64,000 nt of DNA from Cupriavidus basilensis (lineage in GTDB: Bacteria; Pseudomonadota; Gammaproteobacteria; Burkholderiales; Burkholderiaceae): contig NZ_CP062803.1 of the NCBI RefSeq assembly GCF_008801925.2, positions 1 to 64,000 on the forward strand. The letters are read 5' to 3'. Positions within the stretch are counted from its first letter, which is position 1; every line of letters begins with the position of its first letter. The position numbers and the translations under genes are program-made. Below are positions 1-64,000 of this stretch, one piece after another. Below the pieces are notes generated by a model. It searched no databases and had not been told where the DNA came from. It saw only the letters and a list, made by a program, of their open reading frames with translations.

Positions 1-1785
1 ATGCAAGATTTCTGGCAGGCAGCAGCCGCGCAACTCGAGCGCGAACTGACGCCGCAACAGTTCAAGACCTGGATCAAGCCGTTGGCGCCTGTCGCCTTCG
101 ACGAGGAAGCGCACGCGCTGCGTATCGCCGCGCCCAACCGCTTCAAGCTCGATTGGGTAAAAAGCCAGTTTTCGGGCCGTATCACCGCGCTCGCCTGCGA
201 ATACTGGGAAGCCAACGTCAGCGTTCACTTCGTTCTGGACCCCGCCGCCTCGGGCCGGGCTGCCGCCGGCTATCCGCAGCAGGCCGGCCAGCCGGGCCAG
301 CCCGGCATGCCTGCCCAGCACGCCGGCCCCGGCTATCCGTCCGGCCAGCCGCTGTCGCAAAACTTCGGCCAGCCCGGCATGCAGCCGGGCCAGGGCGGCC
401 AGGGCTACGGCCCCATGAACCAAGGCGGCCAGCGCGGCGGGCAAGCGCCCTACCCCGGCAACCCCGGCAATGGCGGCAACGGCAGCAATGGCGGCAACTA
501 TCCCGGCAGCGCAAACCAAAGCAATATGGGCGGCATGGGCGGCGAGATCGTCGATATCGACGTGCCGCAGCTGGACCCGGCCGAAGCCAGCGCCCGCTCC
601 TACCGCGTGCAGCCGTCGCAGCAGCCCATGCAGGGCGGCCACCCCGGTAACCAGGGCGGCCATCCAGGGCATCAGGGCAATCAAGGCCATCCGGGCCAGC
701 AAAGCCACCAAGGCCACCCCGGCAACCAGCATGGCGGCCAGCAGCAGAACGACTCGGTGCACGAGCGCTCGCGCCTGAACCACATCCTTACCTTCGACAA
801 CTTCGTCACCGGTAAGGCCAACCAGCTCGCGCGCGCCGCCGCCATCCAGGTGGCCAACAACCCGGGTAAATCCTACAACCCGCTCTATCTGTATGGCGGC
901 GTAGGTCTGGGCAAGACCCACTTGATCCACGCTATCGGCAACTTCATGTTGCTGGAGAACCCGCGCGCCCGCATTCGCTACATCCACGCCGAGCAATACG
1001 TCTCCGACGTGGTCAAGGCCTACCAGCGCAAGGCGTTCGACGAGTTCAAGCGCTACTACCACTCGCTCGACCTGCTGCTGATCGACGATATTCAATTTTT
1101 CTCCGGCAAGAACCGCACGCAGGAAGAGTTCTTCTACGCCTTCGAGGCCCTGATCGCCAACCGGGCGCAGGTGATCATCACCAGCGATACGTACCCCAAG
1201 GAAATCAGCGGCATCGACGATCGCCTGATCTCGCGCTTCGACTCCGGCCTCACGGTCGCCATCGAGCCGCCCGAGCTGGAGATGCGCGTCGCCATCCTGA
1301 TGAAGAAGGCCGCCGCCGAGAACGTCAGCGTGCCCGAGGAAGTCGCCTTCTTCGTCGCCAAGCATTTGCGCTCCAACGTGCGCGAGCTGGAAGGCGCGTT
1401 GCGCAAGATCCTCGCCTTCTCCAACTTCCACGGCAAGGACATCACCATCGATGTCACCCGTGAAGCGCTGAAGGACCTGCTGACGGTGCAGAACCGCCAG
1501 ATCTCGGTTGAGAACATCCAGAAGACCTGCGCGGATTTCTACAACATCAAGGTCGCGGACATGTACAGCAAGAAGCGGCCCGCCAATATCGCGCGGCCCC
1601 GCCAGATTGCCATGTACCTGGCCAAGGAACTCACGCAGAAAAGCCTGCCGGAAATCGGCGAGCTGTTCGGCGGGCGCGATCACACCACCGTACTGCACGC
1701 GGTGCGCAAGATCGCCGACGAACGCAGCAAGGACGCGCAGCTCAACCACGAGCTGCACGTGCTGGAACAGACGCTCAAGGGCTGA
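1..1785 (+). CDS. dnaA: Chromosomal replication initiator protein DnaA
   Basis: ATP-dependent initiator that binds DnaA boxes at oriC, melts the origin and loads DnaB helicase. The 594-residue frame begins at base 1. Domain I (about residues 1-80) starts [14 protein letters not shown] very long Gly/Gln/Pro/His-rich domain II linker follows (about 80-255), which makes the protein longer than the roughly 470 residues usual for the family. The AAA+ domain has Walker A GGVGLGKT at 299-306 and Walker B LLLIDD near 358-363. The C-terminal box-binding helix-turn-helix carries GGRDHTTV at about 557-564. It lies upstream of dnaN in the conserved order. The upstream control region is outside the window. 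Confidence 0.99.
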
Positions 1786-2242
1786 CCCCGAGCGTCGAAT
1801 CGTAGTGAAACAGTAGTGAAGCAGCAATGAAGCAGCATTTGCCAGCCCGGTCACGCCGGGCTGGCATACTGTAGGGTACGCGCCGGGCAGGATCCGGCGC
1901 ATGAATCAATCGGAAAGCAACACCGGGGCATTGCGGAACATTGCCATGAAAACGGCCTGGGCTAAGGCTTTGCGGTGAGTCGGGACGAGCGGGCGGAGGG
2001 GGCGGCCAGCGACAACAGTCGCCAGCCACCGAAGAAGTCTGAATTTGTGTCGCTTTGCGCACAATTTCACCCTCCGATCGCGCTTCTCCCGCTTCACCGC
2101 AGCGGCTTATCCTTGGTACAATGGCGAATTAACTTGTTGATTCCAAAGCGTTTTGGAAGCGTTTTTGGAAACTGCGCGGCAAGTTAGTGCCAGTCAGTGC
2201 GCACCCGCGGTCGCTTACTACAAACGACGAAGGATAAATTCA
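1786..2242 (+). promoter_or_regulatory. dnaA-dnaN intergenic region with candidate dnaN promoter
   Basis: This 457-bp gap holds no convincing gene. A -10-like TACAAT lies at 2117-2122, with a weak -35-like TTCACC at 2093-2098 (18-bp spacer). Downstream, TTCCAAA/TTTGGAA (2141-2147 and 2152-2158) forms a small inverted repeat in what would be the dnaN leader. No DnaA box close to TTATCCACA was found, so the replication origin is probably not here. Confidence 0.3.
1841..1865. terminator. Hairpin downstream of dnaA
   Basis: A perfect 10-bp inverted repeat (GCCAGCCCGG, loop TCACG, then its complement) sits 55 bp after the dnaA stop. No U-run follows on either strand, so it is a strong hairpin but not a classical intrinsic terminator. 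It may stabilise the 3' end of the dnaA message. Confidence 0.4.
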
Positions 2243-3367
2243 ATGCAATTGGTCAAAACCTCGCGAGACAATCTGCTGCGTCCGCTGCAAATCGTGAGCG
2301 GCATCGTGGAGCGCCGCCACACACTCCCGATCCTGGCCAACCTGCTGATTCGCAAGTCCGGGTCCAACGTATCCTTCCTCTCGACCGACATCGAGATCCA
2401 GATCACCACGCACGCCGAATGCGGCGTAGGCAGCGACACCGTGGCCACCACCGTGGCCGCCCGCAAGCTGCTCGACATCCTGCGCGCCATGCCCGACGGC
2501 GAAGTCGCCCTGTCGCTCAACGACAAGCGCATGACCGTGCAGTCCGGCAAGAGCCGCTTCGCGCTGCAGACCCTGGCCGCCGAAGAATTCCCCACGGTAG
2601 CCGAAGCCAGCGAGTTCGGCGCCTCCGTCAGCCTGCCGCAAAAGACCTTCAAGCACCTGCTCGCCATGGTTCACTTCGCCATGGCCCAGCAAGACATCCG
2701 CTACTACCTCAACGGCATGCTGCTGGTGGTGGACGGCAAGAAGGTCATGGCAGTCGCCACCGACGGCCACCGCCTGGCCTACTGCGGCGTGGAGCTGGAC
2801 GCCGAAGCCACCAGTGGCGAAGGCGCCCCGTCGCGCCAGGAAGTGATCATCCCGCGCAAGACCATTCTCGAGCTGCAACGCCTGCTGGAAGACAACGACG
2901 ATCCCGTGCAAGTGCAACTGGCCGCCAACCAGGTCAAGTTCACCTTCGCCAATATCGAGCTGATCTCCAAGCTGGTCGAAGGCAAGTTCCCGGACTTCCA
3001 GCGCGTGATCCCCAAGGGCTACAAGAACGCCTTCGCCATCGACCGCGTCAAGCTGCAGCAAGCCCTGCAACGCACCGCCATCCTGACCACCGACAAGTTC
3101 AAGGGCGTGCGCTGCATCCTGGATACGCACGTACTCAAGATCAGCTCCACCAACGCCGATCAGGAAGAAGCGCAGGAAGAACTCGAACTTGATTATTCGG
3201 GCGATGCCCTCGATATCGGTTTTAACGTGACCTATTTGCTGGACGTGCTCGCCAACCTCAAGAGCGAGCAAGTCCAGGTCAGCCTCGGCGACTCCAATTC
3301 GAGCGCGCTGATCACCGTGCCGGAAGACGACAACTTCAAGTACGTCGTCATGCCGATGCGCATTTGA
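2243..3367 (+). CDS. dnaN: DNA polymerase III beta subunit (sliding clamp)
   Basis: Ring-shaped processivity clamp that tethers polymerase III and other factors to DNA. The frame is open further upstream, but the family N-terminus (MQLVKTSRDNLLRPLQIV) starts at 2243, eight bases after a GAAGGA Shine-Dalgarno at 2229-2234. This gives 374 residues, close to the family norm. The three repeated clamp folds and the typical C-terminal tail VVMPMRI (clamp-binding groove) are intact. It is followed by an intrinsic terminator and then gyrB. Codon use matches dnaA and gyrB. Confidence 0.98.
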   Translation: MQLVKTSRDNLLRPLQIVSGIVERRHTLPILANLLIRKSGSNVSFLSTDIEIQITTHAECGVGSDTVATTVAARKLLDILRAMPDGEVALSLNDKRMTVQSGKSRFALQTLAAEEFPTVAEASEFGASVSLPQKTFKHLLAMVHFAMAQQDIRYYLNGMLLVVDGKKVMAVATDGHRLAYCGVELDAEATSGEGAPSRQEVIIPRKTILELQRLLEDNDDPVQVQLAANQVKFTFANIELISKLVEGKFPDFQRVIPKGYKNAFAIDRVKLQQALQRTAILTTDKFKGVRCILDTHVLKISSTNADQEEAQEELELDYSGDALDIGFNVTYLLDVLANLKSEQVQVSLGDSNSSALITVPEDDNFKYVVMPMRI

Positions 3368-3472
3368 TGAGCCGGTAACAAGGACCACAAGATACGCAAA
3401 ACCGGAGCATCTAACGGCACACCACGGCTTGCGCAGCCGCCCCAGGGGCCCCGCGCAAGACCCGCCGCACCA

Positions 3473-3511
3473 GGGGCCGGATCGTCGAGATCCGCCCCTT
3501 TTGCCGTTTTT
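3473..3511 (+). terminator. Intrinsic terminator after dnaN
   Basis: GGGGCCGGATC (3473-3483) pairs with GATCCGCCCC (3489-3498) across a 5-base loop with one bulged base. It is followed by TTTTGCCGTTTTT. It lies about 105 bp after the dnaN stop, so gyrB probably has its own promoter. A second stem, CTTGCGC/GCGCAAG, lies just upstream at about 3428-3459. Confidence 0.75.
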
Positions 3512-3588
3512 ATGTAACCCGCTATGCGGCCCGATCCGGGCGCGCCCATCCGGGCGTGACGAGAGATCGCCGCATTCGCCGTGAGTAA

Positions 3589-6132
<2,544 letters not shown>

Positions 6133-6154
6133 TAGTTCTGTCAGTTGTAGGGAA

Positions 6155-6216
6155 CCGGAATTAGCTGGACTACGAGCGCTTCTGCTGGACTGCAAATCCG
6201 GAATTAGCTGGACTAC
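6155..6216 (+). repeat. Direct repeats resembling insertion-sequence ends (left island border)
   Basis: The 19-mer CCGGAATTAGCTGGACTAC occurs exactly at 6155-6173 and 6198-6216, starting 22 bp after the gyrB stop. Related copies in the opposite orientation lie at 47661-47679 (reverse CCGGAATTGGCTGGACTGC) and 47739-47757 (reverse CCGGAGATCGCTGGACTAC). Arrays of this kind look like transposase-binding repeats at element ends, so this is probably a remnant of an insertion-sequence terminus. The family could not be named with certainty. Confidence 0.6.
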
Positions 6217-6258
6217 CGTGCAATTCGGGCCGACCGTAGGGCGCCAAAGTAATTGCGA

Positions 6259-7001
6259 CTAGCTGTTGAGTTTCAAGAGGTTGTTCACGGCGGAGATACG
6301 AGTCATGGGTGGCTGGTAGTTCAGGGCTGCGTGTGGCCGATGCCAGTTGTATCGATGGATGAATGACCGCAAGGCGGCCTCGGCTGGGCTGAGGATTCAT
6401 AGGGCTGGGCATAGGCCCATTCGCGCAGGCTGGTTTGCACGAAGCGCTCGGCCTTGCCGTTGGTCTTGGGCGTATAGGGCCTGGTATGGATGTGCCGGAC
6501 CCCGAAGGCGGCACCGGTCGCCTTGAAGGCCTTGGACACATAGCCGCTGCCGTTGTCGGTCACCACGCGATCGATCCATACCCCCAGGCCGGCGTAATAC
6601 GCCACGGCTTCGCGCAGGAACTGCGCACAGCTCGTCCCGACCTCATCCGTCGATCTTGCCCAGTTTCTTGGTGTCCAGGTGCAGCAGCTCACCAGGCGCG
6701 AGAGGCCGTCGCGACGCAAATAGCGACTCAAGGTGGCGAGGCTGCGACCGCTGTCCGCGGCAATCTGCCGGAAGGTCCAGCGTTGACGGCGCAGCGCCTG
6801 GAAGCGCTCGCGCTGAGCCGGATCACAGGAGGCGGGGCTCGGACGCGGACGCGAACTGCGGTCGGCCAAGCCGGTTTCGCCTTCAGTCTTGAAGCGGGCC
6901 AGCCACTTGTAGCCGATACGCAGGCTCACGCCCGCGACCTGCGTCGCTTGCGCCACACGCCAGCCTTCGTGAAGGACCCGATTCATCACAACGGGCGCCA
7001 C
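6259..7001 (-). pseudogene. IS481-family transposase, degenerate
   Basis: The minus strand encodes an N-terminal helix-turn-helix (SLRIGYKWLARFKTEGETGL), a second HTH (WTFRQIAADSGRSLATLSRYL) and part of a DDE integrase core (VVTDNGSGYVS, NGKAERFVQ). About 90-100 residues around the first catalytic Asp are missing near 6640-6680. The family C-terminus (SFIHRYNWHRPHAALNYQ through NNLLKLNS) lies in another frame down to 6259, so there are at least one deletion and one frameshift. It cannot make an active transposase. It sits at the left edge of the accessory block. Confidence 0.85.
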
Positions 7002-8382
7002 AGTTTTGCTACTGAGCGACGAAGTTAGTGCGGCTGAACTACTGCCGAGCGTCGGAATTCTTGCAACTCGTGCCAGAATTCATGAAAAGAAGCGTCCTGT
7101 GAGCCGACTACTCAGATGCGAGCCCCGTTGTATCCCGGGCCTTAAATTGGCACTTGGTCCCACGGGGCGCTATGGGTTTGAGATGGTGATGGCTTTCCTT
7201 ACTACTTGATCCAACGAGCGGAGCTCCGTTAGGCGGCTCCGGTGGCAGCGGCTTCTCCCGCGCAATGCCGCGACCCTCCAGTTCCTTCAGGAACCGAACC
7301 GGGTTCATATCGTCAGTCCCGGCAGCGGCTCGTCGAGGAAGCATTCCATACAGCGAGTGACGAAAACCGATTCTCTGAGTCGGTTTCGCGGCGGGCCGCA
7401 GCGAGACGATGCGTGTCTTCGTCAATACGTGCGTGGATTGGATGCGCGTTGCAGTCTTGCCGGACGCAGCCGCAACGTCTGGTCGTTGCATTGCCAGTCA
7501 GGGCCTTCGAGCCCGACACCCTGATCAACCTCATTGTGGTTGAACTGCGACCGGCGGAGCTTCCGTGCTCCCCCAGACCCCGTCGTTCACGGGATGAGAT
7601 TCTGCTTTCCTCCTGCATCCCCCATAGCCCAACCCAGCACGGATTGGAAAGGCGTATTTTCGACCACATAGCCGTGGCCGGAGCATATCTGCTGTGCGGC
7701 CTCTCCTCCTCTCGGCCAAGCATGTCGCATCCCGCAAATGCTGGCGGCGCGGAGCATCGCGCCCGATACGAGAACCGGTGCAAAAGCCTGCAAAGGGAGG
7801 TGGAGCGGTTAAAATGCACCCCGCGACACGGGCCGGACGGTAGCTGCCAGGCCGGACGTTCTCTATGTCTTGGAAGCTGCTTCGCGCTCCTGCGCCGGTC
7901 GCGTGGCATGGACGACGATCACGGAGCCTTGCGGAGGATCGAGGGCAACTCGCGGGCGGTCGGGATGTGGTTATTCATTTGTTTCTCCTTCGTTGAGGCC
8001 GCGCCGTGCGGCCTTGTGGCGTCGGAAAGGGCTCGATAAGGCATGGCCCAAAACACCCCACGGGGCCGTAACGTCAGAGGAGGAGCGGTCCGCGCTTGCG
8101 GCCCATGCCTCTGTTGTGCGAACACGAAGCAGAAAGGCCCGCATTGAGCGGACTTCCCGAGGAAGGGAGTAGGTGATGTACTGCAGTCTGACCGAGGGAA
8201 TGGCACGGGATGGTCGTGGATCAGCGATGATTTGCGATTGACGCAGTTGCCGCAGCCCAAGTGCGTTGGGACGGACAAAACCAAGGAGCGAGCCAGACTG
8301 CGCTCCGATGCAGCGGTGGCCGCAGCAGAGCTAATTTTCCCGGGCGAGGACCTCGCCCATATTTTGCTATAGGGACACGAAG
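7002..8382. other. Region without a recognisable gene
   Basis: About 1.4 kb between the broken transposase and the methyltransferase operon. Open frames of up to 265 codons exist on both strands, but their composition (Arg/Ser/Pro-rich, overlapping on both strands) looks like frames open by chance in GC-rich DNA, and no family was recognised. It may be eroded mobile-element or host sequence. The promoter of the following operon is presumably in the last 100-150 bp. Confidence 0.5.
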
Positions 8383-11145
8383 TTGAACGCCGTTGAAATA
8401 GAACAGGCCATCACCGATCTTGCGGAGCAGTCGTTCGACGGCGAGAAGTTCCCGTATGCCTTCCTTGAAGCCTTTGGCAACAAGGCAACGACGATCCAGC
8501 GCTTGCGCAGCGGCGCGACGAACAAATCCGACCTCGGCGGGGTTCTTCAGACCAACAACATCCATATCGTTACCTGCGACAGCCGCCAGGTCACGAGCAC
8601 CCTCAAGTCTCTGAAAGACAGCCCGGCAACTGCCCGGGCGAAAGCGAAGTTCATCCTTGCCACGGACGGCGCGGACTTTGAGGCCGAAGACTTGACCAGC
8701 GGCGAAACCGTCGCCTGCGCCTTCAAAGACTTTCCCGACCATTTTGGTTTCTTTCTGCCGCTGGCGGGCATCACCACCGTCCGGCAGATTAGCGAGAACG
8801 CCTTCGACATCCGGGCGACTAGCCGCCTGAACCGGCTCTATGTTGAGCTGTTGAAGGACAACCCCGAATGGGGCAAGGCCGAGCGCCGCCATGACATGAA
8901 TCACTTCATGGCACGGCTTATCTTCTGCTTCTTCGCCGAGGACACGGACATCTTCGTTGGTAAGGGCAAGTTCACCGAAACCGTCGCGCAGATGAGCGCG
9001 AAGGATTCGTCCAACACCCATGACGTGATTGGCGCGCTGTTCCTTGCCATGAACACGAAGCCGGGTGAGGACCGGGCAAAGGCCAAAATCCCCCGCTGGG
9101 CCGACGCGTTCCCGTATGTGAACGGCGGTCTATTCTCTGGCAGCATGGATGTGCCGAAGTTTAGCAAGATTGCTCGCTCTTACTTGCTGCACGTTGGCGG
9201 TCTCGACTGGACTAAGATTAATCCAGACATCTTCGGGTCGATGATTCAGGCCGTCGCCGATGACGAAGAGCGCGGTGAGCTAGGAATGCACTACACCAGC
9301 GTGCCCAATATCCTCAAGGTGCTCAATCCGCTTTTTCTTGACGACTTGCGCGCGCGACTGGAGGAGGCGGGCGACAACCCGCGCACTTTACTCAACCTGC
9401 GCAAGCGCATGTCGAAGATCAGGGTTTTCGACCCCGCATGTGGCTCCGGCAACTTCCTCGTCATCGCCTACAAGGAGATGCGCGCAATAGAGGCGGAGAT
9501 AAACAAGCGGCGCGGCGAACAGGATCGCAGTTCTGAGCTTCCCCTCACCAACTTTCGTGGCATCGAACTTCGCGACTTCCCGGCGGAAATCGCCCGTCTG
9601 GCGCTGGTCATCGCCGAGTACCAATGCGACGTGCTCTATCGCGGTCAGAAGTTGGCTCTGGCCGAGTTCCTGCCTCTGCGCAACGAGAACTGGATCACCT
9701 GCGGCAACGCCCTTCGACTTGACTGGTTGAGCCTCTGGCCGCCGACCGGAACAGGTGTGAAGTTACAGGCCGATGACCTATTCAGCATGCCGCTCGACCA
9801 GGCCGAGATTGACTTCGCGAACGAAGGTGGCGAAACGTATATCTGTGGAAACCCACCTTATGTGGGTGATAAGTATCAAACTGCCGATCAAAAAGATGAT
9901 CTGCGGGTTGTTTCGAGCGGACGTAAAACAACGAAGGCGATTGACTACATTACGGGCTGGCTCTGGAAGGCGTCGGATTACATTCAGCATGAAGGGGCCT
10001 TCGCCTTTGTTTCCACAAATTCGATTTGCCAAGGTGTCCAAGTCCCCGCGATCTGGACCGACATTCTTAGCAAGCAACAGTCTATATTTTTTGCGCACCA
10101 CGGGTTTCACTGGTCAAACAGCGCGACCAACAACGCGAACGTCATGTGTGTGATCGTTGGCGTAGCGAAAAATCATAAGGGGCCGAAGTATATTTATACT
10201 ACCGAGGTGCGCCGGGAAGCATCCAATATAAATCCATACCTGATTGATGGGCCTCAGCTAATTGTAGAAAAGCAAAGTGCTCCCGCCTGCGGCTTGCCGG
10301 TGATGTTTGCCGGTAACATTCCGAGAGACAAAGGCAATTTCATGCTCACTCCCGACGAGAAGCATGAACTGCTGTCACAATATCCGGCAGCAGAACGGTT
10401 GGTCAGAAGGATTCTTGGGTCGGACGAGCTGATCAATGGCATTGAGCGGTTCTGCCTATGGATTTCAGATGGCGATGCTGATTTGGCGCGCACAATCCCG
10501 CCAGTCGCAAAGCGGCTTGAACGAATAGTTGAATATCGCCGAACCGGGAGTGAGCGAGGAAAGTTGGGACTCGACACGCCCTACAAGTTCGAGAGAACTA
10601 TCACCGGGGCAAACAGCGAAATTGTTATACCGAGAGTTTCTTCGGAGCGTAGAGAGTATCTTCCGGCTGGATTTCTAGATGCGGATGACATCGTATCGGA
10701 TGCGGCGATGGCCATTTATGATGCGCCATTGTCGGCATTTGCGCTTCTCACATCCAGAATACATTGGGTGTGGGTACGCGCGATATGCGGACAGTTGGAA
10801 ACCCGTATTCGCTACTCCAATACTCTCGGCTGGAATACGTTTCCAGTGCCAACACTAACCGACAAGAACAAGGCGGACCTCACGCGCAGCGCCGAGGGCA
10901 TCCTGCTTGCGCGGGAGCATCACTTCCCGGCGACCATCGCCGACTTGTACGACCCTGACAACATGCCCGAGGATTTGCGGGCAGCGCATGAGCGGAATGA
11001 CGAAGTGCTGGAGCGCATTTACATCGGTCGCCGCTTCAAAAATGATACCGAACGGCTGGAAAAGTTGTTCGACCTCTATACAAAGATGACCGCTATGGCT
11101 GCGCCGGCCAAGGCCAAGAAGCGAAAGGCGGGAGTCAACGCATGA
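8383..11145 (+). CDS. N6-adenine DNA methyltransferase, MmeI/COG1002-like
   Basis: Class I SAM-dependent DNA methyltransferase of 920 residues, starting at TTG 8383 (AGGGA at 8371-8375). Motif I is FDPACGSGNFLV (about 348-359) and the catalytic motif IV is NPPY (490-493), typical of gamma-class N6-adenine methylation. An N-terminal region of about 180 residues, a helical segment with FCFFAEDTDIF, and a C-terminal target-recognition region complete the type IIG/MmeI-like layout. The N-terminal PD-(D/E)XK nuclease of true MmeI enzymes is not evident: where an E-x-K strand is expected there is ILATDGADFEAEDL. Cleavage may therefore come from the coupled GIY-YIG gene. It overlaps the helicase gene by ATGA. 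Specificity is unknown. Confidence 0.85.
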   Translation: MNAVEIEQAITDLAEQSFDGEKFPYAFLEAFGNKATTIQRLRSGATNKSDLGGVLQTNNIHIVTCDSRQVTSTLKSLKDSPATARAKAKFILATDGADFEAEDLTSGETVACAFKDFPDHFGFFLPLAGITTVRQISENAFDIRATSRLNRLYVELLKDNPEWGKAERRHDMNHFMARLIFCFFAEDTDIFVGKGKFTETVAQMSAKDSSNTHDVIGALFLAMNTKPGEDRAKAKIPRWADAFPYVNGGLFSGSMDVPKFSKIARSYLLHVGGLDWTKINPDIFGSMIQAVADDEERGELGMHYTSVPNILKVLNPLFLDDLRARLEEAGDNPRTLLNLRKRMSKIRVFDPACGSGNFLVIAYKEMRAIEAEINKRRGEQDRSSELPLTNFRGIELRDFPAEIARLALVIAEYQCDVLYRGQKLALAEFLPLRNENWITCGNALRLDWLSLWPPTGTGVKLQADDLFSMPLDQAEIDFANEGGETYICGNPPYVGDKYQTADQKDDLRVVSSGRKTTKAIDYITGWLWKASDYIQHEGAFAFVSTNSICQGVQVPAIWTDILSKQQSIFFAHHGFHWSNSATNNANVMCVIVGVAKNHKGPKYIYTTEVRREASNINPYLIDGPQLIVEKQSAPACGLPVMFAGNIPRDKGNFMLTPDEKHELLSQYPAAERLVRRILGSDELINGIERFCLWISDGDADLARTIPPVAKRLERIVEYRRTGSERGKLGLDTPYKFERTITGANSEIVIPRVSSERREYLPAGFLDADDIVSDAAMAIYDAPLSAFALLTSRIHWVWVRAICGQLETRIRYSNTLGWNTFPVPTLTDKNKADLTRSAEGILLAREHHFPATIADLYDPDNMPEDLRAAHERNDEVLERIYIGRRFKNDTERLEKLFDLYTKMTAMAAPAKAKKRKAGVNA

Positions 11146-13199
11146 ACGACAAGAATAAATCCGTTCCTTCGGTATCCGTTACCTATGCCCGCAACGGGGC
11201 GTCCACCAAGGCCAATGCCCTTGGGATGCGCCCGATGCAGGAGCGCGCGTACGAAAAGCGCGGGGAGCAGTACCTCCTCATCAAATCGCCGCCAGCATCT
11301 GGCAAGAGCCGCGCGCTGATGTTCGTCGCGCTCGATAAACTCCAGAACCAGGGCTTGAAGCAAGTCATCATCGTCGTGCCGGAAAAGTCCATCGGTGCCA
11401 GCTTCAACGACGAGCCGCTGTCAAAGTTTGGCTTCTGGGCGGACTGGCACGTCGAGCCGAAATGGAACCTCTGCAACGCCCCCGGCAATGACAACGGCGG
11501 CAAGGTAAAGTCAGTCGGCGCTTTCCTTGAGAGCACTGATAAAGTGCTGGTCTGCACACACGCGACGTTCCGCTTCGCAGTCGATGCGTATGGCGTGGAG
11601 AAGTTTGACGACCGGTTGATCGCCGTCGACGAGTTCCACCACGTGTCCGCCAACCCCGACAACAAGCTCGGCCAGCATCTCGGGCAGTTCATCGAACGGG
11701 GGCACGTTCACGTCGTCGCTATGACCGGCTCTTATTTCCGGGGCGATGCCGAAGCTGTGCTTGCTCCTCAGGACGAATCCAAGTTCGATGCGGTCACCTA
11801 CACCTACTACGAGCAGCTCAACGGCTACGAGTACCTGAAGCAACTCGACATCGGTTACTTCTTCTACAGCGGGCCGTACGTCGATGACATCCTCAATGTC
11901 CTCGACCCCGCCGAGAAGACCATCATCCACATCCCCAACGTCAATTCGCGCGAAAGCACAAAGGACAAGATGCGGGAGGTGGAGCACATCATCGAGGCAC
12001 TGGGCGAGTGGCAGGGCATCGATGCGGCGACGGGCTTCCAGCTCGTAAAGCGCTCAGATGGCCGCCTGTTGCGGATTGCCGATCTTGTCGATGATGACGC
12101 CACGAAGCGCGACCGCGTATCTGCCGCGCTGAAAGACCCGGCGCAGAAGAACAATCGGGACCATGTGGACATCATCATTGCACTCGGTATGGCAAAGGAG
12201 GGCTTCGACTGGATTTGGTGTGAGCACGCACTCACTGTCGGCTATCGCGCCAGCCTGACCGAGATCGTGCAGATCATCGGCCGTGCGACCCGTGACGCGC
12301 CCGGCAAAACCCGCGCGCGATTCACGAACCTGATCGCCGAGCCAGACGCTTCAGAGGAAGCCGTCACCGAGGCCGTCAACGACACTCTCAAGGCCATTGC
12401 GGCGAGTCTGCTCATGGAGCAGGTTCTCGCGCCGCGCTTTGAGTTCAAGCCGAAGAACCCAGACAATGGCCCGGAACCTGGATTCGACTACGGCGAGGGC
12501 GGCTACGACCCGGACAAGTGCAATGTCGGCTTCAATGAGCAGACCGGGCAGTTCCAAATCGAGATCAAGGGTCTTGCAGAACCCAGGAGCAAGGAAGCCG
12601 TACGTATTTGTCAGGAAGACTTGAACGAGGTGATCGCCAGTTTCATTCAGGACAAGACCGCTATCGAACGCGGCTTGTTCGACGAGGAGCTGGTGCCCGA
12701 GGAGCTCACGCAGGTCCGCATGGGCAAGATCATCAAGGACAAGTACCCCGAGCTTGATGCTGAGGATCAGGAAGCTGTCCGCCAGCACGCCATCGCCGCT
12801 CTCAACCTGACTCAGCAGGCCAAGCAGGTTGCCACGGGCGGCGACAGCTCTGAGCCATCGGCCAACACCGCTCTCATTGACGGCGTGCGCCGGTTTGCCA
12901 TGGACGTGCGCGAGTTGGACATCGACCTCATCGACCGCATTAATCCCTTCGGCGAAGCCTTCGCCATCCTCGCCAAGACCATGAGCGAGGAAAGCCTGAA
13001 ACAGGTTGCGGCGGCTATCTCCGCCAAGCGCACAACCCTGACCCCGGAAGATGCGCTTGACCTTGCCAGGCGAGCGGCGCAATTCAAGAAGGAGCGCGGA
13101 CGTGTGCCTGCGCTCGATTCACAGGATGCATGGGAGCGACGCATGGCCGAAGGCGCGTCAGCCTTTATGCGTTTCAAGGCGGAGGGACGCTATGAATAA
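11142..13199 (+). CDS. DEAD/DEAH-like superfamily 2 helicase
   Basis: A 685-residue helicase or translocase, coupled to the methyltransferase by an ATGA overlap at 11142-11145. Motif I is SPPASGKSRAL (about 49-59), motif II is DEFH (about 162-165), motif III-like MTGSYFRG follows, and motif VI is QIIGRATRDAPG. The C-terminal 250 residues are helical and charged. Placement between a methyltransferase and a GIY-YIG nuclease suggests it moves along DNA or remodels it for restriction. The stop overlaps the next start by 8 bp, so the proteins are probably made in fixed proportion. It resembles HsdR/ResIII helicases without an attached nuclease domain. Confidence 0.85.
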   Translation: MNDKNKSVPSVSVTYARNGASTKANALGMRPMQERAYEKRGEQYLLIKSPPASGKSRALMFVALDKLQNQGLKQVIIVVPEKSIGASFNDEPLSKFGFWADWHVEPKWNLCNAPGNDNGGKVKSVGAFLESTDKVLVCTHATFRFAVDAYGVEKFDDRLIAVDEFHHVSANPDNKLGQHLGQFIERGHVHVVAMTGSYFRGDAEAVLAPQDESKFDAVTYTYYEQLNGYEYLKQLDIGYFFYSGPYVDDILNVLDPAEKTIIHIPNVNSRESTKDKMREVEHIIEALGEWQGIDAATGFQLVKRSDGRLLRIADLVDDDATKRDRVSAALKDPAQKNNRDHVDIIIALGMAKEGFDWIWCEHALTVGYRASLTEIVQIIGRATRDAPGKTRARFTNLIAEPDASEEAVTEAVNDTLKAIAASLLMEQVLAPRFEFKPKNPDNGPEPGFDYGEGGYDPDKCNVGFNEQTGQFQIEIKGLAEPRSKEAVRICQEDLNEVIASFIQDKTAIERGLFDEELVPEELTQVRMGKIIKDKYPELDAEDQEAVRQHAIAALNLTQQAKQVATGGDSSEPSANTALIDGVRRFAMDVRELDIDLIDRINPFGEAFAILAKTMSEESLKQVAAAISAKRTTLTPEDALDLARRAAQFKKERGRVPALDSQDAWERRMAEGASAFMRFKAEGRYE

Positions 13200-14391
13200 T
13201 TCCGACCTCGACGATCTGGCCGCAGAGCTGTCCGACTTCGCCGCGCCCGAGAAAAAGGGAGGCCGCCCGCCGCGCGAGGAGCGCATCATTGCCGGATTCG
13301 AGGAGATTCAGCGGTTCTTCGAGAAGCACAATCGTGCCCCGCAACACGGGGAAGACCGCGACATCTTTGAGCGGCTGTACGCCGTGCGCCTCGACCGCCT
13401 GCGCGCGCTCCCCGATTGCCGCTCCCTGCTTGCACCGTTGGACCATCAAGGGTTGCTTGCAGGTGCTCCGAGCGACGCCGCGACTGAGGAGGTCATCGAC
13501 GTGGACGCGTTGGCCGCCGAACTGGCAGGCACTGCCAGCGCCGACGACATCACCATCCTCCGCCATGTTCGTACGAGCGCCGAGAAGCGCGCCGCCGAGG
13601 AGATCGCGCACCGCACGCCGTGCGAGGACTTCGAGACGTTCAAGCCGCTCTTCGAGCGCGTGACGACTGACCTCAAGACGGGCCTGCGCCAATCGCAACC
13701 CATCGAGGCAGGCAGCCGCGCGATTGAGGTCGGGGACTTCTTCATTCTTGACGGCATCACTCTGTATGTCGCCGAAGTCGGCGAACCGCTGAAAACCACC
13801 GCGGGGGAAGTGGACCGCCGCCTACGCCTGATCTTTGCCAACGGCACCGAGAGCAATCTTCTCCTGCGCTCCCTGCAACGCGCTTTCTACAACGATCCCG
13901 CCGCGCGTCGGCTGGTGTCGCCTGAAACCGGGCAATTGTCCTTCGGCGGCGAGTTGGATGCGGACGACGTTGAGAGCGGTACGGTCTACGTTCTACGCTC
14001 GCTCTCCGACCACCCCTATGTCGCGCAGCACCGCGATCTCATTCACAAGATTGGCGTGACGGGCGGCAAAGTCGAAACCCGCGTCGCGGATGCCGAGCGC
14101 GACGCGACGTATCTCCTCGCGAAGGTCGAAGTGATCGCCACTTACAAACTGGCAGGCATCAATCGCACAAAGATGGAGAACCTTTTCCACAGATTGTTCG
14201 CGGCAGCGCGCCTGAACATCACCATCAATGACCGCTTCGGCAATCCCGTGCAGCCGCAGGAGTGGTTCCTCGTCCCCGTCTTCGTCATCGACGAGGCCGT
14301 GGAACGCATAAAAGACGGGACGATCACGCAATACACCTACGACCCCAAGGCCGCGCGACTCGTCCAAGCCGTCAAGGCCGAACGCGCATGA
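13192..14391 (+). CDS. GIY-YIG (T5orf172/MUG113-type) nuclease protein
   Basis: A 399-residue protein starting at ATG 13192, seven bases after GGAGGGAC. The frame is open further upstream, but only inside the helicase gene. The N-terminal 250 residues are charged and helical. About residues 263-345 form a GIY-YIG-like fold: TVYVLRSL, then a separated HKIGVTGG in place of the classical YIG, an Arg-containing helix, and an acidic helix with ENLFHRLF that would supply the metal-binding Glu. The proposed role is the DNA-cutting subunit of the methyltransferase-helicase module. It is coupled to the next gene by ATGA. Confidence 0.8.
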   Translation: MNNSDLDDLAAELSDFAAPEKKGGRPPREERIIAGFEEIQRFFEKHNRAPQHGEDRDIFERLYAVRLDRLRALPDCRSLLAPLDHQGLLAGAPSDAATEEVIDVDALAAELAGTASADDITILRHVRTSAEKRAAEEIAHRTPCEDFETFKPLFERVTTDLKTGLRQSQPIEAGSRAIEVGDFFILDGITLYVAEVGEPLKTTAGEVDRRLRLIFANGTESNLLLRSLQRAFYNDPAARRLVSPETGQLSFGGELDADDVESGTVYVLRSLSDHPYVAQHRDLIHKIGVTGGKVETRVADAERDATYLLAKVEVIATYKLAGINRTKMENLFHRLFAAARLNITINDRFGNPVQPQEWFLVPVFVIDEAVERIKDGTITQYTYDPKAARLVQAVKAERA

Positions 14392-15164
14392 GTAGCAGCT
14401 TTCCTTCCATTTCCGGTCGCGATAGGGTCCACTGTTTCGAGCAGGCGCAAGCGGAGGTGAACCGCTTGGACTTTGCAGGAAAAGGAACCACACACGTCGA
14501 GGCATACCGCCAGTTCCAAAGGCGGAACGCTTTTGGCCTCGATCGAAACATGAGGATTTATCGGATTTTTCAGGAGCACTACTACCAGACAGATGTTGCC
14601 GATGGCTGCCTGACACTGCCGCGCGCGACAGCAAATGTCTGGAATGACCCACTTGAGAATCCTTTGGCCTCGGTCATCGTGACCGATCCGCAAACGGGAA
14701 TGCCTGTTCACCTTGGGTCAACCGTCAGCGATTTCTATGCGCTTTGTTGGACACAGCGGGCGCTACCCACCGCTAAGGATTGGGCCAGCTTTTCTCACGG
14801 GATGCCTGTCATAAGGATAGGCACCACTGTCGGCAAACTCCTCGATCGCGTGATGTCTACGAGCGATTCCGCCTATATGCATCGATCTTGGCTCGTCGAT
14901 GTTGACTACATGGAGCCGCACCTCATCCAACAGATGACAACGCCTGATGAAGTGCTTGGTCGAATGGAGTCCACAGGCTCGATGTTGGCGCTGAGCGCCG
15001 CCGTCGTTCGCACGGCCTTCAGCGTTGAAGACGAAGTGCGCTTCCTCTTCGACAATGGCATCCATCCCGCGTGGAACGCCGTCACAACGAGTTTATCCCC
15101 CGACTTAGTTCGCCTGCCATTCGACTGGAGCGGGTTCGTGGACGAGACGATCCGCTATCCCTGA
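14388..15164 (+). CDS. DUF2971-like protein, last gene of the restriction-like operon
   Basis: A 258-residue protein whose start overlaps the GIY-YIG stop (ATGA at 14388-14391). The N-terminal pattern RIYRIFQEHYYQTDVADG, followed by LTLPRATANVWNDPLENPL, resembles DUF2971, a family common in defence islands (short beta start, then a W/F-x-D-P segment). The match is by eye and tentative. No catalytic motif was recognised. Tight coupling to three DNA-processing genes suggests a regulatory or effector part of the same module. Confidence 0.6.
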   Translation: MSSSFPSISGRDRVHCFEQAQAEVNRLDFAGKGTTHVEAYRQFQRRNAFGLDRNMRIYRIFQEHYYQTDVADGCLTLPRATANVWNDPLENPLASVIVTDPQTGMPVHLGSTVSDFYALCWTQRALPTAKDWASFSHGMPVIRIGTTVGKLLDRVMSTSDSAYMHRSWLVDVDYMEPHLIQQMTTPDEVLGRMESTGSMLALSAAVVRTAFSVEDEVRFLFDNGIHPAWNAVTTSLSPDLVRLPFDWSGFVDETIRYP

Positions 15165-15232
15165 ACACTCCGCGCGGCATTCAATCGGTACTAAGGCTGC
15201 AGCAATTCTGGTTGGGTGCGCGGTATTGCAAT

Positions 15233-16894
15233 TCAAGTTGCAGCTTCCGCGTATTCGACAAACTCCGCGTGTTCGGTGCGGGCAACATTCCAGCGCCTTG
15301 CGCCCTCGGGCCATTCCCGCTGCTCGCTGACAGTCAGAATCAGTCGGCGTTTTGCCCGCGAAATCGCAACAAAATAGGCTGACCGTTGTTCGTCCTGATT
15401 GCCGAAGAACGCCTCCCTCTCTACCCCGAGCACTACGACGGTATCAAACTCCAGACCCTTACTCTTGTGAATCGACATGATGCGCACTGCCCGGTCTCCG
15501 GAAAATGAGGCCAGCGCAGACGCTGCCTCGGTGCTGGACGCCAGCAATCCATGCACGCGGTCGAGCGTCTGCTCAATCAGATCGTTAAGCCTCTGCGTCT
15601 GTCCATATTCAGAGGACATAGCTACAACAGCATCACGCCCAACTACCTCCAGGAGTGAAGCGACCAACCCGGCGAGAGCGGCGCGATCGCTAAGGTCGAG
15701 GTCGCCTTCGTCGACCTCACATCGCGTGGCAGCGACGAAGCGATCCCACCTGGCGCGCGCCTCATACTCGCGCTCCTCATCAAGGCCGCGGCTGAAAACC
15801 ATCAGGTCCAGGAGCCTACGGTATGGACCCGGCTGACGCCCGCTGGCGACAACGAGCAGGAAATCAACGATGAGGCAGGCGACGGGTTCAGCAGCAAGAT
15901 TCTGGCTCGCGTCCTCTTCACGGTATGGAATTCCTTGCGCCGCCAACGCGGCACAGAGCTTTTTGCAATACAGGCCCTGCTGATTCCTTACCAGGATCGC
16001 GATTTCAGAAGGGCTGATATTCTCGTCCTCGATCCAGCCCCGGATCGCGCTTGCGAGTTCCTCCGCTTCTGCGTCATCGTCATCAAAGCGCCACACGTCA
16101 ATCGCGCCAGCATCCCCCGGGATCGCGGCGTCATCGACAGCGGCAGCGGGGTCCATCGCCCGAACCATCGCGTTCTGCATTCGGCGCAGACGCGGCTGTG
16201 AGCGAAAGTTTTGATAGAGATTCAACGGCAGCGCGTTGAAGTCTTCAGCATAGGTGCTGAAGATGCCTTCGAGCGCTCCGGCCCACCCCATGATGCGCTG
16301 CTTGGTATCGCCGACTGCTGTGAGAAAGATACCGGTATCGTAAAAGCAGGCCCTGATAAGCCTGTACTGCATCGCGGTGCAATCCTGAAACTCATCAAGG
16401 AAAACATGGCTGTAGGTCTGGCGGATCGCATTCCGCGCTATGCGGTTCGATTCAACGATCTCGACAGCGAGAGGGACCATATCGTCGAACGTAATCGACC
16501 TTCGGTGGACACGGTTGGCACCCACTGTGAAGTCGGGATCGAGAGCATTCTGTCCCGTGAGCGCCGGTCGGAACCGTTCAATGATGCGCATCGCAAAGGC
16601 GTGAAACGTGTGACTGTCGAGCCGTGTGGCCAGCTCCTCCCCGCATCGCTTTTTTACCCTCGCTTTCAAGTTCTGGCTCGCGTCGACCTTGAACGCGATG
16701 GCAAGGATACGCTTGGGGTAGCGGCAGGCTCCTGTGCGCAGCAAACAATCTGCACGTTGCGCCAGCATCTCTGTCTTGCCCGCACCAGGTCCGGCAGTGA
16801 GCGCGAGATTTCGCCCTGTCTCCCGCGCTGCGGCGAGCGCATTCGGCTCAAGCGACAGATCATCTGATGGCGACCATCGCTCTGACCTGATCAT
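15233..16894 (-). CDS. gajB: UvrD/Rep-family helicase, GajB-like (Gabija)
   Basis: A 553-residue superfamily 1 helicase. Motif I is AGPGAGKTEM (about 34-43), motif II VFLDEFQDC (about 165-173), motif III-like VGDTKQRIMGWAGA, motif V IMSIHKSKGLEFDTVVVLG, and motif VI YFVAISRAKRRLIL. It is much shorter than UvrD (about 720) and near the size of GajB (about 500). It overlaps the upstream OLD-family gene by ATGA at 16891-16894, the arrangement of Gabija anti-phage systems, in which GajB senses DNA ends or nucleotide depletion and activates GajA. It converges on the restriction-like operon. Confidence 0.85.
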   Translation of the reverse strand: MIRSERWSPSDDLSLEPNALAAARETGRNLALTAGPGAGKTEMLAQRADCLLRTGACRYPKRILAIAFKVDASQNLKARVKKRCGEELATRLDSHTFHAFAMRIIERFRPALTGQNALDPDFTVGANRVHRRSITFDDMVPLAVEIVESNRIARNAIRQTYSHVFLDEFQDCTAMQYRLIRACFYDTGIFLTAVGDTKQRIMGWAGALEGIFSTYAEDFNALPLNLYQNFRSQPRLRRMQNAMVRAMDPAAAVDDAAIPGDAGAIDVWRFDDDDAEAEELASAIRGWIEDENISPSEIAILVRNQQGLYCKKLCAALAAQGIPYREEDASQNLAAEPVACLIVDFLLVVASGRQPGPYRRLLDLMVFSRGLDEEREYEARARWDRFVAATRCEVDEGDLDLSDRAALAGLVASLLEVVGRDAVVAMSSEYGQTQRLNDLIEQTLDRVHGLLASSTEAASALASFSGDRAVRIMSIHKSKGLEFDTVVVLGVEREAFFGNQDEQRSAYFVAISRAKRRLILTVSEQREWPEGARRWNVARTEHAEFVEYAEAAT

Positions 16895-18834
16895 TCGGGA
16901 AGATCCTCAAGCTCGGTCTCGATAGCGTCGAACAGGCGATTGAGCACGCCAGGGAGAGCTGCCAATAGGTCGTCGTCGTCCAGGCCAGCCATTGCCTGAA
17001 TGTGCCAGGTCGGCTTACTGCCGACCTTGAATCTGGTGTGATAGGCATCGAAGAGTTCAAGCTCGTCGTCTTCGTATTGGCCTTCAACCGTATCGTGGCT
17101 TTTGCCAAGTACGGATTTGAGCGTTGACGCATCAGGCGCGGCCAGCTCGCCGTCCGCGACCTTGTACGCGTCCGGGTATGCCTTCATCATCATGAAATCA
17201 AGATCGAGCGGCGTTGAGAAATACACTCCGAGGCCTTCCAGCCTATCTATCCACCCGTCGTCGTCCAACAGAATCCCTTGATCGGAATCCCACGCAGGGA
17301 TGGCATCCACATCATCCTGCGTCAGATCGTTCGGCTCGACCTCGGCATATTCGAGAAGCTGCTTTGCTGCGTACCGCACACGCCCCCAGCCACCTTGATA
17401 TCGCGCCACGTCGAGATCGAGCAGGGTCACGTGAGGAATGCCAAGTCCGTTCAGCAGGCGCCAGAAATGGTTCACGTGCCTACCGCCGAGCGGGACGACC
17501 GAGACCGAGGCGTCGTCGCTCAAGATGCCGCGCGCAGCCATCAGGCGCGGGAGCACGATTTCCTCACTGTCGCCTTCGCCGAGTACCACAAGGCGAGAAA
17601 AATAAAGCTCTGGAAAAGCCTGGATGCCCTCGCGCACGAACTTGTGAGCTGCTGCACCTTCCGGGAGTTCGATGTGGCGGACAAGAGTCGTTCGATCGCT
17701 GTCAAGTCGCAGATACCGGATCGCTTCAGGCGGCACTCGCCGCAGCAGCGAAGGGGAATGTGTGGTGATAAGCGCCTGTGCATTCTGGTCCTCTGCGAAC
17801 TCAGTGAGCGTCTTGATCACCCGCCCCAGATAGTGGGGCGACAAACTATTCTCTGGTTCCTCAACGGCAATCAAAGTGAACACCGCCGGTCTCAACTTGT
17901 CGATGTCGAAGGCGTCCAGATCACCGCTGAGGACCTTGCTGCCAATCTCGTGCATCGCCAGTACCAGCGACACATAAAGCAAAGATTGTTGCCCGTCGCT
18001 CAGTCGTGAGAAGTCAACGAGCGACTCAGCGTGCCCCGGTGTGAAACCAACGCTCAAGTGCTTGAGCAGATTCTCAATCTCGTTTCTAGCGAACGAGATC
18101 GCTGGATTCGCGTAATAGGCCCCCTTGTGGAGGACACTCCATTTGGAGGTCAATGCCTCTGCGACCCCCTGAATGGCTTCGTTGTCGGCGAGAGAATCGC
18201 CGATCTGTCCGGTGAGGTCACGAATTTCCTCACGCTCTGCACTCCAGTCTGCTGAGCGCAGCGCACGCCCGAGCAGTGCGTTTGCTGAATAGGAAATGTG
18301 GTCGGCCGGGTCGCGTCGCGCAGGAATGTAGTGAACCTGAATTGCATTCCTATCCTGTTTAGACACACGGCTCTCTTCGATGGGAACGCCATCGTCGTCT
18401 TCACGAATGACGCAGGTAAAGGTTTCCTCAATGTCGCCATCGACATCGATGGCGGCCTTCAACCGGAACCGAATCCGGGCAGGCCCGTCTTCGGAAACAA
18501 GCTGCATGTGCGCGAAGTTACCGGGCACCGCTGGCAAATCATCTTCATCCGCATCGTCATCTTCAAGCTCCGGGAACTCGAAGACTGCCTCAAGCCATAG
18601 TTCCCGGGTCTCAGGTGCGGCTTCAGGCGCTTCGTCCGCCGGGACGTGAAAGTCCGCTGGTTTGATCCTTCGCTGGTTCGGATCAAGGCTGAACATACGC
18701 GCGAGCGCTTGTAGGACAGCCGTCTTGCCCGTGCCGTTCGGACCGAGGAGGAATGTCAGGTCGCTTAAATTAATCGCAATGGGCGTCGAACCGAACGAAC
18801 GAAAGCCGCACAAACGCAGACAGGTCAATTTCAT
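16891..18834 (-). CDS. gajA: OLD-family ATPase/TOPRIM nuclease, GajA-like (Gabija)
   Basis: A 647-residue overcoming-lysogenization-defect protein. The ABC ATPase half has Walker A GPNGTGKT (31-38), signature LSDGQQSLL, Walker B LIAVEEPENSL and switch His ITTHSPSLL. The C-terminal TOPRIM half has VVLGEGDSEEIVLPRL and the DxD motif LLDLDVARYQ. GajA uses this core to nick DNA when ATP falls. The frame is open to 18852, but ATG 18834 (MKLTCLRLCGFRSFG) is nine bases from a GGAGGGG that lies inside the longer reading, so 18834 is preferred. It is followed directly by the GajB-like helicase. The family also occurs in other OLD defence systems, so Gabija is inferred from the pair. Confidence 0.87.
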   Translation of the reverse strand: MKLTCLRLCGFRSFGSTPIAINLSDLTFLLGPNGTGKTAVLQALARMFSLDPNQRRIKPADFHVPADEAPEAAPETRELWLEAVFEFPELEDDDADEDDLPAVPGNFAHMQLVSEDGPARIRFRLKAAIDVDGDIEETFTCVIREDDDGVPIEESRVSKQDRNAIQVHYIPARRDPADHISYSANALLGRALRSADWSAEREEIRDLTGQIGDSLADNEAIQGVAEALTSKWSVLHKGAYYANPAISFARNEIENLLKHLSVGFTPGHAESLVDFSRLSDGQQSLLYVSLVLAMHEIGSKVLSGDLDAFDIDKLRPAVFTLIAVEEPENSLSPHYLGRVIKTLTEFAEDQNAQALITTHSPSLLRRVPPEAIRYLRLDSDRTTLVRHIELPEGAAAHKFVREGIQAFPELYFSRLVVLGEGDSEEIVLPRLMAARGILSDDASVSVVPLGGRHVNHFWRLLNGLGIPHVTLLDLDVARYQGGWGRVRYAAKQLLEYAEVEPNDLTQDDVDAIPAWDSDQGILLDDDGWIDRLEGLGVYFSTPLDLDFMMMKAYPDAYKVADGELAAPDASTLKSVLGKSHDTVEGQYEDDELELFDAYHTRFKVGSKPTWHIQAMAGLDDDDLLAALPGVLNRLFDAIETELEDLPE

Positions 18835-18897
18835 AGGGATCATCCCCTCCATTTGTGTTTTCCGCCCCGCCGCGCGCTCGCGCCAGCGCGGTGATGG

Positions 18898-19071
18898 CTA
18901 TAGTCCGGCGGCTTCTGGATCGATGGTGATTATGTCTTTCGGGGGAATGCCTTTCCTGGTCATTTGCGGATGTCCTCCCGTGAACTCACGACATGAAGCT
19001 GGGGCGGTACAAGGCCTTGCGCGCACTGTTAGTCGTATGCCAAAGCCGTTCTGATCTGACGCGTGGCTCAT
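18898..19071 (-). CDS. Small ORF (57 aa) upstream of the GajA-like gene
   Basis: An open frame starts MSHASDQNGFGIRL and ends IDPEAAGL, 63 bp upstream of the GajA-like start on the same strand. An internal ATG at 18963 (MTRKGIPPKD, 21 codons) has a good GGGAGGAC ribosome site, so the real product may be only that short peptide. No family was recognised. It could be a leader peptide, the tail of a lost gene, or noncoding. Confidence 0.25.
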   Translation of the reverse strand: MSHASDQNGFGIRLTVRARPCTAPASCREFTGGHPQMTRKGIPPKDIITIDPEAAGL

Positions 19072-19093
19072 GCGTGCGGCAGCGACATCCGGC

Positions 19094-19774
19094 TCAGAAG
19101 CTCAGAAATAGATGGCAGATGACAATGCTGCCGTGGGCGGGCGCCTTCCCGGTGGGGCGCTTGTGCTCGGTGTCGAACGCGGCGTCGCTGAAGGAAGCCG
19201 GGCTACGCACGAATTGACCGGCGGGGTCTGCCACCATGCCAAGAGCCGCCTGAGCTGCCGTTGACGACAGGTAGGTTCTCAACGGCGGTACGCAGTCGGG
19301 CGTCGATTTCAACAGCATGCCGGCCATCAACGCAACTGGTTGGCCCATGCTGTAGTCGCCCGTCACAAACCGCTCCATGCCTTCGGCGCCGGTGTAGGCG
19401 TCGCGACGGGTCTTAGTGTGGTCGATCTTCTTAAACTCGAACACCAGTCGCAACGCTGGTTGCAGCCGGTCCGAAAAATACTGGATGTCCGTCCGGCGTC
19501 GTTTCACTACCTTGAGGCCGCCCGTCGGCGAAGGCACGATGGATGCCAGCCGGTCCTCATAGCTCCAGTTGCCCGTGAGGCGCGCGCCAGCCTTCGCGGT
19601 CCGGATGTACTCACCTAGAAGTTCCGTGAGTGCATGCTCCTTTTCTTTTCCGTGGAAGGTCTGGGCGCTGTCCCTTGCCAGTTCCCGCCATGCCTCGCAG
19701 AGCACTTGAACCACCTTCTTCGCATCGCTCTTGCCAAAAGCGCGTTGCCAGTCGTTGAGGGATTTCGTTTGCAT
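19094..19774 (-). CDS. Putative PD-(D/E)XK nuclease-like protein
   Basis: A 226-residue protein starting 12 bp after the stop of the large methyltransferase gene, on the same strand. RRTDIQYFS followed about 13 residues later by LVFEFKKID has the D-(x)n-E-x-K pattern of PD-(D/E)XK nucleases. The N-terminus (NDWQRAFGKSDAKKVVQVL) is helical. Context suggests the restriction partner of the methyltransferase or a helper of unknown activity. The family was not recognised by name and the nuclease assignment rests on one motif. Confidence 0.6.
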   Translation of the reverse strand: MQTKSLNDWQRAFGKSDAKKVVQVLCEAWRELARDSAQTFHGKEKEHALTELLGEYIRTAKAGARLTGNWSYEDRLASIVPSPTGGLKVVKRRRTDIQYFSDRLQPALRLVFEFKKIDHTKTRRDAYTGAEGMERFVTGDYSMGQPVALMAGMLLKSTPDCVPPLRTYLSSTAAQAALGMVADPAGQFVRSPASFSDAAFDTEHKRPTGKAPAHGSIVICHLFLSF

Positions 19775-19786
19775 TGAGGAGATGGA

Positions 19787-22700
19787 TCAGTAGTTGCCTG
19801 TTGTCGCCGATACGATCCGCGCCGCATCGCGACGGGCCTGCCGACGCAGCCACAGGCGCTGCGCTACCGGTTTAATCAGATAGGCCGTATTGCCCGAGAC
19901 GATCAGGGTGTCGGGCACGAAGTGCATGCGCTCCTGCAGCTCGACTGTCAGCAACTGCGCCTCTCTGAGCTTGCGCAGAATGGCGTCGACCACATGGTTG
20001 GCCTGTTGGCCGGTCGGCTTGGACTCAATTTTTCTGTGCAGATTCACCTGAGCAACGGCAAGCGCGCCTGCTTGCCGAACGTCGGTGTAGTACACATTGA
20101 CGTCAAAGCTGCCTTCTCCGTCACCCGCATCCCGCCAGCCGTTCAGCTCGTTCTGTAACGCCTTGGCGTAGTGCTTGGCTACGGCATCCGACACGCGCTC
20201 CATCGCTAGCTCGTAGACGCGCGACATCCCATACGGCCGTGTAGCGGGAAGAATGACGTCGACCGTCTCCTTGACGATGGCCTGGGCATCGCGAGGAAGA
20301 CCGAAGTACTCTTTGATGAGCTTCTCGACCTTTGCCCGCGACCTGTCCCAGGCGTCAGGCCGCGCGAAGCCGTCGCACTGCTCCAGCCACCTGGAGATTT
20401 CCGCAACCTCGCCCACGATCTGCCGCGCCTTAGCCGGATCAGCATGTCGTTCTGGCGGATAGAACGGAAACTGCTCGATGTCCTTTAGCGACACCCGGTC
20501 GCGATCGCTCAGCAGCTGATAAACCTGAGTCACCATAAAATAGCGGACCAGGTCTGACCTCAGGTAAAAGGTCGCAAATCGCAGCAGATCCTCATCCTCT
20601 GGGGGGCCGCTTATCACGCCCACACTGCTCATGAAGGACGCCGGGGTCGCAAGGAACGCTGCCCGAATGCTCCGGTCCGGAGCCGGACCATCCGGGAAGA
20701 GGATGCGGGGGCCGGAGAAGAATTCGATAAGCGACGCGTCAAGGCTCGGAAGCGTCCGCATCTCATCGCGCGGAAAGGCCTCCAAGTCTGCTGCGGCGAC
20801 CACAGGGCACCTGTATAGATGCTCCGGCCTGAGGAACTTCATCTCCCACAGCGGCGCGCTGCTGACGTGCTTCTCGACCTCCACGTACGAGTCAACGCGA
20901 TGGAATCCCTTTCTACGGCTCCATCGTTTGTGCTTGCCATGCAGCAAGTCGCCGAAGGTACCGCGAAGGCGCAGTCGCGCCCACAGGGCCATATCGAACT
21001 CGTCGCCCCACATGCGGGTGACCAATTCGCGGTTGGATCGCACGATCGCCTGCGTCTGGACTTGATGGCGATCAACGCTATGCAGCGAAATTCGGCCGAA
21101 TGCCAAGCTCACATCAGCTTTGGGCACCCAGTACTCGAACTTCTCCGTCGGCGGCACGATCCACTCGTCGTGCTCGCTGACGACGCGCGGACTGGCCAGC
21201 AACACGATGCAGGATGCCCTGCCCTCGTCGAACAGCAGTTCCTTCAGGTCGCCGAAATTGATTAGCCGCAGCCACCGTACCTTCGTCAGCCAGGCCGACA
21301 GGAACTCTTGGCTCGTCGGCTTGAGCAGCAGCGTCATCGGCAAGATGACGCATATGCGTCCTTCGGGCACCAGGCACTCGCCCGCTCGCCAGACGAAGTC
21401 AGCGGCAATCTGCCGCAGCGGTCGCGGATAGCCCCGCTCGGTAGCCCACTCGTCCGCGAGCCCGGTGGACTCCCCGTCCGGCTCGCTCCACGGCGGATTG
21501 CTGAGGAACAAAGTGAACTTGCGTTCGTTGGCCAGCGGGTTTTGAGCGGAAAAGAAGTCGCCTTTGTCGGGGCCGCAAAAGAGATTGAAATCCCGAAGCA
21601 GCGGAAGCTTGACGTTCTCGTCCTCGCACAGCGCCACAATGTCAGTCGGCTGGAGCTGCTCAAGCAACGAGAGGTAGAGGCTGAACGCCGTGACGCGGCA
21701 GGCGGCCTCGCTCAGGTCGCTACCAAAGATCTGAGTCTGCAGCAGCTCTATCCTGTCGCGCAGGGACAACTGCCGCTGCGCTTTGGCCTCGGCGGCGCCG
21801 ATCAACCGGCGGAAGGCCGTCGTCAGGAGAATGCCAGAGCCGCATGCACCGTCGTAGATTCGCTCGGCAAGCAAATCTGTCGAATTGGCTAGCGCCTGCG
21901 ACACCACCACGTTGGCGAGATGCCGGGGCGTGTAGTAGGCAGCCAGCGCCTTTTTGCTGTCGCCGAGAAATGACTCGTAGACGCCGGACAGCAACTCGAC
22001 GGGGATGTAGCGGAAGTTATAGGGAAACAGACTTGGCTGCGCGTTCGCCACGTCGGTTGCGCTCAGGAAGTCCGCGACGACATCGAACCCTGCGTTGCCC
22101 AGGTCAAGCCACAAGGACTTCTTCTTGGCGTCAGGCTCCAGGAAGTCCCCATTGAAATCGTCCTTGAGGCTGCTCAGCAGCTGTGCCAAGCCATCACGAT
22201 CACGGTCAGCCACCAAATCCACAAACGTGCCGACCTTGTTCTTCGAACGGTACGGCTCGTCGACGATGCCGCGGTGCTCCAGGTAGGAGATGAACAGTGC
22301 CTGGCCGACCAGATACTGGGCGGCGCTCTTGCCGCATTCCCGTCCGTTGCGCAGCTTGCAGGTTGCCAAGTCGCGCACGGTCAGGTTGAGGTTTCTCAAC
22401 AGCTTGCGGTCAACCCGGTCCTCGAGGCGGAACCAAGTCGGGAAGCGCTCTCGCACATCGCCCGACAATAGGTCGGAGCAGGACCATGGGCCATCGACCT
22501 TGGCGTCAGCCAGCTTGAGCGTCGCCTGAGCACCCGCGACTGCGGAAGCTGGGTAGGCAGTTGCCATATTGGCATCCGCGACCAGCACCACCGTGATCAG
22601 CCCCTGATTCCAGATGCGCTGACGGAGTTGCAGCAGCTGCGCAGAGTCTTGCAGTGGGGAAGCCTTGCCGCCGACGAAGAAGGTGATAGCTGGCACGCCA

Positions 22701-22873
22701 TCGACGTCGAACACCGCCTCCGCCCGAATCTCTCCGTTGGGATTCAGCAGGTCCCTCAGCTCGGGCGCGTAGGGGTGATCCTGCGGCACCGGATCTCGCG
22801 CCAGATGCAGCGACGGCGAGGCCTCGGCATAGCCGAGGGCACGCAACCACGGATCGAGACGTTTAGAAATCAT
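19787..22873 (-). CDS. Large N6-adenine DNA methyltransferase (Eco57I/type IIG-like)
   Basis: About 1,028 residues. Motif I lies in YTPRHLANVVVSQAL...IYDGACGSGILL, FGSDLSEAACRVTAFSLYL follows, and the catalytic motif is NPPW. A C-terminal recognition region contains YLRSDLVRYFMVTQ. The N-terminal 200 residues could be a nuclease remnant (RAEAVFDVDGVPAITFFVG) but lack a clear catalytic Lys. The frame extends to a GTG at 22897; ATG 22873 (MISKRLDPWLRALGY) looks more natural. It forms an operon with the PD-(D/E)XK-like gene downstream. It diverges from a decayed WYL regulator, as in BrxR- or CapW-controlled defence loci. Confidence 0.8.
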   Translation of the reverse strand: MISKRLDPWLRALGYAEASPSLHLARDPVPQDHPYAPELRDLLNPNGEIRAEAVFDVDGVPAITFFVGGKASPLQDSAQLLQLRQRIWNQGLITVVLVADANMATAYPASAVAGAQATLKLADAKVDGPWSCSDLLSGDVRERFPTWFRLEDRVDRKLLRNLNLTVRDLATCKLRNGRECGKSAAQYLVGQALFISYLEHRGIVDEPYRSKNKVGTFVDLVADRDRDGLAQLLSSLKDDFNGDFLEPDAKKKSLWLDLGNAGFDVVADFLSATDVANAQPSLFPYNFRYIPVELLSGVYESFLGDSKKALAAYYTPRHLANVVVSQALANSTDLLAERIYDGACGSGILLTTAFRRLIGAAEAKAQRQLSLRDRIELLQTQIFGSDLSEAACRVTAFSLYLSLLEQLQPTDIVALCEDENVKLPLLRDFNLFCGPDKGDFFSAQNPLANERKFTLFLSNPPWSEPDGESTGLADEWATERGYPRPLRQIAADFVWRAGECLVPEGRICVILPMTLLLKPTSQEFLSAWLTKVRWLRLINFGDLKELLFDEGRASCIVLLASPRVVSEHDEWIVPPTEKFEYWVPKADVSLAFGRISLHSVDRHQVQTQAIVRSNRELVTRMWGDEFDMALWARLRLRGTFGDLLHGKHKRWSRRKGFHRVDSYVEVEKHVSSAPLWEMKFLRPEHLYRCPVVAAADLEAFPRDEMRTLPSLDASLIEFFSGPRILFPDGPAPDRSIRAAFLATPASFMSSVGVISGPPEDEDLLRFATFYLRSDLVRYFMVTQVYQLLSDRDRVSLKDIEQFPFYPPERHADPAKARQIVGEVAEISRWLEQCDGFARPDAWDRSRAKVEKLIKEYFGLPRDAQAIVKETVDVILPATRPYGMSRVYELAMERVSDAVAKHYAKALQNELNGWRDAGDGEGSFDVNVYYTDVRQAGALAVAQVNLHRKIESKPTGQQANHVVDAILRKLREAQLLTVELQERMHFVPDTLIVSGNTAYLIKPVAQRLWLRRQARRDAARIVSATTGNY

Positions 22874-22908
22874 GGGGCCGCAGGCAGAGAAGGGCACGAC
22901 TATATCAG

Positions 22909-23747
22909 TTGCGCTTTGTCGAGTCGACGCTCCTTTGGGGGGGGAGATTCAACGTTCCCGCGTGAGCGCTGTCTTCGGTGTCGTGCGCAACCATGCCACC
23001 AAGGACCTTCGGGAGTACGAGGCCGCGTTTCCACAAGCCTGACCTTCGAACCTCGGCGACGCTTCTACATTCCGGGGCCGGCCTTCAAGCCGCGCTTCGC
23101 CTCTGACGATCCTCACGAGTACCTGGCTCTGCAGCTGGCCACATCGCAAATTAGGTCCAGTGCTGTGGTCCCGCTTGTGGGCGATCGGCTTCCGGTTCAA
23201 AGCCTGCCGACACCTGCGTATGGCGTGGCACGACAGAGCTTGTCCTTGGTCGTGCAGGCGATCAGATCAGGGATCGCCTTGGAGGTGGTCTGCTACTCGA
23301 TGACGACCACCGAGCCCGTGACGAGGCTGATCTGGCCGCATGCGCTGATTCACACCGGGTCGTGGTGGCATTTACGGGCGTTCGACAGCTGCAGCGAAGA
23401 GTTCAGGAACTTCGCCCTTCAGCGCATCGAGCAGCCGCAAAGCCCTAGCGGATCTGTCGCCCCAACCCAGCGACCAGAATCGGCAGTGGCACAATGGGTC
23501 GGTGCTGGAGGCAATTCCCCATACTGCGCTGAACGACCACCAGATAAGGGTGGTTGCCCGAGATTTTGGCATGACGTCGGACGGCGGCCAGCCCCCGAGG
23601 CGGGTCAAGATCAGGAACTGCCTGGTCGGCTATTTCCCGACTTACTATGGGCTGGACCTCCCGAATGCGCATCGGCCCCGGCATGTCCTGACCCTGCGCA
23701 ACCGGGACGAGTTGAAGCCGTTGCTCCTACCTTCAGATCACGAGTAG
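22909..23747 (+). pseudogene. WYL-domain (BrxR/CapW-like) transcriptional regulator, frameshifted
   Basis: Pieces of one regulator lie in successive frames. The N-terminal winged-helix start QLRFVESTLLWGGRFN is near 22915-22965, and VVRNHATKDLREYEAAFPQA follows after a frameshift to about 23041. PAFKPRFASDDPHEYL and the WYL core (VCYSMTTTEPVTRLIWPHAL, then WWHLRAFD and FALQRIEQPQ) occupy about 23070-23440. The family C-terminus (DFGMTSD, GYFPTYYGLDL, LTLRNRDELKPLLLPSD) lies in another frame to 23747. At least two or three frameshifts make it nonfunctional. It diverges from the large methyltransferase gene, which has therefore probably lost its repressor. Confidence 0.8.
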
Positions 23748-23785
23748 CAGCTTGGATCGCTTGGCGCGAAGCGGTGGCGGCATTG

Positions 23786-23814
23786 ATTGGAAATAATCGA
23801 CATGCGTTTCCAAT
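23786..23814. promoter_or_regulatory. Inverted repeat upstream of the DUF3293-metK promoter
   Basis: ATTGGAAA (23786-23793) and TTTCCAAT (23807-23814) form a perfect 8-bp inverted repeat with a 13-bp spacer, ending 12 bp before the -35 box at 23827. The position fits an activator or repressor site. The binding protein is unknown, and the repeat could instead be left over from the decayed regulator gene upstream. Confidence 0.4.
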
Positions 23815-23826
23815 GCAGTGACGCCC

Positions 23827-23855
23827 TTGACAAAGGCCATTGGTGCTGCTCTAAT
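23827..23855 (+). promoter_or_regulatory. Sigma70-type promoter for the DUF3293-metK leader
   Basis: A perfect -35 TTGACA (23827-23832), a 17-bp spacer and a -10 TCTAAT (23850-23855, five of six consensus bases). Transcription would begin near 23861-23863, about 15 nt before the structured element. Confidence 0.75.
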
Positions 23856-23876
23856 GCGTGGGACATTATGAATTGG

Positions 23877-23970
23877 GTCGACGCCCATGCCAACCTGCCT
23901 TCCCGGGCAAGGTGGAGCGCGAAAGCGGATGTGGCTCCTGCAGGAGCAACCAAACGGGTAAAGCGTCGAC
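23877..23970 (+). ncRNA. Candidate structured leader RNA (possible riboswitch or attenuator)
   Basis: GTCGACGC (23877-23884) pairs perfectly with GCGTCGAC (23963-23970) and closes a multi-helix junction. P2 pairs CCAACCTGCC (23890-23899) with GGCAAGGTGG (23906-23915) with two bulged As. P3 is a GAAA-capped CGC/GCG hairpin (23918-23927). P4 is GCTCC-TGCA-GGAGC (23934-23947). It starts just after a consensus promoter. Its last bases abut a terminator hairpin whose 3' arm contains the Shine-Dalgarno of the next gene. The SAM and SAH riboswitch signatures I know are not matched. It could also be a small RNA ending at the terminator. Confidence 0.5.
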
Positions 23971-23998
23971 CCTCCTTGCACGGAGGGTTTTTTGTTTT
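23969..23998 (+). terminator. Intrinsic terminator that also sequesters the DUF3293 Shine-Dalgarno
   Basis: ACCCTCC (23969-23975), loop TTGCAC, GGAGGGT (23982-23988), then a TTTTTTGTTTT run. GGAGG in the 3' arm lies 5 nt before the TTG start at 23992, which is itself inside the T-run. Hairpin formation would both end transcription and hide the ribosome site. The first stem bases overlap the closing helix of the upstream structured element by two nucleotides. Confidence 0.75.
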
Positions 23999-24420
23999 CT
24001 GACTCGGCGATTCCTCAAGACTTCATCCAGGCTTACCTGGAGACGCACTACCACGTGCACGGCAACACGCCGGCCACCTTGAAGGTGGGCGAGGTCAACC
24101 CCGTGCTGTCGGCCTTGCACGAGGTGGCCGGCGTGGCCTGCAGTGCCTACATCACGGCGTGCAATCCCTTCAGCGAGGAGCAGGAGCCGGCCCGCAACGC
24201 CGGGCTGCAGCAGGTCCTGGCGGAGACGCTGCGGCAACGCGGCCTGCGCCACATCGATGGCATTGGCCAGCATCCCTCCAATGCCTGGCCGGGCGAGGCA
24301 AGTTACCTGGTGCTCGGCCTGGGCCTGGACGAAGCCAGGGCATTGGGCACGCAGCTCGGCCAGAACGCCATCGTCTGGTCCGGCGCCGATGCCGTGCCGC
24401 GATTGATCCTGCTGCGATAA
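23992..24420 (+). CDS. DUF3293 domain protein
   Basis: A 142-residue protein of unknown function. Family features are IPQDFIQAYLETHY near the start, AYITACNPFSEEQEPARNAG in the middle, and LVLGLGLDEARALGTQLGQNAIVW near the end. The start must be TTG 23992, because no ATG or GTG precedes the conserved IPQDFIQAY. GGAGG at 23982-23986 is correctly spaced but lies in a terminator stem, so expression is probably conditional. metK begins 132 bp downstream and is likely cotranscribed. The intergenic 24421-24552 has G/C-rich runs and an AGGAGAG site for metK. Confidence 0.8.
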   Translation: MFSDSAIPQDFIQAYLETHYHVHGNTPATLKVGEVNPVLSALHEVAGVACSAYITACNPFSEEQEPARNAGLQQVLAETLRQRGLRHIDGIGQHPSNAWPGEASYLVLGLGLDEARALGTQLGQNAIVWSGADAVPRLILLR

Positions 24421-24552
24421 GTACGGACAGATTTGAATCCGAATGGAGAAACGGTGGGTCCGCCGCCCCGCACGGGGGAAGGGGCTGGGGGGATTTGTTC
24501 CAGCTTGCCGCCCCCTGACGTCTGGTCAAAAGCGGCTAAACAGGAGAGATCC

Positions 24553-25695
<1,143 letters not shown>

Positions 25696-25824
25696 GGGGA
25701 TGACCGGTGCGCTCGACAGAGCTGCGAAGCCTGCGGGCGCGTCTGCGCCATGCGTGTGAGAGACAGGGCAGCAATCGACGGCGAGGCGGATGTTTCCCAG
25801 AAAAACAGTCCAGGAGGATAACGA

Positions 25825-26904
25825 ATGAGCCATGATGGTTTTCTGAGGTTAGCGCAGCAGCACCCCGCCCATGCCAAGCTGGGTGGCCTCGTGGGCTTGC
25901 TGGTGGGCGATGCGCTTGGCGTGCCATATGAGTTTCACGCGTCGCAGCAGTTGCCGGCGCGCAAGGCAATCGAGATGCAGCCGCCAACTGGATTTCCGCG
26001 AGCGCACAGCGGCGTGCCGATCGGGACCTGGTCGGACGACGGCGCGCAGGCCCTGTGCTTGCTAGCCAGCCTGGTCGAAGAGAGAAGGTTCTCGCTGGTC
26101 GATTTCGCCGACCGGCTGCTGCGCTGGCTGGACCGGGGCTATCTGGCCATCGATGGCAAGGTCTTCGATGTTGGCATTCAGACGGCAGATGCGCTGAACA
26201 ATCTGCGTGACGGCGTGTCGCCGCGTGAGTCGGGCGGAGCCGAGGTCATGGACAACGGTAACGGCAGCCTGATGCGCTGTCTGCCCTTGGCCCTCCTGCA
26301 TGCGGGGACCGACTCGGCACTCGTACGCGAGGCCCATCTGCACTCGCTACCCACGCACGCCCACCCACGCTCGCAGGTCGCGTGCGCCTTCTATTGCCTC
26401 GTTGCGACGGGCTATCTGCAAGGTCTTGCAGACCCGTGGGCATCGGCAGACGGTCGTCTCGAAGAGGTCTACAAGACGTGGCCAGATATGCGGGAAGGCA
26501 GCGAATATCTCCGCGAACTGGACGTCCTGCGAGGCTTCCCGAAGCATGACGCACCGCGCGGCACGGGCTATGTGCTCGACACGATCTGGTCGGCGCGGCG
26601 CGCGCTCGAAGAGTCGACGTTCGAGGACGTAGTCAGGACGGCTGTCCAGTTTGGAAACGACACCGACACGACAGCCTGCGTCGCCGGCGGGCTCGCCGGA
26701 ATCCGCTTTGGGCTGGAAGGTATCCCTGTGCGATGGCTTAAGCAGCTGCGTGGATATGATATTGCGACGCCGTTGATTTCTGCGTTACTTGAATCCCTGA
26801 AAAAGGTGCCGGGAATGACTTACGGCTTCGCCTCCGGATTGGCATTCAGCTCGGCCATCTCGGCAGCCGATGAGCACGAGGAAGAGTGGGCCCAGTCAGG
26901 ATGA
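25825..26904 (+). CDS. ADP-ribosylglycohydrolase (DraG/ARH family)
   Basis: A 359-residue hydrolase that would remove ADP-ribose from proteins, nucleic acids or small molecules. An AGGAGG at 25812-25817 precedes ATG 25825. Family motifs: GLLVGDALGVPYEFH, GTWSDDGAQALCL (metal-binding Asp pair; position +3 is Gly-Ala instead of the usual Thr-x), DNGNGSLMRCLPLAL, THAHPRSQVAC, and FGNDTDTTACVAGGLAGI (second metal-binding motif). It follows metK by 129 bp on the same strand. Its substrate cannot be told from sequence. In a defence setting it could reverse toxin ADP-ribosylation. Confidence 0.9.
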   Translation: MSHDGFLRLAQQHPAHAKLGGLVGLLVGDALGVPYEFHASQQLPARKAIEMQPPTGFPRAHSGVPIGTWSDDGAQALCLLASLVEERRFSLVDFADRLLRWLDRGYLAIDGKVFDVGIQTADALNNLRDGVSPRESGGAEVMDNGNGSLMRCLPLALLHAGTDSALVREAHLHSLPTHAHPRSQVACAFYCLVATGYLQGLADPWASADGRLEEVYKTWPDMREGSEYLRELDVLRGFPKHDAPRGTGYVLDTIWSARRALEESTFEDVVRTAVQFGNDTDTTACVAGGLAGIRFGLEGIPVRWLKQLRGYDIATPLISALLESLKKVPGMTYGFASGLAFSSAISAADEHEEEWAQSG

Positions 26905-26908
26905 GCCC

Positions 26909-27037
26909 ATGACGCAATGTCCGCATTGCGATTCGTTGCGCGTAGTAGATCGACCAATGACGCCCTCAGCTACAGCGCTTTGCGTCCCGAACATCATGCC
27001 GTGCATGACGCTCGCATGCTCAGAATGGGGTGTTTGA
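26909..27037 (+). CDS. Small cysteine-containing ORF (42 aa)
   Basis: Begins MTQCPHCDSLRVVDRP, a CxxC zinc-ribbon-like start, with three further Cys at uneven spacing. It starts 4 bp after the ADP-ribosylglycohydrolase stop, without a clear ribosome site. A 7-bp hairpin (CGCAATG/CATTGCG, 26913-26930) lies inside it. It may be a degraded zinc-ribbon protein or noncoding. Confidence 0.25.
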   Translation: MTQCPHCDSLRVVDRPMTPSATALCVPNIMPCMTLACSEWGV

Positions 27038-27130
27038 CCGATGTGGATGCACGGAAAAGTCGAGAGCAAGGCGCGCTTCCGTGATGCTACTGTTACGGCA
27101 ATAGATGATTACTGACGAGGAGCTGCCAAG

Positions 27131-27868
27131 ATGCTTGATCCAAGCGACGCCTTGCGCGATGAGGATGACATAGCGCATCCCGATCCGCGCAACACCTTCT
27201 TTGGACTTGTCGATAGCGCTGGTCAGGTCAGGCCACAGGAATTGAGTGACCATCTCGAGGCCATCCAACCGTACGTGCTGGAGAGTACCGTACCCGAATC
27301 AGTCAGGCTTCACTTTGAGACCGCCAAGAACCTCTACGCTTACGCGTGGTTCGTCTATCGCTTCCACGCGGTGGCCGAGCAACAGGTGTTGAGTTCGCTA
27401 GAATTTGCACTTCGGAGCCGCCTTGAATCAAAAGGTGACAGTCCAATAGCGCGAAGAAGTAAAAAGTTTGCAGGCCTGAGCGATTGGTTGAGAGAGGCTC
27501 AGAGGCTTGGTCTAATCACCAACAGTAGGCTGCGAATCGGCGATCAGTTGGCACGCGAACGGGCTCGAACGCGTTGTGAGTTTGATCAAATACAAAAAAT
27601 GTCCAAACCGGGAGTCACCACCATAACGGTTGACCCCGCCACATTGCAGCCGACTGAGGAAGACTTGAGGTATGACTGGATTAGTGCATTTATCGATGGC
27701 CTACCAAAGATTCGCAACGAGTATGCGCATGGTTCCTCGATGCTACATCCAGCGGTACTACGCACTTTCGATATCGTATGCGACTTAATCAATCAGCTCT
27801 TCTCGTCGTCCGACGCCGTGTGCAATGCAAGGTTAGGCGATCCTGAGAATCAGCGAGGCGGTGTGTAG
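27131..27868 (+). CDS. HEPN-like protein of unknown function
   Basis: A 245-residue, mostly helical protein with an AGGAG site just before ATG 27131. Near the C-terminus KIRNEYAHG contains R195-N-E-Y-A-H200, matching the R-x4-6-H signature of HEPN-domain ribonucleases, followed by a helix (FDIVCDLINQLF) typical of the fold. The central part (NLYAYAWFVYRFHAVAEQQVL) is also helical. No partner antitoxin is obvious. The family was not recognised by name. AT content is higher than in the core genes, consistent with acquisition. Confidence 0.55.
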   Translation: MLDPSDALRDEDDIAHPDPRNTFFGLVDSAGQVRPQELSDHLEAIQPYVLESTVPESVRLHFETAKNLYAYAWFVYRFHAVAEQQVLSSLEFALRSRLESKGDSPIARRSKKFAGLSDWLREAQRLGLITNSRLRIGDQLARERARTRCEFDQIQKMSKPGVTTITVDPATLQPTEEDLRYDWISAFIDGLPKIRNEYAHGSSMLHPAVLRTFDIVCDLINQLFSSSDAVCNARLGDPENQRGGV

Positions 27869-28028
27869 TGGTCCAGTTTGACTCCCAAACACGGCGAGTG
27901 GACCTTCAAATGACGAGCGGTAAGGGGAAGCCTTGCCGTTCTGACCACAGCCCACAGGCAAGGTGTTTCCCGAAGTCGTCGGCATCTGATGACCTTGACG
28001 CACGACGTACTACCAGCCTCGTGCGGCC

Positions 28029-28553
28029 TCACCTGAAAGCGAAGGCGTTTGCGCGCGCATCGTGCAGCGCGTGATGCTCGCCGCCATGCACAGTGACGTA
28101 CTGCGCCCGGCGTTCGGCATCGATCTTCAAGAACACATTCTCATGCCTCCATCCGCGTGGCAACGGTCCACCGAGCAAGTGGGTGAGCAGCTCATAATCA
28201 TAATTGGAGTCATAGCAGAACACAGGCTTGGGCTTGAGTGGCACCATCAACAGCCACGCCAGTAGCTCGCCGCGCAATTCAGTGAACGGCATTGATCGGC
28301 CTGGAAACTGGCCGAGTTGAGGCAGTACGACGTCGCGCACGAAGTCACTGCACAGTGGCCGCTCAAAGTCCGAGCACTCGCCGTAGAACTCGCGCCCATC
28401 CTCGCCCACTATCGCCACACTGATGAGCCGACTGTCCTTGAAGTCAGTGAACTCGGTGTCGATGAAGTAGCGCGTTTTCCACGGGCTGCGTGGGCCTCTG
28501 ATCATCATTCTGTCAGCACTCCTTGCGGTGGCGATCAGCTCATCGCGGGTCAT
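28029..28553 (-). CDS. DEDD-type 3'-5' exonuclease (Rv2179c-like)
   Basis: A 174-residue exonuclease-like protein. Motif Exo I is RYFIDTEFTDFKD (D-x-E), Exo II lies in YDSNYDYELL, and Exo III in HHALHDARAN (H-x4-D), the DEDDh arrangement seen in Rv2179c-type RNA/DNA exonucleases. ATG 28553 (MTRDELIATARSAD) follows GGAGAACGGAAT and is preferred over the longer reading to 28631. It diverges from the Xre regulator across about 235 bp that should hold both promoters. Confidence 0.8.
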   Translation of the reverse strand: MTRDELIATARSADRMMIRGPRSPWKTRYFIDTEFTDFKDSRLISVAIVGEDGREFYGECSDFERPLCSDFVRDVVLPQLGQFPGRSMPFTELRGELLAWLLMVPLKPKPVFCYDSNYDYELLTHLLGGPLPRGWRHENVFLKIDAERRAQYVTVHGGEHHALHDARANAFAFR

Positions 28554-28788
28554 ATTCCGTTCTCCATATACGCCGGCTCGATGCGCTTTGCGCCGCGCAG
28601 GTTGAGCGAGCCTGAGGGTGCGAAACCTCACCAGTCCGTCCTGATTGAAACTGTTAATTTGGCGTTAATTGTTAAATATCAAAGACTTACGAGAAGAATT
28701 GTACTTGGCATGCGGGCTGACATGTACTTCAATAGCTGCGGTGAACCGTTTCCATCTCGTACTAAGTACCATCTCCAGATGCGGCCCA

Positions 28789-29214
28789 ATGAGTAGCCCA
28801 TTCGCCATTTTTCTCCGTACCTTGCGTTTGCGTAGTGGCATGCGCCAGCATGAGCTAGCTAAATTGCTCGGATACGAGCAGGCCTACGTGTCCGCCATCG
28901 AACTGGGCACCAAGCCGCCGAGTGACGAGTTTTTGGGAAAGCTCGACAGAAGCCTGTCCCTCAATGACCGAGACAACCTGGATATGCGGCTTGCCGCAGA
29001 AAAGTCGAGGCGGAGATTTGTCCTGCCGGCGGATGTGCCAACCGAGACGTACCTGCTATGCCATGAGCTTTGGGAGAAGATTGACCGGCTATATCCGGCT
29101 CAAATCCGGGCCTTACGTGAATTGGTAAGGATTGATGAACTTCTTGCGGATGAGCCTACGTACGGTCCGGCACGCTTGCGCCGACGTAGGTCAAAGGAGG
29201 ATGCCAAAATGTAA
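28789..29214 (+). CDS. Xre-family HTH transcriptional regulator
   Basis: A 141-residue protein starting at ATG 28789 (MSSPFAIFLRTLRLRSG). The helix-turn-helix is RQHELAKLLGYEQAYVSAIELG, spanning about residues 18-39, followed by a helical dimerisation region and a basic tail (ARLRRRRSK). The 40 extra upstream codons lack family character. It lies between the divergent exonuclease and the Tn7-like genes and may regulate either. Confidence 0.8.
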   Translation: MSSPFAIFLRTLRLRSGMRQHELAKLLGYEQAYVSAIELGTKPPSDEFLGKLDRSLSLNDRDNLDMRLAAEKSRRRFVLPADVPTETYLLCHELWEKIDRLYPAQIRALRELVRIDELLADEPTYGPARLRRRRSKEDAKM

Positions 29215-29245
29215 AAACGGGACAAACCTTGGCGGCTTGCCCCGT
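29212..29245 (-). terminator. Candidate terminator between the Xre gene and tnsA
   Basis: ACGGG (29217-29221) and CCCGT (29241-29245) enclose a further CAA/TTG pairing. Read on the minus strand the stem is followed by TTTTTAC. It begins 3 bp after the Xre stop. No minus-strand gene ends here, so it may insulate the Tn7-like operon or act on both strands. No obvious transposon end repeats were found in 29246-29481. Confidence 0.35.
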
Positions 29246-29481
29246 CGCTGACCTCGCGTGGAGGCCGGTACTTCTGGTTGGCGCTTGAAGTATCCCTCCT
29301 CGCGGTCGGCCGGTCAAGGCCGTTCATTCATCGATCACCGGTTAGCTTCGGTTTCGCTTTGGGGATAACAACCCAACGGTGGGAGTTCCCACGCCCAAAA
29401 AGCCGGAGTTCTGTTGGCGATGCCCTCGCATGGGTGCCGCCGGCCGGTGGTCGCCTCGAAAAAAGCGATTAGGGACCTATC

Positions 29482-30183
29482 ATGGCAGACCACAGCTCGC
29501 CTACCCCGTATATCCCGGGGAGGCATCTCTTCCCCTCCCAACTTCCATATCACAGCACCCGAAACCCCGTGCGGCCCTCAGGGCGTGGGTTCAGGGGGAA
29601 GTTTGCCTCCCGAAAAATGCGCCGAATGGTGCGGTGCGAGAGCCTCCTCGAGATGAACTGCCTCTATCTAGCAGAGTTCGCTCGCACGATCGTCGCCTTC
29701 GACGAGCAGCCTGTGTCAATTTCGTATTTGATCAGGGGACGCCGGCGGCGCTATACGCCCGATTTTAGGTTCGTTTGGCAGGACGGGCGAGAATGGTTCG
29801 TCGAGGTGAAGCCCGCCGAAAAACTCAACACGTCTGAGAACAACGAGCGCTTTGCCGAAATCGCCAGTCACTTTGAAAGCGCTGGTGCTCGCTTTGTCGC
29901 GCTCACTGAAGAGCAGATCTGCCAGACCCATAGGTCGCAGTTGGTTCGCTACCTCCTGCGCATGCGTCCTAACGATTGGGAGCCGCGGGAATGGCCGGTC
30001 TTGAGTTGCCAGGATCATCACTCTGCCAGCTTCGCTGAAGCGGCACAAGTACTCGGGGACCCCAAAAAGGTGCTAGAGGCATTGGCACGTCGCGATCTAG
30101 TCTGCGACCTCCATCAGCCATTAACTGCTCAAACTGTTGTACGACCCTTTGCGGAGGCCGATGATGACGCGCTCTTTGTTTAA
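29482..30183 (+). CDS. tnsA: TnsA-type endonuclease of a Tn7-like transposon
   Basis: A 233-residue protein with the TnsA catalytic fold: CESLLEMNCLYL (Glu), RYTPDFRF (Asp) and EWFVEVKPAE (E-x-K), followed by a helical C-terminal domain. TnsA cuts the 5' ends of the element so that, with TnsB, transposition is cut-and-paste. GKFASRKMRRMVRCES just before the core is typical. It overlaps the start of tnsB by about 20 bp. The transposon end expected close upstream could not be identified. Confidence 0.85.
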   Translation: MADHSSPTPYIPGRHLFPSQLPYHSTRNPVRPSGRGFRGKFASRKMRRMVRCESLLEMNCLYLAEFARTIVAFDEQPVSISYLIRGRRRRYTPDFRFVWQDGREWFVEVKPAEKLNTSENNERFAEIASHFESAGARFVALTEEQICQTHRSQLVRYLLRMRPNDWEPREWPVLSCQDHHSASFAEAAQVLGDPKKVLEALARRDLVCDLHQPLTAQTVVRPFAEADDDALFV

Positions 30184-32173
30184 GCAAGGATCAATTCTCA
30201 CGATTGATGACGTCTACCAACGTATTGTCGAAATCATCGGCGACCGTTTCCAACTGCGCGCCGCCAGTGACGGCGCACTGCATGAGTACTCGAGCCAGGA
30301 ACTCCTGAGCTTGTATGAGCACGCCCGTCTCAAGATCACAGCTCTTCAGAACTTCCCGGCAGAGGGCGAGGGGCGCTCCAAACAAGACCCTATCGAACGG
30401 GGTCTGGCGGATTTTTCCGAAGCGATACGAATCAAGGCTATTCGCAAGTGGAAGTACCTCACGGCCATTTGCCCAGACGGGCGGCTTTGGCTCAGTCGCA
30501 AGATCCTGCGCGAATCGCTTCGCATGTGTGCTGAAGAGATTGAGCCAGGAAAGAGGCCGCCAGGGATGGCAAGCTTCTATGCCTGGCGCCGGCGATGGGT
30601 GTTTGGCCATTTTGACATTCGAGCCCTAATAGATAAATGGGAGCTTCGTGGCCAACGGCCACGCTCGGAGTACCCCGAAGCACTTTGCGAACTGATCATC
30701 GAGGGCATCGAGAGCGTCTATTTAAATGAGCAGCGGGAGACCAAGGTGGAGCTGCGCGATTGGATAAATGCACGAATTAAAAAAGCGAACCTGACAAGAG
30801 CCCCAGAAGACGAACTTCGCGAAGTATCGATGCGATTGATCAACAGATTTCTCGATCAACACGAAAGATACTACGTGCTGAAGCGTCGCTATGGTGAGCG
30901 GATTGCAACACAACAGCTCACAATGTTTGGTAAAGGGCCAGAATGCACGCGGCTATTGCAGCGCGTCGAGGTTGATAATACTCCATTGGACCTCCTTGTC
31001 ATTGATGAAGCCACAAGGCTAGTTCTCGGCCGACCATGGATCACGGTCATGATTGACCGGTATTCGCGCATGGTAGTCGGCTTCTACGTGAGCTTTCGAA
31101 AGCCAAGCGTCGAATCGGTGCTTCGCTGCTTTCGCCACGCTATGCTTCCCAAGACGTACATGCGTGAAAAGTACCCTGAAATTAAGGGCACATGGCCGTG
31201 CTTTGGGCTGATAGAACAAATCGTATGCGACAACGGTCTTGAATTTCACGCGAAAGATCTAGAGGCAGCATGCGCGGATATCGGGACACATCTCCTCTAC
31301 TGCCAGCCTCGAACACCACATTTAAAGGGAGTGATCGAGCGCTTTCTAAAAACGCTCAATTACAACTTCCTCCACCTCGTTCCAGGGACCACATACTCAA
31401 CGTACGAAAAACGGCTTGGATACGACTCTGTAGCCAAAGCGGTCCTTACCCTAAGCGAACTTCAGCAGGCTCTCCACAAGTGGCTTGTGGAAGTATATGG
31501 CGCGACATATCACAGAGGCATCAACGCTGCACCTTTACAACGATGGAAGGAAGGTTTGGAACTCGATGCCCCTGAACTCGCGCCTGATCCACAGCGCCTC
31601 AAAGTATATCTAGGGCAAGTCGCCACGCGACAGTTGGATCGGAATGGCGTTCAATTGAACAATTTGCAGTATACGTCGGACGCGCTTCAACTTATTCGCG
31701 GGGATAAGAAGTCGCTAGAGGTTACGGTTAGGTATGACCCAGATGATCTGGGGACCTTGCATGTTTTGGATCTAGAGCGCAAGGAGTATGTCGCGGCAAG
31801 CTGCACAACGCCGGACTATGCAAAAGGGCTCACAGTTGAACAACATACCCTCATCAATAGAAGGGCGAAGAAGGATTATGCGGCATTGCCTCTACGCGAC
31901 GCCATGCTCGCTGCGAAACTGGAGTTGCGGGAATTTACCGAGCGCCTGCTGCAGACTCGTAGGCCACCGGAGTCTCGCAATAAGAGTCACCACGCTGCAG
32001 CCAAGGAGGCGCTACGGCAACACGCTGAAGCATCGCCGGAAATCTTGGATGCGAATCCACAGACCTGTTCCCGAGAGGCAAATATTTCCGACGACATTGT
32101 GTCGTGGCTGGCCGAGCAAAGCTTGTCGAGTTACGACGTTGAATCCCGCAACGTTGCCGGCAGGGAAGGCTGA
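30161..32173 (+). CDS. tnsB: TnsB-type DDE transposase of a Tn7-like transposon
   Basis: A 670-residue DDE integrase. Counting from ATG 30161, the catalytic residues are D282 (LLVIDEATRL), D357 (CDNGLEF) and E393 (KGVIERFLKT). N-terminal helix-turn-helix regions bind element ends, and a C-terminal Mu-B-like region should contact TnsC. GGAGG at 30153-30157 fits the second ATG (30164) slightly better. The size matches TnsB/TniA (about 560-700). AT content is clearly above that of the core genes. Confidence 0.93.
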   Translation: MMTRSLFKQGSILTIDDVYQRIVEIIGDRFQLRAASDGALHEYSSQELLSLYEHARLKITALQNFPAEGEGRSKQDPIERGLADFSEAIRIKAIRKWKYLTAICPDGRLWLSRKILRESLRMCAEEIEPGKRPPGMASFYAWRRRWVFGHFDIRALIDKWELRGQRPRSEYPEALCELIIEGIESVYLNEQRETKVELRDWINARIKKANLTRAPEDELREVSMRLINRFLDQHERYYVLKRRYGERIATQQLTMFGKGPECTRLLQRVEVDNTPLDLLVIDEATRLVLGRPWITVMIDRYSRMVVGFYVSFRKPSVESVLRCFRHAMLPKTYMREKYPEIKGTWPCFGLIEQIVCDNGLEFHAKDLEAACADIGTHLLYCQPRTPHLKGVIERFLKTLNYNFLHLVPGTTYSTYEKRLGYDSVAKAVLTLSELQQALHKWLVEVYGATYHRGINAAPLQRWKEGLELDAPELAPDPQRLKVYLGQVATRQLDRNGVQLNNLQYTSDALQLIRGDKKSLEVTVRYDPDDLGTLHVLDLERKEYVAASCTTPDYAKGLTVEQHTLINRRAKKDYAALPLRDAMLAAKLELREFTERLLQTRRPPESRNKSHHAAAKEALRQHAEASPEILDANPQTCSREANISDDIVSWLAEQSLSSYDVESRNVAGREG

Positions 32174-32183
32174 GGAGGCAATC

Positions 32184-33209
32184 ATGATCGCAGAAGATGG
32201 TAACGACCTTCCAAAGCGTCCCCCCGTGATACCCCCGGGACAATTGGCTGGTGATATGTTCCATAGTGGTACCCGGTCACTTCGACCGGCAGATATAGCC
32301 GTGTTTGAGTTTAGGCGGAAGCTCATCCGGTACCCGGCATTCACTTCTGCCATACAAGCCATTGAAAGGTGTCACCTATATGGCCGTCATCTGATCGAAG
32401 AGCCGGATTGCCTTCTCATTACCGGTGTATCGGGTGCCGGAAAGTCAACGCTGCGAAAGACGTATGCGAGTCGATATCCACATGAGGAACTTGAGGATCG
32501 CACAGTCTTACGCGTATTGGAGTTAGAACTTCCGTCGGCGCCGACAATAAAGAATGTCGCCGAGAGAATACTAATGGCCTTGGGCGATCCCTATGCGGAC
32601 AAAGGCTCCGCTGAAAGCAAGACGGCACGCATAATCACGCTGTTCAGGGAGTGTCGCGTTGAACTCGCAATGCTCGACGAGTTCCAGCAGTTCGTCGACA
32701 ACTCGGGGGGCAAGATCGAGTACAAGGTCGCCGACTGGCTCAAGCAGTTGATCAATGCTACACGGGTCCCCTTCGTGCTACTCGGTTTGCCTCGTTGCAA
32801 ACGGATCCTTGAGGTGAACGAACAGTTGCGCCGTCGGTTCCTTCCTCAAGCTAACCTGCCACCGTTCTCCATCAGTACAAAGCCGGAAGCGATCAAGTTC
32901 GCGGGGTTTCTCAATACGCTTCATTCGCAAACACCATTCAGCCGGCCATCCGCGTTCATCGAGCCCGCGGTGGTCCCTCTCATGTTCTATGCGACCAATG
33001 GACTCATTGACTATCTAATGAAGTTGACCAGCAATGCGCTATCTATCGCGCTGGAAGAGGGGCGTGACTGCATCGATCTCGATGTCCTAAGGCGAGCCTT
33101 CCAGGGTGCGATATGGCATCAGGCCGATCGGGAGCGCAATCCGTTTGATAGTGCTTTCGTACCCAGATCACTTAACAAAGATGGTGAACCGTTCAGTGGC
33201 TACTGCTGA
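32184..33209 (+). CDS. tnsC: TnsC/TniB-type AAA+ ATPase
   Basis: A 341-residue AAA+ regulator that links target recognition to TnsA/TnsB. The start is ATG 32184 with GAGGAGG just upstream. Walker A is TGVSGAGKST (about 80-89), Walker B LAMLDEFQQF, and the sensor/Arg-finger region LRRRFLPQ. It is shorter than E. coli TnsC (555) and similar to TniB. Its 3' end overlaps the first tniQ by 29 bp. Confidence 0.9.
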   Translation: MIAEDGNDLPKRPPVIPPGQLAGDMFHSGTRSLRPADIAVFEFRRKLIRYPAFTSAIQAIERCHLYGRHLIEEPDCLLITGVSGAGKSTLRKTYASRYPHEELEDRTVLRVLELELPSAPTIKNVAERILMALGDPYADKGSAESKTARIITLFRECRVELAMLDEFQQFVDNSGGKIEYKVADWLKQLINATRVPFVLLGLPRCKRILEVNEQLRRRFLPQANLPPFSISTKPEAIKFAGFLNTLHSQTPFSRPSAFIEPAVVPLMFYATNGLIDYLMKLTSNALSIALEEGRDCIDLDVLRRAFQGAIWHQADRERNPFDSAFVPRSLNKDGEPFSGYC

Positions 33210-34254
33210 GGAACAGCGTCCAGTGAAGCTCCTTGTCCGGCCCCGGCCGGACAAGGGTGAAAGCCTATTCGGCTACATCCACCGGGTGGGGGAGCTGAAC
33301 GGTCTGACCTCGTTGCGCTGGATTTCATCGATGCTGAGTGAGGCGGGGTTGTCCATCCCTGACCATAAGGTTCAGTTACTCGCGGAATCGGTCGGAATTG
33401 ACCCGGAGGACCTGTCCACTCTGACGTGTAGACCGATAGCGACTCAAATGGCAAACACCCTGCTGTTCATGGATGCATACGTACCGGTAGCACTCTTTCG
33501 GAAACAGCGATCTGCGATATGCGTGGAGTGCTTGCGAGGGCGAGATGCGACGCCAGCTGTCTGGGACCTTCGTTTGATTTGCGTCTGTGTAAGACACCGA
33601 CGTTGGTTGATCGATACATGTCAGAGATGCGGCTGCGCCCTCAGCTGGCGTCGCGAAAATTTGCTCCGATGCCGATGCGGTAATGACCTTACGTGCAGCA
33701 TTCAGAGTAATTTCGACCCGCCTGAAGCTGTATTGCTCTTTACGAAAGTACTGGAAGCTGAGCTCAGAAGCGAACTCCCGTTCGCGGAGGAGGCCGCTGC
33801 AAGATTTTCGTGCTTCACAACGGGGAGGTTGATTGCTGATTCCATCGCGGTATTTCAACAGGCGAGAAGCTACGTTCTGTGGTGGTGCGACCAAGAAAGA
33901 ATGGAGGTGCCGCGATCTACCTCTAGTCATTGCATTGACATGGCAACAGTCCGGACCATGTCAAAGGTATTGATAGACTGGCCGGCGGCCCTCCATGCTG
34001 AGTTGCGTCGGTGTTTGAAAACCACCCGAGCGGAGAGTTACGAATTTGCTTTGATTGGCAAGAGCGAACCTATGTTGACGATCACTCCGCTACACCGGCT
34101 GCCCCGTCATCTCAGAGAGGTAATGGGGGATGGATGCGTGAAATCAGCTTATCTAGAGTTCTGCGAGCAACATAAGATCGCTGCCAATGATTATCGGAGG
34201 CGCAGCGGTCGCCCGAAACGCTGGACACAGTTCCCTACCTACAACGGCGGGTAA
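33181..34254 (+). CDS. tniQ: TniQ-family target-selection protein 1
   Basis: A 357-residue protein beginning MVNRSVATAEEQ. It has the TniQ N-terminal domain (RPDKGESLFGYIHRVGELNG) and paired zinc-binding clusters: ICVECLRG, CVRHRRWLIDTCQRCGC and CRCGNDL. This short type lacks the long C-terminal DNA-binding part of TnsD. In Tn7-like elements a short TniQ and a longer one often serve different targets. Translation is coupled to tnsC. Confidence 0.85.
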   Translation: MVNRSVATAEEQRPVKLLVRPRPDKGESLFGYIHRVGELNGLTSLRWISSMLSEAGLSIPDHKVQLLAESVGIDPEDLSTLTCRPIATQMANTLLFMDAYVPVALFRKQRSAICVECLRGRDATPAVWDLRLICVCVRHRRWLIDTCQRCGCALSWRRENLLRCRCGNDLTCSIQSNFDPPEAVLLFTKVLEAELRSELPFAEEAAARFSCFTTGRLIADSIAVFQQARSYVLWWCDQERMEVPRSTSSHCIDMATVRTMSKVLIDWPAALHAELRRCLKTTRAESYEFALIGKSEPMLTITPLHRLPRHLREVMGDGCVKSAYLEFCEQHKIAANDYRRRSGRPKRWTQFPTYNGG

Positions 34255-34310
34255 GCGTACGACTCTGTTTTACAACTAAAGCGAAGCAGAAATTGGAGAA
34301 AGTGTTGGCA

Positions 34311-34484
34311 AGGCCGGAGCGCTGGCGGAGGTGGCCAACGAAAAAGGAGTTGGCCTCGATCGTGGAGCGCTAGCTTAGCGTGAACCCAAACCAGCTATTC
34401 CATGGGCGCAAGCTGTACCAATTCGGCAGCCTCTCGGCGGTCAGTGCTGGCGAGGAAGTGCTGCCGGACCTCGGAGCTGGATGA
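34311..34484 (+). pseudogene. Insertion-sequence OrfA (HTH) fragment
   Basis: One frame reads RPERWRRWPTKKELASIVER, a TAG stop, then NPNQLFHGRKLYQFGSLSAV and SAGEEVLPDLGAG. The second part matches the helix-turn-helix end of IS3 (IS2-group)- or IS66-type OrfA proteins. The middle of the domain is deleted and a stop interrupts it. It lies between the two tniQ genes, so an element once inserted there and was largely lost. Confidence 0.55.
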
Positions 34485-34539
34485 ACGAGCCCTAACCTAT
34501 TGCGAAGCACTAGCGGTGGTACTGGTCGGAGGCAAAGAT

Positions 34540-35874
34540 ATGCGACTATTGATTCGGCCATTGCCGCTAGCCTATGAGTCGAGGCAAGGTTATGTCCTTC
34601 GCTTGAGCTCACTGAATGGGTTCGATCATCCTCGATGGTGTGTACCTCTCGCGAGTGCTGGCGATGAAAAAGCTGCACGAAATGCAACCCTGGACGCCCT
34701 CACGGGACACGACAGTGCTACGCTATCAACGTTGCGCGGACCAATATTTGGTCTCGGCTCTATGAGTACACGCGATAGTGGTAATGTGGGCTCGAGATAT
34801 TGGAATACGCGCTGTCAGCGCTATTGCCCAATCTGCCTGGCCGGGCAACGATATCATCGCGCAATTTGGGGATTGACATTCGGCGTTGCTTGTCACGAAC
34901 ACTCCGTTTGGTTGCGCGATGACTGTCCAGTATGTGGGCAGAGCGTACGATGGACGGGCGCCTCACTCGGAAAATGCTCATGCGGGGCCCTACTTGAGAC
35001 TGCAGCTGCGCTGCCCTGCACAGAGAATGCCCGCTCCTATGTGCGTATGTTAGCTTCCGCTTTGCATCCTGGCTCAACAACTGCGCAAGCAGTTTCACCG
35101 CAAGTGCCGGCTCTTACGATCGACCAGTTGCTTCGTCTCACCTGGTTCCTTGGTGCATATGCTACTCGGAAGAAAGCGAAGGCACAGAAGATTTCCGGCA
35201 TCATGCACCTCGACTACGCTATCAACATGGTCGAGGCTACTGCCGCTATGCTGCTCAATTGGCCGAGTGGTTTTCACGCTCTGCTAGATGAGCTTGGGAC
35301 GAAGAGTGACGTCGCAACTAGCGGGAACAAACTTTCAGCCTACTTTGGGCGGTTTTACCATACCTTGTACAGGAGCTTTCCAGAGCCGTCGTTTGCGTTC
35401 CTGCGTGAGGGATTCGAGCATTACATCGTAAATCACTGGTCTGGCCAACTGGCCAAGCGGAACCAGAGGTTCTCGGCGGAATCGCGGGAGTCGCACGAAT
35501 GGATTTCTATCAAGGAGGCTGCTAGGGTCTTGCGCACGCGAACCACACGCGTGAAAGAGCTAGTTGAGAAGGGGCAGCTCGTTGGCCGGCTTTTCTCCAC
35601 GGCAAAGGGCCGAAAAATGGGGTCCGTTCTCAGGGACAGTGTGAACGCGGCGGTTGCGCGCGAGGCGAGCTTGGTTACGCTGCTCGAAGCTAGGCAGATA
35701 TTGGGGCTCTCAAAGAAGCGCCTGCACAAGCTCATAGCCGAGGGACGGCTTCGAGCGGTTAGGGGGCCAAAGGTAGATGGATGCCCGATATGGCAGTTTG
35801 AAAAGGGGACTCTCGCAGAAGCAACAAAAGTAATGACGGCGCCCGATAGTGCTCCATTGCGAAGACCGTGCTAG
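34540..35874 (+). CDS. TniQ/TnsD-like target-selection protein 2 with C-terminal DNA-binding motifs
   Basis: A 444-residue protein starting at ATG 34540 after GGAGG at 34528-34532. The N-terminal TniQ domain (RPLPLAYESRQGYVLRLSSL) is followed by zinc clusters (YCPICLAGQRYHR, CPVCGQSVRW, CSCGALL). The C-terminus has two helix-turn-helix units resembling excisionase/MerR motifs: ISIKEAARVLRTRTTRVKEL and TLLEARQILGLSKKRLHKLI. This suggests sequence-specific target binding like TnsD. The target is not evident here. The last codons run into an aminotransferase gene fragment on the other strand. Confidence 0.8.
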   Translation: MRLLIRPLPLAYESRQGYVLRLSSLNGFDHPRWCVPLASAGDEKAARNATLDALTGHDSATLSTLRGPIFGLGSMSTRDSGNVGSRYWNTRCQRYCPICLAGQRYHRAIWGLTFGVACHEHSVWLRDDCPVCGQSVRWTGASLGKCSCGALLETAAALPCTENARSYVRMLASALHPGSTTAQAVSPQVPALTIDQLLRLTWFLGAYATRKKAKAQKISGIMHLDYAINMVEATAAMLLNWPSGFHALLDELGTKSDVATSGNKLSAYFGRFYHTLYRSFPEPSFAFLREGFEHYIVNHWSGQLAKRNQRFSAESRESHEWISIKEAARVLRTRTTRVKELVEKGQLVGRLFSTAKGRKMGSVLRDSVNAAVAREASLVTLLEARQILGLSKKRLHKLIAEGRLRAVRGPKVDGCPIWQFEKGTLAEATKVMTAPDSAPLRRPC

Positions 35875-35884
35875 TGCAGCAAGA

Positions 35885-35986
35885 TTCAGCATTCAACTCG
35901 TCGTCGATCAGCAGAAGCCCATGCCGGTCGCAGACCTTGCGCAGCGCTTCGACAAACGCTAGCGGCGGTGCCGATGAAGCCGGCAT
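35885..35986 (-). pseudogene. Class III aminotransferase fragment
   Basis: Minus-strand translation gives SSAPPLAFVEALRKVCDRHG then LLLIDDELNAE, the segment of GabT-like class III aminotransferases before the cofactor-binding Asp. Only about 34 codons survive. It lies directly beyond the second tniQ and could be a trace of earlier host or donor DNA. The rest of 35875-36185 holds no recognised gene. Confidence 0.5.
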
Positions 35987-36185
35987 CGCTGTGATACCAT
36001 TTCTTTGCGCCGTAGCTAAAAAAAACGGGATAATTTCGATAATACGTACGGACGGTGTGCCGTCAGGAAACACTCAATGCCCAACGCCCATCCCCCTTTT
36101 AGATTGGAGGCGTGAACAGAATACGTGACTTCCACGCGAAGATGTTGCGCTGGGTGCGTTTAGCGAGTCGCAAATACTTAATGAA

Positions 36186-37178
36186 ATGGCTAGACTGAAT
36201 TTTCTCGAGATTGAGCCCGCCAAGGGGAAATCCAAAGACTTGGATCAATTTGAAAAATTTACCAAGATTTTCTTGGAATCGGTGATCGGTGGAAGAATTA
36301 CAAAAGGACCGACAAGAGGCGCGGACGGAGGGATTGACCTCCGTCTTGAAGTTCAGGAAGTTGGAGAAACCGTTCGCAAACTCATTAGCTGCAAGCACTT
36401 TGCGCACTCTAAAGAATCGGTTGGTATAGGTGACGAGCTCGACATCTTGGACCGATTGGCCAGTTTTGGATGTACGGTTTTTGTCGGTTTTTATTCGACT
36501 ATCGCATCTGCTGGCTTAGAGCAAAAATTAGAAAGATTGAGAACAGAGAAAGGCATTAAATTTGAATTTTTTAATAATGAAGATATCGAGAGCCTGCTTT
36601 TGGGAAGTCTCCCTGGGTTTAGAGTAGCAAAACGCTTCTTTCCCGCCTCGATCCAGAACGTCTGGCCTCAGATCATCTCTCTAGAGACAAAGTATACTGC
36701 GGTGGATGCAGTCTCCAGCGACGACGAAAAATGGTTTGTTCCAGACGCATTCGAGAGCGCCGGACTGGTTGCCTATGCCAATACTCCGGAGCTAGCTGCT
36801 CTGCTCGCCAACGAGCGGGCCATGAGAGAAATCCACGCGCCCATGTTCCTAGGTGCATGGAAGGATGCGGTCAGATATTTTCCAAGTTATTTCGTTATAC
36901 CTGCCGATGGCATAGACAGCGCAACTTCGGTTATCGAACTGCCACCTAACTGGGATGCCGCCTCACAGCTAGATAAACTGAGACCCAACCCGAGATGGTC
37001 GTTACTGGCCATCTGGAGCTTGATCGACCCGGACAGGGTAAGGTTGATTTTGAAGGAGCTCGGGCGTGATGCTTCACAGCGGCGCCTAGATTTGATGAGC
37101 TTCCAGTGGCTCGCTTTATCGACCGGAACAGAGCGGCGGGACATACTGACGCGGCTTTTTGCGTATCACTCAATCTAG
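36186..37178 (+). CDS. Mrr-like restriction endonuclease-fold protein
   Basis: A 330-residue protein. Residues about 20-110 have a PD-(D/E)XK restriction fold: FEKFTKIFLESV, then GPTRGADGGIDLRL (catalytic Asp) and RKLISCKHFAHSKES (a C-K position instead of E-x-K, seen in some Mrr-type proteins). The C-terminal 200 residues are unrecognised. It follows the Tn7-like genes and is probably cargo, perhaps a type IV-like or DNA-sensing defence gene. The start lacks a strong ribosome site. AT-rich composition suggests transfer. Confidence 0.7.
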   Translation: MARLNFLEIEPAKGKSKDLDQFEKFTKIFLESVIGGRITKGPTRGADGGIDLRLEVQEVGETVRKLISCKHFAHSKESVGIGDELDILDRLASFGCTVFVGFYSTIASAGLEQKLERLRTEKGIKFEFFNNEDIESLLLGSLPGFRVAKRFFPASIQNVWPQIISLETKYTAVDAVSSDDEKWFVPDAFESAGLVAYANTPELAALLANERAMREIHAPMFLGAWKDAVRYFPSYFVIPADGIDSATSVIELPPNWDAASQLDKLRPNPRWSLLAIWSLIDPDRVRLILKELGRDASQRRLDLMSFQWLALSTGTERRDILTRLFAYHSI

Positions 37179-37295
37179 CAGCGCAAACCGCGCCGACATA
37201 TACCCTTCTTGGTTTGATGCATATCCGGATCGCGGCTCTTCTCGGCGTTCTGCCGCTACGAAGACCGCGGCGACGCCTGCGGCTCAACGCGTGAA

Positions 37296-37559
37296 TCAGT
37301 GGCCGACGGGAGACGGCGGGAAATCGGCCTCGGTCGGCGGAGTGATCTGCCGCCACGCGCCCAGCACCTCCCGCACGCATTGTTGGCACAGATCTATGCT
37401 CACAGTATTGCCATCGTCGAAGACTGAGTCAAAACCTCCGACATAGTTGATCGACAGGCGTTCCTGCCACTCGCCTTCGTCGGGCGTGAGGCGGCGCTGA
37501 CAGCGGTCGCACGTGCAAGCGGACAGCTTCTGGACGGTTTTGGGTTGATATTCACGCAT
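37296..37559 (-). CDS. Small zinc-ribbon protein
   Basis: An 87-residue protein starting MREYQPKTVQKL. Two CxxC pairs (CTCDRCQRRL and LCQQCVREVL) flank a beta region, a zinc-ribbon layout. The longer frame to 37766 has no support. The function is unknown. Between 37560 and 37823 I see no gene. Confidence 0.6.
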   Translation of the reverse strand: MREYQPKTVQKLSACTCDRCQRRLTPDEGEWQERLSINYVGGFDSVFDDGNTVSIDLCQQCVREVLGAWRQITPPTEADFPPSPVGH

Positions 37560-37823
37560 AGTAAAAGACACACTCGTTTCAATAGGGGAAGCACTTGAGA
37601 TCGATCTGTGCGCCTGTTGACGCCATGCCCGCCCTACAAGCGACGAGCACAATGGCGCCGACCCCGTACGCTGCCCCAATGTACTTACGGCGCCGGCTCG
37701 GATGCCCTGGTGGGCTGCCGGCTCGCTCAGGCCAAGGTTACGGAGGTTGTTTATCAGTCCGAGCAAGAGCGGCGCCTTCTTCAGCAGACGTGCGCAAATT
37801 GGCGCGGAGCACGGGCAGGCTAC

Positions 37824-38843
37824 CTACTTTGAAATGATTGCCGACTCGATCGTATTGCACGAGACCATTCGAAATCCCTTGGGCAAAGCCTCCTTAATTA
37901 CTTCGCTTCCCATATAGTGCAACGGACCAAGCGGTAGGCTCGGAAAGCGTGCGGCAAGCGCGCGGTCCGGGTAGCCGTCGATGAAAAGGATCCGTTCTCC
38001 CGGCGCAGCGGAGCACAGATGCGTCTCCGTAAAATCTAGGCTTCCCGCAATATAGATCAGAGCAAGATTACCTGTGTTACCGCGACTCAATTCCTCCAGA
38101 GACGTTGCTAGAAAATGTAAGGAGATTATGATTGCCGCGTGACAGATAACTAGACAGCAGGTCAACCAGGTCTTCCTCCCCATGGCGTCACTGGCGAGTG
38201 GCACTATCAGAAGATACTGCGATGCCGCAGCAAAAATCGTTACACCCAGCCCAAGCAAAGCTAGGGTTTTCATGAATACGCCAATATAAAAAGTCTGCGT
38301 CAGCGCATTGGATGTGACCGGGAAAATTCCACTTGCAAATTCTACAAATAGGAGTTTGCCGAATGCAAAACTCGCCACGGCGACCGCACTCCAGACTATC
38401 CTGCTGGTCATTCCATCACTAAATGACGAGACTATCCCCAGTTTTGCACCGTACGCGAATATTGAGAGCGCCATCCAGGAGGTATATATGACTTGCATCA
38501 TGAAATAATTGAGAAAATCGCCATTCATTCCCTGGTGCGTCAGTTGAGTCAGAAAAAATACTGCAGAAAATGATGAGAGAGCAAGCAACATTAGCTGTAT
38601 CCTTGCTGACCTTATCGAGTGAAATTCCTCGAATAGCGATTCAGTATTCGCCATATGGGACCGGATGAATCTGACTTCATGCTCTAACCCCGTGCTTAGT
38701 AGACGCCGTAGGCGTCTACACATTCTTGGATAGTATGTTTGTAGCGATAATAGAAAGAAAATTATCGCCAAGGGTGGCACGGGAATCATAACTGCTGGCA
38801 TCACACACGTAATTGAAAGTCTTCGGAATTCTGCGTATTTCAA
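37824..38843 (-). CDS. Membrane protein with about six transmembrane segments
   Basis: A 339-residue protein beginning at TTG 38843 with GGGAG five bases upstream. Hydrophobic segments: VMIPVPPLAIIFFLLSL, LMLLALSSFSAVFFL, MMQVIYTSWMALSIFAYGA, IVWSAVAVASFAFGKLLF, TLALLGLGVTIFAAASQYLL and LTCCLVICHAAIIISLHFL. The C-terminal 80 residues (GERILFIDGYPDRALAARF) look soluble. No family was recognised. It lies in the presumed cargo of the Tn7-like element. Confidence 0.65.
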   Translation of the reverse strand: MKYAEFRRLSITCVMPAVMIPVPPLAIIFFLLSLQTYYPRMCRRLRRLLSTGLEHEVRFIRSHMANTESLFEEFHSIRSARIQLMLLALSSFSAVFFLTQLTHQGMNGDFLNYFMMQVIYTSWMALSIFAYGAKLGIVSSFSDGMTSRIVWSAVAVASFAFGKLLFVEFASGIFPVTSNALTQTFYIGVFMKTLALLGLGVTIFAAASQYLLIVPLASDAMGRKTWLTCCLVICHAAIIISLHFLATSLEELSRGNTGNLALIYIAGSLDFTETHLCSAAPGERILFIDGYPDRALAARFPSLPLGPLHYMGSEVIKEALPKGFRMVSCNTIESAIISK

Positions 38844-39991
38844 GAGGGCTCCCAGAAGGATATGGCAGGTTCATGTGCGGCCCGATTCCCTTGCAAAGCT
38901 GAGGTGGGCCGATATCTAGCCTAACGGCGAGGGTGAATCGATATTTGAGACCCCCTTCTGGGGGGTAACCAAGCACTCCTTGCCGCCATCGAGCGCTGCC
39001 GTCCGCATCTGCGCCGGCGCGCCGCCGAGCGGCTTTGGCTTGAGGCTCGGGCCTTCTTCGGCGAGGTCTCCATAGTCCGGATGCCGGCCATGAGCCCGTC
39101 CGGGCGCCCGATGACGTCACCGTCCAGCTCAAGGGGAGCGACGCGCAGTCTTGCCACGATCTAGCGTGGCGGTGCGGCCGCTGGCCAACCGCTTGGCAGC
39201 TTCGGCCAGGCGTTTCGCTAAATGCGCTACGTCCTCCTCTGGCCATTGGGCGTCTACCACGCGGAGCGCGCTCCGGACGTCATAGTTGACGCCTAGTGGA
39301 AGCGCCTTCGCCCCTCGCGTGACGACTGGGGCGTGGGGGAAGCGGACGCGCGACAGGCGTTGGCCTACATGATCCGGTCTGGATGCCGGCGCGCCAGGCA
39401 CTCCAATCAGGTGCTCTTGGGCAGCCGAGCTGCCTCCGGGTGGTCCGCCGACCTTTTGGATTGACACCGCAGGCGGCGCTCTCTCCGTCGAGGTCTCGCT
39501 CGTACTCATCGACGCCTAAGGCGGAACGTTGCGGCCAGGTCGGCGTCGCGCGCGTCGCCGGCTCAGTGGGATGCGCTCGCGCTCGCAAAGGAGGCTGCCG
39601 CCCGGCGCATCGCCGAGCGCAAGAACGGGCGTCGCGACAAAGGGCGCCGAAATGAGCGAGTCAAGCAAGGTGGCCCCTGTGTGAAGAGCAAGGTCGAGCG
39701 CCCGGCTCGGTGGCGACGGCGGTCATTCGTCCAGCAGGCCGAAGACCAGGCCATCCGGTGACGGTGTCATAGACCTCGACCGCGAAATCGCCGTTTGGGT
39801 TGGACAAGCGTACGATAGGCGGCCAAATCCGATCGCCTCGGATCTCTCACGATGGCTCGTTAGTTTAGTCTGGCGGCGGGACAGTCTTTTGCCTCCTGAG
39901 CTCTGTCGAAAATTGTTCATGGCCGCGTCATAAAATTGTCAACATCTGGTCGGAGCATGGGCAGCATTTACCACTGCAGCCTGGGGTGGAT
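38844..39991. other. Region without a recognisable gene
   Basis: About 1.15 kb between the membrane protein and the first recombinase. Short stretches look once coding (for example LLAAIERCRPHLRRRAAERL on the plus strand near 38980 and a 126-codon minus frame at 39129-39509), but none is complete or recognisable. The GC content is higher than on either side. It may hold remnants of mobile DNA and a boundary of the Tn7-like element, but no inverted terminal repeats were found. TTGTCAACATCT just before 39960 may be part of the recombinase promoter. Confidence 0.45.
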
Positions 39992-41560
39992 ATGCCAGAC
40001 TCAAACAACGGCAGTGCACGAGACGCCGGCCCGATCGAGCTTTTGCAGGTAGCTCAGTACGTGCGAATGTCGACCGAGCATCAACGGTACTCGACAGAGA
40101 ACCAGGCTGAAGCCATTTCGGACTACGCGACGTCGCACGGCATGCGAATCGTTCGCACATACCGCGACGACGGCAAGAGCGGGCTCAACCTTGGGGGCCG
40201 CGAGGGTCTGAGGAAACTTCTCTCGGATGTGCGGCAGGGTGCATGCGATTTCTCGGCGGTGCTCGTCTACGACGTTAGTCGTTGGGGACGCTTTCCGGAT
40301 CCAGACGAGGCCGCTGTCTATGAGTACACGTGTCGGCAGCACGGCATCCGCGTGATCTACTGCGCGGAGCAATTCGACAACGACAACTCCATGGGCTCCA
40401 CGATTCTGAAGAGTCTGAAGCGGAGCATGTCGGCAGAGTACTCGCGCGAGCTATCGGTAAAAGTCTTCGCTGGCCAGCGAACACTGGTGCTTAGGGGCTA
40501 TCGCCAAGGTGGCACCGCTGGATTTGGTTTGCGCAGACAACTTGTCGACCAAGACCATAATGTCAAAGGCATACTCCGGCTCGGTGAGAAAAAGAGCATC
40601 CAGACGGATCGAGTCTTGCTAGTTCCCGGGCCAGCTGAGGAGGTGGCCGCCGTCCGACGGATCTACTCGCTCTTTCTCGAGGCCGAGCAGCCAGAGCGAG
40701 TGATTGCTTCGACGCTCAACCGCGAAGGCATCCCAACAGACCTCGGCAGGCAGTGGACGCGCGGTACTGTGCATCAGGTGTTGACGAATGAGAAGTACAT
40801 CGGGAACAACGTCTACAACCGTACCTCGTTCAAGCTGAAGATAGAGCATCGTCGGAATCCAGCCGAAGAGTGGATTCGGAAGAATGGCGCCTTTGAGGCA
40901 ATCGTGCCAACAGAATGGTTCTTGCGCGCCCAGGCAATTATCGCGCAGCGATCACGTCATGTGGACGACGGACAAATGCTGGAATTGCTCAGGCAAGTGC
41001 TATCTAAGAACGGCGCCCTCTCGGGAATGATCATTGATGAGCAGGAGGGCATTCCTTCAAGTAGTGCCTACAGAGCTCGATTCGGCAGCCTTCTGCGCGT
41101 GTACTGTCTGTTGGGGTATCACCCAAAGCGCGACTATGGCTACCTTGAGATCAACCGCGCGCTGCGACGCATGCATCCGGAACTGATGGCCGAGGTATCA
41201 GATGGCATCCGTTCGGTTGGCGGCTGGTCACGGCGCGACGCGGATACCGACCTCCTGACTGTCAATGGTGAGTTCACGGCCTCGTTGGTTATTGCTCGGT
41301 GTAAGCCCACCCCCGCGGGTAGCTACCGGTGGCGTATCAGGTTAGACACAAGTCTTGACCCCGACATCACTCTCGTCGTTCGGATGGGAGGTTCCAATGA
41401 GTACCCCTTGGACTACTACCTGCTTCCCTCTTTCGATTTCTCGCTCGATGCACTGCCGCTGGCGGAGAGTAACGGCTTTGCGCTGGACGTGTATCAGTTC
41501 GCCTCCCTCGATTCCTTTTACTCCCTCGCCGCTCGCTCGTCCTTGAAGGAGGCCGCTTGA
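39992..41560 (+). CDS. Large serine recombinase 1
   Basis: About 522 residues. The resolvase catalytic domain starts QYVRMSTEHQRYSTENQ (nucleophilic Ser in RMST) and includes YDVSRWGRF and the regulatory helix EYSRELSVKVFAG. The recombinase domain contains TNEKYIGNNVYNR. A 200-residue C-terminal domain lacks an obvious zinc ribbon. The frame also has a GTG at 39986; ATG 39992 (MPDSNNG) is chosen. It is plainly homologous to the recombinase at 45241-46824, aligning over its whole length. Its TGA overlaps the ATG of the ParB-like gene downstream, so the two are coupled. Confidence 0.92.
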   Translation: MPDSNNGSARDAGPIELLQVAQYVRMSTEHQRYSTENQAEAISDYATSHGMRIVRTYRDDGKSGLNLGGREGLRKLLSDVRQGACDFSAVLVYDVSRWGRFPDPDEAAVYEYTCRQHGIRVIYCAEQFDNDNSMGSTILKSLKRSMSAEYSRELSVKVFAGQRTLVLRGYRQGGTAGFGLRRQLVDQDHNVKGILRLGEKKSIQTDRVLLVPGPAEEVAAVRRIYSLFLEAEQPERVIASTLNREGIPTDLGRQWTRGTVHQVLTNEKYIGNNVYNRTSFKLKIEHRRNPAEEWIRKNGAFEAIVPTEWFLRAQAIIAQRSRHVDDGQMLELLRQVLSKNGALSGMIIDEQEGIPSSSAYRARFGSLLRVYCLLGYHPKRDYGYLEINRALRRMHPELMAEVSDGIRSVGGWSRRDADTDLLTVNGEFTASLVIARCKPTPAGSYRWRIRLDTSLDPDITLVVRMGGSNEYPLDYYLLPSFDFSLDALPLAESNGFALDVYQFASLDSFYSLAARSSLKEAA

Positions 41561-42438
41561 TGGACCGCTCCAACGAAATCGTGATGCTTCCGATCGAATC
41601 GATATCCGTCGCCAATCCTCGCGTTCGCAACCGCAGAGTTCACAAGGAGATCACAGAAAATATCCACCGCGTCGGGCTGAAGCGCCCGATCAGCGTAAGG
41701 CGCCTGAATGATGGCAAGTTCGCGCTCATCTGCGGGCAAGGTCGTCTGGAAGCCTATCAAATGCTTGGTCAGTCTGAGATCCCTGCCCTCATAGTCGAAA
41801 CCGATGAGCAGACCGCGCACGTAATGAGCGTGGTGGAAAACGTCGCTCGCCGGAATCCGCGCGCAAGTGAGACGCTAGCACAAGTAGGCGCGCTTCGACA
41901 GCGCGGGTATAGCGATGCGGAGATAGGAAAGAAGATTGGCTGTACGGCGTCGTGGGTCGCCAACATAGCGAATTTGCTCGAGAAGGGAGAGAAGCGGCTT
42001 CTTGCCGCTGCCGAAGCTGGGCATATTCCTCTCTATCTCGCCGTCAATATCTCGCGCGTCAACGATGCGGAGGCGCAGCAACTGCTACTCGACGCCTACA
42101 ACAAGGGCGAACTCAAGGGGAAGAAGGTTAGCGTCGTCCGGCGGATACTTGAGTTGCGCGCGCGCGTTGGCAAGGCTGTGAGTCCAAGCCGTTCCGGCAC
42201 GACATCCCGGAAGCAGCTGAGTCCCGCCGAACTAACGAAGCTCTTCAACCGCGAGGCCGAAAGGCATCGGCTCTTCCAGAAGAAGGCAGAGCTCGCGCAT
42301 CAATCGCTGACGGTTGCCTGCGAGATCTTCAAAGAGCTGTATGCCAATCACGAGTTCGTAGGACTCCTCCGGACAGAAGCTCTTGACAACGTGCCACAGC
42401 CACTTCTGGAAAGCGCGCGTAAGGGAGGTTTGTTGTGA
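41560..42438 (+). CDS. ParB-like protein A1
   Basis: A 292-residue ParB/Spo0J-fold protein. ATG 41560 follows AAGGAGG by seven bases and overlaps the recombinase stop. The N-terminal ParB domain contains PIESISVANPRVRNRR and ICGQGRLEAYQMLG (the GERR-like nucleotide-binding motif reads GQGR), then VVENVARRNP and a KorB/ParB-type helix-turn-helix GYSDAEIGKKIGCTASWVAN. The C-terminus is helical. No parA is present, so plasmid partition is unlikely. It is paralogous to the protein at 44342-45244. Confidence 0.88.
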   Translation: MDRSNEIVMLPIESISVANPRVRNRRVHKEITENIHRVGLKRPISVRRLNDGKFALICGQGRLEAYQMLGQSEIPALIVETDEQTAHVMSVVENVARRNPRASETLAQVGALRQRGYSDAEIGKKIGCTASWVANIANLLEKGEKRLLAAAEAGHIPLYLAVNISRVNDAEAQQLLLDAYNKGELKGKKVSVVRRILELRARVGKAVSPSRSGTTSRKQLSPAELTKLFNREAERHRLFQKKAELAHQSLTVACEIFKELYANHEFVGLLRTEALDNVPQPLLESARKGGLL

Positions 42439-43352
42439 TGGAAAAGGAAAAGCGAAACAAGCCGATTGCTCTCGGCTTCGAGACCACGTGGATCGACATC
42501 CCAGTGTCGAATCTCCGCCCTACGAAGAATGTGCCAGTCTCGATCAAAGACACCGCGAAGTATCGTCAGATACGCTCATCGGTGAAGGCGATAGGCCTTG
42601 TTGAGCCGCTGGTAGTAATACCCTCCGTCGGCCAGGCTGGCTGCTTTTCCATCCTCGACGGACACCTTCGTGCAGAGGCGCTCAGAGAGCTTGGCATTGA
42701 GCGAGCACCATGTCTGATCTCGACCGACGACGAGGCATACACCTACAATAAATGCGTTAGTCGTCTCGCTTCGATTCAAGAGCACAAGATGGTCGTCTTG
42801 GCCTTTGAACGGGGCGCATCCGTCGAACTGCTTAGCGAGGCCCTTGGTATCTCCGTGCAAGCAATCCGTCAGCGGTTCAAGATGCTGGATGGCATCTGCG
42901 ACGAAGCTATCAGCGTCCTCGCCGACAAGCCAGTACCCCACGGTGCGTTCAAGATCCTTCGTCAAATGCAGGCCTTTCGGCAGATCGACGTCGCCAACGC
43001 GATGGTCAATCTCAGTAATTTCTCGATTCGTTTCGCCGAAGCCATGCTCGAATCAACGCCAGTGGAACTGTTAAATGTGGGCGCCAGAAAGAAGGTGGAG
43101 GCCACTAGTTCGACTGAGGCAGTGCAGCGGCTCGAGCGCGAGCTTGCCGTTCTGCATGACGACACAAAGCTGCTGGAGGAGACCTATGGCCCGGACAATC
43201 TTAGGCTCGTTGTCATAAGGAGGTACATTGAGGGTCTGTTGAACAATGCCAAGGTCGTTCGGTGGCTTGCGCAGTATCGCCGCGACTATCTTCAGCAACT
43301 ACAAATTCTCGCTGACTCCGATAGACCGTCCAGAGCGAAGTCGGTAGCCTAG
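42438..43352 (+). CDS. ParB-like protein B1
   Basis: A 304-residue ParB-fold protein of a second subfamily. ATG 42438 (or GTG 42435) follows GGGAGG at 42423-42428 and overlaps the previous stop. Key motifs are SSVKAIGLVEPLVV, LDGHLRAEALRELG (D-G-H-x-R in place of GERR), the conserved DDEAYTYNKCVSRLASIQEH, and an HTH around LLSEALGISVQAIRQRFKML. It is paralogous to 43464-44345. The two ParB types may form a heteromeric complex that directs the recombinase. Confidence 0.87.
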   Translation: MEKEKRNKPIALGFETTWIDIPVSNLRPTKNVPVSIKDTAKYRQIRSSVKAIGLVEPLVVIPSVGQAGCFSILDGHLRAEALRELGIERAPCLISTDDEAYTYNKCVSRLASIQEHKMVVLAFERGASVELLSEALGISVQAIRQRFKMLDGICDEAISVLADKPVPHGAFKILRQMQAFRQIDVANAMVNLSNFSIRFAEAMLESTPVELLNVGARKKVEATSSTEAVQRLERELAVLHDDTKLLEETYGPDNLRLVVIRRYIEGLLNNAKVVRWLAQYRRDYLQQLQILADSDRPSRAKSVA

Positions 43353-43463
43353 GGTTTTCTACGCTCGAGTACGGATCAAGCTCCGATGAGGACGTCAGAG
43401 TCGTCGCCAGCCACACTTCCGCATGAGTGGCACCGTGCGCAGTTGCGGTGACGAGGGAGCGAC

Positions 43464-44345
43464 CTATTGATCCAACGAGACCGTTTGTACAATCATCTCG
43501 AACTCGGCGAGGAGATCAGGCTGTCTCTGGCGAAGGAAGGCGGAAATCGATTCGTTCTCCAGTAACTTCCCCAGGTACCCCTTGGCCAATACAAGATTGA
43601 GAACGTCCTGGCCATATGTCTGTTCGACGAGCTTATATTGTCCCTGCAGATTTCCCATCTCACGCTCCATCTTTCCCATCTGTTCTTGGGTAACACCAGT
43701 CAATTTCTTAGGCTTCTTGCCATTGATCAAAAGTGGAACTGGCGTTGCAACCAGCAGCGCCTCGGCATAGCCCACCGTGAGATTGTTCGCAGAGACCATG
43801 AGCTCGATGCACTCCACTTGTCTGGTAGGCTTCATCTTCCGAATTGCACGCGACAACTCTGGTGAGAATTGGCGATCCTTGAGTAGCTCAGTCGCCTCGG
43901 GGCAGATCCCATTGAGAAGGGTGATCTTCTTCTGGATATGAGAGACGTCGACGCTCAATGCTTTGGCCAGACGCTCTGGAGAGACGCCGCGGTCGATGGC
44001 GCGTCGAAGCATGAGGTGCTCTTGGATCGTGGACAGCCGATTGATGCGGTTGTTATACGTGTACATTTCGTCATCTGTAGCGACGAGGCAAGATGCCTCA
44101 ACGTAACCCAGGTCGCGGAGTGCAATGAGTCTAATGTGGCCGTCGAGCAGGACATGTTGCCCTGACTGTTGGTTCGCGGCAGTTACCGTAAGGGGTTCAA
44201 TGAGGCCGATCTCTTCTATCGAAGATTTGATTTGTTTGAATTTCCGAGAGATCCCTATCCCGTCAGGCGGTCTCCGAGATGGAAGGATGCAGACGACTGG
44301 GACGCTGAGTGGTTCCGGTATAAACCCAAGGGTGATGCCGCTCAT
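43464..44345 (-). CDS. ParB-like protein B2
   Basis: A 293-residue paralogue of B1 on the opposite strand. Shared motifs: SSIEEIGLIEPLTV, LDGHIRLIALRDLG, DDEMYTYNNRINRLSTIQEH and KALSVDVSHIQKKITLLNGI. Its start overlaps the A2 stop by ATGA (44342-44345). It converges with B1 across only 111 bp (43353-43463), where no clear terminator was found. Confidence 0.87.
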   Translation of the reverse strand: MSGITLGFIPEPLSVPVVCILPSRRPPDGIGISRKFKQIKSSIEEIGLIEPLTVTAANQQSGQHVLLDGHIRLIALRDLGYVEASCLVATDDEMYTYNNRINRLSTIQEHLMLRRAIDRGVSPERLAKALSVDVSHIQKKITLLNGICPEATELLKDRQFSPELSRAIRKMKPTRQVECIELMVSANNLTVGYAEALLVATPVPLLINGKKPKKLTGVTQEQMGKMEREMGNLQGQYKLVEQTYGQDVLNLVLAKGYLGKLLENESISAFLRQRQPDLLAEFEMIVQTVSLDQ

Positions 44346-45244
44346 GAAAGGCTCCCGCCGGGCCAGACCCGCTCGGACAGATATTTCGGCAAGGTGGCCA
44401 AGTCCTCGGCTCGAAGGAGATTCACAAAGTTCTCATCCACAAACAGCTGACGAAGCGCACCTATTACAAAAAGAAGGCGTTGCTGCGCGAATTCCGCTTT
44501 TCTTACAATCGCCTTTTGGCGCTCAACCTCGTTCTGATACGTGCGCACAAGGCTTGAGCTGGTGACATCGCTCATCTTGCGCGGCATCCTGTGCGCTGCT
44601 GATCTTCCCAGAGTCTGCCTCCGTTCGATGACGCGGCGGGCGTCCATCAACTGCTTTCCGCGGAGTTTTCCGGATTCATACGCCTCTTGTAGTGCCGCTT
44701 GGACGGCCTTGTCGTCGTCACCGGCGCCCACAATCGTCAGGGCGGCATTGAGCGGAATGCTTCCTTTCTCAACAGCTACAAGAAGGCGTTCTTCGCCCTG
44801 CTGCAACAGGGTGAGTATCCCCTGGACGTACTGCTGGGTAAGGCCGGTTTTCTCGGCGATGGTTTTTGGGGTGTACCCCTGGTCGTGCAGTTGTCTTATG
44901 CCAGACAGTAGCTCCAGGGACCTGCACTGGCGCCGCGCTATGTTCTCCGTAAGACTCATGAGAAACGCATCCTCGTCACTCACGTGAACAACAAGCGCAG
45001 GAATTGTTGTCTCCCCGAGTGAGCGGAATGCCTTGAGTCTCCCCTCGCCGCATACGAGCATGTATCGCTCATCTCCGTTTGCGCCCGCACGCGGTGTGAC
45101 GGTGATGGGCTTCTTAAGTCCTATTAATTTGATGTTGCCGACTATCTCTTCGAAGACGCGGCCGTTTCGTTCCCGGGGATTGAGGACCTGGACCCGATCA
45201 ATGGGGATCATCCGGACTTCACCGGGTTGTCGCTTCTCGATCAT
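44342..45244 (-). CDS. ParB-like protein A2
   Basis: A 300-residue paralogue of A1: PIDRVQVLNPRERNGR, VCGEGRLKAFRSLG, LTENIARRQCRSLELL, and HTH GYTPKTIAEKTGLTQQYVQG. It overlaps both neighbours by ATGA (44342-44345 and 45241-45244), so the recombinase and both ParB-like proteins are translationally coupled. Sequence divergence from A1 shows that the duplication is old or that the cassettes were acquired separately. Confidence 0.88.
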   Translation of the reverse strand: MIEKRQPGEVRMIPIDRVQVLNPRERNGRVFEEIVGNIKLIGLKKPITVTPRAGANGDERYMLVCGEGRLKAFRSLGETTIPALVVHVSDEDAFLMSLTENIARRQCRSLELLSGIRQLHDQGYTPKTIAEKTGLTQQYVQGILTLLQQGEERLLVAVEKGSIPLNAALTIVGAGDDDKAVQAALQEAYESGKLRGKQLMDARRVIERRQTLGRSAAHRMPRKMSDVTSSSLVRTYQNEVERQKAIVRKAEFAQQRLLFVIGALRQLFVDENFVNLLRAEDLATLPKYLSERVWPGGSLS

Positions 45245-46824
45245 GCTGACCTCCGAACCTTCGCGCGAGCTGCCATTCCATACAAGTAATCAAGCGTGTC
45301 AAATCTGTAGCTCTCGAACTCAACCGGGTTCCGGTCGGCTAGGTTGATGCGCGGCCGACAGAAGTCGAGCCTCGGGAGCAAGTAGTAGTCCAAGGGGGCT
45401 GCGTTTGCATGATCCAATCTCACCGCGACTGTGATATCCGGCACTAAGCTTGTATCGAATCGCACCTTCCAGTGGCTATGCCCGTTCTCATGGGCTTGGC
45501 AGCGCGCCAGGACGAGCGAGGCACTGAATTCTCGGTTCACGGTGAGCATATCGGTCGCAGGGTCACGAGTCACCGCACCGCCGAGAGCGGCAATCTGTTC
45601 CTCCGTTTGTGCCACGATTTCGGGATGGAGGCGCCTGAGGAAGCGGTTCGTTTCCACATATCGATAGTCCCGATCTGGAGTAAATCCAACTGTTTGGTAG
45701 GCGCGAATGAGGCTGCCGAAGCGATACACATAGACAGAGGTGGATGGCATGCCTTCGGTCTCATCGATGACCAGGCCGGAAAGGAAGCCGCGGCTTCTGT
45801 AGAGAGACCGCAACCGTTCGATCAGCTCATCATCCGTGTAACGCCGGGCCCGTGCGCGCATAATTCCCTGGGCCGTGTAGAAGATGTCGCTGGGCACTAT
45901 TGAGTCAAAGGCGTGTTCCTTTCGTATCCACATGTCTGGCGTGTTCGAGACCCGCATCTTCTTCAGCTTGAAGGAAACGCGGTTGTACACATTGTTGCCG
46001 ATGTATTTCTCGTTCGTTAGTACCTCCCTAACAGTGGCACGGCTCCAGGCACGGCCAAGCTCGGTTTGGATCCGCATGCCGTTCAGTCGCGCGGCGATTT
46101 CATATTCGTTCAGTGCCTCATCAATGAACCAAGCGTAGATGAGATTGACCGTGCGGACCTCGCTGTCCGGGCCAGGCATCAGGATGACGCGGTCGGTCTG
46201 CAGGCTTTTGTGCTCTCCTCGTTCAAGAGGCCCTTTCATGATTCCGTGTTGGTCGACGAGTACTCGGCGGAGTCCGTATCCCGCAGGGCCGCCTTGTCTG
46301 AATCCGAGCTCGATCAATCGGCACTGGCCGGCGAAGACTTTGGCTGACAGCTCTCGACTGTACTCGCCCGCCATGGCGCGCTTGACGCCTTTGACTATCG
46401 TCGAAACGGGAGATCCATCGTTCTCGAACTGTTCCGCGCAATAGGCGACCTGAAGGCCGGCGCGCCGACAGATGTACTCGTAGTAGGCGCTTTCATCTGC
46501 ATCCTGGAATCTCCCCCAACGGCTGACGTCGTACACCAGAATCACCTTGAAGTCGGCTGTGCCGGCCTCCACGTCGCGGATCAGGTCTTGAAGCGCTTGG
46601 CGCCCGTCGATCCGTAGGCCACTTTTTCCTTCGTCAGCATAGGTTCGAACAATCTCGAAACCTCGCCGGCTTGCATACTCCCGGATCTTGTCTCGCTGGT
46701 TCTCCGTTGAATACTGCTGATGCTCGGTCGACATGCGAACGTACTCGGCGGCCCGTAATCCCGCCGTTTGCGCCATCGCGCCCATGTGTTGGTTGTCCGT
46801 CTGCATGATCTTGACCCACCGCAT
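45241..46824 (-). CDS. Large serine recombinase 2
   Basis: A 527-residue protein (or 521 from ATG 46806, MQTDNQHMG). Catalytic start EYVRMSTEHQQYSTENQ, then YDVSRWGRFQD, EYSRELSAKVFAG, and TNEKYIGNNVYNRVSFKLKK. It aligns with recombinase 1 throughout, very closely in the catalytic domain. It is followed by A2 and B2 with ATGA overlaps and preceded by a zinc-ribbon gene in the same orientation. Its target sites are unknown. Confidence 0.92.
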   Translation of the reverse strand: MRWVKIMQTDNQHMGAMAQTAGLRAAEYVRMSTEHQQYSTENQRDKIREYASRRGFEIVRTYADEGKSGLRIDGRQALQDLIRDVEAGTADFKVILVYDVSRWGRFQDADESAYYEYICRRAGLQVAYCAEQFENDGSPVSTIVKGVKRAMAGEYSRELSAKVFAGQCRLIELGFRQGGPAGYGLRRVLVDQHGIMKGPLERGEHKSLQTDRVILMPGPDSEVRTVNLIYAWFIDEALNEYEIAARLNGMRIQTELGRAWSRATVREVLTNEKYIGNNVYNRVSFKLKKMRVSNTPDMWIRKEHAFDSIVPSDIFYTAQGIMRARARRYTDDELIERLRSLYRSRGFLSGLVIDETEGMPSTSVYVYRFGSLIRAYQTVGFTPDRDYRYVETNRFLRRLHPEIVAQTEEQIAALGGAVTRDPATDMLTVNREFSASLVLARCQAHENGHSHWKVRFDTSLVPDITVAVRLDHANAAPLDYYLLPRLDFCRPRINLADRNPVEFESYRFDTLDYLYGMAARAKVRRSA

Positions 46825-46927
46825 TCAAATCGGGGCCTCGCTTCCCCCTGCAATGCTCCGATCTCCACTCGGGAGATCGCTGGGGGCGCGCACACAGACA
46901 AACTTAGCAGCTGTCGTGCTCCTGCGT

Positions 46928-47098
46928 GACACGTCATCTCTTTGCAATCGTGATCTGGTCTGCTCCCGGCCGCGCCAGGACTGTAATTCGGACTATCCAC
47001 GAGTCCATCTTTGCAATCAGTCCGGAGGACGCGGGAGCGAGCGCGTAAAGGCCAGAGGGTACGGCTGTCAGGTTCCGCCACGCGTCCATCTTTGCAAT
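46928..47098. repeat. Three spaced repeats within the zinc-ribbon gene
   Basis: CCACG(A/C)GTCCATCTTTGCAA (plus-strand reading) occurs at 46997-47017 and 47078-47098, differing at one base over 21. A weaker third copy ending CTCTTTGCAAT lies at 46928-46948. Spacing is 69 and 81 bp. They could be recombinase or ParB binding sites, or a simple coding duplication. Confidence 0.5.
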
Positions 47099-47383
47099 GC
47101 GTCGCCTTACGTTTCGGCGCCGCTGCTGTTCTCGGTTTCGATCGCTGTAGGCTGGGTGTCGGATGCGATACAACCGCCAATAGTCCGCATGATCTGAGGC
47201 CCACACGCGCTGCGCCCGGGCTTGGTTCTCCCGGTAATCGGCGTCGGTGCGCAGCCGCTGTCGCTGCCATTCGCGACGCCGTTGCCGCTGGCACTCCGGG
47301 GACGGACAGAAGCGCTGGCCAGGCGTCTGAGGGCGAACTTCGAAAGGCAGTCCGCACGCTGGGCACTGCCGGATGGCTTTCAT
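46934..47383 (-). CDS. Zinc-ribbon protein preceding recombinase 2
   Basis: A 149-residue basic protein. ATG 47383 (MKAIRQCPACGLPFEV) has a GGGGAG site seven bases upstream. CPAC and CPSPEC form a zinc ribbon, followed by a very basic helix (RQRRREWQRQRLR) that should bind DNA. The C-terminal part repeats IAKMD-A/S-W (RRIAKMDAW, GLIAKMDSW, then ITIAKR), encoded by near-identical DNA repeats. It probably belongs to the recombinase-2 operon (109 bp upstream). No counterpart lies in front of recombinase 1. Confidence 0.6.
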   Translation of the reverse strand: MKAIRQCPACGLPFEVRPQTPGQRFCPSPECQRQRRREWQRQRLRTDADYRENQARAQRVWASDHADYWRLYRIRHPAYSDRNREQQRRRNVRRRIAKMDAWRNLTAVPSGLYALAPASSGLIAKMDSWIVRITVLARPGADQITIAKR

Positions 47384-47455
47384 GCGCTTGCTCCCCACCG
47401 GCCGCGAACCGGAAGCGATGACGAGGGTCGCGAGCGTCTACCCCGCTCGGGCGCT

Positions 47456-47500
47456 GTTAGCTAACTAGATACTTAAAAAGTGCTCTAGAAGCTATCTAGT
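47456..47500. promoter_or_regulatory. CTAG-rich inverted repeat upstream of the zinc-ribbon/recombinase-2 operon
   Basis: GTTAGCTAAC is a perfect palindrome (47456-47465). ACTAGATA (47464-47471) and TATCTAGT (47493-47500) form a perfect inverted repeat with a 21-bp spacer that holds another CTAG (47485-47488). It lies 73-117 bp upstream of the zinc-ribbon start, where an operator or a ParB or recombinase site would be expected. Confidence 0.4.
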
Positions 47501-47631
47501 GATTCTGCGAGGTTCGGTACGCGTTGTCAGCTCGATCCCTACGAAAGGAACCAGGTCAGAAGGGCGTTCGTAGGGACGGGGGAAGTGCAATGGCGATGTC
47601 TGCGATGTGATTTTTGGGGCACCTGCACGAC

Positions 47632-47835
47632 GGTCCAGCTAAATCAGGCTCGAGTTCACTGCAGTCCAGCCAATTCCGGTTCTTTTGCGCGGGACCCGTG
47701 CCGAAGAATCTTTTCAAGTGCTTGATTTACTTAGAGTCGTAGTCCAGCGATCTCCGGTTTCGCACACAGTTGACAGAGAAAGTGAAAATTTCGACAGGTT
47801 AGTGAAAATTCATTGACGCAGTTAGTGAAAATTTC
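47632..47835 (-). mobile_element. Insertion-sequence terminus remnant (right island border)
   Basis: Reading on the minus strand, motifs like those after gyrB recur: CCGGAGATCGCTGGACTAC (47739-47757), CCGGAATTGGCTGGACTGC (47661-47679) and a partial copy (47632-47648). Outside them, AGTGAAAATT occurs three times (47781, 47801 and 47824; spacing 20 and 23 bp). Multiple end repeats of this kind fit IS21-like or related element termini. The element interrupts the 3' end of the PLD-fold gene. No transposase remains here. The rest of 47384-47730 holds the CTAG-rich inverted repeat and no gene. Confidence 0.6.
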
Positions 47836-49572
47836 CAAGGAGGGGCGTAGCGGCCGCTTATTTTCGAGAGCGCCCACAGATCCATCAACCGATGCACTCG
47901 ACGTGGCGTGACAATGACCCTGCATTCGTATGACGGGGTTTTCGTCGCGTGCGGCGTGAGCGAGTGCCGCCGGGTCTTCCTCCACTGCCGGCGGATCTCC
48001 CGGCATATACTCGCCCGGATCCCGATCCAGGGGCAGGTCCGCGCCGAGGTAGTGGTACATCCAGTCTTCGGCGGTGGGGAAGACGTACCGCTCGCGCTGC
48101 TCGAACAACTGCGCTGAATGCCGGAATGGCAAGTAATGAAAGAGCGACGGATCGGCGCGCAGGCTGAATCGCAAGTTTCGACCGCCTAGCAGGCACCTCG
48201 CCAGCAGGGAACGTTCCAAAGGTTGCGATCGTCCGTCGTCAAAGCGCAATACGGTAGCGCCCCAGATGACCTCGTAGGCCGCGAGCCGGTCTAGCTCATC
48301 GGGAGCCGCCTTCACGAAGAAGGCCATCTCCTCGGACGTCTCTGCCTCGCGCAACTCGATACCTTGCACAAAGTCCGGATAGCCGGCGAGCGGAACATAG
48401 TCGTCATCGTCGTCGGTGGGTGGCGTAGCCACAGGGGTCGAGACGGGCAACTCTTTGAAGCGGTCGGCCGCCTCGGCGCAAAGGCTGCGGCGCAGGCTCT
48501 CCAGCAATGCGTCCATGTTTCCGCGATACGGCCGGGCAACGCCCAGCTCGTGATTGCCGCCACACCAGGCCTTGCGGGTGAAGTTTCCGCTGCCGAGATA
48601 CACCAGCGCATCATTGCCCCGCGCCAGGATCAGAATTTTGGCGTGCAATTTGCGGCCGATGGCGTGATCTGCAATATCGTTTGACTGGTTTGCTTGCGCG
48701 ATGCGTGCTAGCTCCTGATCAGAGATTTTCTTCGGGATGAGGAAGAGCCGTGTCGAGGTCGCGCCGTGAAAGTGGCGCTGGCAGAGGTATTCCGAGACCG
48801 TCTCGTCGGTGACGACATCGAGTCGTGTCAACTGCGGGAACGTGTCATGCACATCGTCGATCAACATGCGGCCTTCGATCGTCCTGTCGAAGAACGGAGA
48901 TACGACAATGGCCCGTTCAGGCGGCGCGTGAATGCCGAATGTCTCGCTCCACCGCTGCGCGAGCGACGCGAGAGCGTGCTGCGCGTCATAGCCCTGGTGG
49001 ATCAACGTGGCGCGGCCGGTGTCGGGAAGATCCTTCCAGCGGCTAAGGCGCCGGTCGACTTCCTCCAGGGCTGCAGCGAGCGAAGTGGAGTCGAACGACG
49101 CGTAGCCCTTTCGCAGGACACCCAGGAATTCGGCCAGCAGCGCTCGATCGTCGGTTTCCTTGTCGGTCCAGCAGAAGGTGTCGAACACCTCGCGATTGGA
49201 AAAAAGTCCAGATCGCGTCAGATTCATCGAACCGAGTGCCAGGTGGACGCAGGACCTGGTCACCACAAGATATGCCTTCGGGTGATGGCAGGTATACGCC
49301 GGCATCCGTACCGGCAGCAATTCCATGAAGTGCGGCAATCGCAAATCGGCGCGGGTTTTGCGCGCATCGTAGATCATGACGGGCACGGTCTGGGCGATCC
49401 GCGCCAGATGCGTCATGCGTGGCTCGAACTGCTTGCCAAGCGGCTGTAGTGCACTCAGGTTCAGTACCTGCTCGTCGTCGAACTCGTAGCTCAGCACGAC
49501 GATAGGTGTCCCTAAGTAACGGGAAGAAACCAGTGTAGTGTTGCTCTCCCTTCGCCTTGTCCGGCATGTCAT
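47731..49572 (-). CDS. Phospholipase-D-fold (HKD) protein, 3' end replaced by insertion-sequence DNA
   Basis: A 613-residue frame with two PLD phosphodiesterase motifs: HHPKAYLVVTRSCVHLALGS followed by MNLTRSGLFSNRE, and LHAKILILARGNDALVYLGS followed by GNFTRKAW. Two HKD motifs make one active site, typical of PLD nucleases or lipases linked to defence helicases. After about residue 570 the reading passes into repeat DNA (EIFTNCVNEFSLTCRNF is encoded by AGTGAAAATT repeats), so the native C-terminus is lost. The N-terminus is uncertain: the first 20 or so residues overlap the upstream frame. Confidence 0.7.
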   Translation of the reverse strand: MTCRTRRRESNTTLVSSRYLGTPIVVLSYEFDDEQVLNLSALQPLGKQFEPRMTHLARIAQTVPVMIYDARKTRADLRLPHFMELLPVRMPAYTCHHPKAYLVVTRSCVHLALGSMNLTRSGLFSNREVFDTFCWTDKETDDRALLAEFLGVLRKGYASFDSTSLAAALEEVDRRLSRWKDLPDTGRATLIHQGYDAQHALASLAQRWSETFGIHAPPERAIVVSPFFDRTIEGRMLIDDVHDTFPQLTRLDVVTDETVSEYLCQRHFHGATSTRLFLIPKKISDQELARIAQANQSNDIADHAIGRKLHAKILILARGNDALVYLGSGNFTRKAWCGGNHELGVARPYRGNMDALLESLRRSLCAEAADRFKELPVSTPVATPPTDDDDDYVPLAGYPDFVQGIELREAETSEEMAFFVKAAPDELDRLAAYEVIWGATVLRFDDGRSQPLERSLLARCLLGGRNLRFSLRADPSLFHYLPFRHSAQLFEQRERYVFPTAEDWMYHYLGADLPLDRDPGEYMPGDPPAVEEDPAALAHAARDENPVIRMQGHCHATSSASVDGSVGALENKRPLRPSLEIFTNCVNEFSLTCRNFHFLCQLCAKPEIAGLRL

Positions 49573-50251
49573 CGAATTTCAGGGGCGCTTCCCAGAGTTG
49601 CGCCGTCCGCGGGTTCCTGGCACACCAGTCACCGATGACTGCCTTCCACGTTTTTTGTTCTCGGGATGAACTGGGGGCGGTGATACCAAAATCCTTTCCG
49701 AATGTCTCCATCTCGTCTTGAGCGATGGTCGCCGCGTTGGTCCAGCGCGTCAATGCGTCACGGAGCGGAGCGGTCGGACGTCGGGAGGAGAAGCCGTCCG
49801 CCAGCGCGGTGCCATGTGGCAGCAGGCGTCTGCCGGTCTTGTCGACAAGCCCCCAGCTGACTGCGGCGCTGGTGTAGTGACCGAGCGTGCCATACGAGAG
49901 TCGCTGATAGATGGAATGCCGCTTTGGAATCGCCGAAAGCTGTATGTCGCCCTCACAAAGCTCTTTGTACTTGGTGATATTGATCACCGGATCGTCCACT
50001 TTCGCGTTTGCGATGCCCCAGAAGAGCTCCAGCACACGGAACCGCCGGGCGAAATCCGCAGTGTCGCCATGTCCCTCTTCGGCAAGGACCTGGAGGAAGC
50101 AACATAGCGCGCTGAGGTACGACGGGCGCAACGTCAGGACCGTGAACTGTGGAAACAGCAGGTCTTGCAACGTGCCGGCGGGACGGCGAAAACCCAATGG
50201 ATCGGTGGCCTGTGCCGCCCGATCCAATACGACGTATTCCGTGAACTTCAT
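49043..50251 (-). CDS. Unrecognised protein upstream of the PLD-fold gene; 3' part probably frameshifted
   Basis: ATG 50251 starts MKFTEYVVLDRAAQATDPLG. About 230 residues look genuine (PAGTLQDLLFPQFTVLTLRP, FRVLELFWGIANAKVDD, YGTLGHYTSAAVSWGLVD, ending near HYTGFFPLLRDTY at about 49510). The frame then stays open to 49043, but only as an Arg-rich shadow of the PLD-fold gene. The native stop was probably lost by a small indel near 49490-49520. No family was recognised. With the PLD gene it seems to form a two-gene operon divergent from a WYL regulator, a common defence-locus layout. Confidence 0.5.
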   Translation of the reverse strand: MKFTEYVVLDRAAQATDPLGFRRPAGTLQDLLFPQFTVLTLRPSYLSALCCFLQVLAEEGHGDTADFARRFRVLELFWGIANAKVDDPVINITKYKELCEGDIQLSAIPKRHSIYQRLSYGTLGHYTSAAVSWGLVDKTGRRLLPHGTALADGFSSRRPTAPLRDALTRWTNAATIAQDEMETFGKDFGITAPSSSREQKTWKAVIGDWCARNPRTAQLWEAPLKFDDMPDKAKGEQHYTGFFPLLRDTYRRAELRVRRRAGTEPECTTAAWQAVRATHDASGADRPDRARHDLRCAQNPRRFAIAALHGIAAGTDAGVYLPSPEGISCGDQVLRPPGTRFDESDAIWTFFQSRGVRHLLLDRQGNRRSSAAGRIPGCPAKGLRVVRLHFARCSPGGSRPAP

Positions 50252-50487
50252 GGACTCAGATTCCTGCCGCGATTGTTTGTATTTGGCTCGGCGAGTTTGC
50301 CAACCGACTGCCTCACCCGTCGTCCGGCTCGCGCCATCCTTTGGTAGGGTATTGCACCTCAAACGACCGGAGGAAGCGCGAACGTCGATCTAACGGACGA
50401 AATTGCGCCAACCTTTAGCGCTTTATTTTAGTGCTTTGTACCTGAGCGAGTTGTGGGCGTTGACCATGGTCATACCCCCAGCACAGC

Positions 50488-50510
50488 ATCTGCGCATTTC
50501 GTGCGCGGAT
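50488..50510. promoter_or_regulatory. Candidate WYL-regulator operator, copy 1
   Basis: A 23-bp imperfect palindrome with left arm ATCTGCGCAT and right arm GTGCGCGGAT. It matches the element at 52455-52477 at 19 of 23 positions. It lies between the PLD operon and the WYL gene and just before a -10-like TACGAT (50515-50520), so it could autoregulate the WYL gene. Confidence 0.55.
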
Positions 50511-50555
50511 CCGCTACGATAGCGCCTCCCGACAACAATTAAACAACGGTTCCAG

Positions 50556-51620
50556 ATGGTGACTTCGGCAAAGTGGCCCCGCCTCGAAAGTGACATCCTC
50601 TCCTGCATGCCATCGGCGGCCGAAGCGCCGATTTTGTCTGGCGACCTGATAGACAACCTGCAGAAGCTCTACCGGCACGATCCGCCCAAGCGCGACACCA
50701 TCCTGCGTGCGCTGGAGCGCATGGAGATTGACGCGCTGGTGGCTAAGTCCGGTCGCTCGCGCGACCGGGTATGGTGGCGCACGGGCAAGAGGGCGCCTTC
50801 TGAGACGGCCCGCCGCCCGCCGTTGGAACTCGCCATTGCGCTGCTGACGCTGCAACGGCATGCCCCAAATCACTTGCCCAGCCACGTCATCGGTGAACTC
50901 GAAGCGTATTTCGCCGGTGCGACAAGGGTTTTGCAGGAAAGCCCCATAGACCGGGCGCTCGTTGACGCCCGCGCCTGGGCGACCAAGACGGTGCGTATCG
51001 ATGCGGGCTATCCGCTGCGCTCGCCACCGATCCGCGAGGAGATCCTGAATGCCATCCGTCGCGCACTGTATGCCACCAGGGTGCTGACGGTGTGCTATCG
51101 CAATTCCCGGCTCGACAGCGAGGCTCCGGCCGAATTCGCGGTCGTGCCGCTTGCGCTGGTCGAGCGTGGCCCGGTGCTCTACCTGGTTGCCAGCCGCCTT
51201 AGCAGCGACGGGAGCTTCAAACGCTACCAGCTGCGGCTGGACCGCTTTGTGTCTGCCATTTGCACGGAAGTGCCGGGTGAACCAGATCCGGATTTTGATC
51301 TGGACGCCTACGTCCGCCACAACCAGTTCTTCTCTTTCTTTCCCGAGGCGCCGGTGCGCATCGAGCTGCGAGTCAGGGAGGATGGCAGCATCAGGAACCT
51401 GTTTCGCGAACAGAAGCTGGCCGACGATCAGGAGATCGTCGAGGAAGAGGGTGGCTTTCGTCTGGCCGCCACGGTCATTCCTTCCATTGAGCTGCGCAAC
51501 CTGCTGATGGAGCGTTCGGCACGCGTGGAAATACTGTCGCCTGCCAGCTTGCGCAAGGAAATCGCCGAGAATCTCAGGCAGGCCTATGCTGCCTATGCGG
51601 ACAGCGCCGGTACGGCCTGA
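50556..51620 (+). CDS. WYL-domain transcriptional regulator
   Basis: A 354-residue protein. The N-terminal winged helix-turn-helix (NLQKLYRHDPPKRDTILRAL then ERMEIDALV) is followed by a WYL domain (LTVCYRNSRLDSEAPAEFAV, then PLALVERGPVLYLVASRL and RYQLRLDRFVSA) and a WCX-like C-terminus (SPASLRKEIAENLRQAY). WYL proteins such as BrxR and CapW repress neighbouring defence genes and sense nucleic acids or damage. Copies of a 23-bp near-palindrome occur in front of this gene and in the promoter region at 52455. All conserved parts appear intact. Confidence 0.87.
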   Translation: MVTSAKWPRLESDILSCMPSAAEAPILSGDLIDNLQKLYRHDPPKRDTILRALERMEIDALVAKSGRSRDRVWWRTGKRAPSETARRPPLELAIALLTLQRHAPNHLPSHVIGELEAYFAGATRVLQESPIDRALVDARAWATKTVRIDAGYPLRSPPIREEILNAIRRALYATRVLTVCYRNSRLDSEAPAEFAVVPLALVERGPVLYLVASRLSSDGSFKRYQLRLDRFVSAICTEVPGEPDPDFDLDAYVRHNQFFSFFPEAPVRIELRVREDGSIRNLFREQKLADDQEIVEEEGGFRLAATVIPSIELRNLLMERSARVEILSPASLRKEIAENLRQAYAAYADSAGTA

Positions 51621-51638
51621 CCTGCACCGGGCGGGCGC

Positions 51639-52403
51639 TTAGAGGGCGGGCACGTCAGTGGCCGGCCACGGATAGGCGATGGCGATGTCGGCGCTCAGGT
51701 CGAGCGAGCCGGAGTTTCTGCGAAACGCGCGGATACGCTGGAGCAGGTGCGGATTGAAGGAATCCACGTGGTCCATCACGTGCGTCTGCGCGGCGACCAG
51801 GAGCCGGGCGGGCGTGGCGTAGGAGCGGTTGACCGCCGTCCACAGCACGGACATGATGCGCCTGGATAGTGCCTCGCGATTCGGCTCCTGCTCCCGGGTC
51901 AGGATGCAAAGCGCATTCATGGCCGCCAGTTCATGGAAGCCAGAACGCTTGCCCGCGTCCGCCGCAAAGAGCGGCTCGATTGCCGTGCGCGCCATGATGC
52001 TCAGCGCCGCGGCGAGGCTGCGTTCACCCGCCAGCACCCAGCACCCCACGCGGTCCACAGGCAGATGCTGCGTCGACCCGAGCACCACGGCAATCTCGCT
52101 GGTGCCGCGTCGGTGCGCCCGCCGCATGGCATCTACCGGCCCCATCGCATTCCAGCGCGCGCCGCCGAACACGCCGCTCAGGCGTGTCGCGTCGACCAGA
52201 TGGATGATGAGATCGGGGCGCGGCCTTGCTTGCTCGTCCACGGTCCATTCGAGCCTGCCTTCCAACGACGGCAGATCCGGCAACAGCCCTGCTGCCTCCT
52301 GTTCCGAGAAGCCCCAGCGGCGCAGCAGCACGCGCTGCGATTTAGCCTGCGATTTGGTGACGATGGTCGCGAGCGTGGATCCGGGAATCGTGATGACTTG
52401 CAT
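51639..52403 (-). CDS. Unrecognised protein (254 aa)
   Basis: Starts at ATG 52403 (MQVITIPGSTLATIVTKSQ) after AGGAGGG; the longer frame to 52484 would cross the operator. The sequence alternates helices with short beta stretches (PDLIIHLVDATRL, SEIAVVLGSTQHLPVD). No catalytic motif or family was recognised. It converges with the WYL gene and diverges from the 69-residue repeat protein, with the shared operator between them. Confidence 0.6.
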   Translation of the reverse strand: MQVITIPGSTLATIVTKSQAKSQRVLLRRWGFSEQEAAGLLPDLPSLEGRLEWTVDEQARPRPDLIIHLVDATRLSGVFGGARWNAMGPVDAMRRAHRRGTSEIAVVLGSTQHLPVDRVGCWVLAGERSLAAALSIMARTAIEPLFAADAGKRSGFHELAAMNALCILTREQEPNREALSRRIMSVLWTAVNRSYATPARLLVAAQTHVMDHVDSFNPHLLQRIRAFRRNSGSLDLSADIAIAYPWPATDVPAL

Positions 52404-52454
52404 GGCTTGCCCTCCTGGCTGCTGAGTCTGCTGAGGAGTGCAGTGTCGCAACGC

Positions 52455-52477
52455 ATCTGCGCATTCGATGCGCAGAT
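52455..52477. promoter_or_regulatory. Candidate WYL-regulator operator, copy 2
   Basis: A perfect 10-bp inverted repeat, ATCTGCGCAT and ATGCGCAGAT, with a 3-bp spacer. It lies in the 125-bp divergent region between the 254-aa and 69-aa genes. It matches copy 1 at 19 of 23 bases, including the whole left arm. Confidence 0.6.
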
Positions 52478-52528
52478 ATGCCATCAGTATTCATCGTGTT
52501 CCAAACCACGACCAGAAAGGAGAACAGG

Positions 52529-52738
52529 ATGAGCCGGCAAACCTTGAGAGACGCGCATGCCCACGTCATTGGCTATATCGATACAGACGCACGCGGCGTC
52601 CAGACTGCGCGCGACAGCCACCTGCATCTGCTTGGGCGCTACGAGCCGCAGCACGACGTTACGCGCGACGCGCACGCCAGGCTGGTGGGCAGCGGGAACC
52701 AGCTCGCGGCGCTGATCGCCGGCGCGGCCGGGCGCTAA
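52529..52738 (+). CDS. Small His/Asp-rich triple-repeat protein (69 aa)
   Basis: ATG 52529 (MSRQTLRDAHAHVIG) follows AAGGAG. Three units repeat: RDAHAHVIGYIDT, RDSHLHLLGRYEP and RDAHARLVGSGNQ, each with R-D-(A/S)-H and a Gly. This suggests a small beta-rich closed repeat fold; it resembles the recently described beta-flower type of protein, but this is only an impression. The function is unknown. It is probably cotranscribed with the next gene (10 bp gap) from a promoter near the shared operator. Confidence 0.7.
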   Translation: MSRQTLRDAHAHVIGYIDTDARGVQTARDSHLHLLGRYEPQHDVTRDAHARLVGSGNQLAALIAGAAGR

Positions 52739-52748
52739 GGATAGCGCC

Positions 52749-53114
52749 ATGTGGATGCCATCCCATGCGGGATTTGCCCGCATCTTTGCCGCGCCGCCGC
52801 CGCAAGGCCACTACTTCAGCCAGCGCTTGCATCCCAATCCGGCGTTCTACAAGTACACATGGCGCGTCTGGACGCCGGAGTGCGAGTGGGAAGGGCATGC
52901 GTTCTTCGAATGCGTGCCGGTGCTGAGCACGGCACGTTTCATGGCAATGCGCGACAGCCTTAAGGCTGCCGGCGTGCACCATTTTGTCTACAACACCGCT
53001 CGGCCGCGCCTGGGTGCTACGCCGTTCGACCGCAGCCACCCCAGGTGGGCAGGCGTGCGATTTGCGCCGGCGCTGGAGGACGACATGGACCCGCCGTGGA
53101 ACGGGCACCGGTGA
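52749..53114 (+). CDS. Unrecognised protein (121 aa)
   Basis: ATG 52749 (MWMPSHAGFARIFAAP) follows AAGGA at about 52736-52740. It is rich in aromatics and Pro (YKYTWRVWTPECEWEGHAFF), with no transmembrane segment and no recognised family. It lies 10 bp after the triple-repeat gene and probably shares its operon. Confidence 0.55.
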   Translation: MWMPSHAGFARIFAAPPPQGHYFSQRLHPNPAFYKYTWRVWTPECEWEGHAFFECVPVLSTARFMAMRDSLKAAGVHHFVYNTARPRLGATPFDRSHPRWAGVRFAPALEDDMDPPWNGHR

Positions 53115-53165
53115 TCGCGCCGGCCCGCGACTGGATCGCAGGCTGGCTTGCGATCAATATCAATA

Positions 53166-54413
53166 TCAATAGCCATCCATGAACAGGACCATCTCTACCA
53201 TGCGCGCCGTCCACTTGATGCCATCGGACGGGCGCTTGCGATTGAGTTCGTCGCGGATCTCCCGCACCAGGGCGCTACCTGCGAAAACGCTGGGCCATCT
53301 CCGGTAGCCGTCGGGCCAGCGCAGTGCATAGTTGACTTCGTGCCGGGTGCCGCCGCGCCCGGCCACGCGACCGATATCGGCCAGGTACGGCGGGATCTCC
53401 TCGTGCCCGCTCGCGACCAGCAGCGCGTCCATGCGGCGGATCAGCGAGTGGGCGACGCGGCTGTCCCAGATGACCAGTTGCCCGTCGTCTGACAGATGCG
53501 CCGTGGCGAACGCGGCTACCTTGGTCCAGCCGCTATTCATCAGTGCGCCGTCAAGTTCCTGCCCGGTGAGCGCCGACCGGAACACCAGTTCGATGGTGTT
53601 CTCGGGGAACTGGCGTTGCGGGACGCCGCCCCAGACGAACACTTCCTCGGCAAAAACAGCGGCCCGCTTCCGTTCGGCGTCGGTCCAGCGCCCGGCCGTT
53701 TCGGCCAGTTCTGCTGCGGTACGCAGCAGAGGCGCTAGGCGCTCACGGGTGGCATCGAGGTGCACGGACGGCTTGGGCCAGAAGTAGCCTTGCAGCCTTT
53801 GAGCCCAGCCCGAGAGCGGCTCGCCGAAGTCCCTGCCGCGATACATCGGCTGGTGGGGCTCGGTGTCGATCCAGTCGACGAGACGTCTGACGAGGTCCCC
53901 ACGGTTTTCGATCGGGCCGGTGGGTGCCGGGCCGTCGCGCGTTTCGCACGGTTCGGTCAGGGGTTCGGCAAGCAACTGCTGAATGCCCGCGACGTTGAGT
54001 TCGATATCGCCTTCAATGAGGGCTTCGATGGGATCGATGCGGACCGGGTTCGCGACGATCTTGCCCAGCAGATTGCGTGCGTGCTCGGTCAGCATCGCTC
54101 CGTTGAGCGGGGCACCGTTCGCCCGTTCCACCATAGCCGCTTCCAGCAAATGCGCATTTGCCTCCATCAGCGGTGGCGTCGCCTGCATCCCGTTTCGATA
54201 CGGCGGCGTGACCAGCATGCGGCACAGCACATCGAGAGAAAAACGCCTTCCTTCGGCCAGTTGCGCAGCGAGTCCGCAACCCACATTCCGTCGCGGCATA
54301 GCTGCCGTCGCCGGATCCAGCGCCGGCCCAAACCTTTCAAACCAGACCCACCACCCGGCAAGAAACACTTCATCCGGGATCTGCTGCCCGTTTGCATGCG
54401 GAAACGTGAACAT
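53166..54413 (-). CDS. Unrecognised protein (415 aa)
   Basis: ATG 54413 (MFTFPHANGQQIPDEV) has a GAAGAAGA purine run upstream. It is a soluble protein with many helices. Near the end, LVIWDSRVAHSLIRRMDALL and RHEVNYALRWPDGYRRWP are well-ordered stretches without a known motif. No family was recognised. It faces the 121-residue gene and follows the NERD-helicase gene by 80 bp on the same strand, so it may be the last gene of that run. Confidence 0.6.
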   Translation of the reverse strand: MFTFPHANGQQIPDEVFLAGWWVWFERFGPALDPATAAMPRRNVGCGLAAQLAEGRRFSLDVLCRMLVTPPYRNGMQATPPLMEANAHLLEAAMVERANGAPLNGAMLTEHARNLLGKIVANPVRIDPIEALIEGDIELNVAGIQQLLAEPLTEPCETRDGPAPTGPIENRGDLVRRLVDWIDTEPHQPMYRGRDFGEPLSGWAQRLQGYFWPKPSVHLDATRERLAPLLRTAAELAETAGRWTDAERKRAAVFAEEVFVWGGVPQRQFPENTIELVFRSALTGQELDGALMNSGWTKVAAFATAHLSDDGQLVIWDSRVAHSLIRRMDALLVASGHEEIPPYLADIGRVAGRGGTRHEVNYALRWPDGYRRWPSVFAGSALVREIRDELNRKRPSDGIKWTARMVEMVLFMDGY

Positions 54414-54493
54414 GATCTTCTTCTCTTCTTCTTTTCTTATGTACGTATGAATAACAACGCGGAAAACCCCAATCCCGCGCTCCCTCTCACAAG

Positions 54494-56122
54494 CTACAGC
54501 CGCCTATACAACAATTCTGCTGCTCGTTCAGATATCACCAGCACCAGCTTCATCGTCGCCCGAGTAGCACCCACGAACAGCCGCCGGAGTTCCTTATCAC
54601 TCAGCGTCTCGAAGTCGATCTCGGCGAACACGATGGCCGGCGCGGATTGCCCCTTGAAGCGGAACACCGATTCCGTCAGCACGTCGCCCTCCGAATACAC
54701 CGGCTGGCCCAACTCGTCATAGCTGCCGGTGAAGGAACGCAGCCGGTTCTGCCCAAGCCGGTCATAGCAGAGCAGCCGCGAATTCTCGCGGCCGCGGTAG
54801 CTCAGCAGCACCACGTCTTCCGAACGGAAGCCATCCGAATAGCACTGACGCAGTCCATCCTTTACGCAGTCCAGCAGCGCGTCGTCCTTGTAGACCAGGA
54901 ACTCCACCTCGCTACCGGAGATCGGCGCTGTCGCCTCGATCTCCACATCCGGCGGCAGCAGCGCCTGCAGTAGCCTGACCACTGGCCGCGGGCTGCGGAA
55001 GTTGCTGCGCGCGCGCAGTCGCACCCAGCCCGACAGGTCCGCCGGCGGGTGGCCATACAGGTTCTGCATGGGATCCTCCAGCCAGGTCAAGCGCGCGCCC
55101 GGCGCTGCGTGCCGCAGCGCCATGTCGCGCCAGTCCGGCGCGAAGTCCTGCCCCTCGTCCACGATCACTGTGTCGAACAGGAAGCCGTCCGGCACAGGAA
55201 GCTGCCCGGCGTCCGCCACCAGCCGCGCGAAGGCCTCCGGCGCAGTGAAATCCGGCACGCTGCCGTGATGCCTGAGCAACAAGTCGCACAGCATGTGGAA
55301 CGTACAGGCCAGCCCGCCCGCCGGGGCGATGCGCGCGAAGTGATCGGCCAGCGGCCGGTTGTAGCAGAGATAGAGCGGACGCTTGCCGCGCGCGATTGCA
55401 TCGCGGTACTCCGCCAGCGCCAGCTGCGTCTTGCCCGATCCGGCCGTGCCAGTCACGCGCAGCCGGAACGGCTCCATGTCAAGCTGGCGCGCCCAATGCG
55501 ACAAGCCGTCCGATACGCGCGTCACCAGCGTGCGCGCCTGGCCGATCAACGCGCTTACATCGGTCTCCAGCTGGATCGTGTCGCACAGGAAACGATGGAT
55601 TCGGTCCGCGACAGCCTCCACTTCGCCCACCGGCAGGATCGACTGGATGATATGGCAGAGCTGCGCGCGCCGCCCCGCATCCACGATGCGCTCCGGCAGC
55701 AAGCCCGCCGTCACCGGATTGCGTACGGTGTAATCCGGGCAATACAGCAGATGCTCGATGAACACCGTTTGCCCGTTCAGGCCGCGCATGAGCTTGTCGC
55801 GCAAGCCATCGGCCGTGCGGCCCATCTGTACCGAAACGACCCGCGACCGGGTACCGTAGTGCTTGACCAGGCCGTCGGCGGTCTCCTGAAGATAGCCGCT
55901 CTTCTGCTCGATGAGGAGCAGCTGGCCCGCGCGGTTCACCACGACGAAATCGATTTCGCCGTAGATCGCATGCACGTGCGCCACATTGGTCCAGTGCACC
56001 GAATGATAGACCGTGTAGCCGTCGGGCAGCCCGGCGGCAAGCACTGAGAGCGTCTCGAGCTCGCGCTGGAGCGGACCGCTCGCGTCCATCGTTTCCCAGC
56101 CGTCTGGAATCACGCGTGCCAC
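54494..56122 (-). CDS. NERD nuclease-UvrD-like helicase fusion
   Basis: About 542 residues from GTG 56122, which follows AGGGAGA; a longer frame from ATG 56164 has no ribosome site. The N-terminal nuclease-related (NERD) domain contains GEIDFVVVNRAGQLLLIEQK (PD-(D/E)XK-like E-Q-K). Next come Walker A GTAGSGKTQLA, Walker B FDTVIVDEGQDFAPDW, RARSNFRSPRPVV (motif IV), VFRFKGQSAPAIVF (motif V) and RRLFVGATRATMKLVLV (motif VI). It resembles helicase-nuclease fusions found in defence islands. It follows the patatin gene by 67 bp. Confidence 0.85.
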   Translation of the reverse strand: MARVIPDGWETMDASGPLQRELETLSVLAAGLPDGYTVYHSVHWTNVAHVHAIYGEIDFVVVNRAGQLLLIEQKSGYLQETADGLVKHYGTRSRVVSVQMGRTADGLRDKLMRGLNGQTVFIEHLLYCPDYTVRNPVTAGLLPERIVDAGRRAQLCHIIQSILPVGEVEAVADRIHRFLCDTIQLETDVSALIGQARTLVTRVSDGLSHWARQLDMEPFRLRVTGTAGSGKTQLALAEYRDAIARGKRPLYLCYNRPLADHFARIAPAGGLACTFHMLCDLLLRHHGSVPDFTAPEAFARLVADAGQLPVPDGFLFDTVIVDEGQDFAPDWRDMALRHAAPGARLTWLEDPMQNLYGHPPADLSGWVRLRARSNFRSPRPVVRLLQALLPPDVEIEATAPISGSEVEFLVYKDDALLDCVKDGLRQCYSDGFRSEDVVLLSYRGRENSRLLCYDRLGQNRLRSFTGSYDELGQPVYSEGDVLTESVFRFKGQSAPAIVFAEIDFETLSDKELRRLFVGATRATMKLVLVISERAAELLYRRL

Positions 56123-56189
56123 TGGATGTCTCCCTTGAGTTAAAAGCACACGAGAATACAACAACGCTGATGACAGTACTGGCCTGCGC

Positions 56190-57251
56190 TCACCTCAGGC
56201 GATCTATGGCAACGGACAATCCAGCCCGGCCCGCATCCAGCGCGCGCTCGCTGTCGGCCAGCCGGCTCTCACTGTCGCGTAGCGCCTGCCGCCCGACAAT
56301 CGCGTCGCGCAGCGGGCCAATGCTCGCCAGGGTGTCCCGGTAGCCTTGCTCGATCCAACTGGGTATGCTGGCGGCATCGAAGCCGAGCAGGTCGGCCGCG
56401 CCGCCGAACGGGCCACCATGCCGCCCGATGCGCGATTGTGGCCGGATCTCCAGGATCGTGGCATCGGGGAAGTCGTGGCGGCTCCACAGGGACCCATCGG
56501 AGAGATGGGTGACAATGACCAGGTTGCAGCCCGCCCGCAGCAGCGGGGCGATAGGGGTATTACCCTGTACCTTTTGCCAGCCGCCCTGGCCACCGTCCGA
56601 GTAGCGCCGGCCATTGACCTCGCCCGGCGCAAAAAGCAGCGGTATCGCGGCGGAGGCCATCAGCGCTGTGCGCTGCTGAGCAGGTTCCAGACCTTGCACG
56701 TGCACAAACTCCGAATCCGGCGTATCGGCGAGCCCGAGCTCGGCAGCGGCCACGCGCAGGAGGTCCTGGGCGGCGCCATCGCTGCGGAACAACGAAACAT
56801 GAAGTGGCAAGCCGCGCTTCAAGTCCTCCAGTTGCAGGAAGCGGTCCATCATTTGCCGCAGTGGCGCGTTCGACAGCAGCGCAAAGTCACGCATGGCAGG
56901 CGACAGCGATAGTCTCAGTCCGGCCTGGCGGGCCAGCCCCGCTAGCTTATCGATGGTCCCCATCGCTTGCAGATGCAGCCCGCCGGATACCAGTAAGCCT
57001 AGATACGCGGGAAAATTGGGTGCCAGCGGTGACGAAACCTGCAGCGCGGCCCAAAGTTCGTCGAGGCGGTCGACTCCCGCCGCGAAGGATGGCGCCGCTG
57101 CCAGCACCGCACCATTTAGCGCACCGATACTGGCGCCTGCAACCATATCCACCTGCGTGCTGGTTTCGCGCAGTGCCTTGACCACTCCAACCTGATAGGC
57201 TCCCTTGGCACCGCCACCTGACAGTACCAGGCCCACTTTCATCTGCGTCAT
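56190..57251 (-). CDS. Patatin-like phospholipase
   Basis: A 353-residue patatin. Oxyanion motif SGGGAKGAYQVG (about 11-22), nucleophile GASIG (Ser41), and the dyad Asp in RYSDGGQGGW. These form the Ser-Asp dyad of bacterial patatins that hydrolyse membrane phospholipids. ATG 57251 follows AAGGAAGAG. The gene begins 10 bp after the RdcB-like stop. There is no signal peptide, so it is cytoplasmic. Patatins are frequent effectors in defence systems. Next to a dynamin-like GTPase it may instead take part in membrane remodelling. Confidence 0.92.
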   Translation of the reverse strand: MTQMKVGLVLSGGGAKGAYQVGVVKALRETSTQVDMVAGASIGALNGAVLAAAPSFAAGVDRLDELWAALQVSSPLAPNFPAYLGLLVSGGLHLQAMGTIDKLAGLARQAGLRLSLSPAMRDFALLSNAPLRQMMDRFLQLEDLKRGLPLHVSLFRSDGAAQDLLRVAAAELGLADTPDSEFVHVQGLEPAQQRTALMASAAIPLLFAPGEVNGRRYSDGGQGGWQKVQGNTPIAPLLRAGCNLVIVTHLSDGSLWSRHDFPDATILEIRPQSRIGRHGGPFGGAADLLGFDAASIPSWIEQGYRDTLASIGPLRDAIVGRQALRDSESRLADSERALDAGRAGLSVAIDRLR

Positions 57252-57261
57252 CGCTCTTCCT

Positions 57262-58152
57262 TCAGGCGTCTGCAAAGATTTCGACGGCCAGCGCTTCCGT
57301 CAACCGCCCGGCTGAACTGAGCCTGGGAACAGCCAGCGGCAGCACTTCCGGGCGCTGCGCGGCTGCGAACGCGAACGGTGCCGCTTCGGCATTCGCCCAG
57401 TCGCTGAGGTAGGCAAGCGCCTCCAACGAGGCCGCATCAGGCCTGGCCGCCGGCGCGAGCCAGCGGCGCGTATCGAGCCGCGTCGATGCCTCGCAGCCCG
57501 CATCCTCCTTCATCTGGCCAATCGAGCGGTTCACCACGCTCTCGATCACGCCGGAGCGCTCGTGGCGCGAAAGACTGCGGCAGTAGTCGCCAAAGACGCC
57601 CCAGCGCAACTCTTCCATCGCGACATAGCACCGGCCGTAGATGGCAAAGGCGCCGAAGCGCCCGGCACGCCAGCGATTGAAGATGAGCTCCACGTGATTA
57701 CCCGCACGCTGCTTCAGGTCGATGCGGGCGAGATCCTGGGCAAGGCTACCTACCCGCTCGCCGACGCTCCGCGACAGGGCCTCCAGTTGCTCGCGCGTGT
57801 CCGCAGAATAGTTGGCGAGCAGCGTAACGTCCCCCTGCAGCGCGAGGATTCGCTCGTTCACGCGAGTGATGGCGAGATTGCTGCGCGCCTGCGCCTGCGT
57901 CAGCTCGGTCAGCCACCTGAGCGCACCATCAATGCCCTTGTTCACATTGCTGTTGATCTCCCCCTGCCGGCGTGCTGCCGCGCCGTTGAGCGTGTCATAC
58001 ATGCGCGCGAAGAATCCTCCGCGTTCCCCTTGCCGACGCAGATGATCGCGGTTGACATGGATACCGTTGGCCAGGTCAACCACGAACTTCTCGGGCAGGC
58101 TGGTCAGCACTTGGAGTAGTTCGGGTGCGATGCCGATGTCTGCCTGTGTCAT
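57262..58152 (-). CDS. rdcB: RdcB/YjcZ-like partner of the dynamin-like GTPase
   Basis: A 296-residue protein whose start overlaps the GTPase stop (ATGA, 58149-58152). SLPEKFVVDLANGIHVNRDH, a coiled helical middle (INSNVNKGIDGALRWLTELT) and LIFNRWRAGRF fit the family of E. coli YjcZ (RdcB), whose gene neighbours the dynamin-like YjdA/CrfC (RdcA). That pair acts on the diguanylate cyclase DgcE in E. coli. No diguanylate cyclase is in this window, so the role here may differ. The assignment rests on context and general likeness. Confidence 0.65.
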   Translation of the reverse strand: MTQADIGIAPELLQVLTSLPEKFVVDLANGIHVNRDHLRRQGERGGFFARMYDTLNGAAARRQGEINSNVNKGIDGALRWLTELTQAQARSNLAITRVNERILALQGDVTLLANYSADTREQLEALSRSVGERVGSLAQDLARIDLKQRAGNHVELIFNRWRAGRFGAFAIYGRCYVAMEELRWGVFGDYCRSLSRHERSGVIESVVNRSIGQMKEDAGCEASTRLDTRRWLAPAARPDAASLEALAYLSDWANAEAAPFAFAAAQRPEVLPLAVPRLSSAGRLTEALAVEIFADA

Positions 58153-60587
58153 GCGGGCAGCTCCTCGCCGCTGTCGATCCGGTCCACGTCGCCTTTGAGT
58201 TCCTGGCTGTCGCTGATGAGCGGCGGCAGAACCTTCTTCAGGTTTGCGAACTGCTGGATTAGCGCTTCCTGCTCGGCCTTGCTGCGCTCTCGATCACGAA
58301 TGCTCTGCATCAGGTCGCTGCGGATATGCTCGACCTCGAGCTTCAGCGCATCGAAGAACTGAGCGATGCCTTCCTCGATCGGCGCTTTGATGTTGGCGTC
58401 GATCTCCTTGCCAAGAGCGGAGAATGCCTTGTCGATCTCCTTCGTGACCGCCTTCTTCACCTCCTCCACGTCGATGACGAAGCGGGTCACGTCATAGCTG
58501 TAGGTCTCCCATCCGAGATCCGTTGTATTGAACCAACTGCACACCTTTCCCCACGTGCCGGTCTGGCGGCGATGGCCAGTCCGGCTTACGGTCTCTGCGC
58601 CCACCATGTCGCCAACCATCTGTTTCGCGGAGACCTTGAGCGCAAGCTTGGTGGCGCCTGGCATGTGGAAATGGACATTGAAGCCGTCTTCCCCCATGCG
58701 GCCCTTGACGTCCGAAATGATCTTCCTGGCATCTTCGAAAATTTCACTGACGAACCGGCCTTCGAAGTCCGTGATAAGTTTGCCCAACGTCTGTGCAATA
58801 CTCAGCTCAGCCTTCTGCACCACTTCCTGGATGGAATGCTGCATCTTGTCGAGCGTTTCCTTTGCGACATCCTTGTCGTCGAAACGCAGCGGGGCGGACG
58901 GATCGAAGTCGAGATCTGCATCTGTCTTACTGTTGTCCCCAAAGAGGATGCCAAGGAACCCGACTTTTCGACTCTCCTCTGTCTTGTCGCTACCGTGAGC
59001 GGCGCTACGTTTCCCCGTCCGGCCTAGTTTTGCCTTAGCTGCCTCGGCCTCGATGCGTTTTCCGTTTTTGAAATACGCATCGAGCACAGCGACGGCATCC
59101 ACCTTGACCTTCTTCGACACAGCACCACATTCGCGGCCCAGCGCCTCCAGGGCATTCGCAGCCTGAGCCTTTTTCGTCTTCTCGATTTCTTCGATCCGTG
59201 CCACGTCGTCGAGCAATGCCTTGATCAGCTTGCGTAGCTCGTTTGCCTCCCGACCCAGGGCAGTCTCACGGGTATTGAGGAAGTTCTCGAGTTTCTCTGT
59301 CATGCCAATCAACTTATCGACTGCCGCCTGCACTGCCATGATCGCGGCCCGTCCGTGGGCCGAGCGAATCACCCTTTCCAACGGCAGATCGAATCCGGAG
59401 TCCTCCCAGAGCGTTTTTGCGCCGCCGCGGACCTCCTCCATGTCGCCAATCTGGCGCTCCCAGCGGCGGCCCAACGCTTCCTCGGCGAAGTCCTTGACCC
59501 AGGGATGCTGCGCGTAGTCCGGAAGCCGGTTATTCCGCGCCAGCTCATGCCGCGCCCGATTGGCGAGATAGCCCCAGCGAGAAGACACCGGGAATACCGT
59601 TTCGGGCTTCACTTGGCCCTTCATGAGATCCCCGGCAACGTAGGACATCACCTTTTCGCGGCTGTCGCTGTTGCGGTCTGTCTGGTCGAACTTGTTCACC
59701 AGCGTGAAAACGCGGCCCCGCGAGAGTTCGGCGATCTGCTCGATTTCGCCACGCAATTCGGCGTCTGCATTCGACTTGAGCTGCGTGTAGTCGAGCACAA
59801 GCAGCACCGCGGAGGCGCGGCTTAGCTGTTCCTGGAGCATCTTGCGCAGATGCGGCTGGTCGGCTTCGTTGGGGCCGGGTGTATCGAGTAGCGTCAGGCG
59901 GCCCTTCGTGTTCCCTGTCTTGTCAATATGGGCGAACTCGACCTCGATGACCGGCAGCTCGTCGATATTGCTGTAGGACGCGAACGGGAAATCTACGCCG
60001 AGGGTCCGCGACAGGCGGACCAGGTCGTTCAACCCCTTGAGGAGACCGAAGATAGCCTCCGGCCCCTGGAAGTGCGCGCCGAATGCGCCGCGGGCCTCGA
60101 TCAGACCCAGCAGTTCGGCCATGTCGTCGTCCTGGCCCAGCTTGGCGGCGTGCTCCCGGTTTTCCGGCCGACCGATCGCCTCGCGTAGTTCTTCCAGTAG
60201 TTGCTGGACGGGCGCGCGGTTCTCGAACTTGAGCACCGGCTCCGCCTGACCTGGTGTGTGGCGGATCAGCGTCGGCAACGCTGTCATCGGTCGGTTGCGG
60301 TTGGGCAGCACCTCGGTGCCGACGATCGCGTTGATCGTAGTCGACTTGCCTGCCTTCATCGTCCCTACCACAGCGAGCACCAGCTCGAGTCCCGCAAGCT
60401 TGGTTCTTTCGCCCTCGAGCATCGCAATGAGCTCGGGTGTCGAGGTCTGGTCGAAATACTGCTGCTCGCCTTTCTGGGCGACGGCGACAACACCAGGCTC
60501 GGCCATCATCTTGTTCAGCAGATCGAGCTTTACTTTGAGCAGGCGTTCGGCTTCCTGGCCCAGCAGTTCAATATTGTTCTCGTGCAT
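58149..60587 (-). CDS. crfC: Dynamin-like GTPase (CrfC/RdcA-type)
   Basis: About 812 residues from ATG 60587 (MHENNIELLGQEAERLL); 79 codons upstream are open but uncharacteristic. G1 is GTMKAGKST (75-83), a switch Thr follows in RPMTALPT, G3 is LLDTPGPNEAD, and G4 is VNKFDQTD. Long helical stalk regions follow (TEKLENFLNTRETALGREAN and the C-terminal 250 residues). E. coli CrfC is 742 residues. Dynamin-like proteins bind membranes or, for CrfC, sliding clamps. It heads a coupled run with the RdcB-like, patatin and NERD-helicase genes. Confidence 0.85.
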   Translation of the reverse strand: MHENNIELLGQEAERLLKVKLDLLNKMMAEPGVVAVAQKGEQQYFDQTSTPELIAMLEGERTKLAGLELVLAVVGTMKAGKSTTINAIVGTEVLPNRNRPMTALPTLIRHTPGQAEPVLKFENRAPVQQLLEELREAIGRPENREHAAKLGQDDDMAELLGLIEARGAFGAHFQGPEAIFGLLKGLNDLVRLSRTLGVDFPFASYSNIDELPVIEVEFAHIDKTGNTKGRLTLLDTPGPNEADQPHLRKMLQEQLSRASAVLLVLDYTQLKSNADAELRGEIEQIAELSRGRVFTLVNKFDQTDRNSDSREKVMSYVAGDLMKGQVKPETVFPVSSRWGYLANRARHELARNNRLPDYAQHPWVKDFAEEALGRRWERQIGDMEEVRGGAKTLWEDSGFDLPLERVIRSAHGRAAIMAVQAAVDKLIGMTEKLENFLNTRETALGREANELRKLIKALLDDVARIEEIEKTKKAQAANALEALGRECGAVSKKVKVDAVAVLDAYFKNGKRIEAEAAKAKLGRTGKRSAAHGSDKTEESRKVGFLGILFGDNSKTDADLDFDPSAPLRFDDKDVAKETLDKMQHSIQEVVQKAELSIAQTLGKLITDFEGRFVSEIFEDARKIISDVKGRMGEDGFNVHFHMPGATKLALKVSAKQMVGDMVGAETVSRTGHRRQTGTWGKVCSWFNTTDLGWETYSYDVTRFVIDVEEVKKAVTKEIDKAFSALGKEIDANIKAPIEEGIAQFFDALKLEVEHIRSDLMQSIRDRERSKAEQEALIQQFANLKKVLPPLISDSQELKGDVDRIDSGEELPA

Positions 60588-60953
60588 GTATCCGGAATCT
60601 GGAGAGGATCGGCATTCCGCCGTGGTTGAACAGCCCCCCCGCAGCGTTGGCTTATCGCAGGAAGGATCGTGCGTTGTTTCATCTGTATCCGGCAGGTCAC
60701 CGGATACCTTGTGACTGCCGCCCGTCCTTATCAGAGCGCTCGTCGTCGAGCACACTATCGGCGTTGCGGCGACAAACTTTAGCGCTATTGGATGAAGCTC
60801 CCGAGACGCGCTGTGCGTCGACATGGGAGATCAGCTTATCCGTCCCCTGCGACAAACTATGTCGCTGCCGGCAAGCGGGGGCAAGGTCGCCGGCATGCGA
60901 CACAATTTGACGCACCCCTGTCGAGAATGGATGCATTCGACAGGAGGAACTCC
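60588..60953. promoter_or_regulatory. Divergent promoter region between the dynamin-like and AAA genes
   Basis: 366 bp without a gene. GTATCCGG/CCGGATAC (60685-60692 and 60700-60707) is a perfect inverted repeat. GCGACAAACT recurs at 60769-60778 and 60849-60858, the second as part of GCGACA...TGTCGC. CCTGTCGA (60917-60924) and TCGACAGG (60937-60944) form a hairpin whose right arm overlaps the AGGAGG ribosome site (60942-60947) of the AAA gene, so it could limit its translation. Confidence 0.45.
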
Positions 60954-63047
60954 ATGATCCGACGCCGCCGGCCGTCCCGCTATTCCCACATGCCGTTCGA
61001 CCTGCCGCCGATAGTGCGGCTGTGGCTGCTGCGCATAGTGGTGCCGCTGGGCGGCCACCAGGAGTTCGTCCAGCGCGGCGCCTTCAGTAACGACACGTTG
61101 GCCGAGCTGCTGGGGTTGGGGGCATGGATCGACCCGGACGACGATGAGTTCAACCCCAAGGCGGTGCGGGTGGCGCTGCGCAAATTGCACCAGGATGCCG
61201 AAGACCAGTGCCGCGACGCCGAACTGCCCGCTTGCCTGAACAACAACATCGCCCGGCTGGCCAGGCTGGTGGGCCTGTCGGACATTGACCGCCGCATCCT
61301 GGCCTTCACCGTGATGCTCAAGAACGAGCGTTTGCTCGACGACACGGCGGACCTGCTGGGGCAGCTGTCGTCGACCAAGGTGCTGCACGTGTTGGCGGCG
61401 CTGCTCGACCTACCCGACGCGCAGGTCCGCGAGGCGCTGAGCACGCAGGGCGTGTTGGCGCAGTCGGGGCTGGTGTCGGTCGACCGCGGCGGTAGCTCCA
61501 CGCTGAGCGGCAAGCTGGACCTGCTTTCCGATCGCTTCGCCGACCATATCGTGTCGTCGGATGCTGACCCCATCGCGCTGTTGCGCGACACGGTGGCAAT
61601 GGCCGAGCCCGCGCAACTTGCGCTCGACGAGTTCGCGCATCTCGCGGACACGCTTGCGGTGCTGCGGCCTTACCTGCGCCACGCGCTGGCCTCGGGCCGC
61701 AAAGGCGTGAACGTCTTTGTGCACGGCGCGCCCGGCACCGGCAAGAGTCAGCTCGCCAAGGCGCTGGCCGCTGACCTGGGCAGCGAGTTGTTCGAGGTGG
61801 CGAGCGAGGACGACGATGGCGATCCCATCACCGGCGAGCGCAGGCTGCGCGCATACCGTGCCGCGCAGAGCTTCTTCGGGCAGCGCCGCGCCATGATCCT
61901 GTTCGATGAGGTGGAGGATGTGTTTGACGACGGCGAGGTCCTGTTCGGGCGCAAGAGCACCGCGCAATCGCGCAAGGCCTGGATCAACCGCATGCTCGAA
62001 GCGAACCCGGTGCCTACCGTCTGGCTGTCCAACTCCGGGGGGCTCGACGCCGCCTTCATCCGGCGCTTCGATATGGTCTTTGAGCTGCCGGTGCCTCCCA
62101 GGCAGCATCGCGCCCGCATCATCGAGGCAGCTTGCGCTGGCCTGCTCGACACGGGCACCGTGCAAGACCTGGCCGAATCCGAAGTGCTGGCGCCCGCTGT
62201 GGTGACACGCGCGGCGTCGGTGGTGCGCGCGATCCACGAAGACCTTGGCGCCCAGGGTGCGGCCAAGGCTATGACGCTGTTGATCGGCAACACGCTCGAA
62301 GCCCAGGGCCATCCGCCTCTTGAGAGGTCCGTCGCCAACCGGCTGCCGCAGATCTACGACCCGGCCATCGTCAACGCCGACGCCGACCTGCGCGAGATCG
62401 GCGCCGGGTTGATGCAGGCCGGCGGCGGGCGGCTGTGCTTGTACGGGCCGCCCGGCACCGGCAAGACCGCCTATGGTCGCTGGCTGGCCGAGCAGATGGG
62501 CGTGCCGCTGCATGTGAAACGGGCGTCGGACCTGATGTCCAAATGGGTGGGCGAGAACGAGCAGAACATTGCCCGCGCGTTCCGGCAAGCCGCCCAGGAC
62601 GGCGCGGTACTGCTCATCGACGAAGTGGACAGCTTCCTGCAAGACCGGCGAGGCGCAAGGAGCGGCTGGGAAGTGACGCTGGTCAACGAAATGCTGACGC
62701 AGATGGAGTCGTTCCCCGGCGTGTTCGTCGCCTCGACCAACCTAGTCGAGGGGCTCGACCAGGCGGCTTTGCGGCGCTTTGACCTGAAGGTCAGGTTCGA
62801 CTTCCTGAAACCTGCTCAAGCTTGGTCGCTTTTGTGCCGACAATGCAGTGTGCTCGCAATGGCGGCACCGGGCGAGGACTTGCAGGGGCGGCTTGCGCGC
62901 CTGGGCAAGCTGACGCCGGGGGACTTCGCCGCGGTTGCGCGGCAGCATCGCTTTCGTCCGCTGGGCAGCCCGGCCGGCATCGTCGCTGCGCTGGAGGCGG
63001 AATGCGTCGTCAAAGAAGGTGCCAGGGGCACGCTCGGCTTCCTGTGA
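60954..63047 (+). CDS. AAA-family ATPase with two ATPase modules
   Basis: 697 residues from ATG 60954, six bases after AGGAGG; upstream codons are open but unlikely. An N-terminal helical domain of about 220 residues is followed by ATPase 1 (HGAPGTGKSQLAKAL near 257, Walker B MILFDEVEDVFDD) and ATPase 2 (YGPPGTGKTAYGRWL near 497, Walker B VLLIDEVDSFLQDR, sensor STNLVEGLD, Arg finger ALRRFDLKV). This resembles tandem AAA remodelling ATPases of the Cdc48/FtsH-like branch. It is divergent from the dynamin-like operon. The substrate is unknown. Confidence 0.85.
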   Translation: MIRRRRPSRYSHMPFDLPPIVRLWLLRIVVPLGGHQEFVQRGAFSNDTLAELLGLGAWIDPDDDEFNPKAVRVALRKLHQDAEDQCRDAELPACLNNNIARLARLVGLSDIDRRILAFTVMLKNERLLDDTADLLGQLSSTKVLHVLAALLDLPDAQVREALSTQGVLAQSGLVSVDRGGSSTLSGKLDLLSDRFADHIVSSDADPIALLRDTVAMAEPAQLALDEFAHLADTLAVLRPYLRHALASGRKGVNVFVHGAPGTGKSQLAKALAADLGSELFEVASEDDDGDPITGERRLRAYRAAQSFFGQRRAMILFDEVEDVFDDGEVLFGRKSTAQSRKAWINRMLEANPVPTVWLSNSGGLDAAFIRRFDMVFELPVPPRQHRARIIEAACAGLLDTGTVQDLAESEVLAPAVVTRAASVVRAIHEDLGAQGAAKAMTLLIGNTLEAQGHPPLERSVANRLPQIYDPAIVNADADLREIGAGLMQAGGGRLCLYGPPGTGKTAYGRWLAEQMGVPLHVKRASDLMSKWVGENEQNIARAFRQAAQDGAVLLIDEVDSFLQDRRGARSGWEVTLVNEMLTQMESFPGVFVASTNLVEGLDQAALRRFDLKVRFDFLKPAQAWSLLCRQCSVLAMAAPGEDLQGRLARLGKLTPGDFAAVARQHRFRPLGSPAGIVAALEAECVVKEGARGTLGFL

Positions 63048-63109
63048 AGCCGGCCGATCCGTGGAATAATCCGCCAGCCCACGCGGGCAGGACAAGACAA
63101 GAACAAACG

Positions 63110-64000
63110 ATGCGATCCCTATCGAAGTCGAAGCTGATGGCCTTCCGGCAATGCCCGAAACGGCTCTGGCTCGAGATCCACCGCCGGGAACTGGGCCGCC
63201 ATTCGGCGGCTACCGAAGCGAGCTTCGCGATCGGACACCAGGTGGGCGAGATCGCCCGTCACCTCTATGACCCCCAGCAGACCGGCGCGCTGGTTGATGC
63301 GCAGGCAGAGGGCTTCGAGGCTGCCTTCGCGCGTAGTCAGGACCTGCTCGGTGCAGAGCGGGCGCAGCCGGTCTTCGAGGCGGGCCTGCGCGCCGCCGGT
63401 GCACTGGCGTTCGCCGACGTCATGCTGCCCGCGGGTGCCGGGACGCAGCGCACCTGGCGCATGGTCGAAGTCAAGTCCTCCACCGGCGTGAAGGATTACC
63501 ACCGCGACGACACGGCAGTCCAGGCCTATGTTGCGCGGCGCGCTGGCGTCCCCCTGAGCGCCATTGCGTTGGCCCACATCGACAGCCAGTGGGTCTATCC
63601 GGGCGGCGGCGACTACCGCGGGCTGCTGGTCGAGCAGGATCTATCGGAGCAGGCGTTCGCGCGAGCTGGCGAGGTCGAGGCATGGATCGCGCAGGCGCAG
63701 GCGATCGCGGGACTGCCGGACGAGCCAGAAATGACAACTGGCCGGCATTGCGGCGAACCCTATGAATGTGGCTTCCTTGATCACTGCCAAAGCCAGGAGC
63801 CCCGCGCCGAATACCCGGTGCAGTGGTTGCCGCGCGTGCAGTCCAAGGCGCTGAAGGCCCTGATCGAGCAGGACGGCGTGAGCGATATGCGGGACGTGCC
63901 AGACGCGCTTCTGAACGAGCGCCAGCTGCGCGTCAAGGCCCAGACGTTATCCGGCCAGACCTGGTTCGATGCAGCGGGCGCCGCCGCCGACCTTGCGGCG
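63110..64000 (+). CDS. DUF2779-type Cas4-like nuclease protein (partial, runs off the window)
   Basis: The first 297 codons of a longer gene. MRSLSKSKLMAFRQCPKRLW is the typical DUF2779 start with its first Cys. WRMVEVKSSTGVKDYHRDD gives the E-x-K of a PD-(D/E)XK core, and CGEPYECGFLDHC supplies further Cys as in Cas4/AddB-like iron-sulfur nucleases. It follows the AAA gene by 62 bp on the same strand and may be cotranscribed. The 3' end lies outside the window. Confidence 0.8.
   Translation, partial: MRSLSKSKLMAFRQCPKRLWLEIHRRELGRHSAATEASFAIGHQVGEIARHLYDPQQTGALVDAQAEGFEAAFARSQDLLGAERAQPVFEAGLRAAGALAFADVMLPAGAGTQRTWRMVEVKSSTGVKDYHRDDTAVQAYVARRAGVPLSAIALAHIDSQWVYPGGGDYRGLLVEQDLSEQAFARAGEVEAWIAQAQAIAGLPDEPEMTTGRHCGEPYECGFLDHCQSQEPRAEYPVQWLPRVQSKALKALIEQDGVSDMRDVPDALLNERQLRVKAQTLSGQTWFDAAGAAADLAA

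Follow-up and report, generated by a model that had tools for sequence, protein, structure and literature searches.

Two serine recombinase-ParB-ParB operons in a Tn7-like transposon of Cupriavidus basilensis and their possible role in site-specific recombination

The window analysed here, a stretch of 64,000 nucleotides from Cupriavidus basilensis, contains two convergent operons that mirror each other, A (39986-43352, + strand) and B (43464-46824, - strand), as delimited from the list of open reading frames. Each encodes one large serine recombinase and two RepB/ParB-like proteins, which raises the question of what such a gene set does and whether its mirrored arrangement has a function. The genes are as follows.

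39986..41560, + strand: Rec-A, large serine recombinase of 524 aa, with PF00239 and PF07508
41557..42438, + strand: ParB1-A, RepB/ParB-like protein of 293 aa with ParB-type CGxGR and ENxARR motifs; PF07506 and PF02195 over cut-off
42435..43352, + strand: ParB2-A, diverged RepB/ParB-like protein of 305 aa with DGHxR and without ENxxR; PF07506 over cut-off, PF02195 just under
43464..44345, - strand: ParB2-B, RepB/ParB-like protein of 293 aa; PF07506 over cut-off
44342..45244, - strand: ParB1-B, RepB/ParB-like protein of 300 aa; PF07506 and PF02195 over cut-off
45241..46824, - strand: Rec-B, large serine recombinase of 527 aa

A previous sequence-only reading had placed six open reading frames here in the order recombinase, ParB, ParB, and the coordinates bear this out: 4-bp overlaps are found at all four gene junctions, and 111 bp separate the ParB2-A and ParB2-B genes. 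No ParA gene was identified by Pfam within either operon, in agreement with that reading, and its view that ordinary partition is unlikely is supported. Its description of the recombinases as very similar is overstated, since Rec-A and Rec-B are only 55% identical (276/505); the ParB-like pairs are indeed more diverged (38% for ParB1 and 39% for ParB2). PF07506 has four matches in the whole 8.94-Mb genome, and these are the four ParB-like genes of the two operons. PADLOC returned no defence match for the four proteins scanned (Rec-A, ParB1-A, ParB2-A, and the zinc-finger-like protein described below).

The two halves belong to different lineages and, within the set of operons compared, are closest to different relatives: Rec-A is 67% identical to its counterpart at locus L038, and Rec-B is 82-84% identical to several others. 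Different closest relatives are one part of what the previous reading had named as refuting its view, although copies do cluster. Among 46 fetched loci there are three other complete pairs, two in tandem (L048 and L052) and one divergent (L070). None of these is convergent, and a function of the mirror arrangement is unsupported. The suggestion that the inverted and homologous operons form an invertible or exchangeable switch is further at odds with their DNA, whose similarity does not exceed 70-79% and is confined to stretches of 51-81 bp, and we consider such a switch extremely improbable. The mirrored layout appears to be an accident.

The operon itself is widespread, and its three genes form one unit. 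All three are present in order in 38 of the 46 loci; the remaining eight are cut by a sequence edge (L043, L079, L081, L082), are remnants (L065, and L042 and L044, which represent one place), or are rearranged (L045). Overlaps of 4 bp or 1 bp are common, and the distances of the three proteins correlate across 40 operons with Mantel r of 0.94-0.98, a level reached in 0 of 999 permutations (three broken operons and three near-duplicates were left out). The earlier view that the three proteins belong together as one unit is supported by both gene order and these correlations. Operons are found on plasmids and next to tni genes (10 of the 46 loci). A scan of genome contigs with one protein gave two loci, both annotated copies inspected in S. 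meliloti are decayed, and an empty-site search with the operon of a P. aeruginosa plasmid gave only two records that contain most of the query. Our literature searches found no description of a Rec-ParB-ParB operon, and the gene set is seemingly undescribed so far.

The domain content of the recombinases is that of the large type and not that of the small TniR resolvase of Tn402-type transposons, which comes with a res site. Both match the Resolvase family PF00239 (E 9e-24 and 1.7e-23), followed by the Recombinase domain PF07508 (E 1e-22 and 4e-18). In alignments of 25 sequences, S29, D96, R99, and R102 of Rec-A are invariant and R27 is nearly so; we take these to be the catalytic residues. 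The best fold match of the Rec-A model, which has a mean pLDDT of 68, is Bxb1 (9iu2), and the region from about residue 385 has no evident counterpart among the 50 fold matches listed. Phage serine integrases carry a zinc-ribbon and coiled-coil domain; no zinc-ribbon family matched the window recombinases up to E 1 in Pfam. As for the partners, RepB (PF07506) is over cut-off in all four, and ParB_N (PF02195) is over it in both ParB1 and under it in both ParB2 proteins. C59, G60, G62, and R63 as well as E94, N95, A97, and R98 of ParB1-A are invariant in 18 sequences, and D75, G76, and R79 of ParB2-A in 28. ParB1-B matches Spo0J, Noc, and ParB structures by sequence, and the ParB2-A profile matches Noc structures.

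In two plasmid families, comparison of relatives shows the operon module as a unit with sharp boundaries. pAtC58 and pAt1D1460 have in common a 3904-bp unit, the operon module, which is 96.9% identical between unrelated flanks, and a 19-bp site lies at each edge of this Agrobacterium module. These repeats stand out by plasmid-to-plasmid comparison only; in a scan of the 46 operons for bounding sites they score 17 and 15, within or little above the background of 12-16. The same scan found no bounding site for the window operons. Around L071/L072 it gave a repeat with a score of 24. In Sphingobium (pSF1 versus pSPHCH01), the module is flanked on either side by a site of ~75 bp, the two copies of which are similar. 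The B unit of L054 recurs at 92-94% in five other genomes of one genus without the flanks of L054, and B units end raggedly on their downstream side.

With at most one mismatch, the 19-bp site occurs 58 times in eight plasmids and the reversed pattern not once, and it is strongly polar; the first pattern was written after those in L039, L090, and related plasmids had been viewed, and counts there are not blind. No tRNA genes were found in 11 loci searched for a tRNA origin of the site. The site also bounds modules that contain no recombinase gene (VapBC, Fic, and AbiEii), the VapBC module at three places. On pAtC58-type plasmids the bounding sites are active, as the 19-bp site marks both ends of three sequenced deletions of 84-194 kb. 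The deletions in GV2260 (83,846 bp) and GV3101 (175,596 bp) equal the site-to-site distance to the base, and in BG5 the deletion, with its junction assessed by eye, connects two sites separated by 194,434 bp. The first pattern listed 10 sites in pAtC58, which left the known record lengths of GV2260 and GV3101 unaccounted for; it was then loosened, which gave 27 sites (three for the reversed control); two of the five deletion sites, 327474 and 235724, appear with the loosened pattern only. Since 27 sites yield 351 pair distances, the chance of an exact match to a given length is ~351 in 542,868. Junction sequences confirm all three deletions, with crossover tracts of 5, 8, and 9 bp. A serine enzyme with a 2-bp overlap is compatible with a 5-bp crossover tract. 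The sites differ in core class (CG|C versus GC|T). The earlier idea of a link to site-specific DNA rearrangement is supported for relatives of the operon by the site-bounded modules and these deletions.

That the operon's own enzyme acts at these sites is less certain. Operon ParB2 is absent from six of the eight site-bearing Rhizobiaceae plasmids, three of which give weak matches to other ParB proteins. A recombinase relative occurs in 66 records, and the 60 of these that were listed include none of the six plasmids; another recombinase may therefore act at the 19-bp sites. The operon could then be a passenger, moved between sites together with many other modules by another recombinase, and Rec-ParB-ParB would have a different job. 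The bounded modules without a recombinase gene point the same way. Against this, the operon's recombinase retains its conserved catalytic residues, and the Sphingobium operon has another bounding site, which fits sites that follow the lineage of the recombinase. Cassettes of integrons can outlive their integrase. We regard a passenger role as unlikely, if worth keeping in mind.

In the window, both operons lie inside a Tn7-like transposon of about 28.6-47.8 kb, A downstream of the tni genes and B beside the probable right end. The transposon genes and a zinc-finger gene upstream of Rec-B were absent from the sequence-only reading. The features are as follows.

29482-30183, + strand: TnsA (Pfam)
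30137-32173, + strand: TniA (Pfam)
31788-33209, + strand: TniB (Pfam)
33106-34254, + strand: TniQ (Pfam)
34402-35874, + strand: second TniQ (Pfam)
29482..35874, + strand: Tn7-like gene block, ~76% identical to a block in relative G002
46930..46947, - strand: repeat S3, TTGCAAAGAGATGACGTG, at the 3' end of the zinc-finger ORF
46934..47398, - strand: zinc-finger-like protein of 154 aa, upstream of Rec-B and in the same direction, with a cysteine pattern common to upstream ORFs of B-type operons
47002..47016, - strand: repeat S2, within the zinc-finger ORF, 81 bp from S1
47083..47097, - strand: repeat S1, TTGCAAAGATGGACG, within the zinc-finger ORF
47651..47840, - strand: short direct repeats, partly common to relatives G002 and G266, that probably mark the right end of the Tn7-like element

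Searches for the exact terminus, a target duplication, and an end-to-end inverted repeat of the element yielded only the repeats near 47.65-47.84 kb. The 15-mer ATCAAAGACTTACGA, considered as a mark of the transposon end, occurs in six of 200 genomes (reversed control 0), too few for use. The zinc-finger gene is present in 24 of 26 selected B-type loci, and its product has no Pfam match over cut-off.

The three direct repeats upstream of Rec-B are under constraint at the DNA level, and the 81-bp spacing of the S motif is kept in all 16 loci with two motifs. The motif is not dispersed, occurring at three places in the genome, two of which are S1 and S2. S1-S3 were also considered as insertion points; breaks at L050 and L054 seemed site-specific and proved, judged from their ends, to be insertion-sequence events. 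Nor was a common site seen after ParB2, where the sequences of relatives part at or soon after the stop codon. TniR of Tn402-type elements and the parCBA operon of RK2 offer models for a module of resolution or stability, in which the recombinase would resolve plasmid multimers or cointegrates at an S1-S3-like array with the ParB-like proteins as a topological filter. The repeats and the occurrence of operons on plasmids and beside tni genes suit this. It is nonetheless a doubtful explanation, less likely than a passenger role: cointegrates are not expected where TnsA is present, as it is here, the module relocates from one context to another, and the pAt sites are scattered across the plasmid, where large deletions arise from them.

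On balance, we think it somewhat more likely than not that each half forms a self-contained module for site-specific recombination, able to move itself, in which ParB-like proteins serve as accessory factors. The large serine recombinase would cut and rejoin DNA at short sites, and we infer that those bounding the module are among its substrates. The ParB/RepB-like pair of the same operon would bind DNA and assist by assembling or licensing the recombination complex. ParB/RepB partition proteins clamp on parS in a CTP-dependent way; here, spreading or clamping as such a licence is plausible from sequence motifs alone, and ParB1 would perhaps contribute nucleotide-gated clamping. Expression may be controlled, or the site marked, by a fourth small protein, which is zinc-finger-like in B-type operons and the product of a short divergent gene elsewhere. 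The module would travel as a cassette from site to site, alone or within larger elements, and in the window, where the same scheme presumably holds, two lineages would have come together in a single Tn7-like transposon.

Should the operon act at the sites that bound it, site-specific recombination would become a task of ParB-family proteins, a mechanism would be at hand for an operon that is widespread and mobile, and the large At-plasmid losses in common plant-transformation strains would be explained. The pAtC58 sites allow a direct test of this, regardless of the enzyme responsible.

Several known systems resemble the operon in part. To our knowledge, it is not a known core component of Tn7-like transposons, although TnsA, TniA, TniB, and TniQ genes surround the window operons as in such elements. 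A survey of Tn7 target selectors describes TnsF and Tsy, which derive from tyrosine recombinases, and the portion of its text available contains neither 'RepB' nor 'resolvase' (PMC10293859). The recombinases resemble Bxb1, TP901-1, and YokA in their Resolvase and Recombinase domains and in sequence and fold matches, and differ from them in the missing zinc-ribbon match and in having two ParB-like partners in the operon. The partners, in turn, have the ParB_N and RepB domains of ParB, Spo0J, Noc, and RepB, and ParB1 retains GxGR and ENxxR-type motifs; unlike those proteins, they are encoded without ParA, in fixed linkage to a recombinase and always as two different copies, of which ParB2 lacks ENxxR. 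RIT elements (recombinase in trio) are likewise three-gene recombinase operons that move as a unit, but consist of three tyrosine recombinases, where the present operon has a single serine recombinase and a ParB-like pair. Integrons and Xer-dependent pdif modules are small modules bounded by short recombination sites, toxin-antitoxin pairs included, and such site-bounded mobile modules are seen on Rhizobiaceae plasmids; here the site sequences are different, and the candidate recombinase is a serine enzyme that lies itself inside the module, with no IntI-type tyrosine integrase in the operon. It is tempting, if tentative, to see a serine counterpart of integrons, in which the recombinase and two ParB-like proteins may move cassettes, each bounded by short polar sites, among the plasmids and transposons of Proteobacteria, carry themselves as a cassette, and cause the large At-plasmid deletions in the laboratory strains GV3101 and GV2260.

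The sequence-only reading had placed two facing operons in this stretch, each consisting of a large serine recombinase (Rec) followed by two RepB/ParB-like proteins (ParB1 and ParB2), and all six genes proved to be present:

39986-43352, forward strand: A half, encoding Rec-A, ParB1-A and ParB2-A
43464-46824, reverse strand: B half, encoding ParB2-B, ParB1-B and Rec-B

Each of the four gene junctions is a 4-bp overlap, and the halves are 111 bp apart. Pfam assigns one large serine recombinase and two RepB/ParB proteins to each half, and identity between A and B is 55% for Rec, 38% for ParB1 and 39% for ParB2. A genome search found no RepB domain family matches in the window genome beyond the four operon ParB genes, and there is one additional weak recombinase relative (28% identity over part of its length). 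The predicted recombinase model, of middling confidence (mean pLDDT 68, pTM 0.36), has Bxb1 as its top fold match. ParB1 retains the CGxGR and ENxAR motifs, while ParB2 carries DGHxR and lacks ENxxR; the role proposed for the ParB-like proteins would follow from their family and these motifs. No published account of the operon was recognised in searches of open-licence papers.

The operon is widespread. Among 299 genomes sampled from the family, window genome included, 41 have ParB2 relatives. Plasmids annotated with the operon come from Agrobacterium, Sphingobium, Pseudomonas aeruginosa and Piscinibacter. As read from the table of loci, the three genes occur in order at 38 of 46 loci, three of these with a frame break; the remaining eight comprise four edge-cut loci, three remnants (at two places) and one rearrangement. 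At L045, the Rec gene runs in the opposite direction to both of its ParB genes. Convergent pairing of complete operons did not recur elsewhere among the 46 loci, the other loci with two complete operons being tandem (L048, L052) or divergent (L070). Pairwise distances of the three proteins correlate (r 0.944, 0.962 and 0.984; 40 of 46 operons). Among the compared operons, Rec-A is nearest to L038 (67%) and Rec-B to several loci (82-84%); a wider protein search returned relatives of Rec-A at up to 76% among the best 120 of at least 8000. Two B-type operons (L071, L072) from genomes of two genera are 100% identical, including 2.5-kb flanks on both sides, which points to recent transfer.

The window operons lie within a Tn7-like element; its features and the further genes on either side are:

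19787-22897: Type IIG restriction enzyme-methyltransferase (PADLOC, E 9e-277)
24433-25695: S-adenosylmethionine synthetase
29482-35874: TnsA, TniA, TniB and two TniQ genes
47651-47840: short repeats that look like the right end of the element
47731-49572: PLD-domain protein matching the ZacB and DrmC profiles (PADLOC)
50556-51620: WYL-domain gene (Pfam)

Neither an end-to-end inverted repeat nor a target duplication was found for this element. The stretch to its right, 47731-51620, is possibly a defence island. A second synthetase copy is suggested by a 71% DNA match at 328439 on the same contig. One relative genome (G002) has a matching tni block, 76% identical over window positions 28672-33788, with a B-type operon on the same contig; another (G266) has tni genes and a B operon, with no A operon seen in the sequence retrieved. 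One or more tni genes were present in the retrieved sequence at 10 of the 46 loci, and in 9 of those 10 a B-type operon is oriented towards the tni genes (L082 retains the ParB2 end only). In the tenth, L038, TniQ is followed by a co-directional A-type operon. The B operon therefore seems to reside regularly near the distal end of Tn7-like elements. In the window element, the A operon was probably added separately.

B-type operons also share an upstream region. A zinc-finger-like gene precedes them at 24 of 26 selected loci, a set without L050 and L054, where this gene is interrupted by insertion sequences. Three direct repeats occur here, S1 and S2 within the zinc-finger-like coding sequence and S3 at its 3' end. 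S1 and S2 are constrained at the DNA level: the alanine codon within the motif is GCA in every case (38 of 38), compared with 52 of 372 outside the motif in these ORFs (Fisher p 5.6e-29, which overstates independence as the loci are related), and the S1-S2 spacing is 81 bp in all 16 two-motif loci. The motif has three matches in the window genome at ≤1 mismatch, two of them being S1 and S2. In other operon lineages the upstream gene is short and divergent; its annotation is hypothetical in pAtC58 and DeoR-family in pNIN3.

A repeat scan of the flanks found no bounding site around the window operons. In Agrobacterium, pAtC58 and pAt1D1460 have in common a 3904-bp unit (short divergent gene, Rec, ParB1, ParB2) that is 96.9% identical in unrelated surroundings, with the 19-bp site CCTTGAANGGANTYGAACC at both edges (one site per plasmid with one mismatch). 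The left flank in pAtCFBP5507a continues to one such site and differs beyond it. Modules ending at the same site carry Fic (pAt1D1460, L105, L106, L107), AbiEii (pAtC58, pAtCFBP5507a, L109) or a VapBC pair (L109). The VapBC module is found at three places in two plasmids (99.5-99.6% identical); in every copy the upstream sequences part at the first site, and in one copy the downstream sequence departs at the second site. A slightly broader pattern, CCTTGANNGGANTYGAACC, has 58 matches at ≤1 mismatch across eight plasmids, versus 0 for the reversed pattern, and is strongly polar (pAtC58, for example: forward 0, reverse 10). All 27 loose matches in pAtC58 (NC_003064.2) lie on one strand (reversed control, 3), and in the Rhizobium 32-5/1 plasmid (NZ_CP120639.1) the sites have opposite polarity in two arcs, a pattern that may reflect the direction of replication. 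The reverse-strand consensus of the Rhizobiaceae site, GGTTCRANTCC, resembles a tRNA T-arm; no tRNA genes were found in 11 loci.

Sphingobium plasmids have a site of ~75 bp, unlike that of Agrobacterium, in one or two copies in each of six records. pSPHCH01 has ars genes, the site and DUF2493; in pSF1 and CAP-1 p1 the operon module stands between two copies of the site, with ars genes on one side and DUF2493 on the other. The module occurs without ars in pNIN3 and pTomMM15c, where the left edge shows only the final site bases (CGGCCGTG), and KK22 p1 carries different cargo. Identity between the right flanks of pSF1 and pSPHCH01 is only 78%, and homologous exchange between plasmids is therefore a possible alternative source of this arrangement.

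Three sequenced pAtC58-type plasmids have large deletions relative to NC_003064. GV2260 lacks 83,846 bp and GV3101 175,596 bp, the exact distances from site 411320 to sites 327474 and 235724, respectively, the latter two appearing only under the loosened pattern (27 sites; reversed control 3). In BG5, site order and sequence show sites 206287 and 400721, 194,434 bp apart, to be joined. The crossover tracts common to both parents measure 5 bp (GCTCT), 8 bp and 9 bp, less than ordinary homologous recombination requires. The 33 distinct site contexts examined fall into core classes CG|C (22), GC|T (9) and CA|C (2), and every one of the three deletions joins two sites of the same class.

The recombinase acting at the Rhizobiaceae sites may be another enzyme: operon ParB2 is absent from six of the eight site-bearing plasmids, and none of those six features among the listed records (60 of 66) that contain a recombinase relative. 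The site itself probably corresponds to the repeats of Morton et al., as recounted in a review, in a passage naming meliloti (PMC4231840; PMC6778807).
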